From assembly GCF_005239225.2 (NCBI RefSeq), contig NC_133298.1, positions 2,356,001-2,420,000 on the forward strand: a stretch of DNA of 64,000 nucleotides, given 5' to 3'. The translations under genes and the position numbers were made by a program. The notes below the pieces were generated by a model, which searched no databases, had not been told where the DNA came from, and was given only the letters and a program-made list of their open reading frames with translations. The stretch comes from Populus alba (Eukaryota; Streptophyta; Magnoliopsida; Malpighiales; Salicaceae). Positions 1 through 64,000 of the stretch are shown here, piece after piece (the stretch's first letter is position 1; every line of letters begins with the position of its first letter).

Positions 1-535
1 GAAGTTGACTTTTTATTAAATTAAAACTCGACTCCTTTAGTGATAACGTTTTGATTGAAGCCATAAAATTGTTTCTAACTAACAATATTTATAACTTTAC
101 TTTTGACTCAAAAGTTAAAAAAATAAATTAAATCAATTTATAAAAACCATGCCAAAAAGAATTATAATCTTTGTGTTGGGATTTGCCATGAGTAATTTTG
201 TGAATACATCTATGGATGGATTTATTAAAATTAAATCCAGAAATTAGTTTATCTTGGATTTCAAAACAAGTTGGAAACTATTATAACAGGAAAGAATAAG
301 AAAAAAAAATTCAACTAAAAACATTAATTATATATGAAAAGAAGCTCGAGCTCAAGTTTTTTTGGATATATTATTATTTGAAAATATAATTTGGAATAAA
401 TATAATATTTAGGAGGCACCGTGACATGTCTCCTAAATCCACATGTCCGAACAGAGCCAGTCGTCCCGATGCGCTCTAAAGCCCCTCTAAATTCTCAAAG
501 CCAACAACGTGCTCAATCAACAAACGAGCAGAAAA
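1..535. other. AT-rich upstream region, no gene seen
   Basis: No reading frame or RNA gene is recognisable here. The stretch is AT-rich up to about 410 and then becomes mixed in composition just before the transit-peptide-like start at 536, so it may hold the old promoter and 5' UTR of the chaperonin pseudogene. No clear TATA box could be assigned. Confidence 0.4.
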
Positions 536-3254
536 ATGTCCTTCTCCTTCTTTATCTCCAAACCTCTTGCCTTCCCTCAACAACCCCTATTCTCTGTAGA
601 CTGTAAGCATCTCGCTCTCACCATCTATCTCTATGTCTGTATTTGTGTCTGTGTTCGCGGATATGTGGGTGTCTGAGTGTTTTGATTTTGATGCGTAAAC
701 ATGGAATATTGTTGCAGAGTCTTGGTGGAAACAAAAGGGCAAGTGGGATATGGAGAAACCATCAAGTAGTGAATAAATTAGTGGTAAGAGCAGGTCGAAA
801 GAAGATGTCTTTTGGTAAAGATTGTAGAGAAGCCTTGCAGGCAGGAATTGATAAGCTTGCTGATGCTGTTTCTCTCACTTTAGGGCCTAAAGGTAAACTG
901 AGTTCTGCTTCTTTTCCATGTTTTGTATGGATATTTTTCTTTGTTTTTTAAATTTTGGTCCTTCAAGCTTAAGTTTTACAAGACGACACATTTGTAATTG
1001 TTATTGTTCAAATAATAAAACTACTACTTAAATAATTCCTTGTGCAACCATAAGAGGGACTAATTCTGAGAGAAAAATATCATTTTTGTTTTATTGTATA
1101 GTAAATTGTCAGTCTTTATTGATGGTGACGGTGTTAAGTCAGTAAGATGTGAAACTATGCAGGTCGTAATGTTGTTCTTTCGGATTCAAAGACGCTAAAA
1201 GTAGTAAATGATGGTGTTACAATAGCTCGTGCAATAGAGCTTCCGGATTCAATGGAGAATATTGGAGCAATTTAATCCAAGAGGTCATTCATGGTTGCTA
1301 CTTATCCTCTTCCTTAATGTTTTGTTGATGTGTTATTTGATGTTGATCGATGATAAATGTGATATTGAAGTGACTTATTGCAGGTTGCTAAGTAAAATGA
1401 ATGATATGGCTGGAGATGGCACTACTACTGGCTATTATTTGGCTCGTGAAATGATCAAAACAGGGATGATGGCAGTCACTTTTGGGGCTAACCCTGTTTT
1501 TTGTAAAGAAAGAATGGATATGGCTGTCAAAGTGTTGAAAGAAGAATAGTTTTCCAGTAAGAAGGAAGGATGATATAAAAAGGTCTCTATTTGCCATCTT
1601 TATTTAAACTTTGTTCAAAACCATCATTTACTTGGAAACAACAATCTAGAATTTCTTCTCCTTGCAGCCGGTCGCTTCAATTTCTGCTGGAAATGATGAA
1701 TTTGTTGGGAACCTAATTGCTGAAACTATGAAGAGAAGATTGGCTTCTGATGGAGTATCTCTCTTGAATCATCTTCAACCTCTGATACATTTGTGATAAT
1801 AGAAGAAGGAATGAAGGTGATTAAGCTGCTAGTTCTCATTATGGTTTGAAAAATCCTGTCAGATAAATCACTGGAAAATTGGCATTACATCAAAGTTTAT
1901 GTTAGAAGTTTATGATTTTATGTATATCATTAGTCATAGTCTGAATGGTTTAAACCATCCATTATCTGTAAATATATAGGTTGGTTGAGCTTCTGATCTT
2001 TGTACTTTCCAGGTTAACTATTTTGTTTTTTCAGTAACAGGGTAGCAAAATACTTTGTAAACACTCTGCCTCCTATGAGTGGATAAATTTTTCAAACTTT
2101 TTCTCTGTTTATGAAGTATGTATGTTTTCATTTCCAGTTAAGTTTGGTGTTCTTTCTCTGCAGTTTGACAAAGGGTTATTATGTCACCCCAATTTCATCA
2201 CAGAAAACCAGGAAAAATCTTTGGTGGAGTTTGACAAGGCCAAAGTCCTTGTAACGGATCAGAAGATTGCAAATGTCCAAGAAATAGTTCCTGTGTTGGA
2301 GAAGACTACCCAACTCAGTGTCCCATTGTTAATCATTGCTGAGGATATCTCGAAGCCGGTTTTGGAAACACTAGTGTTGAACAAAATGAAAGGTTTGCTC
2401 AATGTTGCTGTTGTCAAATGCCCTGGATTTGGATATCGAAAGAAAGCATTGTTGCAAGACATTGCTCTTATGACAGGTGAACTTGCATCTTTCTTTCCAA
2501 CTTAAATTGGTTATTCTAAGTTGTGCTATATTGAAATATATTGACATATCAGTTAATGAATTATTTATCTTCCTCGTGAGTTGGGTTTGTGTTACATATG
2601 CGAGCCTTCCTATGTGTGCATTGGATGTTCTTATATGTTTGTGTATGACCCTTGCAGGTGCATAAACTTTTGAGTATATCATGTTAATTAAGATATCCTT
2701 TGATAATTACCTAGGTCTCAGATATAAGAATCGTTACTCTCCTCAATTATAAGAACTATTACTCTCTTTCATGCACTAGAAACAATAAATGTTTTACGTG
2801 GATGCTTTGTTAAGATTGTAAAATCCTTTGATGATTACCGAGGCCTCAATTAAAAAAATTATAATTACTTTTTATGCACTACAAATAATAAATTCTTTAC
2901 TTGGATGCTTGCGCAAGATTGTATTCTGTTCTCATATGACTATCATAGGAAGGTCATTGCATCTGATATGCTGTGTAATTCATGCCATACCAAAACCATC
3001 AGGTGCTGATTTTCTCTCTGGTGATTTTGGGCTGACACTCGGAAGTGTAACCTCGGATCAACTTGGCATTGCACGAAAAGTTACCATAACAAGTAATTCA
3101 ACAACCATAGTTGCTGACTCAGCTACCAAAGCTGAAATTCAGGAAAGAATTCTTCAGATAAAAAAGACCTTGCTGAAAACAGATAATGCTGCCCTTTCAA
3201 AGAAAGCTCTCAGAGAGAATTGCTAAATTATCTGGTGGTGTGGCTGTAATCAAG
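536..3254 (+). pseudogene. CPN60A2: Plastid chaperonin 60 subunit alpha-2 pseudogene, 3' truncated
   Basis: Intact relatives are group I chaperonin subunits that fold proteins in the plastid stroma. Seven exons are readable: about 536-604 (transit-peptide-like, MSFSFF start), 718-892, 1163-1283, 1383 to about 1592, 1668-1816, 2164-2476 and 3003-3254. Most have usable GT and AG borders. They carry Cpn60 hallmarks in order: [77 protein letters not shown]. The wording ([13 protein letters not shown]) fits the divergent alpha-2 paralogue better than the main alpha subunit. Breaks: a one-base loss near 1270 and a one-base gain near 1388; a shift before the stop at 1547; a one-base loss near 1769; a shift near 3205. 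Exons for the last third (second half of the equatorial domain) are absent; retroelement sequence follows within about 130 bp. Introns are kept, so this is a decayed gene, not a retrocopy. Confidence 0.88.
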
Positions 3255-3288
3255 GTTTGTGATCAAGCTCTCAGAAAGAATTGCTAAA
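3204..3288 (+). repeat. Short direct duplication at the broken chaperonin end
   Basis: A 24 bp block at 3204-3227 (start aagctctcag, end ttgctaaa) recurs at 3265-3288 with one difference. The first copy is coding (end of the last recognisable exon). The second lies just past the exon border at 3254, at the point where homology to the chaperonin gene is lost. Confidence 0.7.
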
Positions 3289-3738
3289 CTTGTATACAAT
3301 ATATTTCAGAAAAATAGATGGGCATCTTGAAAAAATCTGGCTATAAGTGTGAAGAATTACTGCTAAGGATATAAGAGTTTAGTTTTGGTTAAAAGGAATC
3401 GCCAGATGGGCTTTCAAGTTGATGGAGATCGCCAGAAGGGATCACGTATTTCGATATTGGTCAAAGGAGGTCGTCAGATGGGACCTCATATTTCAGCCTT
3501 GGTTAAAAGGAATCGCCAGATGGGATTCCAAGTTTTTGGTTAAAGGAGATCGCCAGAAGGGATCTCGAGATGACTAAATTTTGATCATAGCTTTTGGGTT
3601 GAGGAGGATTGTTGTAAAGACAAGTTTCAGAGCGATCAAGCTCCAACCAGATCAGTTTCGGGAGTTCAGTTTTGGTTTATCTTTATAAATCTTACTGCGC
3701 AAAACCCTGCTCCGTAAGCTTTATAAAGAGGGGCATCT
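3289..3738 (+). mobile_element. 3' UTR remnant of a Tat/Ogre-like element (family 1)
   Basis: From about 3380 the sequence consists of degenerate tandem units built on 'ggaatcgccagatggg' and 'ggagatcgccagaaggg' (about six units, 3399-3570). The same motif stands just before the 3' LTRs of elements C (29425-29560) and E (57125-57350). It ends in a hairpin and the polypurine tract aaagaggggcatc, which abuts the LTR at 3739. The rest of the internal region and the 5' LTR are missing; the left edge is the broken chaperonin gene. Confidence 0.7.
3681..3728 (+). other. Hairpin before the polypurine tract, family 1
   Basis: The arms are 3681-3695 (ctttataaatcttac) and 3714-3728 (gtaagctttataaag); 14 of 15 positions pair. 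The right arm runs into the polypurine tract. Equivalent hairpins occur in elements C and E, where one T-A pair is replaced by C-G on both arms. Confidence 0.65.
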
Positions 3739-4394
3739 ATTGTAATCCATTTCGGGCCCCCACAAAAATAAATAAATATAAATAAATAGCCAAAATAAAA
3801 ATAATAATAAGAGGCAGAAGCGCTCAGAAAATGGTCAGAAAAATTGATCAAAGAGGTTAAAAATACAAAGATGGAATTTTTAACAGTATATTCTTGAATG
3901 ATGAGAGCACTGGTGGATAAGAAAATTTGATTTTTGAGGAGAAAAGTCCAAATTTGGAGGTTTATGGACTTAATTGGATTTTTAATTGAATTTATAGAGG
4001 ATTTGAGTGCAAGAAAAATTGATTTTTATGTCAATTTGGGCTTTAATTAGAAGAAATTTAAGTTCTGGGGCCAAAATATAATTTTTAGGAATTTATTAGG
4101 TCAAATCAGGGGTTTAATTGCATAAATATTGAAGTTTAATGGCCAATTAGGGACTTAATTGAGAAAATCCGAAACCAAGGACCAAATTGGAAGGGGCGCG
4201 TAAATATAGGGGGCTGTAATTAATTGATTCAGGGGTCTCATTGAAGAATTTGGAAGTTTATTGATCAATTGAGGGCTAAATTGCATAAATCAAAGGCCAA
4301 GGACCGAAGTGAAACACGCGACCGACTATAGGGGCGGGGACCGAAATTGGCAGGGATACAATTGATTTTTATTCTTCAAATCAGGATTAGAGTT
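3739..4394 (+). mobile_element. Family 1 long LTR, left part, split by element A
   Basis: The LTR starts right after the polypurine tract with tattgtaatcc, a decayed form of the TGTTGTAACCC start seen in the solo LTR at 14925-17888 (reverse strand). The two copies match along their length: a block of 'gaccgaaattgg' and 'aattgaggg' type U3 sequence, then the target sequence of element A. The part 3739-4394 resumes at 10014. The U3 is AT-rich with many reading-frame stops; no gene lies in it. Confidence 0.8.
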
Positions 4395-4954
4395 TGATGA
4401 AGAACAAGTAGCGGAAGCATACATGCTCAAGAGGGATCACCCGAAATTCAAAGGCAACTGAATTTCGGCAGCCGGGACGTCGAAAGTCGGAATGCCGCGA
4501 AACTCACCGGGTCAATGCGTTTTGCCGTTTGGAGAAGAAGTCAGCTGCTATGCCCCTGATGTCCACCCATTTTTGGCCAAATTCCATCGTTTCGGCCCTG
4601 AAATCATCATTTTTGCCATTTTAGGAAAGTTTTGTTTTAGCCATAACTTTTGATTTCCAAGTCCGAATTGACTTTCGTCAATTCCTGCTTGCTTAGGATT
4701 TATAGGCCTTTCATATTCTGCATTTATCTCAAATTTGCCATTTATGGTAAATTTAATGTTTTATGTCGTTTCCTTATCCGTCATGAGTTTAGGTTAGGGT
4801 TTTGCTTTAAATACCATTGTAAAGCCTCTGACCGAAATTCACTTAATCATTATTGAATAAAAACCTTTGAGTTTTCTGAGAGTTTCTCTCGTTTTAGACA
4901 ATTTTACGGAATATTGACGTTGGTCGTATTCCTTCACTGTTTACTGCTGCGTCA
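4395..4954 (+). repeat. Element A 5' LTR
   Basis: It begins tgatgaagaacaag and ends ctgctgcgtca. It includes a copy of the last codons of gag-pol, which shows that the LTR overlaps the coding end. It is preceded by the target duplication gagtt. Confidence 0.92.
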
Positions 4955-4956
4955 AT

Positions 4957-4968
4957 TGGTATCAGAGC
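4957..4968 (+). other. Primer binding site, tRNA-Met type
   Basis: tggtatcagagc lies two bases after the 5' LTR end. It is the standard primer site complementary to the 3' end of initiator tRNA-Met in many plant LTR elements. Confidence 0.9.
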
Positions 4969-4986
4969 ACAGATTTGCCGAACTCG

Positions 4987-7900
4987 ATGGCGAATAACGA
5001 AGCAGGAGACGAAAACTCTATTGGTGAAGACCATGGAGTAGAGGCCTTGTGGGCGGCAGTGGAGGAGACGTGACAACAAGTAGCGCAGATCCGCGAGATG
5101 CTTGCTGCCGGGGTTAACCTCAATGCCAATAATAGGCCACCAGCTAACAGGGCTCGCGCCGAAGGAATTGCTAGAGGCCAACCTGTTGATAGAAGACACA
5201 ACCCAGCACCTCGCATCCAACCTGACAGCGAGGATGATTCAGATGAAGAAGATGACATGGGATACGGTTTACCTCCACCTGCGAGACGTCCGAGGGAGCA
5301 AGATGATTATCGCTTGAAAGCAGATCTGCCCAGTTTCAATGGGAATTTGTGAATTGAAGATTTTCTTGATTGGGTTACTGAAGTGGAGCGATTCTTTAAG
5401 ATGATGGAGATACCAGAAGAAAAGATGGTGAGGTTTGTAGCCTTCCGATTGAAGGGAGGGGCTGCAGTATGGTGGGATCAATTACAGAAGAATCGGCAGC
5501 GACAAGGAAAGGCGCTTGTAAGGACTTGGTGTAGGATGAAGCAACTGATGATAGGGAGGTTCCTGCCACCAGATTATGAACAATATCTGTTTCAAGTACT
5601 TCAAGACTGCTCACAAGGATCCAGATCTGTGTTTGACTATACTGCGGAGTTCTCTAGGCTCTTGGAGTGAAACAATCTTAACGAGACAGAGGGGCAGCGC
5701 GTAGCCAGGTATATGAATGGATTGAAACCGTCACTACGAGATAAGATTGGGTTACAGGTGGTTTGGACTGTAGAGGAAGCTCATAATCTGGCATTGAAGG
5801 TTGAACTGATGGAGCGAAGAGGAGGAGTCTCAAGGTTTCGCCGAAACAATCCAGAGTCTTTGTTTAATACCAGAGACAAGGGTGGCAACAACAGCCAAGC
5901 AGGCGTGTTGAGTCAGAACAAAGAAGGAGATAGCAATAGCAGCAGCCAAGCAGCCCAAGGCAACATGAATATACCTAGAAATCCAAACCAGAACACGAAC
6001 ACGAACTTGAATCCTAACCCTTACGCCAGACCTGCACCTGGAGTCTGTTATTGCTGTCGGAAACCTGGGCATCTTTCAAACACTTGCCTAGATCGTCGCA
6101 GACCTGTCAACTGGATTGAAGGAGAAGGAGGGGATCCGGAGGCTACTGGAGAGGATGCAGGGGAACGAATCAATTGTGTAGTGCAGCGAATATTATACAC
6201 TCCAAGGCAAGAGGACGCAGGGCAGCGGAATAACATCTTCCGCTCATACTGCACCGTGAGCCAGAAGGTGTGCGACTTAATTGTGGATAGCGGAATTTGC
6301 GAGAACTTTATTGCAAGAGGCCTAGTTGAACACCTAAAGCTACCAACCGAGAAGCACCCGACTCCATACACTATCGGCTGCATTAAGAAAGGACCCACGG
6401 TGAAGGTAACTGAAATCTGTCGCATTCCTTTTTCCATCGGAAAAATATATAAAGATGATGTAGTTTGCGATGTGATTGATATGGATGCTAGTCATGTGTT
6501 GTTGGGTCGACCGTGGCAATATGATGTTGATATTACCTACAAGGGTCGAGATAATACTTATTTGTTCACGTGGGGGTCACATAAAATTGCTATGGCTCCT
6601 TACAAAAGGAAGGCACTGTCTGGAAGGGCTTCTGAAGTGGAGAAGCAATCGTTTTTGACAGTGTCCAATTCGGAAACAGAGTTTGTGACAGACAACAAGG
6701 GTGTGCCAGAGTTCTATGCGCTTGTAGTGAAGGCCCTCATGGTGGAAGGGGAAGTTGAGGCTTCGGTGACAGTCCCTGACAGGCTGAAACCATTGATAGA
6801 TCAGTTCAGGGATATCACTTCGGAAGAATTGCCGAATAATCTACCGCCCTTGAGAGATGTCCAGCACCATATAGACCTCATACTGGGGGCCAGCTTGCCA
6901 AATCTGTCTCATTATCGGATGAGTCCGAAAGAGACCGAGGTCTTGAGGGAGAAAATTGAAGAGTTGTTGTAGAAGGGTTTTATCCGTGAAAGCATGAGTC
7001 CGTGCGCGGTTCCTGTGTTGTTAACACCAAAGAAAGATGGGAGTTGACGTATGTGTGTGGACAACCGAGCTATCAACAAGATAACTGTCAAGTATCGCTT
7101 CCCAATTCCCCGCCTAGATGACATGTTGGATCAGCTTGAGGGTTCGAAGTTATTCTCGAAAATTGACCTTCGCAGTGGATATCACCAGATTCGGTTCAGA
7201 CCAGGAGACGAGTGGAAGACAACATTCAAAAGCAAAGACGGGTTATATGAGTGGCTGGTTATGCTGTTTGGGTTATCAAACGCGCCCAACACTTTTATGC
7301 GCGTGATGAATCAGGTATTGAGGCCTTTTGTGGGGAAATTTGTTGTCATTTATTTCGACGATATCCTTATCTATAGTAAGACCGCGGATGAGCATGTGGA
7401 GCAGTTACGGGATGTGTTGGCAGTGCTACAAGAGAACCAGCTATTCCTTAATCTGAAAAAGTGCAACTTTATGACAGAAAGCTTGTTGTTTCTGGGTTAT
7501 GTTGTCAGTTCAGAGGGGATTCATGTGGATGAAGAGAAGGTCCGAGCAATTAGAGAATGGCCTACACCAAAGACCGTGGGTGAAGTTCGGAGCTTCCACG
7601 GATTAGCCACTTTCTACCACCGATTTATTCGGAATTTCAATACTGTCATCGCATTGATAACCGAGTGCATGAAGAAAGGTAAATTTCAGTGGGGGGAAGA
7701 GGCAGAAACGAGCTTTGCGTTGATAAAAGAGAAGCTGTGCACCGCGCCAGTATTGGCCCTGCCCAGTTTTGAGAAGATTTTCGAAGTTGAATGTGATGCG
7801 AGTGGCGTGGGAATTGGGGCTGTGCTGTCCTAGGAGAAACGACCAGTAGCTTTCTTTAGTGAGAAGTTGAGTGAGGCTTGCCAAAAGTGGAGTACGTATA

Positions 7901-9515
7901 ACCAAGAGTTTTACGCGGTGGTCCGAGCCTTGAAGCATTGGGAACACTATCTAGTGCAGCGGGAGTTCGTTTTGTACATTGATCACCAAGCTTTGAAATT
8001 TAGTAATAGCCAGAAGCACTTGGATATGCATGTCAGATGGGCAACTTTCCTTCAGAAGTTCCCTTTTGCTATCCGACACAAGTCTGGTGCTTTGAATTGG
8101 GTTGCCGATGCGTTGAGCCGTCGTGCCAATCTACTGGTGACGTTGGCTCATGAGATAGTGGGGTTTGAGTGCCTAAAAGAGTTGTATCAGGAGGATGAGG
8201 ACTTCAAAGAAATCTGGGCGAAGTGCATTGAGAACCACCCCGTCAGCGATTTTCATGAGAGCAAAGGTTTTCTGTTTCGCGGAAATCGTTTGTGTATACC
8301 CCGGATGTCGCTGCGAGAGAAATTGATCCATGACCTTCATGGGGGTGGATTGAGTGGGCACTTAGGCCGGGACAAAACAGTAGCTAGCTTAGAGGAACGA
8401 TATTTTTGGCCGCAACTGAAGAGAGACGTCGGCAATTTTGTAAAGAGGTGCTATATATGTCAGGTATCTAAAGGTCAGTCGCAGAATACTGGTCTTTATA
8501 CACCTTTACCTATTCCTAACAATATTTGGGAGGATTTATCTATGGACTTTGTGCTGGGATTGCCTCGCACCCAGCGAGGGGTGGATTCTGTTTTTGTGGT
8601 GGTTGACAGGTTTTCAAAGATGGCTCACTTCATCCCTTGCCGAAAGACCTCAGATGCTTCACATATAGCCCGATTGTTTTTCAGGGAAGTGCTCCGACTT
8701 TATGGAGTGCCGCAGTCTATTACTTCTGATCGCGACACGAAATTCCTTAGTCACTTTTGGGTAACTTTATGGAAGATGTTTCAGACTTCGCTGAACCGAA
8801 GCACAACCGCGCACCCGCGCACCCGCAAACTGATGGGCAGATAGAGGTGACAAACCGAACTTTGGGAAATCTGGTTCATAGCATTTGTGGGGTTAAACCA
8901 AAACATTGGGATCATGCGTTGCCACAGGCTGAGTTTGCTTACAATAGTGCTGTTCATAGCGCAACGGGGAAGACTCCTTTTGCTATGATATATGTGACAC
9001 CACCGAGACACACATTGGACTTAGTTCATCTATCCAAGGGAGGTCCAGGATTTAGTATGGCCACTGAGAACATGGCGACACAAGGCCAGACCGTGCAGGA
9101 GGAAGTGAGGCAGAGGTTGGAAGCAACAAATGCAAAGTACAAGGCTGCGGCAGATAAGCACCGACGTCGCAAGGTGTTTGAAGAGGGAGATTTCGTGATG
9201 GTTTTCTTGCGCAAAGAAAGGTTTCTCGTGGGCACTTACAACAAGCTGAAGCCCAAGAAATATGGTCCGTATCAGGTTTTGAAGAAGATCAACGATAATG
9301 CCTATGTGATTGATCTTCCCGAAACCATGGCCATTTCCAAGACTTTCAACGTTGCAGATTTGTTTCAGTATTATGCAGATGAACACTTGTATCCTGATCC
9401 CGATCTGGAACCTAACTCGAGGTCGAGTTCTTTTCAAGTGGAGGAGTCTGATGTAGAACAAGTAGCGGAAGCATACATACTCAAGAGGGATCACCCGAAA
9501 TTCAAAGGCAACTGA
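4987..9515 (+). pseudogene. Element A gag-pol polyprotein, inactivated
   Basis: A single frame from ATG 4987 encodes capsid-like gag (about 5350-5800, WW-D and LKGGAA region), a CCHC zinc knuckle (6046-6087, C-x2-C-x4-H-x4-C), an aspartic protease (DSG at 6286-6294), reverse transcriptase with YFDD at 7351-7362, RNase H (CDASG near 7792, DALSR from 8107), an HHCC integrase zinc domain (8335-8460) and the integrase core (first Asp at 8545). The frame ends in the 3' LTR at 9515. In-frame stops lie at 5071, 5350, 5668, 6970, 7048 and 7831, several explained by one C-to-T or G-to-A change. An 8 bp tandem duplication at 8811-8826 shifts the frame within the integrase core. The product would copy and insert the element; in this state it cannot be made. 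Confidence 0.93.
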
Positions 9516-10008
9516 ATTTCGGCAGCCGGGGAGTCTAAAGTCGGAATGCCGCGAAACTCACCGGGTCAATGCGATTCGCCGTTTAGAGAAGAAGTCAGCC
9601 GCTATGCCCCTGATGTCCACCCATTTTTGGCCAAATTCCATCGTTTCGGCCCCGAAATCGTCATTTTTGCCATTTTAGGAAAGTTTTGTTTTAGCCATAA
9701 CTTTTGATTTCCAAGTCCGAATTGATTTTCGTCAATTCCTGCTTGCTCAGGATTTATAGGCCTTTCATATTCTGCATTTATCTCAAATTTTCCATTTATG
9801 GTAAATTTAATGTTTTATGTCGTTTCCTTATCCGTCATGAGTTTAGGTTCGGGTTTTGCTTTAAATACCATTGTAAAGCCTCTGGCCGAAATTCACTTAA
9901 TTATTATTGAATAAAAAAATTTGAGTTTTCTGAGAGTTTCTCTCGTTTTAGACAATTTTACGGAATATTGACGTTGGTCGTATTCCTTCACTGTTTACTG
10001 CTGCGTCA
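9449..10008 (+). repeat. Element A 3' LTR
   Basis: It begins tgatgtagaacaag and ends ctgctgcgtca. The first 67 bases encode the last gag-pol residues and the stop codon. The purine-rich stretch gtggaggagtc just before it probably serves as the polypurine tract. It is followed by gagtt, the target duplication. Confidence 0.92.
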
Positions 10009-10013
10009 GAGTT

Positions 10014-11429
10014 AAGGACTTAATAGAACAAAGGATAAATTAAGGATTGATTTGGAAAACATTTTCTGGCGCCATTTTTCTTAAACGAAACGACATGTTT
10101 TATCCAAAACGACGCCGTTTCATACATAAAAAGAAAAAAAAAAGGAAAGGGGGGGAAGGACCGAACGGTGCCGTTTTGAACGGCACTGTTCCTCTTTCTT
10201 CTTCCTCCATGCACCCGTTGCAGGGGAAGAAAGAAAAATGGTTTTCTTCCTTAAAATCTTCCCGTCTCTCTCTCCTCGAGCCCACCAACCCGAAGCCCCA
10301 CACCGTTGGACCACCGACCGAAGTCACTAGCCGACCACTGGCCACTCGCCATGCCGAAACCAAGAGGGGCCGCGCCTTGGCAGCCGCGCCCAATGGCTGA
10401 CCAGCCACCGCGAAACCCGCTCCCCATGCGCCACAGTAAAAAAGCCACACTCACTTCTCTATAAATAGCACCTAAAACTGCAAAAGAAGGGGAGAAAAAA
10501 AAAAGGAAGAGAGGAGAACCCGAAGAAAACATAAACTGAAGAGAGAGAGGAGGAGAGAGAAACAACCGAACAGAGGAGAGAGCCACCGAAAACCCAAAAA
10601 AACCGAGAGAAAAGGGAAAGTTTGAAGCCGGGAGGGAACTTAGAAAACGAAAACCAAGCAAACAAACCGAGAGGATGTCGCCGGACCGTTTGGAAATCAC
10701 CGCTTGAAGCCGCCGTCCGTGAGCCACGACATCGCCACCAGCCTCCACTCGCTACTGCCTCCTCCTCGCCAGGTACGCATTCTTCCCCCTGCATTTTTTT
10801 TCTTCGCTGCACGAGATTTCCTCCTGCATGCATAATCGTTTCTGCATGCAGGAGGCGGGGAGGGAAAATAATTTCCCCCCCGTTCAGTTTGTTGTGCCAG
10901 GCTGATGTTGGCCCAGCGTTGTTTTTTTTCTTCTCTGGGCCAGACGGGTTCTGGCCCAGAAATATTTTCGGGGTGGGCCAGAATGGTTCTGGCCCAACCC
11001 TGCGATCTGGGTCGGGTCGGGCCCAGATTAAGGAGTGATTTTTAGTTGGGTCGAGATCGGCCCAATTTCCTTTTGGGCCGAGGTCGGCCCAACTTTTTTT
11101 GCTGGGGCTGAGTCCGGCCCATTTATTTGGGTCGGCCCGCCCACTTAATATATATTATATATATATATATATATTAAATTATAATATATTATAATATATA
11201 TGTGTGTATATATTGTGTGTATATATAAAAAAAATATTTTGAAAAATCTTTGAAAAATATTGTTGATTTTCCCGCATAGTTTTTTTTTTATCAAAATGGC
11301 TTAATAATGGTTTGTATTTCTATACCGTAGAGATACAAATTCAGTATTAAAAAAATACCTGGTTTTCGTCAAAACATCAAAGATTTTCAAAATAAAAAAT
11401 GTTTTTGTTTTAAAATACGGCCTAGTCTC

Positions 11430-11476
<47 letters not shown>

Positions 11477-12042
11477 CATCATGTTTTCACACAACAAAGG
11501 TAATTTCAAAACAATATATGTATTATCATGCATTTTGGCTTTAATAACCAGTTTATTCAAGCCATGAGAACTAGGCCAATATTTCAAAAATTCTAAAAAA
11601 ATCTTTTTGTTTTCTTTTAGTATTTGGGATTACGAATTTATTCGTAAAACGTATTCCTAATATTATTAATAATGTTTTGGTATAGACATTAGATCGGGTA
11701 TATTTTTCCCCTATAAGATAAGAACTTCCTGACTAAGGAGGGTTTTTCTTGAACCCTTAGAAAATTTTTTAGACAATAAAATAATGCAGCTTACCTTAGG
11801 TAGGGCGTATTTGGGGTGCTAATACCTTCCCTTTACGCAATCAGTCTCCGTACCCGATCTTTGAGACCAGTTAGGGTTCCTAGTGACCAAAATACTAGGT
11901 GGCGACTCCCATTCCATTTTTCACCGCTAAGAGACAAAGAATTCCTTGTCTCACCATATTTTCCATAATAGATAGACATACCACACCCAATGATGAAAGG
12001 GGTGGTGGTGGGCGATCGTCGCGATGCCGCACACATGTGACA
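10014..12042 (+). mobile_element. Family 1 long LTR, right part
   Basis: This continues 3739-4394 after element A. It matches the reverse-strand solo LTR 14925-17888: ctggcgcc block near 10069, the gccgtttcat and gaacggtgccgtt blocks, a GA-rich leader near 10490-10620, GGCCCA-rich stretches at 10900-11130, TA-rich repeats, and the conserved end block at about 11790-11910 (aggtagggc, ggggtgctaatacc, aggtggcgactcc). The exact 3' end is uncertain: the last 130 bases differ from the solo copy, and I place it at gtgaca, 12042. The several short ORFs in the purine-rich leader have no family resemblance. Confidence 0.72.
11143..11471. repeat. TA-rich microsatellites in the family 1 LTR
   Basis: There are (TA)n runs at about 11143-11176 and 11433-11471. 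The homologous LTR at 14925-17888 has a shorter TA run near 16087-16110, so the run length is variable. Confidence 0.85.
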
Positions 12043-12433
12043 CTGATATTGTTGCAAAGGTCTGTTCTCGGTTCCTTTCTTTTTTCAAAAGTTATTTTCT
12101 TCACACTTTCGCCTCACTAGGATTTGATCTAAGGTGACTTTCTTTTCTTTTGTGAGATGTGCCTTTTATGCTCATTTCTTTATTTGGATTGGTGAATGTT
12201 GCGTCTCAAATAGAAATAAGCAGCGTTTGTGAATGAGTTACCATGCAGCGTTTGTGCTAAAGCAGATTATTGCACAAGACTTGTAAAACGGACAAAGGTT
12301 CCTTTCATAATTAGTGATAAAGTTGGACATCCTTGTGAAATGGTTATAAATGCAGGGTGTAGCATGGAGAAACCCTACAAGTAGTGGTTTCTAAATGACT
12401 ATAAAGGGAAATTTCTTCTCCCATGTAGTAACA
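12043..12433. other. Unassigned spacer between LTR end and Athila complex
   Basis: No gene or repeat is recognised. The last five bases, taaca (12429-12433), match tagca at 41697-41701 except for one base, so they may be the left target duplication of the Athila complex. Confidence 0.4.
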
Positions 12434-12466
12434 TGATTAGTACTTAAAAGTGCATGTTTATCAAGG
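12434..12466 (+). repeat. Athila LTR remnant, first 33 bp
   Basis: These 33 bases are identical to the start of the LTRs at 13798 and 39963 (tgattagtacttaaaag...). After them homology jumps to the 3' end of the LOG reading frame at 12476. Confidence 0.85.
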
Positions 12467-12475
12467 AAAGATAGG

Positions 12476-12554
12476 TCCCTGCATGAGTCGCCTAGATTGG
12501 TCAACTAAGGAAAGTCGTAAAAAGCTTAGATTAGATTTGAGCCTTCATCTTTGA
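12476..12554 (+). pseudogene. LOG-type gene, 3' fragment (left copy)
   Basis: It matches 38637-38715, the last 26 codons and stop of the LOG-type frame, with one visible base difference (gtcg versus ccg in a Ser-Arg codon). It is followed by the same 3' UTR and LTR as the right copy. It has no start or catalytic region. It sits directly after a 33 bp LTR stub, so it is a deletion relic and not an independent gene. Confidence 0.88.
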
Positions 12555-13797
12555 AACCTTGTGTCTTGTGGTTTTATTAATAGCATATTATTTTGTTTTA
12601 TTACTTCTTATATTTGTTTAAGTGTGTTTCAGGTTTGTCATTATTCGTTGTTTCAGGTGATGTCTTCTATACTCTATCTTTTTATCTTAGAACATTGAGG
12701 ACAATGTCTCGTTTTGGTTGGGGGGAGAGGGTAGTAGTTTAAAAAAAAAAAAAACCTAACCAACTAACTGTTTTTGTTTTTTAAAAAACCATTTGGCAAA
12801 ACTGTTATTACTAGGATTGCAGAGTAAAGAGGAATTATTCTTGAGACGCATCTTAGTAAAAATTTTCTAATGGTTATTTGCAATATTCATAACAAGGCCT
12901 ATTATAATACGTTTTGAAATATTCAGGTTTACAAACTCTCGCCTTGTTATCACTTGATTCTGCTCCTATACTCATTTAACAAGTATTATTAAACCTTCAT
13001 TTTCACACACACACTTCAACATATGATTGTGGGTTGCAGATTGGATTATTACATTATTTATGTTCTTTTGTTGAAGGTAACAACTAAGGGAAAGGGATAG
13101 TATATAATTTGCAAAAAAAAAAATGATAATATTGATGATAATGAAAACGTAGATAAGTTTGGTTTCGTAGCCTCCCTAACCTAAGCAATTAAGCCCGAAG
13201 GGGTGTTTTAACACCTAATACCCTAAAGTCAACTGACTTGGGAGCTATTGACCCAAAGCTTGTTACATGGGTTAAGGAGAAAAGCTTAAGTGAATCAAAC
13301 ATTGCACTATCTACGTATCAGTATCTGCAACTCGAGTTGTTAAGCTCGTAGGGGTGTCTTAACACCTAATGCCCTAAAACCAACTGGTCTGGGAGTCATT
13401 AGTCTAAAACTCGTTACATGGGTTAAGGATACATTGTGTTTTAAGTTGTATGTGTATATATATATTAAAAAAGAAGAAGAAGAAGAAAAAAAAAAGTAAT
13501 AATAATAATAATCTCAACCCAAGGAAGTTCACCTTAAACATTTGAACATAATATTGTTTTCTTCCAACAAAAGCCCCATCATCTATGTTTTCATATATTG
13601 AGCACATAAAAAGAAGGTTTATTAATATCTTGTTTAAGAAGTATGAAGCAGAAATATAAATTTATTGAGAGTTTGTTTATCTGGATAGATTAATGGAAGT
13701 TGAATGATGAATGCCTTGCTTTGTGAAACTTGCAAATTGTTTCTCTATTTTAACGCTTTAGATTACTAGGGACTAGTAATAAGCTGGTTGGGGGGTG
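12555..13797 (+). mobile_element. Athila 3' UTR, left copy
   Basis: This is near-identical to 38716-39962. It contains the attgaggacaatgtctcg motif followed by ggttggggggagagg (12701-12730), poly-A runs, and a second purine tract ggttggggggtg immediately before the LTR at 13798. The first motif resembles the 3' region usual in Athila elements. No ORF of interest is present. Confidence 0.75.
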
Positions 13798-14470
13798 TGA
13801 TTAGTACTTAAAAGTGCATGTTTATCAAGGTTTTATATCATCATTTTGCACTTGAAGTATCAATAACTCCTTAACTAAAGCATGTTTTATAATAACAAGT
13901 TTGATACAATAAGATACCTTAATTTATGGTAAATGCTCATCTTAAATGCAGGTTTATCACATAAATGAAAAGATTGATTGATGAGTTTAAGTATTGAAAG
14001 TGAAAGGACAAAGAGATGGCCAAACTTAGAAAAGAGATGCTGGCGCAGTCCAAACCGGAACATTGCTCGGTAATTGGATCATATATGGAGCTCTAGATCT
14101 CAGATTTAGGTCCATTTTATATGGATGGAAAGGTAAGAAAAAGGCCTACAACTTTCTTGTGGAGCCCAAGATTTGAAAAGGTCATTTTGAAGTCCAAATT
14201 GAAGGAACAGAGAAGGAGTCCGAAGCTGTCCTGCAGCCCAGACACTATTTAGTGTTCAGCCCATATCTTGAGTTCTAGAAGTCCAAATGACCTCATCTTT
14301 TTTTTGGTGGAAAGATGAGACAATTTCCTAGAACATTCCTGAGGATTCTGGGCAAATTATGATGTTAGCAATGACGTGTTGTTCATACAAGAAGATAAGG
14401 ATTGTCACCAAGTCAAGATGTGGCCACCCACTCATCATTTAGTCAATAAATCAATAGTTCCAAATTTTGG

Positions 14471-14481
14471 CCTATAAAAGG
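14471..14481 (+). promoter_or_regulatory. Athila LTR TATA box
   Basis: cctataaaagg lies in the first half of the LTR and is identical in the right LTR near 40636. It is the likely core promoter for element transcription. Confidence 0.6.
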
Positions 14482-14924
14482 AGGCACTTACCATGTATTG
14501 AGGCATCTTGGTTTCCAGATCAAGATCATGCTCTTGCTTTCTCTCTTTGTATTGCTTATGTTTTGCTTTCAATAATATCAAGTTTATGCACTTCATTTCC
14601 TTTCCTTTACTTAGTTAACTTTTTTCTCATTTATGTTCTTATCTTGTTCATTTATGTTTCTTTCTTTCATTATGTTTAGCTAAGTTAATTACGTCAAGGT
14701 GAAAAGGGTACACTAATGGTGTAAGAATAAGTATAATATAAACTTAACATGGACCTTAATGTTGGATACTAACATGTTTTATATTTGTTATCTTGTTCAC
14801 TTTTAATACTCTGCTTGTTAAATGGTTAATCTAGATTTATGTTGTATAACACTTGGTACAACAAATACTTGGCACTTTCATAACCCATACTGTATGGTAT
14901 AACCGACACCTGAGCTATGAAAGG

Positions 14925-17888
14925 TGTCGCACCCTAAAAAAAAGAAAAATTTGTTTTGCGACATTCGACTGGCGACTTTCGTTTTGTTTTACTGATTTGT
15001 TTCTTTGGAGTCGCCACCTAGTATTTTGGTCGCTAGGAACCCTAACTGGTCTTTCAGAGATTCTAAAGCAAGGGACTGGTTGCATAAATGAAAGGTATTA
15101 GCACCCCTAATATGCCCTACCTAAGGTAAGCTGCTTGGTGTTTGGTTTGCTCTTATAATCTATGGTGTTGGTGTTTTCTAGTCCCGTCAATTGATTTTGG
15201 GTAGAAATCTAAGGAGATTCCATGTGCTTTTGAAAAGCTCATTTTCCCCTTAGTATTTCAAAAGTTTTGCGACTCGTAAATCACAAGGAACAAATTAGAA
15301 ATCTAAGAAAATTCACAAACGTTTTAAAAAATAATCTTGCCTTAGTATTTCATACATTCACGGCTTGTAAACCGTGAAGAAAAAAATTTGAAATTTTGAA
15401 ATGTCCTCGATTATAATCAAGGCTTCTTTCAAAGATGTGTGCGGATTTATTACTCCCACTAATATTTTGGATATTCGTCCTTTAAGGATTTCTTTATCCA
15501 AACATTAGCGGTGAATAATAGATGAATTCCCCCCAAAAATAAAATTTTTTATAGTTTTTGGAATATTGGCCAATACCCTTTGGAGTTTTACAAACATGTT
15601 GTAAAATCCAGAAATGCAAGAAAATAGTTTGTGTTTAAGAAATCTATACGAAAACACACTTTCAAAGCTTCCAATATTTTTTTTTTATAAAAAGAACATT
15701 CAAAACATGTTAGAGTATTGGCCGTATGCAACACGCAAGAAAGCATTTTTTTTGTAAACACTTTTTTTTTTTGACGAAATCGGGTATTTTAATACTGAAT
15801 TTGTATCTCCACAGTATAAAAATACCAACTAATATTAAGTCATTTTTTTTAAAAAAATGTGCGGGAAAAAATCAACAATATTTTTAAGGAATTTTAGAAA
15901 TTTTTTTGAAAGCAAAAAAAAAAATTTATCTTTGAAAATCTTGGATGTCTTGACGAAAATCGGGTATTTTAAATACTGAATTTGTATTTCCACAGTATAA
16001 AAAATTCAAACCCCTATAAAACAAAAAAAATATATATATATGAAAAGAAAACAACAACATTTTTTAGATTTTTTCAGATTTTTTTTTAAAATATATATAT
16101 ATATATACACACACACATAATATAATATAATAATATAATATAATTATAATATATTAATATGTTAAGGGGGCTGGGTCGGCTCAACTAACTGGATCGGACT
16201 CAGCCCCACAAGTTGTTGGGCCGGACGCGGCCCAAAAGGGACTGGGCCGATTTCGGCCCAAGAAAAGTCCTAACTTGGTCTGGGCCGGACCCGGCCCAGA
16301 CCACCGGGTTGGGCCAGAATCCTTCTGGCCCATATACATGTTTCTGGGCCAGAACACGTCTGGCCCAGAAGAGAAGACAGAACAGGGGGAATTATTTCCC
16401 CCCCCATCCCCTGCATGCAGAACGATTCTGCATGCAAGAGACGAAACTTACAAGTAAAAAAAATATGCAGGGGAGAGAGCATACCTGGCGCGGCGGAGAC
16501 GGTGGTTTGCTGGCGGGGCTGCTGTGGAGGTGGTGGCAATGTCCTAGGTCACGGACGGTGACTCCTCATGGCGAATTCCAAATGGCCCAGCGACGTCCTC
16601 TCGGCTCGTTGGCTTGGTTTTGGTTTCCTAAATTCCCTCCCGGCTTCAAACCTTCCCTTTGCTCTCGGTTTTCTTGGGTTTTTCGGTGACTCTCTCCTCT
16701 GTTATGGTGTTTCTCTCTCTTCCTCTCTCTCTTTGTTGTTTTTTTTTTAAGTTTTGGTTCGGGTTCCTCTTCTTTTTTTTTGTTCTCTCCCCTTTTCTTT
16801 TATTCTGTTCTCTATTTATAGAGCCAGTGGGCGTGGCTTCACCGTGGAGCCAAGGAGCGGGTCGAGGAGCGGCTGGTCGGGGAGCGGCTGTCCAGGCGGG
16901 CCTCCCTTGGTTTCGGCAGTGTGGCGGGTGGTTGGCCATTGTCTTTTGTCGGTGGCCCAATGACGTGGGGCCTCGGCTGGTCGGTGGGCTAGAGGGACCG
17001 GCGAACTTTAACAATGCATTTTTTTTCCTTCTTCCCCGCTGTATGTTCGGGGGAAGAAGAAAGGTGAACAGTGCCGTTCAAAACGGCACCGTTCGGTCTT
17101 CTCTTTTTTTTTTTATATATGCATGAAACGACGTCGTTATGGAGAAAACACGTCGTTTCATTTAAAAAAAGGCGCCAGAACATTTGTTTTTGAATCAATC
17201 CTTAATTTATCATTTGTTCTATTAAGTCCTCAATCGAGTCCTGATTTTAAGAATAAAATTCAATTGCGTCCTTGCCAAATTCGGTCCCTGCCCCTATAGT
17301 TGGCTGCGTTTTTCACTTTGGTCCTTGGCCTCTGATTTTCACAATTAAGCCCCTAATTGATCAATAAACTTTCAATTTCTTCAATTAAGCCCCTGAATCA
17401 ATTCCAAACAGCCCCCTCTATCTTTGCGCCTTTTCCAAATTGGTCCCTGGTTTCGGATTTTCACAATTAAGTCCCTAATTGGCCATTAAACTTCAATATT
17501 TATGCAATTAAGCCCCCGATTTGACCCAATAAACTCCTAAGAAATATATTTTGGCCCCAGAACTTAAATTTCTTCTAATTAAAGCCCAAATTGACTTAAA
17601 AATCAATTTTTCTTGCAATCAAATCCTTTATAAATTCAAATAAAAATCCAATTAAGTCCATAAACATCCAAATTTGGGTTTTTCTCCTCAAAATTCAAAT
17701 TTTCCTTCTCAAAAAGGCTCTCATCATTCAAGAATATACTGTCAAAAAATCCGCCTTTGCATTTTTATACTCCTTGACCAATTTTCTGACCATTTTCTGA
17801 GCGCTTCTGCCTTCTGTTATTTTTCTAACCTCTTTTGGCTATTTATTTTATTTTTATTTTTGTGGGGACCCGAAAATGGGTTACAACA
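14925..17888 (-). mobile_element. Solo LTR of Tat/Ogre-like family 1
   Basis: It lies in reverse orientation: the reverse strand starts TGTTGTAACCC and ends GGGTGCGACA, with TG...CA ends and target duplication aaagg (14920-14924 and 17889-17893). The empty site is readable in the right Athila LTR near 41085. Length is 2964 bp, no internal region, so this is a solo LTR. It holds the conserved LTR end block with the PBS-like gcgactcc motif, and GGCCCA-rich stretches. ORFs seen in it (for example about 16213-17126) have no family resemblance. Confidence 0.93.
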
Positions 17889-18176
17889 AAAGGAACTTGA
17901 TTTGTTGTTAACATAAGTTATAATCATGAATGTCTGCCAACATTTACAAGTATTAGCTTTATTCGAATAAGATAACTAATGTAATCATGTTAACAATTTA
18001 TAATTTGATTGGAACCTCCTTTATGTGTGGTTTTCAATTGAGTAATAAGAGTTTATACTATACTTGTTTGAAGTACCATTAGTGGATCCTCTAACCTTGA
18101 CATTTGTTTTTATCATTGTTTAATCCTTACGTTAATCTTTCATCTCAAAGTTCTCATTAATTTCTTCATCTTCTGC

Positions 18177-18178
<2 letters not shown>

Positions 18179-18216
<38 letters not shown>

Positions 18217-18369
18217 TACATTCTGTTTATATTATATAATATATATCTTTGATCTTTTCATAAACTCAGTATATAGGCTGGAAACCTGTGACCCGATCTT
18301 TTAGATCATTCTCAGGTATAACAACGCCACATACTGAGTATTATAATAATAATTATTATTGTTATTGTT

Positions 18370-18403
<34 letters not shown>
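18179..18403. repeat. (ATT)n and (GTT)n microsatellites
   Basis: ATT repeats at about 18179-18217 and GTT repeats at about 18371-18403, inside the Athila middle LTR. The right LTR has shorter versions at 41379-41408 and 41560-41578. Confidence 0.9.
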
Positions 18404-18404
<1 letters not shown>

Positions 18405-18530
18405 ATTGTTATTTATAATTTATACAATTAACCTCTTTGTGGTTCGACCCCCGGTCTTGCCGGGTTATTTATTACTTCGACACTCCTGCACTTGAGAAAA
18501 GACATCAAGCTTTTGGTCGTGTCAAGTTTT

Positions 18531-18548
18531 TGGCGCCGTTGCCGAGGA
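18531..18548 (+). other. Athila primer binding site
   Basis: tggcgccgttgccgagga lies six bases after the LTR end. This form is typical of Athila elements, which are reported to use a tRNA-Asp primer. Confidence 0.8.
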
Positions 18549-18727
18549 GGTAAATTGTTGTATAAATTATAATATTTATTTTATTTTCTCTTTTCACTTT
18601 TCATTTTTTCTAACTCTTGTTTCTTTTCTTTTCTTCCTTTTTCTTCTCTTCTTACACGTGCATGAGAGTTTGGTCACGTACATTAAGTGGTCGACTTTGT
18701 AGGGTATCCTCATCATTTTCAGAAAAT

Positions 18728-20999
18728 ATGGCTGAAGAAGATAACCAATCGCTTTATAATGAGAATAATGAGAATAACTGTATGAGAACACTTAGAGACC
18801 ACATGAATCCCACAAGAACAAGTGCACCCTCATGCATAATTTTCCCTCCTGATGCATCTCATTTTAATTTTAAGCCAGGCATTATTCAACTTTTACCTTC
18901 TTTTCATGGCTTAGACCTAGAAAATCCATACTTGCATTTAAGGGAATTTGAGGAGGTCTGTAATACCTATAATGACTCAAATTGTAGCATGAACACCATT
19001 CAATTAAAGCTTTTTCCTTTTTCATTAAAAGATAAAGCTAAAACATGGCTACAAAATTTGAGACCAGGATCTATTCGTGCTTGGGATGAAATGCAACAAC
19101 AATTTTTAAAGAAGTTTTTTCCGTCTCACAGAACGAACTCTTTCAAAAGATAAATCATCACTTTCACTCAAAAGCCAGGAGAAACATTTTACCAATGTTG
19201 GGATAGGTATCGAGATTTGCTTAATACTTGCCCTCATCATGGTTTTGAAACATGGAGATTGGTTTCACATTTTTATGAAGGTTTAACACCTAGAGATAGG
19301 CAAATGGTTGAATTGATGTGCAATGGAACTTTCGAAGATAAAGACCCTAATGAAGCAATGGAGTACCTAGACTTGCTAGCCGAAAATGCTCAAAATTGGG
19401 ACACCACAGGTACTTATGAGGCACCAAGTAAAACTCAACCTCATACATCTAGTGGAGGTATGCACAACCTTAGGGAAGATCATGACCTCCAAGCCAAGTT
19501 TGCATCTTTAGCTAGAAAAGTCAAAGCACTTGAATTGAAAAAGAGTGGTCAATTAAAATTTGTTTAAGACATTGTGTGTCAAATTTGTGAAACCAATGAA
19601 CACTCAACAAATTATTGTCCAACTTTGCCTTCTTTTAGGGAATGCCTCCATGAACAAGCTCATGCTTTAAACAATTTCCAAAGGCCAAATCATAACCCAT
19701 ACTCACAAACATATAACCCTGGTTGGAGAAATCACCCAAATTTTAGTTGGAAGAGTGATAGCAACAATGCACAAACTTCACAGCCACCGTTTCAAGCACA
19801 CCATAATTTTCAAAATTCTCATGGATATGCACCTCCTTATGCTCCACCTCCTAGAAGAAATCTTGAGGAAACATTGCATGCATTCATTGAAAAGCAAGAG
19901 GCAATCAGCACTCAACTTGCTCAAGGCATGCCAGATTTTAAAGATACTCTTGCAAAGTTAACATTTGCTCTCAGTTTCCAAGAGAAAGGTAAGTTTCCAT
20001 CTCAACCACAACAAAATCCAAAGGGGCAATACAATGCAAATGCGAGTAGTTCTGGAAGCCAATACATGGATCAAGTCAAATCAGTCATCACTCTTCGTAG
20101 TGGTAAGGTTATTGAAAAACCCATTCTTGAACCTTTTTGAGAAAGATGATGAGTCTATCTCTGAGGGTAAGGAAGGGGTTGAACCTGAACATTGCAAAGA
20201 GAAGGCTGATTCCCCGCCAGCACTCCCATTTCCTCATGCCATGACCAAACAAAGGAAAGTCAATCACAACTCTGAAATCTTTGAAACTTTCAAACAGGTA
20301 AGGATCAATATACCTTTGTTGAATGCTATTAAACAAGTTCCTTCCTATGCTAAATTTTTGAAAGATCTGTGCACTATGAAGAGAAAACTGAATGTGAAAA
20401 AGAAAGCCTTTTTAGCCAAACAAGTAAGTGCCATTCTTCAAAACAATAATGCTTTGAAATATAAAGACCCTGGTTGTCCTACAATTTCTTGCTTTGTTGG
20501 AGAACATAAAATTGAAAGAGCCTTACTTGATCTTGGAGCTAGTGTGAATTTACTTCCATATTCAGTTTTTCAGAGTCTCAATCTAGGTGAGTTAAAACCA
20601 ACTTCTGTAACTCTTTTACTTGCCGATACATCTGTAAAAGTGCCTAGAGGAATAATTGAAGATGTGTTAGTACAAGTCGATAAATTCATTTATCCTGTGG
20701 ATTTTATTGTCTTGGACACGCAACCTGTTGAAGCATGTAATTCATTTCCTATTATTTTAGGACGTCCGTTTCTTGCAACTTCTAATGCATTGATTAATTG
20801 TAGGAATGGACTCATGAAGTTATCTTTTGGAAACATGACATTGGAGATGAATATTTTCAACATTTACAAGCAACCTGGAGATGATAATGATTTACAAGAA
20901 GTAGGTCATATTGAAGAATTAGTTCATGATCAACTTGAATCTACTTTTAGTAAAATTGAGTTGGATAAATATGAAGGTTTGCAAATGATTTATTCTTAG
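18728..20999 (+). pseudogene. Athila gag and protease, inactivated
   Basis: ATG 18728 opens a gag frame with TLRDHMNPTRTSAPS and an LPSFHGL-F-CNTY capsid stretch, typical of Athila gag. The zinc knuckle is C-x2-C-x4-H-x4-C (CQICETNEHSTNYC, from 19577). After a Pro- and Gln-rich linker the frame reaches a retropepsin with DLGAS at 20529-20543 and ILGRPFL near 20755. Stops interrupt it at 19151 and 19565, and a frameshift near 20138 separates gag from protease. The frame then stops at 20997. Gag forms the particle and protease matures the polyprotein; both are broken here. An upstream in-frame extension from 18617 lacks gag resemblance, so 18728 is preferred. Confidence 0.9.
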
Positions 21000-21057
21000 G
21001 AAGAAATCACGGATGAAAAAGGGACAAAAAATATTAATGCCGATCTTTTGTCAAGAG
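21000..21057 (+). pseudogene. Athila RNase H C-terminal scrap
   Basis: The bases after the protease stop read DEKG-x-N and a NADLLSR end, the usual C-terminus of the RNase H domain. The reading continues across element C at 31698. The reverse transcriptase and the main part of RNase H, normally over 1 kb between protease and this point, are absent, so the element lost its RT by deletion. Confidence 0.7.
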
Positions 21058-22902
21058 TGTTGCTACCCAATTTTTGACCCATGTTTTTGATATATTTTCA
21101 AAAAATCCAAAAAATAGAGAAAAACAATGAAAATCAAAAAAATATGTTTTTTTAATATATTCTCGTCATTTTAGCATTTTTCAGCGTCGTCTAAAAAGAA
21201 TTTTAATTTTTCAAAAAGATTTTCAAACGCGTTCGACTTTTCATGCGTCGTTTTTAAAATCATTGATTTTCCTCATCGAGTCGACGTTGATATTGCTCGT
21301 TTTCAAAAAAATACAAAAAAACAAGAAAAATCAAATTTTACAAAAAAAAAAAGTTAAGGGACCAATTTTGAAAACTTGGCAATATTTTTTGCCTATAAAT
21401 ACTGGTTTCCAACACTTGCAAACGGGGGCAATTTTGATATTTTGAGGGAAAAGACAACACAAAAACAAAACCCTAAAATCTATCTCTACCAAGCCAGCCG
21501 CCACCTGCACTCTCCCTCCCCTGCCTTGAATTTTTTTTTGATCCCCCACACAGACCCCTCTAACCGGAACAGCCACAGCCGCCTCACCATCTCCTCCCAC
21601 TCTCCCTCGCCCTCTGCCAAACAAACCAGCCACCACCTACACTCTCCCTCTCCTCCCCGATCTCCTCTCTTCGCCAACCAAAGCAACCGCTCCTTCTCCA
21701 GCCGAAACCAGAGAAACAAAGCCACCCCTGGCCTTTGATTTTTTCTCAGCCGGCAACAAACCGACAGCCCCCTCCCTCAGCAGCCTCTTCTTCGACGGTT
21801 CCTTCAACCAGCCGATCCACCGGCCACCGACAGTTGCAGATAGGACAAAACCCGAAGAGCCAGCAGTGTCGTCCACACCCCCTTGGCTGGCTACCAACAT
21901 CAACGGAGAAGCAGCTCCACAGATCGGCCATCAGCCGCCCGATCTACCTTCTCCACCCAACAAATGAAGCCGGCCACCACCGGACAACCCCCCATGACCA
22001 CCGCTAGATCTGCCATTGGCAGAAGCAAAAAAACAAGCCGGGAGGAGCCGAGGACACAAGTTTTTGAGCAGATCTAAAAATAACAAGATAAAATCGACTG
22101 GTGTGTGTTTCTTTTTTTGCTCTGCAGGTCACCGGCGGTTTGGGAGATTGAGAAGAGGGAGTCGATCCAGCCCCCCCTGTTGTTGGGTTTTTCTTGCGGC
22201 GGCGCGTGAACCCACGCGCCGCCAGTGGCGGTGGCACGTGGGAAGACGCGTCGCCACTGTTCATGCAGGCCCAGAAGTCCTTCCCTGCAATTTCTGGAGT
22301 TTTTAAGGACTATTTTGTAAATTTTAAATTAATTAATGTAATTTTTATTTATTTTGTTTTGAATTTGTATTTGTATTTGTATTGTGGATGTAAAAGAAAA
22401 AAAAGAAAAGAAAAGAAAAGAAAAAATAAATAATAAAAAGAAAGTTGTGTGCGTGTTTGTTTTTTTTATTTATGTTATTGGATTATAAAAAAAGGACAAA
22501 AAGAATTAATTGTTAATTTAAATATGGTTAAATATCTCAAGGACAAATAAAATCAAGTTGTATTTTCCATGAAAATGTAGGAACAAGTTTCTACATCTAT
22601 TCGGGGATTTAATAACTGATTTATTCAAGCCTTAGAATTTAATTAATATTTTAAATTTTCAAATCACATCAGAACACAAAGCAGCTTACCTCATGTAGGG
22701 TGCGTTAGGGGTGCTAATACCTTCCCTAACCACAACCAGTCCCTTACTCGCGATCTCTGACAAGACCAGTACATCAGGTTCCCTAGTAGCCCTCAATGAA
22801 TTACTAGGTGGCGACTCCAACGAACGAATTCAAAGCAAAACGCAACACAACGAGAGAAAAATCGCCAGCACGATGACGCGTCGGATTTTTTGGGGTGCGA
22901 CA
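21058..22902 (+). repeat. Element C 5' LTR
   Basis: 1845 bp. TATA box gcctataaat at 21391-21400. A CT- and Pro-codon-rich leader (21480-22000) gives spurious ORFs on both strands. A GC-rich stem-loop lies at 22198-22223 and the PBS-like tggcgactcca at 22809-22819. Compared with the 3' LTR it lacks about 109 bp near 21770. Confidence 0.92.
22198..22223 (+). other. GC-rich stem-loop in family 2 LTR
   Basis: Arms ggcggcgcgtg (22198-22208) and cacgcgccgcc (22213-22223) pair perfectly around an aacc loop. A second, shorter GC hairpin (ggcacgt/acgcgtc type) follows. The same hairpin is perfect in both LTRs of element E (50335-50360 and 59130-59155) and has two mismatches in the 3' LTR of C (30988-31013). 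Confidence 0.8.
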
Positions 22903-22905
22903 GAA

Positions 22906-22923
22906 TGGCGACTCCACTGGGGA
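22906..22923 (+). other. Element C primer binding site
   Basis: tggcgactccactgggga lies three bases after the 5' LTR. This is the Ogre/Tat form, reported as complementary to tRNA-Arg. The same site stands at 51092-51109 in element E. Confidence 0.8.
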
Positions 22924-25900
22924 CGGTACTGTTTCTGACATTATTGGACTAAGCTTTGTGTATTTGATGTGTTTAAGTTTTTGTATTTTTATCTCTTTGT
23001 TAATATTTATTTCCATGCATTTTATAGAATTGTCTCATGCATCACCTGTATTTATTTTTGAGAACACACACATTAAACTTTAAGTTAGGTGGGGGACTAG
23101 CAGCTTACCTTATGACTTGAGTCGAGGTTTAAGTTTGTGTAAACCCCAACTCTTTGTTGAGTGCTTAGACTGGTAATGATTGGTACACGTGCCAACCCAT
23201 TACCTACCGGGCCCCTATATTGCCTTTACGAGGGCAATCACTAGGACAACAAGAGACCCCTTTTAGAGACCAAGTAGCAAACCTACCCTTTGTCTCACGT
23301 AAAATGAATAGAGCCTGTCTTTAGGATGTATGTGCTATTGTTTTGCATTCGAGCAAACCCTTCTTGAAGCATCTTGAACTCAAGACTTATGGGTGACACA
23401 ATGGCCGTCACTCAGAAAATTTTCATTATAGAGTTTGGACAAAAATCACGATTCTTGTTCCATCATGCAAGAGTTACGACCATATTGTCACCCCTCGAAG
23501 GGTGAGTTCGTCATATAGATTACATACATGTACCGGGTTGAAAGGTAGGTCCCCCACACAAGCTGTGCTGCGCGTGATTGAAGAAAGATGATGGAAGTGA
23601 AGAAATGTGTCAGATAGAGGCTCATTATCAGATTAAGGTTGAGAGCATCAAAGGTGAAGTAGCTGGACTCAGATCTGCTCGAACAAGTGTTGAGCATCAA
23701 ATGGAAGGAGAATGTCTGCATAGTTTTTTGTGGGAACACTACTTGTTCACGTCCAATTGAAGCTGTACCTCTCCTTTTCAGTCATGAACAACAACAACAA
23801 CAACAACGCCTTCAGTCATCAACTAATGACAACTTTGATTCTTGTCTAGTTGCATTGTTAAGTGTTCATCACCTCCACATCATCTAATGGAACCAAACGA
23901 CTACTAGCCTCCTGTACATGGTGCATTAGTCTGCTTTGAAGTTACCCCGATTATGAGCTCAATTCCAGTTCAGCAGCATAAGATGGTCTGAAAAACCATG
24001 ATTAAACACTGAACTTCAATGTGGCAGAGCTCTCTCTACAAAAATCCATTTATGGCTCTGCAAATTGGGAATGCAAGAGGGGATTTATAAGTTGCATATG
24101 CTACAAATATTTCTCTCATCAGTTTCAGCACAAAGACCTCTTAGTAGGTTGAAGAGCCAGACCTGGTCTGAAAAATATGAGCAGACATCAAACTTCAACG
24201 TAGCAGAGCTCTCTCGGCAGGAATCTGTTTGTGGATCCGCAAGTGGGAAATCCAAGAAGGAATACAGTAGTTTCAGATCATCTATGATTTTCCTCCAACA
24301 GTGTCAGTATTAAAGCGCAAAAGTAGAGAGAAGAGACATGCCTAGACTGAAAAACATGAAGAAGACTGAAACTTCCACAGAGCAGAACTCCCTCTATTGG
24401 TGCTTGTTTGCTGCACCGTTCGAGAGGAATCGAAGAAGAAATAGAGGAGATTCATGTCCATCATTTTCTCCCATATAAGAGATAAGGCATGATTCCACGT
24501 GTCGTTAGCGGTGGTGTTGTGCGCTACCAAGATTACCTAGCTTGTGGAAGTTTTCCAATAACCCTCAACCAACCACAACAACATTGGAAGATTGAAATGA
24601 TGTTGTGAGGATTTGCCGAAGAATTGAACAAGCTATGAAGAGAGGAAAGATTGAAGGATCTGCCATGGATTCCAGAACAATGATGAGAAATGAATTAGAA
24701 GATGACTCTGACGGTGGGAAACCTTAATTATGTGGTCTAGCCAGGTCTCACGGTAGCATCAATTGCTCAAATGTCTTTACCAAGATTGACATTCCTCTGC
24801 CACTTAAGTTTGTCGACCAGCATCTGCCAGATTCTAGAATTTTTCTTGACTCCGACAAATCCCATGTAACCACTATTTTCCAGGTGGTTCAACCTGGACA
24901 AGAGATGTGTTGTCATGGTGGGGGTCCTCGACCATTTTAGTTAAACAGATGCAAGAGTTTCAAGAGTCGAGCTCAATTTGCGAAAGATGATGTCATCAAT
25001 CATTTTCAGAATGACAAATGATCGGAATTGCTTGGCAGAACATAGATATTGCCAGAGAAGCTAATCCAAGAAGGAGTTAAACTGTCAAGCATTTTTGTTA
25101 TGGATTTTTGCCATTTTGCATTTTGTTTTGGGATCACATCTCATCCTTGAACGAAACATGTCTTTCTTTGTCTTCTTGTTGTTTTGAAATCAAGAGATAC
25201 TTCTTTCAAAGGGTATTTTGACAAAATATTTTGATCAAACTCCAACATGCGATAAAGGTTAATCAATCCTGAAGATTAAAAGTGTTTTGATTGCAGAAAT
25301 GACTTGATTCTTGTTGAAATGACATGAGGTGACCGAACAAATTTTGAGCTCACACATAAAATTGAACCACACATCATATAGCTAAGTTTTAGCAGTATGC
25401 ATAATGGCATGTAGTGGATTTGGTAGTTATGGACTCGTGAATCATGATTCTTACAAGTCCAAATCATTACACTGGATGAGGTCAAAATTTATCGGTTCTA
25501 ACTGACCTTGCTTGAAATGAGAAAAGGCCATCTTTGATATCCCTTCACTTTCTAAAGATTATATCCCTTGTAGTCCCATTTTGAGCTGGATAGAATTTTC
25601 TTTTCATAAAAAACCCTGACTAGGATCACACCCCACACTAGGGGCAAATGGGAGATATTTTGAAGACATTGATGTAATTAATAGATAAAGGGGAAGGCTT
25701 AGAACAAAAGTCAAATGATTGAGAGAGGGCTAAAAGAAAACACATAGACTAGGGGCATATAAGAAAATTTTGAGGAAGGCTATGAGTTGAATTTGCCTTC
25801 ACTTAAAGACAAGTTAAAAAGAAATGGAAAAAGAATGCCTATCAATTCTAAGAGAGGCAAGGCAGTTTTCAATTGAGAAAAGACAGCAAATGCCAAAAGT

Positions 25901-28160
25901 CAACACTAGAAAAATCGATGCTTCATATCTTTTGGTGTGTCTTGGATAGAGCCTCTAATGTCTTCAAAAAAATTAGATTAGTTATTCATTAAAGAAAAAG
26001 TTGGATTTGCATTATGACCTATGTTAAGAGAATTCTGAAATTTAAGATTAACAAGGTTATATGTCACTTTCTCTACAATGACAACAAGAGAAAGAGAATC
26101 GATGAATAATTAATGTTGGTCTTAGGTCGTTGAAACCCTCAAACACCTTTTGAGCCTCTGAAATTCCTTTCTTTTATAGCCATGAACCATAGCCTACATT
26201 ATGTGCTTTTAAAAGCCCTTTTTAATCAAGCAAGCAACTTGAACCGATAAATGGCGCGCTCGAAACTAGAAGAGCTTTTCTATAAGGGTCGGGACTTCAT
26301 GAATTAAGCTACTAGTCATTATGCATGTTGATAAAATAAATGCTAAGAAAAGAAACAACCTTTCTTGATAAAGCTTGAGCATCTTGTTTTTGAAATTCAT
26401 AAAAATGCCACCTCATCACAAACCATCAAAAGATATACCCAAAATCAGAGTTTAAAGTGGATAGAAAGAACCATGGGAAAAACCATTTTAATCTTACAAC
26501 GGGTCGATTTCTGTTTTCAAAATACAAGACAATTGAAGGACTACATTGAATGACGTGTGTTGGGTCTTTAACCAAAGAAGCTTGAATTTAAAAAAAAAAA
26601 CAACTTTTCAAAAACTGATATATCTATGATTTCATTTCAACAATTAGACTTGAGTAGACATGACCTTTGAAGTATGAGATTTGATTTTAGAACAATAAAG
26701 ATTGTCAAACTAAGAAGAACATTTATTGAGTTTGCGGAATCCTTGCCATGAAATGACATCAACATTTCTCGACACTCCTTGAAACGTTGACCACCTGAGG
26801 GCAATACAGTGGACCCTAAGAAGGAAAACAGACAGTAGCCAGATCAACTGGGGGCAAAGAAAGAATCAGATGATGAGTCATCAAAGTCCCGGAAAGTTAT
26901 GTTTAGCATCTGACAATGACAAAGGAAAACATCATTGAGTATAAACTGATGAACGAGCATTCATATCATTACTGGGGCAATGTTGTTCAAAGACAATCCA
27001 TGATCTAGTGCACTTCAGCAGCAATTGATGAGCAACGCTGCACTTGAAGGATATTTTCATATCTTCATCTTGGGTTACCCTGTAAAACATGGCTATGACT
27101 CCTGACATATGTTATCGGGTGAGTGCATTTGAATGAACATCGAACATATGCATACCACTAAGATTGACTATGGGACCATCTATTCTGAAGCTCAAATGTG
27201 CACTTCACCGCATGAATATGGGTGATAACATGAATATCATTGATGATGCCAAAGTAGTTATTTTCACGATCTGATTTGACAAGCTAAGAGGAATCCATAG
27301 AGAAATACATCGCGCTTACAATGATGAGCTGTTTACTGCAAAGCATGAGATTCATGTCTGGATGACTTGGCAGTTCCATGAAGGCTGGTGACCATACATA
27401 CTTGAATGGTGTTTCAACCGAAGGCAAGTTCATGACTGATTAACAATCTTGATGGGTGTTGGCATGATGCACACAATCAATCAGAGGATAATTCTCAGAA
27501 GAAGCCAGAGAGAAAATCCTTCATGATGAATCAAGCAATACCACACTTGGGGGCAGGGTCAAGCTTGATGAACAATGCAAGTAGTAATTGTCGAAGACAG
27601 CCAGGGATGGGCACTGCATTTATAGCTGAGTGGATGGCTAACACATGAATGAGCCAATGCATCGGAAGAACAAAGAAAGCTTTGGGATACAAACAAGGGA
27701 ACCCTATGACGATGGAGCATCAAGGAGGGGGGGGACCTATATTTTGAATCAGGTAAGGATGCATGCATATAATCTAACCTCAAAAAAAAAAAAAAAAAAA
27801 CCATTTGCACATATTTTTGAATTATTACTGGAAAAACCTTGATGAGGTCCAACAAGATGGTGGAAAAAGAAGGAAGCATTTTGGTGATAATAATAAAGAA
27901 TCGGTTTTGATCATGGAATAAAAAGAAAATAGGATGAACCTTACCATTAGGAAAATCCCAAAGAAATGAAAAGATCAACCTTGCAATCAGGAAGCCTCGA
28001 GTTTTCAACCCTTGCAGTCCGGAAACACCGAGTTTTCAAACCCTATGATCAGGAATTATCAGGAAGCACCAGGTTTTCCAGCCCTTCTTCTGTCATCCCC
28101 TCAGGACTTCGCCAGGTATGTCCTATTTTTCACACTTGTCATATCACATTTTTTCCATCT
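22924..28160 (+). mobile_element. Element C non-coding interior
   Basis: About 5.2 kb without any readable gag or pol domain. Only short frames occur, each broken at different places in the homologous interior of element E (51110-56320), so neither copy shows coding conservation. One stretch at 24590-24660 reads like the RIEQAMKRGKIEG segment found in Tat-type gag, which may be a decayed gag piece. Repeated 'ctgggggca' or 'ctaggggca' purine motifs (near 25640, 25745, 26845, 27545) resemble 3' UTR sequence of this lineage. Poly-A runs lie near 27781-27800. Confidence 0.6.
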
Positions 28161-29402
28161 GGGTAGGTCGCCCATCATAATAAGACCGTTTTTCATCATT
28201 TTTTTCCCCTGGGTAGGTCACCCATTACAATGAAACCGCACTTCACATTCTTTCTATTTGGGTAGGTCGCCTATCACAACGAGACCACTTTTTCATATTC
28301 TTTCCACATGGGTAGGTCACCCATTACAATGAGACCACACTTCACATTTTTTTTTCATTTTGGGTAGGTCACCCATTACAATGAGACCGCACTTCACATT
28401 TTTTCCATTTGGGTAGGTCACCCATCACAATGAGACCGCATTTCACATTCTTTCCATCTGGGTAGGTCACCCATCATAATAAGACCGTTTTCCCATTTTT
28501 CCACCTGGGTAGGTCACCCATTACAATGAGACCAACATTTTTTCTGGGTAAGTCACCCATTACAACACGACCACTTCTCCATGTTTTTTTACTTGGGTAG
28601 GTCACCCATTACAATGAGACCATTCTTTCCCCTGGGTAGGTCACCCATAAGAATGAGACCACTCTTCCTCTTTTCCACTTGGGTAGGTCACCCATCACAA
28701 TGAGACCACCATTTTTTCTGGGTAAGTCACCCATTACAACACGACCACTTCTCCATGTTTTTTTACTTGGGTAGGTCACCCATTACAATGAGACCATTCT
28801 TTCCCCTGGGTAGGTCACCCATAAGAATGAGACCACTCTTTCCCCTTTCCACTTGGGTAGGTCACCCATCACAATGAGACCACCATTTTTTCTGGGTAGG
28901 TCACCCATTAGAATGAGACCATTCTCCATCTTTTGTTTATTTGGGTCGGTCACCCATAAGAATGAGGCCATTCTTCCCCTTGGGTAGGTCACCCATAAGA
29001 ATGAGACCACTCTTTCCCCTTTCCACTTGGGTAGGTCACCCATCACAATGAGACCACCATTTTTTCTGGGTAGGTCACCCATTAGAATGAGACCATTCTC
29101 CATCTTTTTTTACCTGGGTAGGTCACCCATTACAATGAGGCCATTCTTCCCCCTGGGTAGGTCACCCAAAGAATGAGACAACTCTTCCCCCTTTCCACTT
29201 GGGTAGGTCACCCATCACAATGAGACCATCATTTTTTCTGGGTAGGTCACCCATTAGAATGAGACCATTCTCCATTTTTTTTACCTGGGTAGGTCACCCA
29301 TAAGAATGAGACCATTATTCCCCCTGGGTAGGTCACCCATAAGAATGAGACCACTCTTCCTCCTTTCCACTTGGGTAGGTCACCCATTATAGTGAGACCA
29401 CT
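28161..29402 (+). repeat. Tandem array in element C 3' UTR, with 174 bp higher-order repeat
   Basis: About 28 monomers of 38-54 bp, each starting gggtaggtcacccat and continuing to aatgagacc. From 28546 onward the monomers are organised in fours: the marker attttttctgggta recurs with its gggt at 28546, 28720, 28894, 29068 and 29240, giving spacings of 174, 174, 174 and 172 bp. Each monomer head has complementary ggg/ccc ends (gggt-aggtc-accc) able to fold back. Tandem 3' UTR repeats are a known trait of Ogre-lineage elements. A repetitive reverse-strand ORF (28783-29103) is a by-product of the period. Confidence 0.92.
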
Positions 29403-29419
29403 TTTTACACATTCTTTTG

Positions 29420-29560
29420 TTCTAGTTGAATGAGGTCGCCAGATGGGATCTCATGTAGCTTTGGTTAAAGGGAATCTCCATATGGGATTTCAGGTTGACC
29501 GAGTTACACACATTCTTTGGTTTTGGTTAAAGGAGGTCACCAGATGGGATCTCAAGATAA
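29420..29560 (+). repeat. gtcgccagatgggatctca repeats, element C
   Basis: Two to three degenerate units built on gaggtcgccagatgggatct and gggaatctccatatgggatt, joined by tttggttaaag. They are homologous to units at 3399-3570 and 57125-57350. Confidence 0.8.
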
Positions 29561-29670
29561 TAAAAAAAAAAAAAAAAAAAAAGAGAAAGAGAGAGACAAA
29601 AAAAGAAAAAAAGAACAGAGTAAGGTTTTTAGATGAAGTGGATATTGAGCAAATAGAAAGACAAGTTTTT

Positions 29671-29738
29671 CTTTACAAAGCTTACTATGCAAAACATCGA
29701 GGATTTTTGCTTCGTAAGCATTGTAAAGAGGGGGCATC
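29671..29738 (+). other. Hairpin and polypurine tract, element C
   Basis: Arms ctttacaaagcttac (29671-29685) and gtaagcattgtaaag (29714-29728), 14 of 15 paired. The polypurine tract aaagagggggcatc (29725-29738) overlaps the foot of the right arm and abuts the 3' LTR. Confidence 0.75.
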
Positions 29739-31692
29739 TGTTGCTACCCAATTTTGGACCCATGTTTTTGATATATTTTAAAAAAATCCAAAAAATAGAG
29801 AAAAACAATGAAAATCCAAAAAATATGTTTTTTTAATATATTCTCGTCATTTTAGCATTTTCAGCGTCGTCTAAAAAGAATTTAATTTTTCAAAAGATTT
29901 TCAAACGCGTTCGACTTTTCACGCGTCGTTTTTAAAATCATTGATTTTCCTCATCGAGTCGACGTTGATATTGCTCGTTTTCAAAAAAATACAAAAAAAC
30001 AAGAAAAATCAAATTTTACAAAAAAAAAGAAGTTAAGGGACCAATTTTGAAAACTTGGCAATATTTTTTGCCTATAAATACTGGTTTCCAACACTTGCAA
30101 ACGGGGGCAATTTTGATATTTTGAGGGAAAAGACAACACAAAAACAAAACCCTAAAATCTATCTCTACCAAGCCAGCCGCCACCTGCACTCTCCCTCCCC
30201 TACCTTGAATTTTTTTTTGATCCCCCACACAGACCCCTCTAACCGGAACAGCCACAGCCGCCTCACCATCTCCTCCCACTCTCCCTCGCCCTCTGCCAAA
30301 CAAACCAGCCGCCACCTACACTCTCCCTCTCCTCCCCGATCTCCTCTCTTCGCCAACCAAAGCAACCGCTCCTTCTCCAGCCGAAACCAGAGAAACAAAG
30401 CCACCCCTGGCCTTTGATTTTTTCTCAGCCGACAACAAACCGACAGCCCCCCTCTCTTTCAAAACCGAACCGGAGTAGCCACTCCATTTCCCCAAGCCAC
30501 AAATCTGCCCTCTCTCACCTGAAAAAGACCAACGGCCACAAACCCATCAATGCCGAACCCCCTCCCTCAGCAGCCTCTTCTTCGGCGGTTCCTTCAACCA
30601 GCAGATCCACCAGCCATCGACAGTTGCAGACCGAACAAAACCCGAAGAGCTAGCAGCGCCGTCCACACCCCCTCGGCCGGCTACCAACAGCAACGGAGAA
30701 GCAGCTCCATAGATCGGCCATCAGCCACCCAATCTACCTTCTCCACCCAACAAATGAAGCCGGCCACCACCGGACAACCCCCCGTGACCACCGCTAGATC
30801 TGCCATTGGCAGAAGCAAAAAAACAAGTCGGGAGGAGCCAAGGACACAAGTTTTTGAGCAGATATAAAAATAACAAGATAAAATCGACTGGTGTGCGTTT
30901 CTTTTTTTGCTCTGCAGGTTGCCGGCGGTTTGGGAGACTGAGAAAAGGGAGTCGATCCAGCCCCCCCTGTTGTTGGGTTTTTCTTGCGGCGGCGCGTGAA
31001 CCCACGCGCTACCAGTGGCGGTGGCGCGTGGGAAGACGCGCCGCCACTGTTCATGCAGGCCTAGAAGTCCTTCCCTGCATATTCTGGAGTTTTTAAGGAC
31101 TATTTTGTAAATTTTAAATTAATTAATGTAATTTTTATTTATTTTGTTTTGAATTTGTATTTGTATTGTGGATGTAAAAGAAAAAAAAGAAAAGAAAAGA
31201 AATAATAAATAATAAATAATAAAAAGAAAGTTGTGTGTGTGTTTGTTTTTTTTTTTTTTTATGTTATTGGATTATAAAAAAAAGGACATAAAGAATTAAT
31301 TGTTAATTTAAATATGGTTAAATATCTCAAGGACAAATAAAATCAAGTTGTATTTTCCATGAAAATGTAGGAACAAGTTTCTACATCTATTCGGGGATTT
31401 AATAACTGATTTATTCAAGCCTTAGAATTTAATTAATATTTTAAATTTTCAAATCACATCAGAACACAAAGCAGCTTACCTCATGTAGGGTGCGTTAGGG
31501 GTGCTAATACCTTCCCTAACCACAACCAGTCCCTTACTCGCGATCTCTGACAAGACCAGTACATCAGGTTCCCTAGTAGCCCTCAATGAATTACTAGGTG
31601 GCGACTCCAACAAACGAATTCAAAGCAAAACGCAACACAACGAGAGAAAAATCGCCAGCACGATGACGCGCCAGATTTTTTGGGGTGTGACC
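29739..31692 (+). repeat. Element C 3' LTR
   Basis: 1954 bp, very similar to the 5' LTR, but with about 109 extra bases near 30450-30560 flanked by cccccct-type repeats. TATA box near 30070. The terminal base is changed (gacc for gaca). Confidence 0.92.
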
Positions 31693-31697
31693 AAGAG

Positions 31698-32443
31698 TGA
31701 CAACAGATTTGACATCTGACATCCCACCAATCGATGATTACTCTCCTGACGAATCCTTACTTTCTCTTAGTTCAATGCCTTGGTTTGCTAAAAATATCAA
31801 TTTTCTTCCTTTAGGAGATTTGCCAGCTCACTGGAGTATTGAATACAAAGGAAAGTTTTTGAACAAAGTGAAGAACTTTTATTGGGATGACCTTAACTTA
31901 TTCAAATATTGTCCTGATAAAAAATTTCAAAGATGCATTCCTGACAATGAGGTAAGTAATGTCATTAAAGTTTGTCATTCTAAAGCATGTGGGAGTCATT
32001 TCTCATTAAGAAAGACGACTGCAAAAATCTTACAAAATGGATTTTTATTGGCCCCACCATGTTCAAGGACACACATGCATTCTGTAAAAACTTGTGAAAA
32101 TTGTCAAAAAGTTGATACTGATCAAAAAGTTTTGCTTTATAATTCTTGACTCCATTTATTTCCTGAAAAACTAAGATCAAGATGGAGCGGTCCATTTATT
32201 TTGAAACATGTGTATCCTTATGGGGCCCTTGATATTGACAATCCAAAGAATGACAATGTTTTGAAGGTAAATGGACATTGTTTGAAAGCTTACTTTGATG
32301 AGTTTCCTAGTGAAAATGAATCCATTGGTTTGAATGATCTTATTGATAAAGGTTGGTTATTTTGTTTTTCTCACATTTTTTCTCTTTTTGGTGTGACTTT
32401 TGTTTTGCTAGTCTCTCTTTCACCTCGGTCAAATGGTGGATAA
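31698..32443 (+). pseudogene. Athila RNase H end and integrase remnants
   Basis: The frame continues the RNase H end from 21057, then gives PWFA-LPLGD-PAHW and an HHCC integrase zinc domain (H at about 31975, CENC at about 32092). It then jumps directly to the integrase C-terminus (LRSRWSGPF, VYPYGALDI, NVLKVNG, about 32170-32290). The catalytic D,D-35-E core, normally several hundred bases in between, is missing. A TGA at 32147 interrupts the join. Together with the missing RT this makes the Athila copy dependent on other elements for movement. Confidence 0.82.
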
Positions 32444-32534
32444 CGGTACTCCGTGACTTAAGTCGGTTCTTTCAGTTTCCCAAATAACTGATATCTGTAT
32501 ATATTTGTACAATTTTTAGCTCTTTCTCCCTTCT

Positions 32535-33202
32535 TTGAATCTCTTCTCTAATTCTTTTTTGAAAATGGACACCACTCTTGAAAAGTTGAAAAGGTATTTT
32601 CCCGCTTTGCCTCTAAATGCGATTAATAAAATTTACCGTGCTAGGTGTGCAAGATTGAGGTCGTTAATGAATCATGAAATTCCTGAAGATATTCGCTGGC
32701 TAATTGAAGCAAAGGTCCGCTTATCAGGTGAGTCCTCCAATTCTTTCATTTCACACATGCCTGGAACAAGTAAAAGCACTTTTGCAAAGAAACGTCGTGC
32801 AAAACGACTGAAAGTCTATCACAGATGTGCCAGATGGACTTGTAATGCGACGTGTCATTCTTTAGGAATGGTATCTGAAACCATGAAGATAAAATACAAT
32901 TCATTAAGGATGGCCTGAGTAAGGGGTCTTTAGATAATCTTTTGTTGACCCTTGAGACGCATCCCAGTGGAGATGTGCATCATGTAATTCATGATTTATG
33001 GCCACAATTCCATAAAGAACATGATCGACTTAGTCTTGGAAATCTGACTAAAAAAGACCCTGTTTGCTAGTTTTTAAGAAAACTGGATGGGAAGCCTATC
33101 CCCGACCCATAAAGGGCGTTTAAGCCGTTCTTGGACGTAAAACCAAGGGAAGATGTGAGCCACAATCACAACTACCTGTACATACATGCTTTTTTAAAAT
33201 AA
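32535..33202 (+). pseudogene. Unknown ORF between Athila pol and the LOG-type gene, decayed
   Basis: I do not recognise a family. The likely start is ATG 32565 (MDTTLEKLKRYFP). The first part runs to a TGA at 32916; a one-base shift near 32890 allows the reading to go on in another frame (KDGLSKGSLDNLLL, HDLWPQFHKEHDRL, LTKKDPVC) past stops at 33068 and near 33110 to 33202, about 210 codons in all. Visible traits: a basic stretch KKRRAKRLK followed by a Cys cluster RCARWTCNATC that could bind a metal, then an alternating hydrophobic and charged part. There is no signal peptide or membrane segment, so it is not env-like. It lies where Athila elements may carry an extra ORF. It could be element-specific or captured. 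Confidence 0.5.
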
Positions 33203-33213
33203 ATAATTAATAA

Positions 33214-33215
<2 letters not shown>

Positions 33216-33249
<34 letters not shown>
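33216..33249. repeat. (GA)n microsatellite
   Basis: About 17 GA units, 130 bp upstream of the LOG-type ATG. Confidence 0.95.
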
Positions 33250-33254
<5 letters not shown>

Positions 33255-33304
33255 GAGACTACAGCTAGCCTACATATAGGTGGTATGATTGCATTTTCAA
33301 TTTT

Positions 33305-33381
33305 TCATCTATAAATTCTTCTCTTCCTTCCCTTCATTTCTACTCATCCCATACATTCATCAAATATAGAAGTGTGTAGAA
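33305..33381 (+). promoter_or_regulatory. Possible core promoter and leader of the LOG-type gene
   Basis: tctataaattc near 33309-33318 resembles a TATA box and lies about 70 bp upstream of ATG 33382, after which a CT-rich leader follows. If real, the captured gene kept its own promoter, but this is weak evidence from one motif. Confidence 0.3.
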
Positions 33382-33554
33382 ATGGCAGGTTTCTCAAGTC
33401 ATCACATAAGAAATATTTGTGTTTTCGGTGGATCCAGTCTTGGGAAAGAAAAAGAGTTTTTAGAATCAGCAAATCATCTTGGTCGGGTACTAGCTGAGAG
33501 AAAGATTCATTTAGTATATGGGGGAGGCAACCTTGGGTTAATGGGAGGTGTGTC

Positions 33555-36500
33555 TGTAACAACCCCGATTTTCTATATTCTTTTTCGCGATACATTGGAA
33601 ATTTTTAGGTAATTTTTTTTTTGATATACAGGTTCCACCAAAATTTCGGCAGAGTCTCCCCTATACTGGGAGGTCCCAAGTTATCGATATATACCCTGTT
33701 TACACTTCTAATATCTCACATCTCCTCATAACTCAATTACGACCCAATCATCCTGGGTCTCAACCCAACTCATTCTCATCAACATAACACATCTTATTCA
33801 ATAACATCATATAATGTAGTTCAAATAAAAGATTCAATTTCAATTATAAACATGCATGGTCAAAAAGGTACTAAGAGTTTCAACCATTAGATTAAAGACA
33901 TACATTCAAATTTACAGATTTATATTACATCTCAAGTTTTAGGAGATAAGTCTTTTAATTTACAATTTATTTACATGGTCAAAAGCAAAAGACAACTAAT
34001 CTAGTATCACTCTTGACACGACCCTGATGGACCTAAAAATAGAAATTAACATGTACACGTAATTATAAGAAAATAGTAACAAGCAATAACAATGGCAAAC
34101 AATAATCTCTACGGAATTTCTTTTGATATATAAAGTTAGGCATAAACCTCTTTTACAACATATATTTTCCATCTATTACCAATATCCATCTAATATCCTA
34201 TCTCATTTGCCAAAAACAATTCCATTTTGGAAATCTCAACACAACTTAACGGTTTGCGGACACCATCTTCTTATAAATCAATTCTCACTTAATACCAAGA
34301 TATTCCTCTCTTGGTATCATTAGCTTATCTCATTCTTTTGGAATAACTAATCCATATATTCCCTTTCTGAATCTATTGCTAAAAGGTAATCACTGAAACT
34401 AATAAATGTCATTAGTATCATTAGTCTTCTAATATCGAGCTAGACTAATCAATTACATTCACATGTCAATATCAATACAACCGATCATTATCATTAACTA
34501 TTCCTACCTTAGAATGGTTAATCAAATCTTATTCATATCTGGTTTACCATCAAACTTATCGATGTCAAGAACCCTTGACATCATTAGCCTCCTTACCTGG
34601 AGTAGCTAATCACACCAGAAATGGTTGTCGATACCAATGTGACCTATTGATATCATTAACTATTCTCGACCCGGAATGGTTAATCAATGACATTTGATTC
34701 TTCCATTCGTGCCGAACCCCTTTCATTATTATTTTTTTATTAACATCATATGCATTGTAACCACGGTTGCCAAGTATCATTCGCACACAATCTTAGTTAT
34801 CGACACTACGGTCACTAAGCATCCTTAGCCATCAACACTATGGTAACCAATTATCTATCAATTCCCCTCCAATCTCCAAGTCATTGTGTCTATCCAATAA
34901 CCACATTAATTAATTTACTCAATATCTTAGTCATATATTAATTATTTTACTCGTAACATTTAGAATTTACTACTTCTAACTTCAATAATTTAATTCACAT
35001 AATCTCTTCAAAACTTAACTATCCGGCTACTCATCCCGATTGCCAATAATTCTGGTAATTTCATATAATTACCCACACATTTGGTTAACCTTCCTCGATT
35101 ACCAATAAATCTAGTAATTTCATACGAATTACCCAGCCTCCAGCTAACCTCTTTTGTTAGCCAATCAATCCGGTAATTCCATACGAATTACCCTATATTC
35201 GATTAACTTCCTCGTTAACCAATAAACCCGGTAATTCTCTTAATTACCCAAGAAATCTGGCTAACCCATCCTGGTTGGCAAAATCAATCCGGTAATTCCA
35301 TACGAATTACCTAGCATCCGGCTAACCTCTTTTGTTAGCCAATCAATCCGGTAATTCCATACGAATTACCTCATATTCAGTTAACTTCCTCGTCAACCAA
35401 TAAACCCGGTAACTCTTTTAATTACCCAAGAAATCTGGCTAACCCATCCTGGTTGCCAAAATCAATCTAGTAATTCCATTCGAATTACCCAGCACCCGGC
35501 TAACCTCTTTTGTTAGCCAAATAATTTCAGCACTTTCTCTTAACTTACCAATAGTTCTTATTTGTAATAATCACTCAACTTATTCATTTGTTTCATTCTT
35601 TTAACATCAATTAAACACACAACACAGATATTTAAGAAAAACTGATAATTACAAAATAAGATGATGAATCACCTACCTAAAATAGGTGCACGTGCTGCCA
35701 CTCCATGCAATTTTCCGGTCCCCACAGCTTTCCCTGTACCACCAGGGATTCAATTTTTATCAACAATACAACCAACATCACATCTTCATTTAATTCTCAT
35801 TCAACTAGTATTCTCAAACTAATCACAAGGAATTTTCTTTAAGATCTCATACACTTACTCATTTTAATGTTTATATTCATTCTTATAATTTTGTTATCAA
35901 AACCATCACTCAACAGCAATTCCAAGCAATGATTAAAAATCGTCTAATTTCGATCAATTAAGCTTAACCAACCCAGAACACTATCTAGTGTCTGAATCAT
36001 ATCTAAAGTTGTAAAACTCAGTTTTGGGAGTGATTTATCTCTATGAAAGGCTAAACATAGAGATACAACTTTTATGAAGAAACCAACTCCAAATTATTTT
36101 GTTTTAAGGCTCACAATCAACAATCATAATAGCCCCTCCTTTATAGCTAAAATTTTGGACAACGAGGATTTTCATTCCTTGGAAATCCTTTTCAACTTCC
36201 AACTTATTTTCATTGCAAAAACAACATCATCCAAGGTCATTTGGCATAATTAAATCACAAATTCAACCCAATTCTAAAGCAAAACATTCAAACAATTTCC
36301 CTACCTCTACAATATAGCAAAGATTAGACCAAAAATAAGGAAACTCATTCCTTTTGGGATTTCTCCTAATATTATTATTAATACAACAAAATGATGAACT
36401 ATTCATTTTCTTTCGCTCTCTCCTCGTGCGATTAAACATATGCGGCAAACCTTAACAATTAATATTCTTAGATCATTATCACCACAACAATTTCACCCCA

Positions 36501-38229
36501 CTAGTTGGAATCCATGACAATCTTCATTAACTAATCAATTTGACAAAAATACTTATGCCTAGCTTTAAATATGCTTTATTTTCCATATTTCTTTCATTTC
36601 AATTTCTTTATGGTTCCACCCCATTTACATCCACACAACCAACAAGTTAGCTTTGTATTCAATCAACATGTTCATATAGCAATGTTCCTTACTATTCTTA
36701 CACAATAATTATACTTCCCCTCATATAAAGAATACACAATTAATCTATAATAATCCCAATAACAAGAACATATTTTACCATTACATCTTCCATAAAACCT
36801 ACACCCACACAATTCTAATTTCATCAAAACATGCATTTAATCAAGCTTACTACATTTTGTCAAAACTAGCAATAGATTCAAAAGGTAATAATTCATCAAC
36901 CTCTAATTATTGTTTCAAACCCAACGGTCAGACTACATATCATAGCGTTGTGCATAATATATCTAAAACTCATAATGATCCAACAGTTAAATCGCCCTAG
37001 ATCTGAAGAAAACCGAGCTTACCTGAAAATGGGCGAGATACTGTTCAACATGCATGAAACCTTGCCGGAGAAATATTTTCCGATCTCCACCGTCCAGAAT
37101 GAAGGACACATCTAGTCGCACCACATATCCAAGAATGAGCATGATCCAACGGTGGAAGAGAGAGAAATAGGCCGGCGACCAAACTGCCCTGCAGGTGCAT
37201 TTCCTTTTTGTTTTTCATGAAATTGCCGATGATGATTTATGTCCAATGGAGTGTGTTCCTTCCAATCCCTCCGGTCAGTTAGTAGATAAGTGTAATAAGA
37301 ACAATATATCCAAAACGTAGCATGCTCCAACGGTTGAGTCCTGAGATATGGCCACCGGAGTATTATTGGTTTTACTCCAAAATCTGCAGCTCTCTCTGTC
37401 CGCTTTTCTCTTCTTTTATTTTTTTTTTAATCTGGTGGCCTTTGCATTTTTATAGGCACCTTTTTCCATAATTACAATTTTGTCCCTCGTTCATGCCTTT
37501 ATGTATTTTATTTTATTTTTCATGTAAACTATCTAGTTTATTTCTGCTTAAATCGTTAGTCTTTACCAAACTCCGATTGGGATGAGATATTTAACCAAGG
37601 TAGGAAAACATGTTAATAGACTTCATGCAAAATTTCTTCTCGATCCTACGATTGGATTGAGAATTCTGCTTCCTAATATAAACTTGTTCAATTCATGACT
37701 TTTTATAAACAATCTAGATTTTTCTTGTTCAATCTTCACAAACAAAAATCATATCAATTATCCTTCTAAACCTTTACGATCATTTTATTATTTTGAAATG
37801 TATTAATTTTAGGATTTCCACCTTTATTTATTTATCGGGCTTATTACCGTTTCAAAATAACGTCACTGAGTTTAATCGGTGCTTGCACCTTCAGTCCTAC
37901 CCTTTTTCATTGCACTATCATTTATTATAATGCATTCTTTATTACCTCACTTACTTCCTAAAAATATTTTGTTATTTTTCTCATTATTTTATCCATCAAA
38001 ACACGTTACCAATTTCTCTGTCCTTATGAATTCTAAACCAAAATTCATTTTATAGAGGTCATCTCTTCCATTTTATAGAGGTCATCTCTTCCATTATATA
38101 TCATTATTTATCTATTATTTCTAATCTTGGTTTTCATCACTCATTGAAATATTACCACTTTCAGTCTTACGTTTACATGAGGGTTTACATATCTACATAT
38201 TTAAATTATAGATTTCTAGGGTTTTCATA
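33555..38229 (-). mobile_element. 4.7 kb insertion in the LOG-type frame, probable solo LTR
   Basis: Flanked by the 5 bp duplication gtgtc (33550-33554 and 38230-38234). The forward strand starts tgtaacaacccc and ends gttttcata. On the reverse strand this reads tatgaaaac ... ggggttgttaca, with a TATA box (cctataaaaatgc) near 37450-37462, as for a long LTR promoter; the TG start would be mutated to TA. I see no gag, pol or internal direct LTR pair, so a solo LTR is the best reading. The lineage is undetermined. Three copies of an approximately 180 bp unit lie at about 35117-35525, and degenerate 'cattagc/gctaat' repeats at 34300-34900. No gene is seen in its 4.7 kb. Confidence 0.75.
35117..35525. 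repeat. Tandem units of about 180 bp inside the 4.7 kb insertion
   Basis: gaattaccNagc...ggctaacctcttttgttagcc recurs at about 35117, 35297 and 35477, with ccggtaattccatacgaatt between. The units contain short inverted pairs (ctaacc/ggttag). Confidence 0.7.
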
Positions 38230-38715
38230 GTGTCAATGGCTGCATTTTTAGGAGGCAGTCAAGTTTTGGGTGTTGTCCCCAAAGCTTTAGCAAATGGAGA
38301 CATCATTGGAAAAACAATTGGAGAGGAACTACAGGTCTTCACAATGTCTGACTGACTGAACGCCATGTTTAGCCATGTTGATGCCTTAATTGCCTTACCA
38401 GGTGGTCTGGGCACATTGGAAGAGATCTTTCATATTTCATCTTGGGCCCAACTGCACATTCACCATAAACCTATAGGTTTGTTAAATGTCAATGGTTTTT
38501 ATGATAAGTTGCTGTCTTTCCTTGATCAAGCTGTGGAACATGAATTTCTAACATCTTTGGCACGACAAATCATAATCTCTGCTGCTACTGCTGAACAATT
38601 GATTGACCAACTACAATCTTTCATTCCTGTCATTGATCCCTGCATGAGTCGCCTAGATTGGTCAACTAAGGAAAGCCGTAAAAAGCTTAGATTAGATTTG
38701 AGCCTTCATCTTTGA

Positions 38716-39962
38716 AACCTTGTGTCTTGTGGTTTTATTAATAGCATATTATTTTGTTTTATTACTTCTTATATTTGTTTAAGTATGTTTCAGGTTTGTC
38801 ATTGTTCGCTGTTTCAGGTGATGTCTTCTATACTCTATCTTTCTACCTTAGAACATTGAGGACAATGTCTCGTTTTGGTTGGGGGGAGAGGGTAGTAGTT
38901 TAAAAAAAAACCTAACGAACTAACTGTTTTTGTTTTTAAAAAAACCATTTGGCAAAACTATTATTACTAGGATGGCAGAGTAAAGAGGAATTATTCTTGA
39001 GACGCATCTTAGTAAAAATTTTCTAATGGTTATTTGCAATATTCATAACAAGGCCTATTAGAATACTTCTTGAAATATTCAGGTTTACAAACTCTCGCAT
39101 TGCTATCACTTGATTCTGCTCCTATACTCATTTAACAAGTATTATTAAACCTTCATTTTCACACACACACTTCAACATATGATTGTGGGTTGCACATTAG
39201 ATTATTACATTATTTATGTTCTTTTGTTGAAGGTAACAACTAAGGGAAAGGGATAGTATATAATTTGCACAAAAAAAAAATGATAATATTGATGATAATA
39301 AAAACGTAGATAAGTTTGGTTTCGTAGCCTCCCTAACCTAAACAATTAAGCCCGAAGGGGTGTTTTAACACCTAATACCCTAAAGTCAACTGACTTGGGA
39401 GCTATTGGCCCAAAGCTTGTTACATGAGTTAAGGAGAAAAGCTTAAGGGAATCAAACATTGCACTATCTACGTATCAGTATCTGCAACTCGAGTTGTTAA
39501 GCTCGTAGGGGTGTCTCAACACCTAATGCCCTAAGACCAACTGGTCTTGGAGTCATTAGCCTAAAACTCGTTACATGGGTTAAAGATACATTGTGTTTTA
39601 AGTTGTATGTGTATATATATATATAAAAAAAAAAGAAGAAGAAGAAAAAAAAGTAATAATAATAATAATCTCAACCCAAGGAAGTTCACCTTAAACATTT
39701 GAACATAATATTGTTTTCTTCCAACAAAAGCCCCATCATCTATGTTTTCATATATTGAGCACATAAAAAGAAGGTTTATTAATATCTTGTTTAAGAATTG
39801 TATGAAGCAGGAATATATAAATTTAATGAGAGTTTGTTTATCTGGATAGATTAATGGAAGTTGAATGATGATGAATGCCTTGCTTTGTGAAACTTGCAAA
39901 ATTGTTTCTCTATTTTTAACGCTTTAGATTACTAGGACTAGTAATAAGCTGGTTGGGGGGTG
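38716..39962 (+). mobile_element. Athila 3' UTR, right copy
   Basis: Follows the LOG stop codon directly and matches 12555-13797 closely. The attgaggacaatgtctcg and ggttggggggagagg motifs lie at about 38860-38895, and the polypurine tract ggttggggggtg precedes the LTR. The position of the LOG frame upstream of these Athila motifs is the main evidence that the gene is within the element. Confidence 0.78.
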
Positions 39963-41376
39963 TGATTAGTACTTAAAAGTGCATGTTTATCAAGGTTTTA
40001 TATCATCATTTTGCACTTGAAGTATCAATAACTCCTTAACTAAAGCATGTTTTATAATAACAAGTTTGATACTATAAGATACCTTAATTTATGGTAAATG
40101 CTCATCTTAAATGCAGGTCTATCACATAAATGAAAAGATTGATTGATGAGTTTAAGTATTGAAAGTGAAAGGACAAAGAGATGGCCAAACTTAGAAAGAG
40201 ATGCTGACGCAGTCCAAACCGGAAACATTGCTCGGTTAATTGGATCATATCTGGAGCTCTAGATCTCGGATTTAGGTCCATTTTATATGGATGGAAAGGT
40301 AAGACAAAGGCCTACAACTTTCATGGGAGCCCAAGATTTGAAAAGGTCGTTTTGAAGTCCAAATTGAAGGAACAGAGAAGGAGTCCGAAGCTGTCCTGCA
40401 GCCCAGACACTATTTAGTGTTCAACCCATATCTTGAGTTCTAGAAGTCCAAATGACCTCATCTTTTTTTTGTTGGAAAGATGAGACAATTTCCTAGAACA
40501 TTCCTGAGGATTCTGGGCAAATTATGATGTTAGCAATGACGTGTTGTTCAGACAAGAAGATAAAGATTGTCACCAAGTCAAGATGTGGCCACCCACTCAT
40601 CATGTAGTCAATAAATCAATAGTTCCAAATTTTGGCCTATAAAAGGAGGCACTTACCATGTATTGAGGCATCTTGGTTTCCAGATCAAGATCATGCTCTT
40701 GCTTTCTCTCTTTGTATTGCTTATGTTTTGCTTTCAATAATATCAAGTTTATGCACTTCATTTCCTTTCCTTTACTTAGTTAACTTTTTTCTCATTTATG
40801 TTCTTATCTTGTTCATTTATGTTTCTTTCTTTCATTATGTTTAGCTAAGTTAATTACGTCAAGGTGAAAAGGGTACACTAATGGTGTAAGAATAAGTATA
40901 ATATAAACTTAACATGGACCTTAATGTTGGATACTAACATGTTTTATATTTGTTATCTTGTTCATTTTTAATACTTTGCTTGTTAAATGGTTAATCTAGA
41001 TTTATGTTGTATAACACTTGGTACAACAAATACTTGGCACTTTCATAACCCATACTGTATGGTATAACCGACACCTGAGCTATGAAAGGAACTTGATTTG
41101 TTGTTAACATAAGTTATAATCATGAATGCCTGCCAACATTTACAAGTATTAGCTTTATTCGAATAAGATAACTAATGTAATCATGTTAACAATTTATAAT
41201 CTGATTGGAACCTCCTTTATGTGTGGTTTCCAGTTGAGTAATAAGAGTTTATACTATACTTGTTTGAAGTACCATTAGTGGATCCTCTAACCTTGACATT
41301 TTGTTTTTTAATCATTGTTTTAATCCTTACGTTAATCTTTCATCTCAAAGTTCTCATTAATTTCTTCATCTTTTGC

Positions 41377-41407
<31 letters not shown>

Positions 41408-41696
41408 TACATTCTGTTTATATTATATAATATATATCTTTGATCTTTTCATAAACTCAGTATATAGGCTGGAAACCTGTGACCCGATCTTTTAGATCAT
41501 TCTCAGGTATAACAACGCCATGTACTGAGTATTATAATTATAATTATTGTTATTTTTATTGTTGTTGTTGTTGTTGTATTGTTATTTATAATTTATACAA
41601 TTAACCTCTCTGTGGTTCGACCCCGGTCTTGCCGGGTTATTTATTACTTCGACACTCCTGCACTTGGGAAAAGACATCAAACTTTTAGTCGTGTCA
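39963..41696 (+). repeat. Athila right LTR
   Basis: 1734 bp, begins tgattagtacttaaaag and ends cttttagtcgtgtca. It is uninterrupted and shows the empty site for the solo LTR found in the middle LTR. TATA box near 40636. Microsatellites are shorter than in the middle LTR. Confidence 0.92.
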
Positions 41697-41703
41697 TAGC
41701 ACA

Positions 41704-41868
41704 TGTTAAATAATATTTATTTAGTCTTATTTATTAAGGGTAGAATAGTACTTTCAGTTTAACCTATATATACTTTATTTGTATTTAGGTTAAGACTATG
41801 CATTCATAATAAACAGATTATTCAGAATTGTAGCCTCCTTTTTGTGTTTGATCTCAATAAGTTTAACA
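41704..41868 (+). repeat. Element D 5' LTR
   Basis: 165 bp with inverted tgtta/taaca ends. It contains cctatatatactt, a likely TATA region. Confidence 0.92.
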
Positions 41869-41880
41869 TGGTATCTGAGC
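41869..41880 (+). other. Element D primer binding site
   Basis: tggtatctgagc directly follows the LTR. It is the tRNA-Met form with one change from tggtatcagagc. Confidence 0.85.
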
Positions 41881-42207
41881 TGGTTTTATGTAACGACGCT
41901 TAATCCTAATTTTTTTTTGGAGTGATATTTTGTCTTCCGCTTCTGCAAAATTGGGTATTTCGACAGTTTCTGCAATTATTTTGGTATTTCGATAGTTTCT
42001 GCAATTATTTTGGTATTTCGTCTTCCCTTCAGCTTCTGCAATTTGGTATTTGCGTTCAATTTTTGCAAATTTATTTTGTGTTTTGGAGTAATCGTATAAT
42101 TTCGAGAAGATATTTTTTTAGTTTTCTGCAATCTCTTTTCAGTTTCTGCAAATTGGTATTTAGTTTTCCGTTGCTTTTGCATTCTAGTTCTTTGTGACTG
42201 TTGATTA

Positions 42208-43170
42208 TGGCTACTGAAAGAGATGATTCGCTTCAGTCTGTGAGTGTGAGGTTGGATGGGAAGAACTATTCGTATTGGAGTTATGTAATGCAAAATTTCC
42301 TTAAGGGTAAGAAGATGTGGGGGTATGTTAGTGGAACTTATATAATACCTAAGAATATTGAAGAGGGGGATGTTGTTTTGATAGATACATGGGAAGCAAA
42401 TAATGCAAAGATTATTACTTGGATCAACAATTCTGTTGAGCATTCGATAGGTATGCAATTGGCGAAGTATGAGACAACAAAAGAGGTTTGGGATCATCTG
42501 CAAAGGTTATTCACACAATCAAATTTTGCAAAACAGTATCAATTAGAGAATGACATACGAGCTCTTCATCAAAAGAATATGAGTATTCAAGAGTTTTATT
42601 CTGCTATGACAAATCTTTGGGATCAATTAGCTCTTACAGAATCGGCAGAATTAAAGGCATGTGGTGCCTATATTGAGCGTAGAGAGCAGCAACGATTGGT
42701 ACATTTTTTAACAACACTTCGCAGTGATTTCGAAGGACTTAGAGGTTCAATTTTGTATCGTTCTCCACTGCCTTGTGTTGACTCTGTTGTTAGTGAGTTA
42801 TTGGCTGAGGAAAATACGTTCTTTCAGTCTTATTCTGAAAAGGGAATTCTTTCTGCTTCAAATCCTTCAGTATTAGCAGTGCCTTCTAAGCCATTCTCTA
42901 ATCATCAGAATAAGCCTTACACAAGGGTTGGCTTTGATGAGTGCAGTTTCTGTAAGCAGAAAGGTCATTGGAAAGCTTAGTGTCCTAAGTTGAGACAGTA
43001 GAATCAAGCTTGGAAGTCTGGCAATCAGTCACAATCTAATGCTCATAGACCACCTCAGGGTTATAAACCACCACACCACAATACTGCAGCAGTAGCTTCC
43101 TCAAGCTCTATTACCGATCCTAATATTTTGGCTGAGCAATTTCAAAAGTTCCTCTCCTTGCAGCCATAAG
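42208..43170 (+). pseudogene. Element D gag, inactivated
   Basis: ATG 42208 opens MATERDDSL and a copia gag: LDGKNYSYWSYVMQNFL, W-HL-LF-Q, I-EFY-AM-LWDQL. The CCHC knuckle CSFCKQKGHWKA-C (from 42944) is cut by a TAG at 42978. Further stops lie near 43000 and 43167, and a frameshift precedes the protease near 43240. Gag would form the particle that packages element RNA. The ORF has an upstream ATG at 42201, but the gag start at 42208 fits the usual beginning. Confidence 0.87.
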
Positions 43171-43246
43171 CAAAGTCCACTTCTTCTTCCATAGGTCAGT
43201 TGCCTCATAGTTCCTCAGGTATGTCACACTACACTCTAAATGGGTC

Positions 43247-46200
43247 TTGGATTTTGGTGCTTCTCATCATATGTCTCTAGATTCCTCATCTTTTACCTCT
43301 GTGTCCCATTTGTCCTCCATTCCTGTTATGACTGCTGATGGCACTCCTATGCCCTTAGCAGGTGTTGGTTCTATTGTCACACCTCACTTGTCTCTCCCTA
43401 ATGTTTATCTTATTCCAAAACTAAAATTAAATCTTGTGTCTGTTGGTCAAATATGTGATTCTAGTGATTATTTAGTCATGTTTTCTGGTTCGTTTTGTTG
43501 TAAACAGGATCTGCAGTCTCAGAAGCTGATTGGGACAGGCCGTAGAGAGAATGGACTATATATTTTGGATGAGTTAAAAGTGTCAGTTGCTGCTGCTACC
43601 GCTGCTACTACTACCGTTGATTTGTCTTCCTTTCGTTTGAGTCTTTCATCTTCTAGTTTTTATTTATGGCATTCCTGTCTAGGTCATGTTTCATCTTCTT
43701 GTTTGAGATTTTTGGCATCCACAGGAGCTTTAGGAAATTTGAAAACTTGTGACATTTCTGATTGTAGTGGATGTAAATTGGCAAAATTTTCCGCCTTACC
43801 TTTTAATCAAAGTATTTATGTTTCTTATTCACCATTTGATTTGATTCATTCTGATGTATGGGGACCTTCTCCTGTTGCCACAAAAGGAGGGTCTCGATAT
43901 TATGTCTCTTTTATTGATGATCATACTCATTATTGTTGGGTTTATTTAATGAAACATCGTTCTAAATTCTTTGAGATATATGCAGCTTTTCGAGCTCTTA
44001 TCAAAACTCAATATTCTGCTGTGATTAAATGTTTTAGGTGTGATTTGGGTGGGGAATACACCTCTACTAAATTTTGCCAATTGCTTGCCTTAGATGGAAC
44101 CATCCACCAAACTTCTTGTACAGATACTCCTGAGCAAAATGGTGTTGCTGAAAGAAAACATAGGCACATTATTGAAACTGCTCGTTCTCTCTTGTTGTCT
44201 GCCTTTGTTCCTAGTGAGTTTTGGGGAGAAGCTGTTCTTACTGCTGTAAGTTTAATTAATACAATTCCATCTTCTCATAGTTCGGGTCTATCTTCTTTTG
44301 AAAAGTTATATGGGTATGTTCCTGATTATTCCTCATTTAGAGTCTTTGGTTGTACTTGTTTTGTTCTTCGTCCTCATGTAGAACGAAGTAAGTTATCCTC
44401 TCGATCCGCTATTTGTGTTTTTCTAGGCTATGGTGAAGGTAAAAAGGGTTATCGTTGTTTTGATCCAATAACTCAGAAACTTTATGTGTCTCGTCATATT
44501 GTCTTCCTTGAGCATATACCTTTCTTTTCTATTCCATCCACTACTCATAACCTGACTAAATCAGATGTTATTAGTATAGATCCGTTTTCTAAGAATTCTG
44601 ATAATGATATCTCTCCCCATGTTCGATCAATTGGTACTCATAACTCTGCAGGTACTGGTACTTTACTCTCTGGCACACCTGAAGCTCCATTCTCATCTAC
44701 AGCCCCTCAAGCTTCATCTGAGATTGTGGATCCACCTCCACATCAGTCCATCTGTATTCGTAAGTCTACAAAACTACCAGATTTTGCTTATTCTTGTTAT
44801 TCTTCATCATTTACTTCCTTTTTAGCTTCTATTCATTGTCTCTTTGAGCCCTCTTCCTATAAAGAGGCAATTCTTAATCCGCTTTGGCAGCAAGCTATGG
44901 ATGAGGAACTTTCTGCTTTGCATAAGACAGATACTTGGGACCTGGTTCCTCTACCTCTTGGTAAGAGTGTTGTTGGTTGTCGTTGGGTATATAAGATCAA
45001 GACCAATTATGATGGGTCTATTGAGCGATATAAAGCTAGGCTGGTTGCAAAAGGATACTCTCAACAGTATGGTATGGACTATGAGAAGACATTTGCCCCG
45101 GTTGCAAAAATGACTACTATTTGTACTCTTATTGTTGTAGCTTCGATTCGTCAATGGCATATTTCTCAGCTTGATGTTAAAAATGCCTTCTTGAATGGAG
45201 ATCTTCAAGAAGAAGTTTATATGGCACCCCCTCCTGGTATTTCACATGACTCTGGATATGTTTTTAAGCTTAAGAAAGCATTATATGGTCTCAAACAAGC
45301 ACCCCGTGCTTGGTTTGAGAAATTCTCTATTGTGATCTCGTCTCTTGGCTTTGTTTCTAGTAGTCATGATTCTACTCTTTTTATCAAGTGCACTGATGTA
45401 GGTCGTATCATTCTGTCTTTATATGTTGATGACATGATTATTACCGGTGATGACATTGATGTTATTTCAGTTTTGAAGACAGAGTTGGCTAGACGGTTTG
45501 AAATGAAGGATGTCGCACGTCTTAAAATCCCGCGCGGCATCGGCTGGCGATTTTTCTCATTGTTGTGTTGCGTTTGCTTGAATCGGTTCGTTGGGAGTCG
45601 CCACCTAGTATTTCATTGAAGGCTACTAAGAAACTGGATGTACTGGTCTTGTCAGAGATTCGCGGGTAAGGGACTAGTTGTGGTTAGGGAAGGTATTAGC
45701 ACCCCTAACGCACCCTACCTGAGGTAAGCTGCTTTGCGAATTTGATGTGTTAAAGAAGTTTTAATAATTGTCTTTTCATCAAAAATTAGAAATATAACTT
45801 ACGTATAAGTTAATAATTCTTAACCGTGATCCAATCAAAATATTAAATTCTTCTTTAATCTTTGCAATATTATCATCATAAAAAAAAACATTCATAAAAC
45901 AAATACAAACATACACTTTAACTATTTTTGTTTTTTTTCTTTTCTTTTCTCTTTTCTTTTCTTTTCTTTTCTTTTACATCCACATTTACAAAGTATAAAT
46001 GATTCAAAAAAAAATAAACAAAAAATACATTAAAATTACAATAACAGCCCCAAAAATATCTGGAATTTACAGGGAACACCTTCTACATGCCGGAACAGTG
46101 CCGGCGCGTCTGGTCCACGCGCCACCGCCACTGAAAATAGACCCGCACAACAGTTGGGTCTGGCTCTACTCCGTCTCCTCTTCCCTTCTGCGCCGCCAGT

Positions 46201-48350
46201 GAGGAGTAATGTCACCTGCAAAGAAGGAAAAAAAAATGCAAGCAAGTCTCGGTTCTTCCCCTTTTCAGATCCGTTTTTATTTCTGCTCTCTTTGTTTATG
46301 TCCTTCTTCTTTTGGTTTCCCTTGCTCTGTTTTAGGTGGCCACCGGCGACTGGGAAGCTACTGGTGGTTGTGCTCCTATCGTGTCTGGCCGGTGGAGCTG
46401 GAGGAGGAAAAGGTGTTGGCTGATCGTTGGTTTCGGTTGGAAATAACACTGGATCGGTGGGCGTCGCCGTGTGGGGACTGCCGCTGAAGGGCAGATCTGC
46501 AGTCTGCAGAAGGCGACGGGGGATCTGTGGCCAGTTGAAGACGGTGCTGCTGTGGTTGATGGAGTGGAAGAAACTGATGGGATGAGGAGACGTTGCTGTT
46601 GAGGCGAAGTGAGGAGAGAGCTGGGCCTCCGCTCGGTTCATCCCTTGCTCCTGCGACCGAGAGTGAAAAGAGGTTGTTGTGGTCCAAAGGCAGCCGCTGC
46701 TGGAGGAGGATATGATGGAGAAGATCGGGAAATGGGGAGGCGATCTGAAGTGGGGGTGCTAGTTTAGGTGGGTTATGTTTTCTGGGTGATGGGCGTTTGG
46801 CAGGGCTATGTTGATAAATGGAGAGGAAGCTCTGGTGAGGGGAAGGTTTCGGTGCTGAAGGTTGGAGGGTGGCGACTGGAAGAGAAAATGAGATGCCAGG
46901 GAATTTCCCCCAAAGGCTGCGGGGGCCGAGGGAGAAGAAGGTTGGGGCTATGGTGTCGAGAAAAAAAAAAGCAAACGGTGGGTAGCTACCGGCTTAAGTC
47001 CGGCTGGTTTGGGTGAGCGGCTGCAGGGGGGGAAAATCTTTTAGGTTTAGGGTTTTTTTTTTGTGTTGTCTCTCCCCTTAAATTTCAAAATTGCCCCCCC
47101 CCCTTCGAATGTGTTGAGGAAACCAGTATTTATATGTGGAAATATTGCTAGGTTTTCAAATTGGTCCCTCAATTTCTTTCTTTTTGTAAATTTGATTTTT
47201 TCTAAATTTTTTTGTATTTTTTGAAAACGAGCAATATCAACGTTGACTCGATGAGGAAAATCAATGATTTTAAAAAAGACGCGTGAAAACTCGAACGCGT
47301 TCGAAAGACCCTTAAAAATTTAAATTCTTTTTTAGACGACGTTGAAAAATGCTAAAATGACAAAAATATATTTAAAAAACATATTTTTTTGGATTTTCTT
47401 TGTTTTTCTCTATTTTTGAATTTTTTTTTCTGAAAATTTATCAAAACATGGGTCAAAAATTGGGTAGCAACAAAGGATTTGGGTCATCTTCGATATTTCC
47501 TGGGTATTGAGGTAGCATATTCACCTAGAGGTTACCTTCTTTCTCAGTCGAAATATGTTGCAGATATTCTTGAGCTGGCTAGACTTACTGATAACAAGAC
47601 TGTTGATACTCCTATTGAGGTTAATGCAAGGTACTCTTCTTCTGATGGTTTACCTTTGATAGATCCTACTTTATATCATACTATTGTTGGGAGTTTGGTA
47701 TATCTCACCATTACTCGTCCAGATATTGCATATGTTGTTCATGTTGTTAGTTAGTTTGTTGCTTCTCCTACTACTGTTCGCTGGGCAGTTGTTCTACGTA
47801 TTTTGCGATATCTTCGAGGTACAATTTTTCAAAGTCTTTTACTCTCATCCACCTCTTCCTTGGAGTTGCATGCATACTCTGATGCTGATCATGGTAGTGA
47901 TCCCACAGATCGCAAGTCTGTTACCGGGTTTTGTATCTTTTTAGGTGATTCTCTTATTTCTTGGAAGAGCAAGAAACAATCTATTGTTTCTCAATCATCC
48001 ACTGAAGCAGAATATCGTGCCATGGCATCTACCACCAAAGAGATTGTTTGGTTATGTTGGTTACTTGCTGATATGAGAGTTTCCTTTTCTCATCCTACTC
48101 CTATGTATTGTGACAACCAGAGTTCTATTCAGATTGCTCACAACTCGATTTTTCATGAGTGAACTAAGCACATTGAGATCGATTGTCATCTTACTCGTCA
48201 TCATCTCAAGCATGACACCATTACTTTGCCTTTTTTTCCTTCTTCCTTGCAGATTGCAGATTTCTTTACCAAGGCGCATTCCATCTCTCGTTTTTGTTTT
48301 CTGGTTGGCAAACTCTCGATGCTTGTAGCTGCCGCATCGTGAGTTTGAGG
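43247..48350 (+). pseudogene. Element D pol, split by a solo LTR
   Basis: The first part (43247-45510) reads protease (DFGASHHM, the active-site Ser changed to Phe), the GAG-pre-integrase zinc domain (WH-LGH ... C-GC, about 43666-43790), the integrase core (HSDVWGP, TPEQNGVAERKHRH) and RT (KARLVAKGY, DVKNAFLNGDL, YVDDM at 45422-45436). The solo LTR at 45511-47472 follows the Lys-Asp codons. The second part (47478-48350) gives [11 protein letters not shown], the RT end and RNase H (YSDADHGSD, STEAEYRA, CDN-S-I). Stops at 47752 and 48160 break it. Its original role was reverse transcription and integration. Confidence 0.9.
45511..47472 (-). mobile_element. Solo LTR of Tat/Ogre-like family 2 in element D
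   Basis: Reverse orientation: the reverse strand starts TGTTGCTACCC and ends GTGCGACA, 1962 bp, target duplication aagga (45506-45510 and 47473-47477), splitting the copia RT codon string cleanly. It keeps a TATA box (catataaatactgg on the reverse strand, near 47130) and the PBS-like tggcgactcc at 45594-45603. The second GC hairpin is present near 46100; the first is not. Confidence 0.93.
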
Positions 48351-48355
48351 GGAGA
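48341..48355 (+). other. Element D polypurine tract
   Basis: gagtttgaggggaga directly precedes the 3' LTR. Confidence 0.8.
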
Positions 48356-48520
48356 TGTTAAATAATATTTATGTAGTCTTATTTATTAAGGGTAGAATAG
48401 TACTTTCAGTTTAACCTATATATACTTTATTTGTATTTAGGTTAAGACTATGCATTCATAATAAACATATTATTCAGAATTGTAGCCTCCTTTTTGTGTT
48501 TGATTTCAATAAGTTTAACA
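48356..48520 (+). repeat. Element D 3' LTR
   Basis: 165 bp, three visible differences from the 5' LTR (about 1.8 %). Confidence 0.92.
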
Positions 48521-48525
48521 ACACA

Positions 48526-48968
48526 TACCAATGATGCATTACAGGCACTTCTTGCACCTACAAAAACAATTGCAACTAATGCAGGGGTTGATAGTAGACC
48601 CAACATTCCGTAAATGGTGTACTGAAAACTCTATGGTGAAAGGATGGTTGATTAATTCAATGGACCAATCATTGGTTGCAAACTTCATCCGCTTCCCAAC
48701 AGCAAAACAGGTGTGGGACGCCATTGCAACTACATATTTTGATGGAACAGACACATCACAGGATTATGAACTTCGACGCAGGGTAACTCGAATGCGGCAG
48801 AAAGGAGGATCCATTGAAAAATATTACAATGATTTACAAGGGATATGGAGGGAGATAGACTTTCGACGCCCCAATCCCATGGAATGTGCAACAGACATTC
48901 AAAAATATAACTCTCTGATACAGGAGGAAAGAGTATATATTTTCTTGGATGGATTGGATGATTGACTT
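48526..48968 (+). pseudogene. Gag fragment of another Ty1/copia element
   Basis: The frame through 48531-48965 gives W-NSMVKGWLINSM, VANFI-FPTAKQVWDAI, YYNDLQGIWREID and VYIFLDGLDD, the middle of a copia gag of the Retrotran_gag/UBN2 type, different from the gag of element D. It has neither start nor knuckle: element D stands to its left and element E cuts it at 48968, just after DGLDD. A TGA at 48962 probably replaces an Arg codon. The expected continuation is not found to the right of element E. Confidence 0.82.
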
Positions 48969-51088
48969 TGTTGCTACCCAATTTTTGACCCATGTTTTTT
49001 ATATATTTTCAAAAAAATCCAAAAATAGAGAAAAACAAAGAAAATCCAAAAAATATGTTTTTTAATATATTTTCGTCATTTTAGCATTTTCAACGTCGTC
49101 TAAAAAGAATTTAATTTTTCAAACGCGTTCGACTTTTCACGCGTCATTTTTAAAATAATTGATTTTCCGTATTTGAGTCGACGTCGATATTGCTCGTTTT
49201 CAAAAAATACAAAAAAACAAGAAAAATCAAATTTTACAAAAAAAAGAAAAAAGAAAATTAAGGGACCAATTTTGAGGCCGAAACAATATTTTTGCCTAAG
49301 GGAATTTTGAATTTTGGAAGGAGGGGCAACCTAAGAATTTTTTTTCTCTTCACCCGAAATTAGCCGTTGCCCCTGGCCCAATACTATTATTTAATCCCTC
49401 TCTTTCGGCTAAAAATTAATTACTTAGCCCCCCACCCATGGTCTTCTTTTCCTTGTTTTCCGCCGACATGTTGGCCCTCCTCATAATTGAAAAAAAAAAA
49501 ACCCATATTTCTTCTCATTCCCAGCTTTGCAAGAGGGGGGGGGGGAAGCCATTTTCGTCGGGTCCCGAGAGCAGTGGGCAGAGACCCACGATCCCCAGCT
49601 CCTTTTGAGATTTTTTCTCCTTCTCCCCCACTGGACCTCCATTTTTCAGAAAACCCCCACAGCCATAGCTCCCTTCTCCTCCAAAACCGCACAGCCCCCT
49701 CACCATTTTCATTTTTCTTTTCTTCCCCAAACCAGCACCACCCACAACGCCGATCTTCCTCTCATCAGCACCGGACCACCCCCTTCCCTCACTGTCTCCC
49801 TCACCCCTCTCTCGGCCACGCCTCTATTTTCATTTGAAAATCAGAGGACCTTCCCGATTCCCACAAATCCTCTCCTCTCAGCCGTTTCTCCTTCAACCGG
49901 TTAGCAGCAGCCCTTCTTCGGCCGACCAGCACCAGACCCTCCCCCCTCTCAGCAGCGTCACCTCCTCCTCCGGACCATCAACGCCATCCTCCAACAGCAG
50001 CAGCTCCTCCACAGCAGCACCCGATCTCCCCGCAACTGAAGAACCCAGCGACGACCACAGCAGCGGCCGAACAGTCCCAGCGGCAGCGCCCCCTTCTCAG
50101 TCGTTTCCCTCTTCACTGCTGGCCACCTGAAACGGAGGAGAGGAAGGAGATGACCGATCTGCAGCGAGGCAGATTCAAAAGACCCGCACGGGACAGATCT
50201 GAAGAGAACTTGAACAGATCTAAAAAACTAAAATCGACTGTGTTGTGCATTTTCTGTTATTGCAGGTCACCGCCGGCGAGAGAAAGGAAGAGGAGAGGAA
50301 GCCATTACAGCCCCTCACGCTGCCCAGATTTCATGGCGGCGCGTGAACCCACGCGCCGCCAGTGACGGTGGCGCGTGGGAAGACGCGCCACCAGCGTTCA
50401 GTTGCCCTGAAAATGCTCCCAGCACTGTTTCAGTGGTGCAAAAGGTGTTCCTGTGAATTCCATATTTGTTTTAGGGCTGTTATTGTAATTTTAATGTAAT
50501 TTTTGTTTGATGTAATTTCTTATTTAGTTTTGAATTTGTATTTGTATTTGTATTATGGAAAGAAAAGACAAGAAAAGAAAAAGAAAAGGAAAGAAAACAA
50601 AAAAAAATAAAATAGTGAAATATGAATGTGTGTGTTTGTATTTTTTATTATATGTTATTGAATTATAAAAATTAAAAAAGGACAAAAAGAATTATTTGTT
50701 AATTTAAATATGGTTAAATATCTCAAGGACAAATAAAATCAAGTTGTATTTTCCATGAAAATATGAGGACAAGTTTCTACATATATTCGGGGATTTAATA
50801 ACTGATTTATTCAAGCCTAAGAATTTAATTAATATTTTAAATTTTCAAATCACATCAGAACACGAAGCAGCTTATCTCAGGTAGGGTGTGTTAGGGGTGC
50901 TAATACCTTCCCTAACCACAATCAGTCCCTTACCCATGATCTCTGACAAGACCAGTACATCAGGTTTCCTAGTAGCCCTCAATAAATTACTAGGTGGCGA
51001 CTCCCACAAACAAATTCAAAGCAAACGCTACAACGAGAAAAATCGCCAGCCGATGCCGCGCGCCAGGATTTTTTTTTGGGGTGCGACA
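48969..51088 (+). repeat. Element E 5' LTR
   Basis: 2120 bp. Where element C has gcctataaat, this LTR reads tttgcctaaggga, so that TATA box is absent. The middle (about 49530-50100) is CT-rich and unlike the 3' LTR. It carries the stem-loop 50335-50360 and the PBS-like tggcgactcc at 50995-51004. Confidence 0.9.
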
Positions 51089-51109
51089 GGATGGCGACTC
51101 CACTGGGGA

Positions 51110-54100
51110 AGGTATTGTTTTCAACTTTATCGGACTAAGCTTTGTGTTTTGATGTGTTTAAGTTTTTTTTTTTTTTTGTACTTTGTTTTATTTTATTTGT
51201 GTTTTATTCATGCATTGTATATAATTCTCTCATGCATCACACCTGCTTTAAGTTAGGTGGGGGACTAGCAGCTTACCTTATGACTTGAGTCAAGGTTGAA
51301 GTTTGTGTAAACCCCAACTCTTCGTTGAGTGCTTAGACTGGTAATAGTTGGACACGTGCCAACCAATTACCTGCTGGGCCCCTATATTGCCTTTACGAGG
51401 GCAATCACTGGGACAACAAGAGACCCCTTGTAGAGACCAAGTAGCAAACCTACCCTGTCTCACGTAAAATGAATAGAACCTGCCTGTAGGATTGTATGCT
51501 CCATAAATATTTGTTTTGCATCCGAGCAAACCCTTCTTGAAGCATTGGCCGTCACTCTGAAAATTTTCATTGGAGAGTTTGGGCAAAAATCATGATTCTT
51601 GTTCCATCATACAAGAGTTACGATCATATTGTCACCCCTCGAAAGGGCGAGTTCATCATATAGATTACATATTCATACATTTATCATGCATGTACCGGGT
51701 TGAAAGGTAGGTCCTCCGCACAAGCTGTGCTGCACGTGATTAAAAAAAGATGATGGGAGCAAAAGAAAGATGTCAGATAGAGGCTCATTACCAGATTGAG
51801 GTTGGGAGCATCAAAGATGAAGTAGCTAGACTCAGATTTGCTTGAACAAGTGTTGAGCATCAAATGGAAAGAGAATGACTGTACAGTCTTCTATGGGAAC
51901 ACTGCTGTCCACGTTCATTGAAGATGTATCTCTCCTTTTCAGTCATGAACAACAACAACAATGCCTTCAGTCATCAACTAATGACAACTTTGATTCCTGT
52001 CATCTAATGGAACCAAACGACTACTAGCCTCCTGTACATGGTGCATTAGCCTGCTTTGAAGTTACCCCTGATTATGAGCTCAATTCCATTTCAGCAGCAC
52101 AAGATGTTGGTCTGATAAACCATGATTAAACACTAAACTTTAATGAGGCAGAGCTCTCTCTACAAAAATCCATTTATAGCTGTGCAAATTGGGAATGCAA
52201 AAGGGGATTTATAAGCATTGCTACAAATATTTCTCTCATCAGTTTCAGCACGAAAACCTCTTAGTAGGTTGAAGAGCCAGACCTTGTCCGAAATATATGA
52301 GCAGACATCAAACTTCATCGTAGCAGAGCTCTCTCGGCAGGACTCTGTTTGTGGATCCGCAAGTGGGAAATCCAAGAAAGAACACAGTAGTCTCAGATCA
52401 TCTATGATTTTCCTCTAAACAGTGTCAATACTAAAACGCAAAAGTAGAGAGGAGACATGCCTAGACTGAAAAACATGAAGAATACTGAAACTTCAACAGA
52501 GCAGGACTTCCTCTATAGGTGTTTGTTTGCTGCACCGTTCGAGAGAAATCAAAGAAGAAATAATGGAGATTCAGATTCATCAGGTGCTCTTCCAATAGTG
52601 ACAATGAGTGATTCCACACGTCGGTAGTGGCGATAATACAAGTTTCTGGGCGCTGCCAAGGTTACCAAGCTGTTGGAAAGTTTTCTAACAATCCGCAACC
52701 AACCACAACAACATTGGAAGATTGAAATGATGTTGTGAGGATTTGCCGAAGAATTGAACAAGCTATGAAGAGAGAAAAGATTGATGGTTCTGTCAAGGAT
52801 TCTAGAACAATGATGAGAGGTGAATCAAGAGATGACTTCGACGGTGTGAACCCTTAATTATGGGGTATAGCCAGGTCTCACGGTAGCATCAATTGCTCAA
52901 ATGTATTTGCCAAGATGGGACATTCCTCTGCCGTTTAAGTTTGTCGACCAGCATCTGCCAGATTCCAGAATTTTGCTTGACTCCGACAAATCCCATGCAA
53001 CCACCAATTTCTAGTTGGTATAATCCAGAAAAGAGATGTGATGTCATGGTGGGGTCCTCAACCATTTCAAGTGAACAGTTTCAAGAATTGCAAGAATTGA
53101 GTCTGAAAGTTGGTGAGCAAGGGACAAGTGGAGCTTGCAAAGGAGGGTGTCATTGGCTATATTGTCCCCCGAACATCATCAAAATGACATGTGATCGAAA
53201 GTGCTTAGGCAAAACACAGATATTGCCAGAAAAGCTGATTCAAGAATGGTGATGAACAGTCAATCATATTGTTTTGGAATTCTGCATTTTTGTTTTGGGA
53301 TCACATCTCATCCTTCAACGAAACATGCCTTGCTTTTGTCTCTTTGTTGTTTTGAAATCAACAGATGTTTAGCATTTTATTCTGACAAAATATTTTGATC
53401 AAACTCCAACATTCGATAAAGGTTAATCAATCTGGAAGATTAAGAGTGTTTTGATTACAGAAATGACTCGATGCTTGTTGAAATGACATGAGGTGACCAA
53501 ACAATTTTGAACTCATACCTCTTGAAACTGAACCACACATCATTAGCTAAGTTTTAACAGTATGCATAATGACATGTAGTGGATTCAATAGTTATGGACT
53601 CGTGAATCATGACTCTTACAAGTCCAAATCATTACACCGGATGAGGTCAAAATTTATCGGTTCTAACCGACCTTGCTTGAAATGAGAAAAGGCCATCTTT
53701 GATATCCCTTCACTTTCTAAAGGTTATATCCCTTGTAGTCCCATTTTGAGCTGAATAGAATATTCTTTTCATGAAAACCCTGACTAGGATCACACCCCAT
53801 ACTGGGGGCAGATGAGAGATATGTTGGAGACATTGATATAATTAATGGATAAAGAGGAAGGCTTAAACAAAAGTCCAATGATTGAAAGAGAGCTATAAGA
53901 AGACACATAGACTGGGGGCATATAAGAAAGTTTTGAGGAAGGCTATGATGAAAAAAAAAGAGAACGAAAAAAAAAAGGGAAGTTGAAATTACCTTCACTT
54001 AAATACAAGTTAAAGATAAAGGAAGGAGAACGCCTATCAAGTCTATGAAGAGCAAAAGAAATTTCAATCAAGGAAAGGCACAACAAAAGTCAATACCAAA

Positions 54101-56321
54101 AAAAAAAAAAGATTAAGTTATAAACGTTGACTTTTGGTATCCATTATAAAGCCTCTGATGTTATCAGATGATTAAGGTTGGTTATTCATCAAGGAAATGT
54201 GGATTTGCATTATGACTTATGTTAAGAAAAGTCTGAACTTTGAGGTTAACAAGGTTATATGTCGTTTCCTCTACAAAGACAACAATAGAAAAGAGTTGAT
54301 GAATAGTTGATGTTGATCCTAGGTCTTTGAAACCCTCAAACACCTTTTGAGCCTGTGAAATTCCTTTCTTTCATAGCCATGAACCATAGCCTGCATTACG
54401 TGCTTTTAAAAGCCCTTTTTAATCAAGCAAGAAATTTGAACCGATAAATGGCGCTCTCAAAACTTAAAGAGCTTTTCCATAAAGGTCGTGACTTCATGAA
54501 TTAAGCTACTAGTTATTATGCATGCTGATAAAACAAGTGCTAAGAAAAGAAATAACCTTTCCTGATAAAGCCTAAGTGTTGACTTGGGTGCCTTGCTTTT
54601 GAAATTCACTCAAAAAGGTCTTTGATCACAGACCATCAAAAGATTTCCAAAAAAGGACATCTCTGATTTCATTTCAACAAACTAGACTTTGAATAGACAT
54701 GATCTTTGAAATATGAGAGTTGATTCCAGAACAAGGAAGATTATCAAACACAGAAGAACATTGATTGAGTATGCAAAATCGTTGATAGAAATGACATTGA
54801 AGTCCTCGACACTCCTTGAAAAGTTGAGCAGCTGGGGGCAATACAGTGGACCTTAAGAAGGAAAACAAACAGTATCCAGATCAACTGGGGGCAAAGAAAG
54901 AATCACATGATGAGTCATCAAAGTCCATCAAAGTCATTCCTGGCATTCACAAAAGCCATTTGGTTGTAAACAGAAGAATGAGCATGTTCAGATCAACTAG
55001 GGGCAATGTTGTTCAAAGACAATCCATGATTTAGTGAACTTCAGCAACAATTGATGAGCAACACTGCACTTGAAGGATATTTTCATATCTTCATCTTGGG
55101 TAACCCTCTGAAACATGGCTATGACTCCTGACAGATGTTATCAGGTGAGTGCATTTGAATGAACATCGAACATATGCACACCACCAAGACTGACTGTGGA
55201 ACAATGCTGCACTTGAAGGACAATCTCATATTGTCATCCTTTGAAACATGGTTATCGACAGACGTTACCACGCAACTGCATTGAATGAATGTCAGAAAGG
55301 CACCCACCCCGAAGACTGACTGTGTGGGACAATTTGTTTTAAGCCAGATGAGCACTTCACCGCATGAGTATGGGTGATAGAAGTAGCATCATTGATGAGG
55401 CCGAGACATTTCTTTTCACAATCTGATTAGAAGAGTTGAAAGGAGTCCATGAGAAGAGCACTGAGCATACAACCATGAGCCTTTGTACTGCAAGCTATGA
55501 GATGCATGATTGGATGACTGAATGAGTTCCAAGAAGGCTGATGATAACATGTACTTGAAGAGTACTGTTTCAAAATAGAGGCAAGTTCATGACTGATTAA
55601 CAATTTGATGGGTGTTGGCATGATGCACACAATCAATCAGAGGATAATTCTCAGAAGAAGCCAGGAGAGAAAATCCTTCATGATGAATCAAGCAGTACCA
55701 CACTTGGGGGCAGGGTCAAGCTTGATGAACGATGCAAGCAATAATTGTCGAAGACAGCTCGGGTTGGGCACTAAATTTACAAGCTGAGTGGATGGCTTAG
55801 CACATGAATGAGCCAATGCATCGGAAGAGTAAGGAAAGCTTTGGAATGAAAACAAAGGCACCCTATGACGATGGAGCATCAAAGAGGGGGGGACCTATAT
55901 TTCAAAACAGGTAAGGATGCATGCATGTCATCTAACCTAAAAAAAAAAAAAAAAAAAAAAAATTTTGCACATATTTTTGAATTGTTACAGGAAAATCCTT
56001 AAGGAGGTCCAGCAAGATATGGTGGAAAAAGAAAGAAGCATGGTGGTGATGATAATAAAGAATCGGTTTTGATCATGGAATAAAAGGACGATGGGATGAA
56101 CCCTACCATTAGGAAAATCCCAAAGAAATGAAAAGATCGACCTTGCAATCGGGAAGCCTCGAGTTTTCAACCCTTGCAGTCAGGAAACACCGAGTTTTCA
56201 AATCCTATGATCGGGACTTATCAGGAAGCACCAAGTTTTCCAGCCCTTCTTCTGTCATCCCCTCAGGACTTCGCCAGGTAAGTCCTATTTTTCACACTTG
56301 TCATATCACATTTTTTCCATC
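51110..56321 (+). mobile_element. Element E non-coding interior
   Basis: Collinear with 22924-28160 of element C, with many small differences and indels and no shared reading frame. It carries the same 'ctgggggca' purine motifs (near 53800, 53915, 54830, 54885, 55705) and a poly-A run (55940-55962). No gene seen. Confidence 0.65.
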
Positions 56322-57475
56322 TGGGTAGGTCGCCCATCATAATAGGACCGTTCATCATATTTTTCCATCCGGCAGGTCACCCATGACAATGAGACCGCAG
56401 TTTTCCACATTTTTCCATCCGGGCAGGTCACCCATGACAATGAGACCGCAGTTTTCCACATTTTTTCCATCTGGGTAGGTTACCCATTACAATGAGACCG
56501 CATTTCATATTCTTTCTATTTGGGTAGGTCGCCCATCACAACGAGACCACTTCATCATATTTTTTCCATCTGGGTAGGTCACCCATTACAATGAGACCAC
56601 ACTTCATATTTTTTCCATTTTTTTTGGGTAGGTCGCCCATTACAATGAGACCACACTTCACATTCTTTCTATCTGGGTAGGTCACCCATTACAATGAGAC
56701 CACACTTCATATTTTTTCCACGTGGGTAGGTCACCCATTACAATGAGACCGCACTTCACAGCATTTTTCTAGGGTTCGTCACCCGTACAATAAGACCACC
56801 ATTTTTCTAGGGTTCGTCACCCGTACAATGAGACCAGCATCCTTCTAGGGTTCGTCACCCGTACAATGAGACCACCATTTTTCTAGGGTTCGTCACCCGT
56901 ACAATGAGACCAGCATCTTTCTAGGGTTCGTCACCCGTACAATGAGACCACCATTTTTCTAGGGTTCGTCACCCGTACAATGAGACCAGCACAGCACTAG
57001 GGTTCGTCACCCGTACAATGAGACCAACAGCACTAGGGTTCGTCACCCGTACAATGAGACCAACTTTTTTCCTAGGGTTAGTCACCCGTACAATGAGACC
57101 ATTTTTTACACATTCTTTTTTTGGTTAAATGAGGTCGCCAGATGGGATCTCATGTAACTTTGGTTAAAGGGAATCGCCAGATGGGATTTCAGGTTAACCG
57201 AGTTACACAGTTTAGTTCCAGTTGAATGAGGTCGCCAGATGGGATCTCATGTAGCTTTGGTTAAAGGGAATCGCCAGATGGGATTTCAGGTTAACCGAGT
57301 TACGCAATATTTTCGTTCCAGTTGAATGAGGTCGCCAGATGGGATCTCAGGTAAACCCAATGTGTGGGCAGGTCGCCCGTGAAAATAGACTATTGGGAGA
57401 GTGTGGGTCGGTCGCCCGTGAAAATAGACTAGGGTGAGTATGTGTGGGCAGGTCGCCCAAGATAATGAAATCATT
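56322..57475 (+). repeat. Modular tandem arrays in element E 3' UTR
   Basis: Module 1 (56322-56765): about nine units of near 49 bp starting gggtaggtcacccat, as in element C. Module 2 (56767-57100): nine units of near 38 bp starting ctagggttcgtcacccgt, many alternating between gaccaccattttt and gaccagcatcttt endings, a 76 bp two-unit period. Module 3 (57125-57350): gaggtcgccagatgggatct and gggaatcgccagatgggatt in a unit near 96 bp. Module 4 (57361-57475): gtgtgggcaggtcgcccgtg, three units. Confidence 0.9.
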
Positions 57476-57488
57476 TTCCTTTTGTTTT

Positions 57489-57556
57489 CTTTACAAAGCT
57501 TACTATGCAAAATTTTGAGGATTTTCGCTTCGTAAGCATTGTAAAGAGGGGGCATC
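57489..57556 (+). other. Hairpin and polypurine tract, element E
   Basis: Arms 57489-57503 and 57532-57546 are identical to those of element C; the polypurine tract aaagagggggcatc abuts the 3' LTR. Confidence 0.75.
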
Positions 57557-59888
57557 TGTTGCTACCCAATTTTTGACCCATGTTTTTTATATATTTTCAA
57601 AAAATCCAAAAATAGAGAAAAACAAAGAAAATCCAAAAAATATGTTTTTTAATATATTTTCGTCATTTTAGCATTTTCAACGTCGTCTAAAAAGAATTTA
57701 ATTTTTCAAAGGATTTTCAAACGCGTTCGACTTTTCACGCGTCGTTTTTAAAATCATTGATTTTCCTCATCGAGTCGACGTTGATATTGCTCGTTTTCAA
57801 AAAATACAAAAAAAACAAGAAAAATCAAATTTTACAAAAAAAAAGAAAAAAGAAAATTAAGGACCAATTTTGAGGCCGAAACAATATTTTTGGCCTAAGG
57901 GAATTTTGAATTTTGGAAGGAGGGGCAACCTAAGAATTTTTTTTTCTCTTCACCCGAAATTAGCCGTTGCCCCTGGCCCAATACTATTATTTAATCCCTC
58001 TCTTTCGGCTAAAAATTAATTACTTAGCCCCCACCCATGGTCTTCTTTTCCTGGTTTCCCGCCGACAATGGAGGCCCCTCCTCACACTGAAAATTTCTAT
58101 TTCATCTCATCCCAGCTTTGCAAAAAGAGGGGGATTGGAGCCATTTTAGAGGGTCCCGGCAGTAGTGGGCAGCAGCCACGGTCCCCAATCCCTTTGGGAT
58201 TTTCTTCTTCTCCCCTGCACCCGAAGGGGAGAGGGGGATTTTCCATTTTCTTCTTCTTTCAGCCGGAGACCCATACACTGTCCCCTCTCCTTCATCTGTC
58301 GCTCTCCCTCTGAAAACCGAAAGTCTCAGCCACAAATTTTTTTTGATCTCCCTCAGACCAGCCACTCTTGAAGGGGGCGACCCCAACCTTTACAAAGGAG
58401 GAAAGCCACAGCCTTTTCCCCCATTTTTTCCCGTCATCTCCCCTTGGCCATTTTCATTTTCTTTGCAGCCGACCCCCCCTCTCTGGTTTTAATTTTTTCC
58501 AGCCACCGGCCAATATTTTTCTTCCCCATTCTCCCTCAGCTGCACAGCCGAAGCCACCAAACTCCTCCCCCCTGGTTTTTGATTTGCTCTCTCAGCCCCC
58601 CAATCAATCTCATTTTCCCCTTACAAATCAACCTCACGGCCTCCTTTCTCCTCCAACAAAAAGGAACCGAACAGCCCCCGCTCACAACCCCCCTCTCTCC
58701 CTCTCGGCCATTTTTTCCCTCACCCTCTTTAGCCATAAAAAACCCAAGACAGCCCCTTCGTCTCCATCCCGCCGGACCCATCAGCACTGAAGCACCTCTC
58801 TCGGCAGCATCTTCTTCTTTGATCAACTCAGCAGCGACCCACAGCCCCAGCAGCGGCGCCCCCTCCAACACCGAACAGCCCCAGCAGCGACGCTCCCTTC
58901 TCGGTCGTTCCTCTTCACTGCTAGCCACCTGAAACGGAGGAGAAGAAGAAGGTGACCGATCTGCAGCGAAGCAGATCCAAAAGAACCCGAGACCAGATCC
59001 GAAAACAAGGAAGAAAAAAAAACTAAAATCGACTGTGTTGTGCATTTTCTGTTATTGCAGGTCACCGCCGGCGAGAGAAAGGAAGAGGAGAGGTAGCCAT
59101 TACAGCCCCTCACGCTGCCCAGATTTCATGGCGGCGCGTGAACCCACGCGCCGCCAGTGACTGTGGCGCGTGGGAAGACGCGCCACCAGCGTTCAGTTGC
59201 CCTGAAAATGCTCCCAGCACTGTTTCAGTGGTGCAAAAGGTGTTCCTGTGAATTCCATATTGTTTTAGGGCTGTTATTGTAATTTTAATGTAATTTTTGT
59301 TTGATGTAATTTCTTATTTAGTTTTGAATTTGTATTTGTATTTGTATTATGGAAAGAAAAGACAAGAAAAGAAAAAAGAAAAGAAAAGAAACAAAAAAAA
59401 TAAAATAGTGAAAATATGAATGTGTGTGGTTGTATTTTTTATTATATGTTATTGAATTATAAAAATTAAAAAAAGGACAAAAAGAATTATTTGTTAATTT
59501 AAATATGGTTAAATATCTCAAGGACAAATAAAATCAAGTTGTATTTTCCATGAAAATATGAGGACAAGTTTCTACATATATTCGGGGATTTAATAACTGA
59601 TTTATTCAAGCCTAAGAATTTAATTAATATTTTAAATTTTCAAATCACATCAGAACACGAAGCAGCTTATCTCAGGTAGGGTGTGTTAGGGGTGCTAATA
59701 CCTTCCCTAACCACAACCAGTCCCTTACCCATGATCTCTGACAAGACCAGTACATCAGGTTTCCTAGTAGCCCTCAATAAATTACTAGGTGGCGACTCCC
59801 ACGAACGAATTCAAAGCAAACGCTACAACGAGAAAAATCGCCAGCCGATGCCGCGCGCCTGATATTTTTTTTTTTTTGGGGTGCGACA
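57557..59888 (+). repeat. Element E 3' LTR
   Basis: 2332 bp. Outer parts nearly identical to the 5' LTR; the middle (about 58140-58920) is longer and different in sequence. Pro- and Ser-rich ORFs there arise from CT-rich DNA. TATA box absent as in the 5' LTR. Stem-loop at 59130-59155. Confidence 0.9.
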
Positions 59889-59964
59889 GTACCTATGAGA
59901 ACACCTATTGAAATAATAAAAACATATTGCACTAATATCCATGGCCTTATATTTTGAGCTACAA

Positions 59965-60137
59965 TTAAGTCGTTGGTTGAGGCGGATTCAAAGAACCAGT
60001 CCACTTAATCCACATAGGAAGATGATGACCTAAGCTCCAAAGCTTTCTTGCTACACCTGTAGGATACGAGAAGATACATAGAAACCAAGCTGTGATGTCT
60101 CTCAAAACACCTCCAATCCCTGATTTAACAACTGTTG
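59965..60137 (-). pseudogene. Possible LINE RNase H remnant
   Basis: The reverse strand reads SGIGGVLRD and a few residues later LCIFSYPTG, a spacing and wording seen in the RNase H domain of plant LINE retrotransposons. The frame then loses resemblance and stops at 59965. Only about 25 residues support this, so chance similarity is possible. Confidence 0.3.
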
Positions 60138-61680
60138 ATAATTGACTATAGTGCTTTTAGCATTGATGCTAGTTAAAACGGGTAATCTATTTTGATTAAA
60201 AAACAAAATAGTTAATTTTTTAAATTCATGTACTTCATGTTTACATGCAACAAGGGAAGAAAAAGAATAGAGAGAAGGGAGAGAAGAAGAAAGTTGCCTG
60301 CCATGGGGTCGTTGCCATAATAGAAAGGTATGGCTAGTTGTTTAAGAGGCATTGGTAGAAAAAATGGTGGTCGGCGTTAGCTATGAAAGGAAGTAGAGGC
60401 CTACAGTGGAAAGAAAGAAATAGATGAAGGTGGCATCAATTACTATTACTAGTTAAAAGATGAGTTTGTGGAGGACGTTGAGCCACTGTTGGTCACGACA
60501 TAGGTGAGGTTGGAGTTACGATGGAGAGAGAGAGAGAGATATAACTGAAGGCAAATAGAAAAAAACTAGGAAGGGAGACTGATTTTTTGTCAATTTTAAA
60601 CTTGATTTTTTTCATACTCAGACCATAAAATTCACCTCTATTTATAAAAGGTGAAAGAGGGATATATTGTCTTTAATGATGCCAAATCTTAGCCCTCGAT
60701 TAAACCCCAAAGGATCCCAGTTGTTGGCTAAAAATGGACATCATAAACTATCAAATTTGATAATTAAAGGCAACCTCGGCTGTTCTTTTTAGACCGATGC
60801 CATGATCATTATGCTATCAATCAGTCAGAAAGGACAATACTAGGGTGTTGTTAGATGTCAGGCAATCATTTTTGTACAAGTTTTGTCAAATTTAATATAT
60901 AGAGAGATAAAACATTATATACCTATGAAAAATAGCCCTTTAAACAGTCTTTTCAAAGAAAAAAAAAAGATAAATAATAACAAAAACGACTCTATTTTGA
61001 TAAAGTTCAATTTAGTCTTTTAATTTGTGATTTCTCTTAACTACACCCTTAATTGAATTCAAACTTTTAATTTTATGCAATTTTACTCCTGACAAACTTC
61101 AATTTCAGTCTTAGATTTCAATGTTTATTTTTAGTTTGGTACTTGGTCTTGGATTTCTTCAATTTATCCCATAAATGATTATTAAACTTTCAAATCTCTT
61201 CAATTTCAACCCTAATTCAGTCAATTGGGTCCCTATAGTTCGATGTCTTTTGCAAAATAATTATTTACTGCAAATTTTTTTAATTTAACCCTTAATTGAC
61301 CCACAACATTGATTTTCTTGTAATTTTACCCATGATTTGAACCAATTGACTTTGTAAAAATTATGTTTGGTCTCCTAAAACTCTAATATTCTCAATTAAG
61401 CCCAAATTGAGCCTCCAAACTTAATTTTCACCAATTAAGCTCCTAACAAAATTAATTTAATCAATTTAAAGTATAATTAAGTCCTTGCATCTAATTAAAT
61501 CCTTTAATTGGACCCAAATTAATTATTAAACATAATTAAACTTTAATTTGGCCTATGATTTAATCAAATTGGCCTATTAAAAATCTAATTATATCCTTAA
61601 GCTTAATTGTTATGCCGATTTGTTCAATAATGATTTAATTTGATCTTGGATCTATATTATCTATTCAATTTTGGGTATAA
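60138..61680 (-). mobile_element. Possible decayed LTR, reverse orientation
   Basis: From about 61000 to 61660 the sequence repeats phrases such as cccttaattga, aattaagccc and aattgg, the style of the U3 part of the long LTRs here (compare 17210-17680). On the reverse strand a TATA-like tataaatag (60638-60646) follows. A GA run lies at 60521-60539. Ends and target duplication were not found. Confidence 0.3.
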
Positions 61681-62916
61681 TGAGGTACAATTGTGCTTTC
61701 AATTCCATCCAAAATTATAGCTTGATTTTTTCTACATTTGAAATCCTCCCAGCTTGTTTTTGCCAATATGTCAGTCTTCTTACTATTACTATTTTATTTT
61801 ATTTTTTTATTTTGAAAAGAAAAAATGTAAAATTTTTGAGGAATAACCCAAAAATAGTTTATGACAACATGAAGCAATAAAAATCATTTCATTTGTAACA
61901 AGTTGAGATTTATATAAAAAAATAGTCAACATTATTCATACATAAAACTACATTAAGGTTACCTTGAAATGAGGTGTATATATTGTGGTTTCATTGTGAT
62001 TTCTTGTGTTGTGCTTGAAAATTTTAGGTCTTGTGGTTTGATGATTTTCATTGTTAGCAAACACATAGATCTTAGAATTTCATTAACTATCTACTAATAA
62101 TTTCACTGAAATATTGAGATCTCTCTTAAACTTCCATATTTGAGGCACCCAATGCTAATAAACAAAGAGACATGTTGATCTTCCAAGTAACACTTATCCT
62201 TCTTGATGATTTTAATTTATATTGGGTTTCTAAATCAAAATAAAGACTTTGAAATGTCTTTGCACCCATTCTAAAAATATTAATACAACATATCCAATGT
62301 CCATGCAAAATTTCATTCAACCATGAACCATCGCATTCCTATGTTATAAGAAACCATATGTGGTTCTTTATAAATATAATTATTATAATACATAGCGCCA
62401 GCTTTGGTTGTCTATAGTAATAATTCATGATGATCATACTCTCTCAATCAAAATGACTCACCTTTCTCATCAACATTGTTTTCATTGTCGTCATCATTTG
62501 TATTGTTATCATAACCACCATCATTATTGTTACCGCCATCATTATAGAAAACATATTCAATAACATGATTCATAACATTATTATAATATACATCAAATAA
62601 ATTATAAAATCAATGCCCATCCATATATACAATTTGAAATAATTAATTTACCTTAATTAACTCTTTTTTCATCAATATTAAGCTATTCAGAAATTAATAT
62701 AATAAATTTAAAATAAGTGATTTTAATTTATTTTGTGTCTATTAAATTAATATATTCATTCAAAAACTTCTTGCTTTATTAAATTTATGTTTTACAAATT
62801 ACATAAAAAAAAAAAAACATTCCACTTTACAATATTGTTTTAACAAAGATAGTATCACATTCATATATTATCCTGTAATGAAGCATGATTATGTTTGCTA
62901 GTTATAAATAAGCACT
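61681..62916. other. AT-rich spacer, no gene seen
   Basis: Low-complexity AT-rich sequence with scattered 'catcatt/attgtt' triplet-rich stretches near 62460-62560. Short ORFs only, none with family resemblance. Confidence 0.5.
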
Positions 62917-63108
62917 TGAGGTCTTAGCTCAGCGGTTGAAGGGACTTGTTCCCTTCCTCTGCATCCTGGATTCAAATTTCACCGTGCACGCCTGTTAACC
63001 CCGCGGTGCCTTACATGCTCACTGGGTTTGCAGGATGTTCAGTAAGTCGTGGGATTAGTCGTGGTGCGCGCAAGCTGGCTCGGACATCCACGTAAATAAA
63101 AAAAAAAT
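62917..63108 (+). mobile_element. tRNA-derived SINE
   Basis: About 190 bp. A pol III box A (tagctcagcgg, 62925-62935) is followed 32 bp later by a box B (ggattcaaatttc, 62968-62980), as in tRNA-derived SINEs. A non-tRNA body follows (gcgcaagctggctcggacat) and an A-rich tail (taaataaaaaaaaaa) ends it. It is not a functional tRNA: no acceptor stem can be paired after box B. Target duplications were not convincing. Confidence 0.75.
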
Positions 63109-64000
63109 AATTAAGAGACGATTCATTTTTTTTCAATTTTTTTTTATAATGAATCTTAGAATAAAAAAAGTTAAAGAATTAATTCTCATTATTACCAATT
63201 TTAATTAGCTAAAAATTATACATTAATTGTGAAAGATATCTTATCATATATTTTGACAGCGAAGGTTTATTAAGGTAATGTAAATATCCAAAAATAATCA
63301 TATTGAAAACATTATTTTAGTTGTATACAGTATTTTAGTAATTAATACTATTAATTGAACAATTGGCTGTCAGTTTAGTTTTCTCCTTTTAGCAATTTGT
63401 TATCGTAAATTGGTTTATAATTCACAATTTTACATTTTAGTTAGTTAACTATTTTATAAATTAATGGCATTAACTGACCCGGTAAAAAAAAGCCGACTAT
63501 TCCAGTAAGGAAAGCGATTTAATAATAATGAATAAAAAGCAATATAGATACTTTAACCATTGAAGGAAAAAAAAAACCTCAAATTACACGTAGACAAACA
63601 TGATAGATACGGTCTCCCTAAGCGCAATTGAACCAGTCAAGCAAGTAGGCCGCAGGCAGGGAGGTAGGAGGGGCGTCCAGGTTGCGAGGAGAGGACAAGA
63701 GTGGGACCTACGAGCCGCAGCAAAGTCTCCCTTTTGCCATCCCCCCCCCCCCCCCTCTTGTTTTCGTGTATATTTTTCTTTTTAAAACAAAGCTATTTGG
63801 CTGTTTCTCAACTGACCCACACCTGGTCAACTTTGTGCGTTAACCATAGTTAATTAGCTTCACCGTCAAATTCTAAACCTCCATGACCAGCCAACCCTAC
63901 CCACACACTCTCCTCCATCTAGGGTTCATCTGCTCAAATGTTCACATCAGTAGATCACACGCAAACTAACTTGCATGTCATCCGAGGATTCTTCTCATTT
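63109..64000. other. Spacer, possibly promoter-proximal at the right end
   Basis: AT-rich to about 63590, then more mixed with a poly-C run at about 63741-63756. The CT-rich, less AT-rich end (63880-64000) could be upstream of a gene beyond the window, but no start is visible. The small ORF at 63600-63785 has no family resemblance. Confidence 0.35.

What the first reader, a model, noticed from the sequence alone, without database searches (positions are those of the whole stretch)
32565..41696. An Athila-type retrotransposon carries an intronless LOG (cytokinin-activating) gene
Seen: a full-length LOG-type frame (217 codons after removing one insertion) lies downstream of Athila integrase remnants and upstream of the Athila 3' UTR motif attgaggacaatg, polypurine tract and LTR. 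It has no introns. Its last 26 codons, with the same UTR and LTR, occur a second time at 12476-13797, so the gene 3' end and element 3' end were duplicated as one unit. Known: plant LOG genes normally have several introns, and plant LTR elements can capture host transcripts. Inferred: the element transduced a LOG transcript and could have spread a cytokinin-related gene. A retroelement with a hormone-activating cargo would be unusual.
Basis: partly seen in the sequence, partly recalled or inferred. Interest (0 to 1): 0.87.

Follow-up and report, generated by a model that had tools for sequence, protein, structure and literature searches.

The report
Poplar retrotransposon carrying a hormone-activating gene
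A common jumping element of a poplar genome carries its own intron-free copy of a plant gene that switches on the growth hormone cytokinin, beside a second gene resembling a plant-virus RNA-binding protein, and both genes show signs of having been kept working while the element spread.

Summary
LOG is a fixed part of an Athila-type Ty3/gypsy family: of 88 places sampled by the 3' motif ATTGAGGACAATG, 65 have LOG directly before it, 64 of them with a second cargo ORF upstream. The motif occurs 1137 times; of 150 scored LOG matches, 136 have no stop. LOG shows purifying selection: dN/dS 0.33, against 0.52-1.26 in neutral simulations. Nineteen host-type LOG places look split by an intron where element copies run on.

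The window's own copy is dead: a 4.7-kb insertion and a stop in LOG, no RT or integrase core seen. Its second LOG 3' end is the stump of a tandem neighbour.

LOG-domain (YgdH) Ty3/gypsy elements were already reported for Citrus and P. trichocarpa, so the cargo is not new. Not found in print by my searches: the carlavirus-type nucleic-acid-binding ORF beside it, the selection on both genes, and a LOG-deleted subfamily (57 exact junctions). What the cargo does for the element is untested.

The parts
12434..12466 (+). First 33 bp of the LTR: stump of the outer element; TAACA just before it (12429-12433) agrees in 4 of 5 bases with TAGCA after the 3' LTR (41697-41701)
   Evidence: 33 bp identical to the starts at 13798 and 39963; flanks printed
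12476..12554 (+). Last 26 codons and stop of a second LOG copy (tandem stump)
   Evidence: 78 of 79 bases identical to 38637-38715
12555..13797 (+). 3' UTR and polypurine tract of the tandem stump
   Evidence: 1198 of 1237 aligned bases identical to 38716-39962
13798..18524 (+). 5' LTR, interrupted by a foreign insertion of about 3 kb (about 14925-17893)
18531..18548 (+). Putative primer binding site TGGCGCCGTTGCC.. (tRNA-Asp type is recalled, not tested)
18614..19567 (+). gag, broken by stops
   Evidence: PF03732 E 7.3e-10 on 18614-19153
19962..20999 (+). Protease region
   Evidence: PF13650 E 4.2e-5
21058..31692 (.). Nested foreign LTR element inserted in the pol remnant, AAGAG on both sides
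31691..32149 (+). Open frame with the integrase zinc-binding domain; integrase core missing downstream
   Evidence: PF17921 E 1.1e-5
32162..32341 (+). Integrase C-terminal remnant
   Evidence: my reading of the translation; integrase tails match at the same place in relatives
32565..33070 (+). NABP-like cargo ORF, broken by a frame shift near 32890 and a stop at 33068
   Evidence: PF05515 E 7.7e-4 and PF01623 E 5.2e-3, both under the curated cut-off in this copy; relatives above it
33382..33555 (+). LOG, N-terminal 58 codons
   Evidence: PF18306 E 3.9e-6
33556..38229 (.). Insertion in LOG with GTGTC on both sides; looks like a solo LTR (inference)
38230..38715 (+). LOG, remaining codons and stop; in-frame TGA at 38353
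   Evidence: PF03641 E 2.8e-27; At2g37210 E 3.3e-31
38855..38867 (+). 3' UTR motif ATTGAGGACAATG, 143 bp after LOG
39963..41696 (+). 3' LTR

Best explanation
The window holds a dead, internally deleted copy of an abundant Athila-type Ty3/gypsy family of poplar whose 3' region carries a resident two-gene cassette: an NABP-like ORF, then LOG, a plant-type cytokinin riboside 5'-monophosphate phosphoribohydrolase gene. Shown: constant order integrase, NABP-like, LOG, motif in many dispersed copies; no intron in LOG; many open frames; dN/dS well below neutral simulations for both ORFs. Inferred: capture from a spliced host LOG transcript. Hypothesis only (about 0.25): when the element is transcribed, LOG raises active cytokinin in that cell and favours division and meristem fate, so that new insertions reach cell lineages that form gametes, while the NABP-like protein weakens silencing or alters transcription as carlavirus cysteine-rich proteins do. 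LOG is not strictly needed for movement, since a LOG-deleted subfamily also multiplied.
For: 65 of 88 motif-anchored places have LOG just before the motif, 64 with NABP; LOG ends 142-143 bp before the motif in 32 of the 65. Integrase core upstream in 29 of the 65. 136 of 150 scored LOG matches and 136 of 150 scored NABP matches without stops. 9 of 234 scanned database relatives read past the LOG stop into the same UTR, two of them for only 8 residues, one as far as the motif. dN/dS 0.326 for 13 intact LOG, 0.224 for 14 intact NABP, against simulated 0.52-1.26 and 0.47-1.16. Non-coding flank distance 0.093, close to LOG dS 0.087. 17 of 19 host-type LOG places end near one point; 131 element-type matches run through it. 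Best solved relatives of a 217-aa copy are Arabidopsis At2g37210 and At5g11950.
Against: No transcript, protein or activity was tested. Copies for dN/dS were chosen for being intact. Between nearest neighbours the ratio rises to 0.46 (LOG) and 0.39 (NABP), and to 0.68 in 47 decayed LOG copies. 8 of the 13 intact LOG copies sit in elements without the integrase core. Only 54 of 88 database relatives keep the whole PGGxGTxxE motif and Arg98. LOG can be lost (57 exact junctions). The donor is unknown. All 88 sampled places lie on one contig.
Confidence: 0.82

Rival explanations
1. LOG is a passive passenger: a retrogene caught once and multiplied by hitch-hiking, of no use to the element.
For: LOG-deleted copies multiplied (57 exact junctions); many copies are broken: 47 aligned LOG copies were not intact, 31 of them with in-frame stops.
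Against: dN/dS 0.33 against simulated 0.52-1.26; 136 of 150 scored frames without stops; diverged relatives down to 74% pairwise identity still have 217-codon frames (a set chosen for that length).
Confidence: 0.15
2. LOG protein is kept for another job than making cytokinin, for example a different nucleotide or packaging role.
For: About half the residues differ from Arabidopsis LOG3 (mean 91 of 196 identical) with a long branch to host LOGs; residue 16 is G in 73 of 81 copies outside one small clade where both Arabidopsis LOGs have C.
Against: PGGxGTxxE and Arg98 (catalytic roles recalled) keep the usual residue at each place in 71 to 87 of 88 relatives, and all together in 54 of 88.
Confidence: 0.2
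3. A natively intronless host LOG subfamily that merely lies next to Athila insertions.
For: A relative from P. trichocarpa is annotated as host gene LOGL10 (P0349), in a clade of its own (7 of 88 rows).
Against: LOG sits in one position inside the element in 65 of 88 sampled places; the best match to P0349 in this genome is only 85% identical; host-type LOG places look split.
Confidence: 0.03

Closest known systems
Ty3/gypsy elements with a YgdH (LOG-family) domain in Citrus sinensis, C. clementina and Populus trichocarpa (PMC9289625, passages; cites Steinbauerova et al. 2011, not held)
   Same: LOG-family domain inside a plant Ty3/gypsy element, in the same genus
   Different: The passages report domain detection only; no second ORF, selection, copy structure or loss of LOG is mentioned in them. 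Whether it is the same lineage could not be tested.
Orchid Ty3/gypsy elements with an m6A demethylase domain (PMC9289625, title and passages)
   Same: A Ty3/gypsy element that acquired a host-type enzyme domain
   Different: Another enzyme; its activity was tested there (title), none was here
Carlavirus/mandarivirus cysteine-rich nucleic-acid-binding proteins (PMC12172455, PMC8839810, passages)
   Same: Basic stretch followed by a four-cysteine finger; Pfam Viral_NABP and Carla_C4 matches
   Different: On a retrotransposon and 182 aa long; no silencing, nuclear or transcription activity tested; fold not established
Host LOG proteins (At2g37210, At5g11950)
   Same: Same domain, commonest residues of the PGGxGTxxE motif and Arg98
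   Different: About half identical, no intron at a point where host-type places look split, mobile and multicopy, own C-terminal tail

Membership tests
Ty3/gypsy LTR retrotransposon | Two LTRs, PBS, polypurine tract, gag, protease, integrase | tested here: met
   LTRs and PBS, gag, protease and integrase zinc-binding domains; RT and integrase core not seen in this copy
Athila clade | Place in RT/RH/INT trees and lack of the aRH domain of Tat elements | not tested
   RT absent here; no tree made. Integrase next to the same motif in relatives looks Athila-like from memory only
Mobile LOG cargo (not a neighbour) | LOG in the same element position at many separate places | tested here: met
   65 of 88
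Mobile LOG cargo (not a neighbour) | Own target duplications at each copy | not tested
LOG family | Lysine_decarbox/LOG domain with PGGxGTxxE | tested here: met
   whole motif with Arg98 in 54 of 88 relatives
LOG family | Phosphoribohydrolase activity on cytokinin nucleotides | not testable with these tools
   -
Retrogene | No intron where host genes have one | tested here: met
   17 of 19 host-type places end at residue 34-37, 2 run to residue 40 with stops, 131 element-type matches run through; splice sites not inspected
Viral_NABP / Carla_C4 | Profile match above the curated cut-off | tested here: inconclusive
   Below cut-off in the window copy; at E <= 0.001, 21 and 20 of 35 relatives match, best 1.1e-8; several printed scores are above the cut-off
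Viral_NABP / Carla_C4 | Same fold as the viral proteins | tested here: inconclusive
   Model too poor to search with (pLDDT 53)

The most novel reading that the evidence does not exclude
A plant retrotransposon lineage keeps, by selection, a two-gene host-manipulation cassette: a cytokinin-activating enzyme that drives division of the cell it is in, and a carlavirus-type nucleic-acid-binding protein that counters silencing or reprograms transcription. It would be a virus-like strategy in an element not known to be infectious.
Probability: 0.3. Interest if true: 0.88.

Novelty: new variant of a known kind. Interest (0 to 1): 0.64.

Why it matters
If the LOG copies are active, one poplar genome holds more than a hundred open, mobile cytokinin-activating genes, presumably silenced, that could be released under stress or in tissue culture. 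It makes a testable case of a transposable element using a hormone pathway together with a virus-type nucleic-acid-binding protein. A practical point: a relative from P. trichocarpa is annotated as the gene LOGL10 (P0349), so counts of LOG genes in poplar may include element copies (inference).

Tried and rejected
Rejected: (1) the 12476-13797 copy as an independent insertion; it reads as a tandem stump sharing an LTR. (2) The clade with P. trichocarpa LOGL10 (P0349; 7 of 88 rows) as a conserved host donor: the best match in this genome is 85% identical; the root of the tree is unsure and its bootstrap had not settled. (3) The no-LOG copies as the pre-capture state: the 5 aligned keep the last 11 LOG codons and stop, so I read them as deletion products; 2 of the 7 no-LOG copies lack that exact junction and were not aligned. 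Copies with integrase near the motif and no cargo (13 of 14 of the 'neither' class) are a better guide to a cargo-free state.

Led nowhere: viral-contig scans (no relative; one 49% match over 69 residues); genome contigs (three bacterial loci, used as outgroups); structure models (pLDDT 53 and 35; no fold search made); the 71-residue LOG query (150 rows, identities 54-57% and full length, taken as element copies). The genome search was busy, so the count of LOG-bearing 3' junctions was never obtained. Steinbauerova 2011 is not held. Paper searches on LOG in retroelements; on the NABP ORF: (2 papers, both on glyoxalases by title). One search ranked only by several general terms and shows little.
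Full report
WHAT IS IN THE WINDOW. The LOG frame is real: 58 codons at 33382-33555 and the rest at 38230-38712, with Pfam LDcluster4 and Lysine_decarbox and Arabidopsis At2g37210 as the nearest solved structure. A 4,674-bp insertion flanked by GTGTC splits it and an in-frame TGA lies at 38353. Around it are a 5' LTR at 13798-18524 (itself interrupted), a PBS, gag, protease, a nested foreign LTR element at 21058-31692 with AAGAG on both sides, integrase remnants, a further ORF from 32565, LOG, the motif ATTGAGGACAATG at 38855, and the 3' LTR at 39963-41696. Between the protease frame (end 20999) and the nested element only some 58 bp remain, read as an RNase H end, and the integrase linker resumes after it; so RT, most of RNase H and the integrase core are missing (my reading). 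This copy is dead.

THE SECOND COPY. 12476-14924 matches 38637-41089 at 97.3%. It is preceded by exactly the first 33 bp of the LTR and followed by the element's own 5' LTR. The simplest reading is a tandem pair sharing one LTR, the outer element reduced to LTR start, LOG 3' end and UTR. TAACA before and TAGCA after the whole composite agree in 4 of 5 bases (strings).

THE GENOME. The window is G000:C15:2356001-2420000 of a 416-Mb assembly in 96 contigs. Its C1 is 54,846,348 bp, the length given for the contig of a Populus alba protein (P0121), so I take it as P. alba (inference). The motif occurs 531+606 = 1137 times, its reversed control 0+2 times. I hold 3-kb pieces at the first 88 of the 100 places listed, all on C1; the other 12 were not obtained. 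Classes: LOG just before the motif 65 of 88, 64 of them with the NABP-like ORF; NABP next to the motif without LOG 7; neither 14; LOG or NABP elsewhere 2. LOG ends 142-143 bp before the motif in 32 of the 65, as in the window (143). Of the 14 'neither' places, 13 have an integrase match ending 149-295 bp before the motif: a related family without cargo. Of the 65 LOG-bearing copies, 29 still have the integrase core, 29 lack it as the window does, 7 are unclear. If C1 is typical, about 840 LOG-bearing copies exist (extrapolation).

OPEN FRAMES. With P0349, a 217-aa LOG, the genome gave 1750 candidates; the best 150 were scored, each matched over at least 215 residues in one block, 136 without stops, best identity 85%. 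With an NABP query: 1721 candidates, 150 scored, 136 without stops. In the protein database the LOG C-terminus found 1344 relatives, 120 listed. An alignment search scored 8000 candidates, 7940 at E <= 0.001 (bacterial and canonical LOGs surely included); of the 114 newly listed, 88 are exactly 217 aa; names given include P. alba, P. x canadensis and P. trichocarpa. Of 234 proteins scanned (120 and 114), 9 run past the LOG stop into the same 3' UTR, two for only 8 residues, one as far as the motif. Most of these records are metagenome contigs of unnamed source; some could be cDNA, so the absence of introns rests on the window and on genome.

HOST LOG GENES LOOK SPLIT HERE. An Arabidopsis LOG piece of 41 residues found 19 places at 69-94% identity: 17 end at residue 34-37, 2 run to residue 40 with stops inside. 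The other 131 of the 150 scored match to residue 41 at 55-61% identity, many in open frames of about 221 codons. So element LOGs run through a point where host-type LOGs appear to have an intron; splice sites were not inspected. This fits origin from a spliced transcript but does not name the donor. In the tree with outgroups the element LOGs form one group on a long branch next to the two Arabidopsis LOGs (long branches, bootstrap not settled).

SELECTION. Among 13 intact 217-codon LOG copies from the 88 loci, mean dN is 0.0284 and dS 0.0870, ratio 0.326 (bootstrap over sequences 0.26-0.41). The non-coding flank of the same copies differs by 0.093, close to dS. 180 neutral simulations that also forbid stops gave 0.52-1.26. 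For 14 intact 182-codon NABP copies the ratio is 0.224 (0.18-0.27), simulations 0.47-1.16. Between nearest neighbours the ratios are 0.46 (LOG) and 0.39 (NABP). 47 LOG copies that are not intact (16 of them without in-frame stops) give 0.44, and 0.68 between nearest neighbours. A first run on 9 LOG copies had given 0.265. This is the pattern of genes kept working in the moving lineage and left to decay after insertion. Against a strong reading: intact copies were chosen for being intact, and 8 of the 13 intact LOG copies sit in core-less elements. One ORF counted in the loose 205-225-codon class (L037) is integrase-like; the 217-codon set does not contain it.

LOG CAN BE LOST. In 5 of the 7 copies with NABP but no LOG, one identical junction joins the spacer to the last 11 LOG codons. 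A 25-base word across that junction occurs at 57 places, control 0. So one deletion of LOG was itself multiplied, and LOG is not required in cis for movement.

THE SECOND CARGO ORF. The intact protein is 182 aa with a basic stretch and a four-cysteine finger (C in 86, 101, 105 and 98 of 107 relatives where the finger was located). Of 35 relatives, 21 match Viral_NABP and 20 Carla_C4 at E <= 0.001, best 1.1e-8; 118 of the 120 listed relatives carry a precomputed PF01623 label. The window's broken copy scores below both cut-offs. Viral proteins of this kind are described as silencing suppressors and symptom determinants, and the one of chrysanthemum virus B as tied to a transcription factor of leaf malformation and cell proliferation (PMC12172455 and PMC8839810, passages). 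Full-text searches found no paper tying these domains to a retrotransposon (open-licence PMC papers only).

PRIOR ART. PMC9289625 (passages) reports a YgdH domain, the LOG family domain, in Ty3/gypsy consensus sequences of two Citrus species and, with a filter off, P. trichocarpa, in line with Steinbauerova et al. 2011, which I could not read. PMC6317226 (passages) counted extra ORFs only from 250 codons up, which would miss both ORFs here. One search found no other held paper with YgdH and retrotransposon.

VERDICT. Observation confirmed, interpretation supported in substance. LOG cargo is a known kind. New here, as far as my searches reach, are the paired NABP-like ORF, the measured constraint, the LOG-deleted and core-deleted subfamilies, and the scale. 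The functional story is a hypothesis.

Noticed in passing
window 32565-33070: Second cargo ORF of the same element, related to carlavirus-type nucleic-acid-binding proteins (Viral_NABP, Carla_C4); broken in this copy, open in many others.
   Followed up: yes
protein P0349: P. trichocarpa 'LOGL10' annotation belongs to the element-LOG family and forms a clade with P. x canadensis proteins; its nearest match in this genome is 85% identical, so it may be another element subfamily or a domesticated copy.
   Followed up: partly
L007, L008, L014, L019, L021: LOG-deleted copies with one identical junction; the 25-base word occurs at 57 places, so a deletion derivative multiplied.
   Followed up: yes
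L022, L044, L049, L052 and others: Copies with the integrase core missing, as in the window, make up 29 of 65 LOG-bearing copies and hold 8 of the 13 intact LOG frames: non-autonomous elements that still carry the cargo.
   Followed up: partly
window 14925-17893: Foreign insertion of about 3 kb inside the 5' LTR, similar in inverted orientation to stretches at 3740-4386 and 10012-11909.
   Followed up: no
window 41704-48522: Copia element with 98%-identical short LTRs (41703-41868 and 48355-48520), inserted a few bases from the end of the Athila 3' LTR.
   Followed up: no
window 28091-29452: Array of direct repeats with spacings of 174 and 86 bp inside the nested element, with similar units near 56452.
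   Followed up: no
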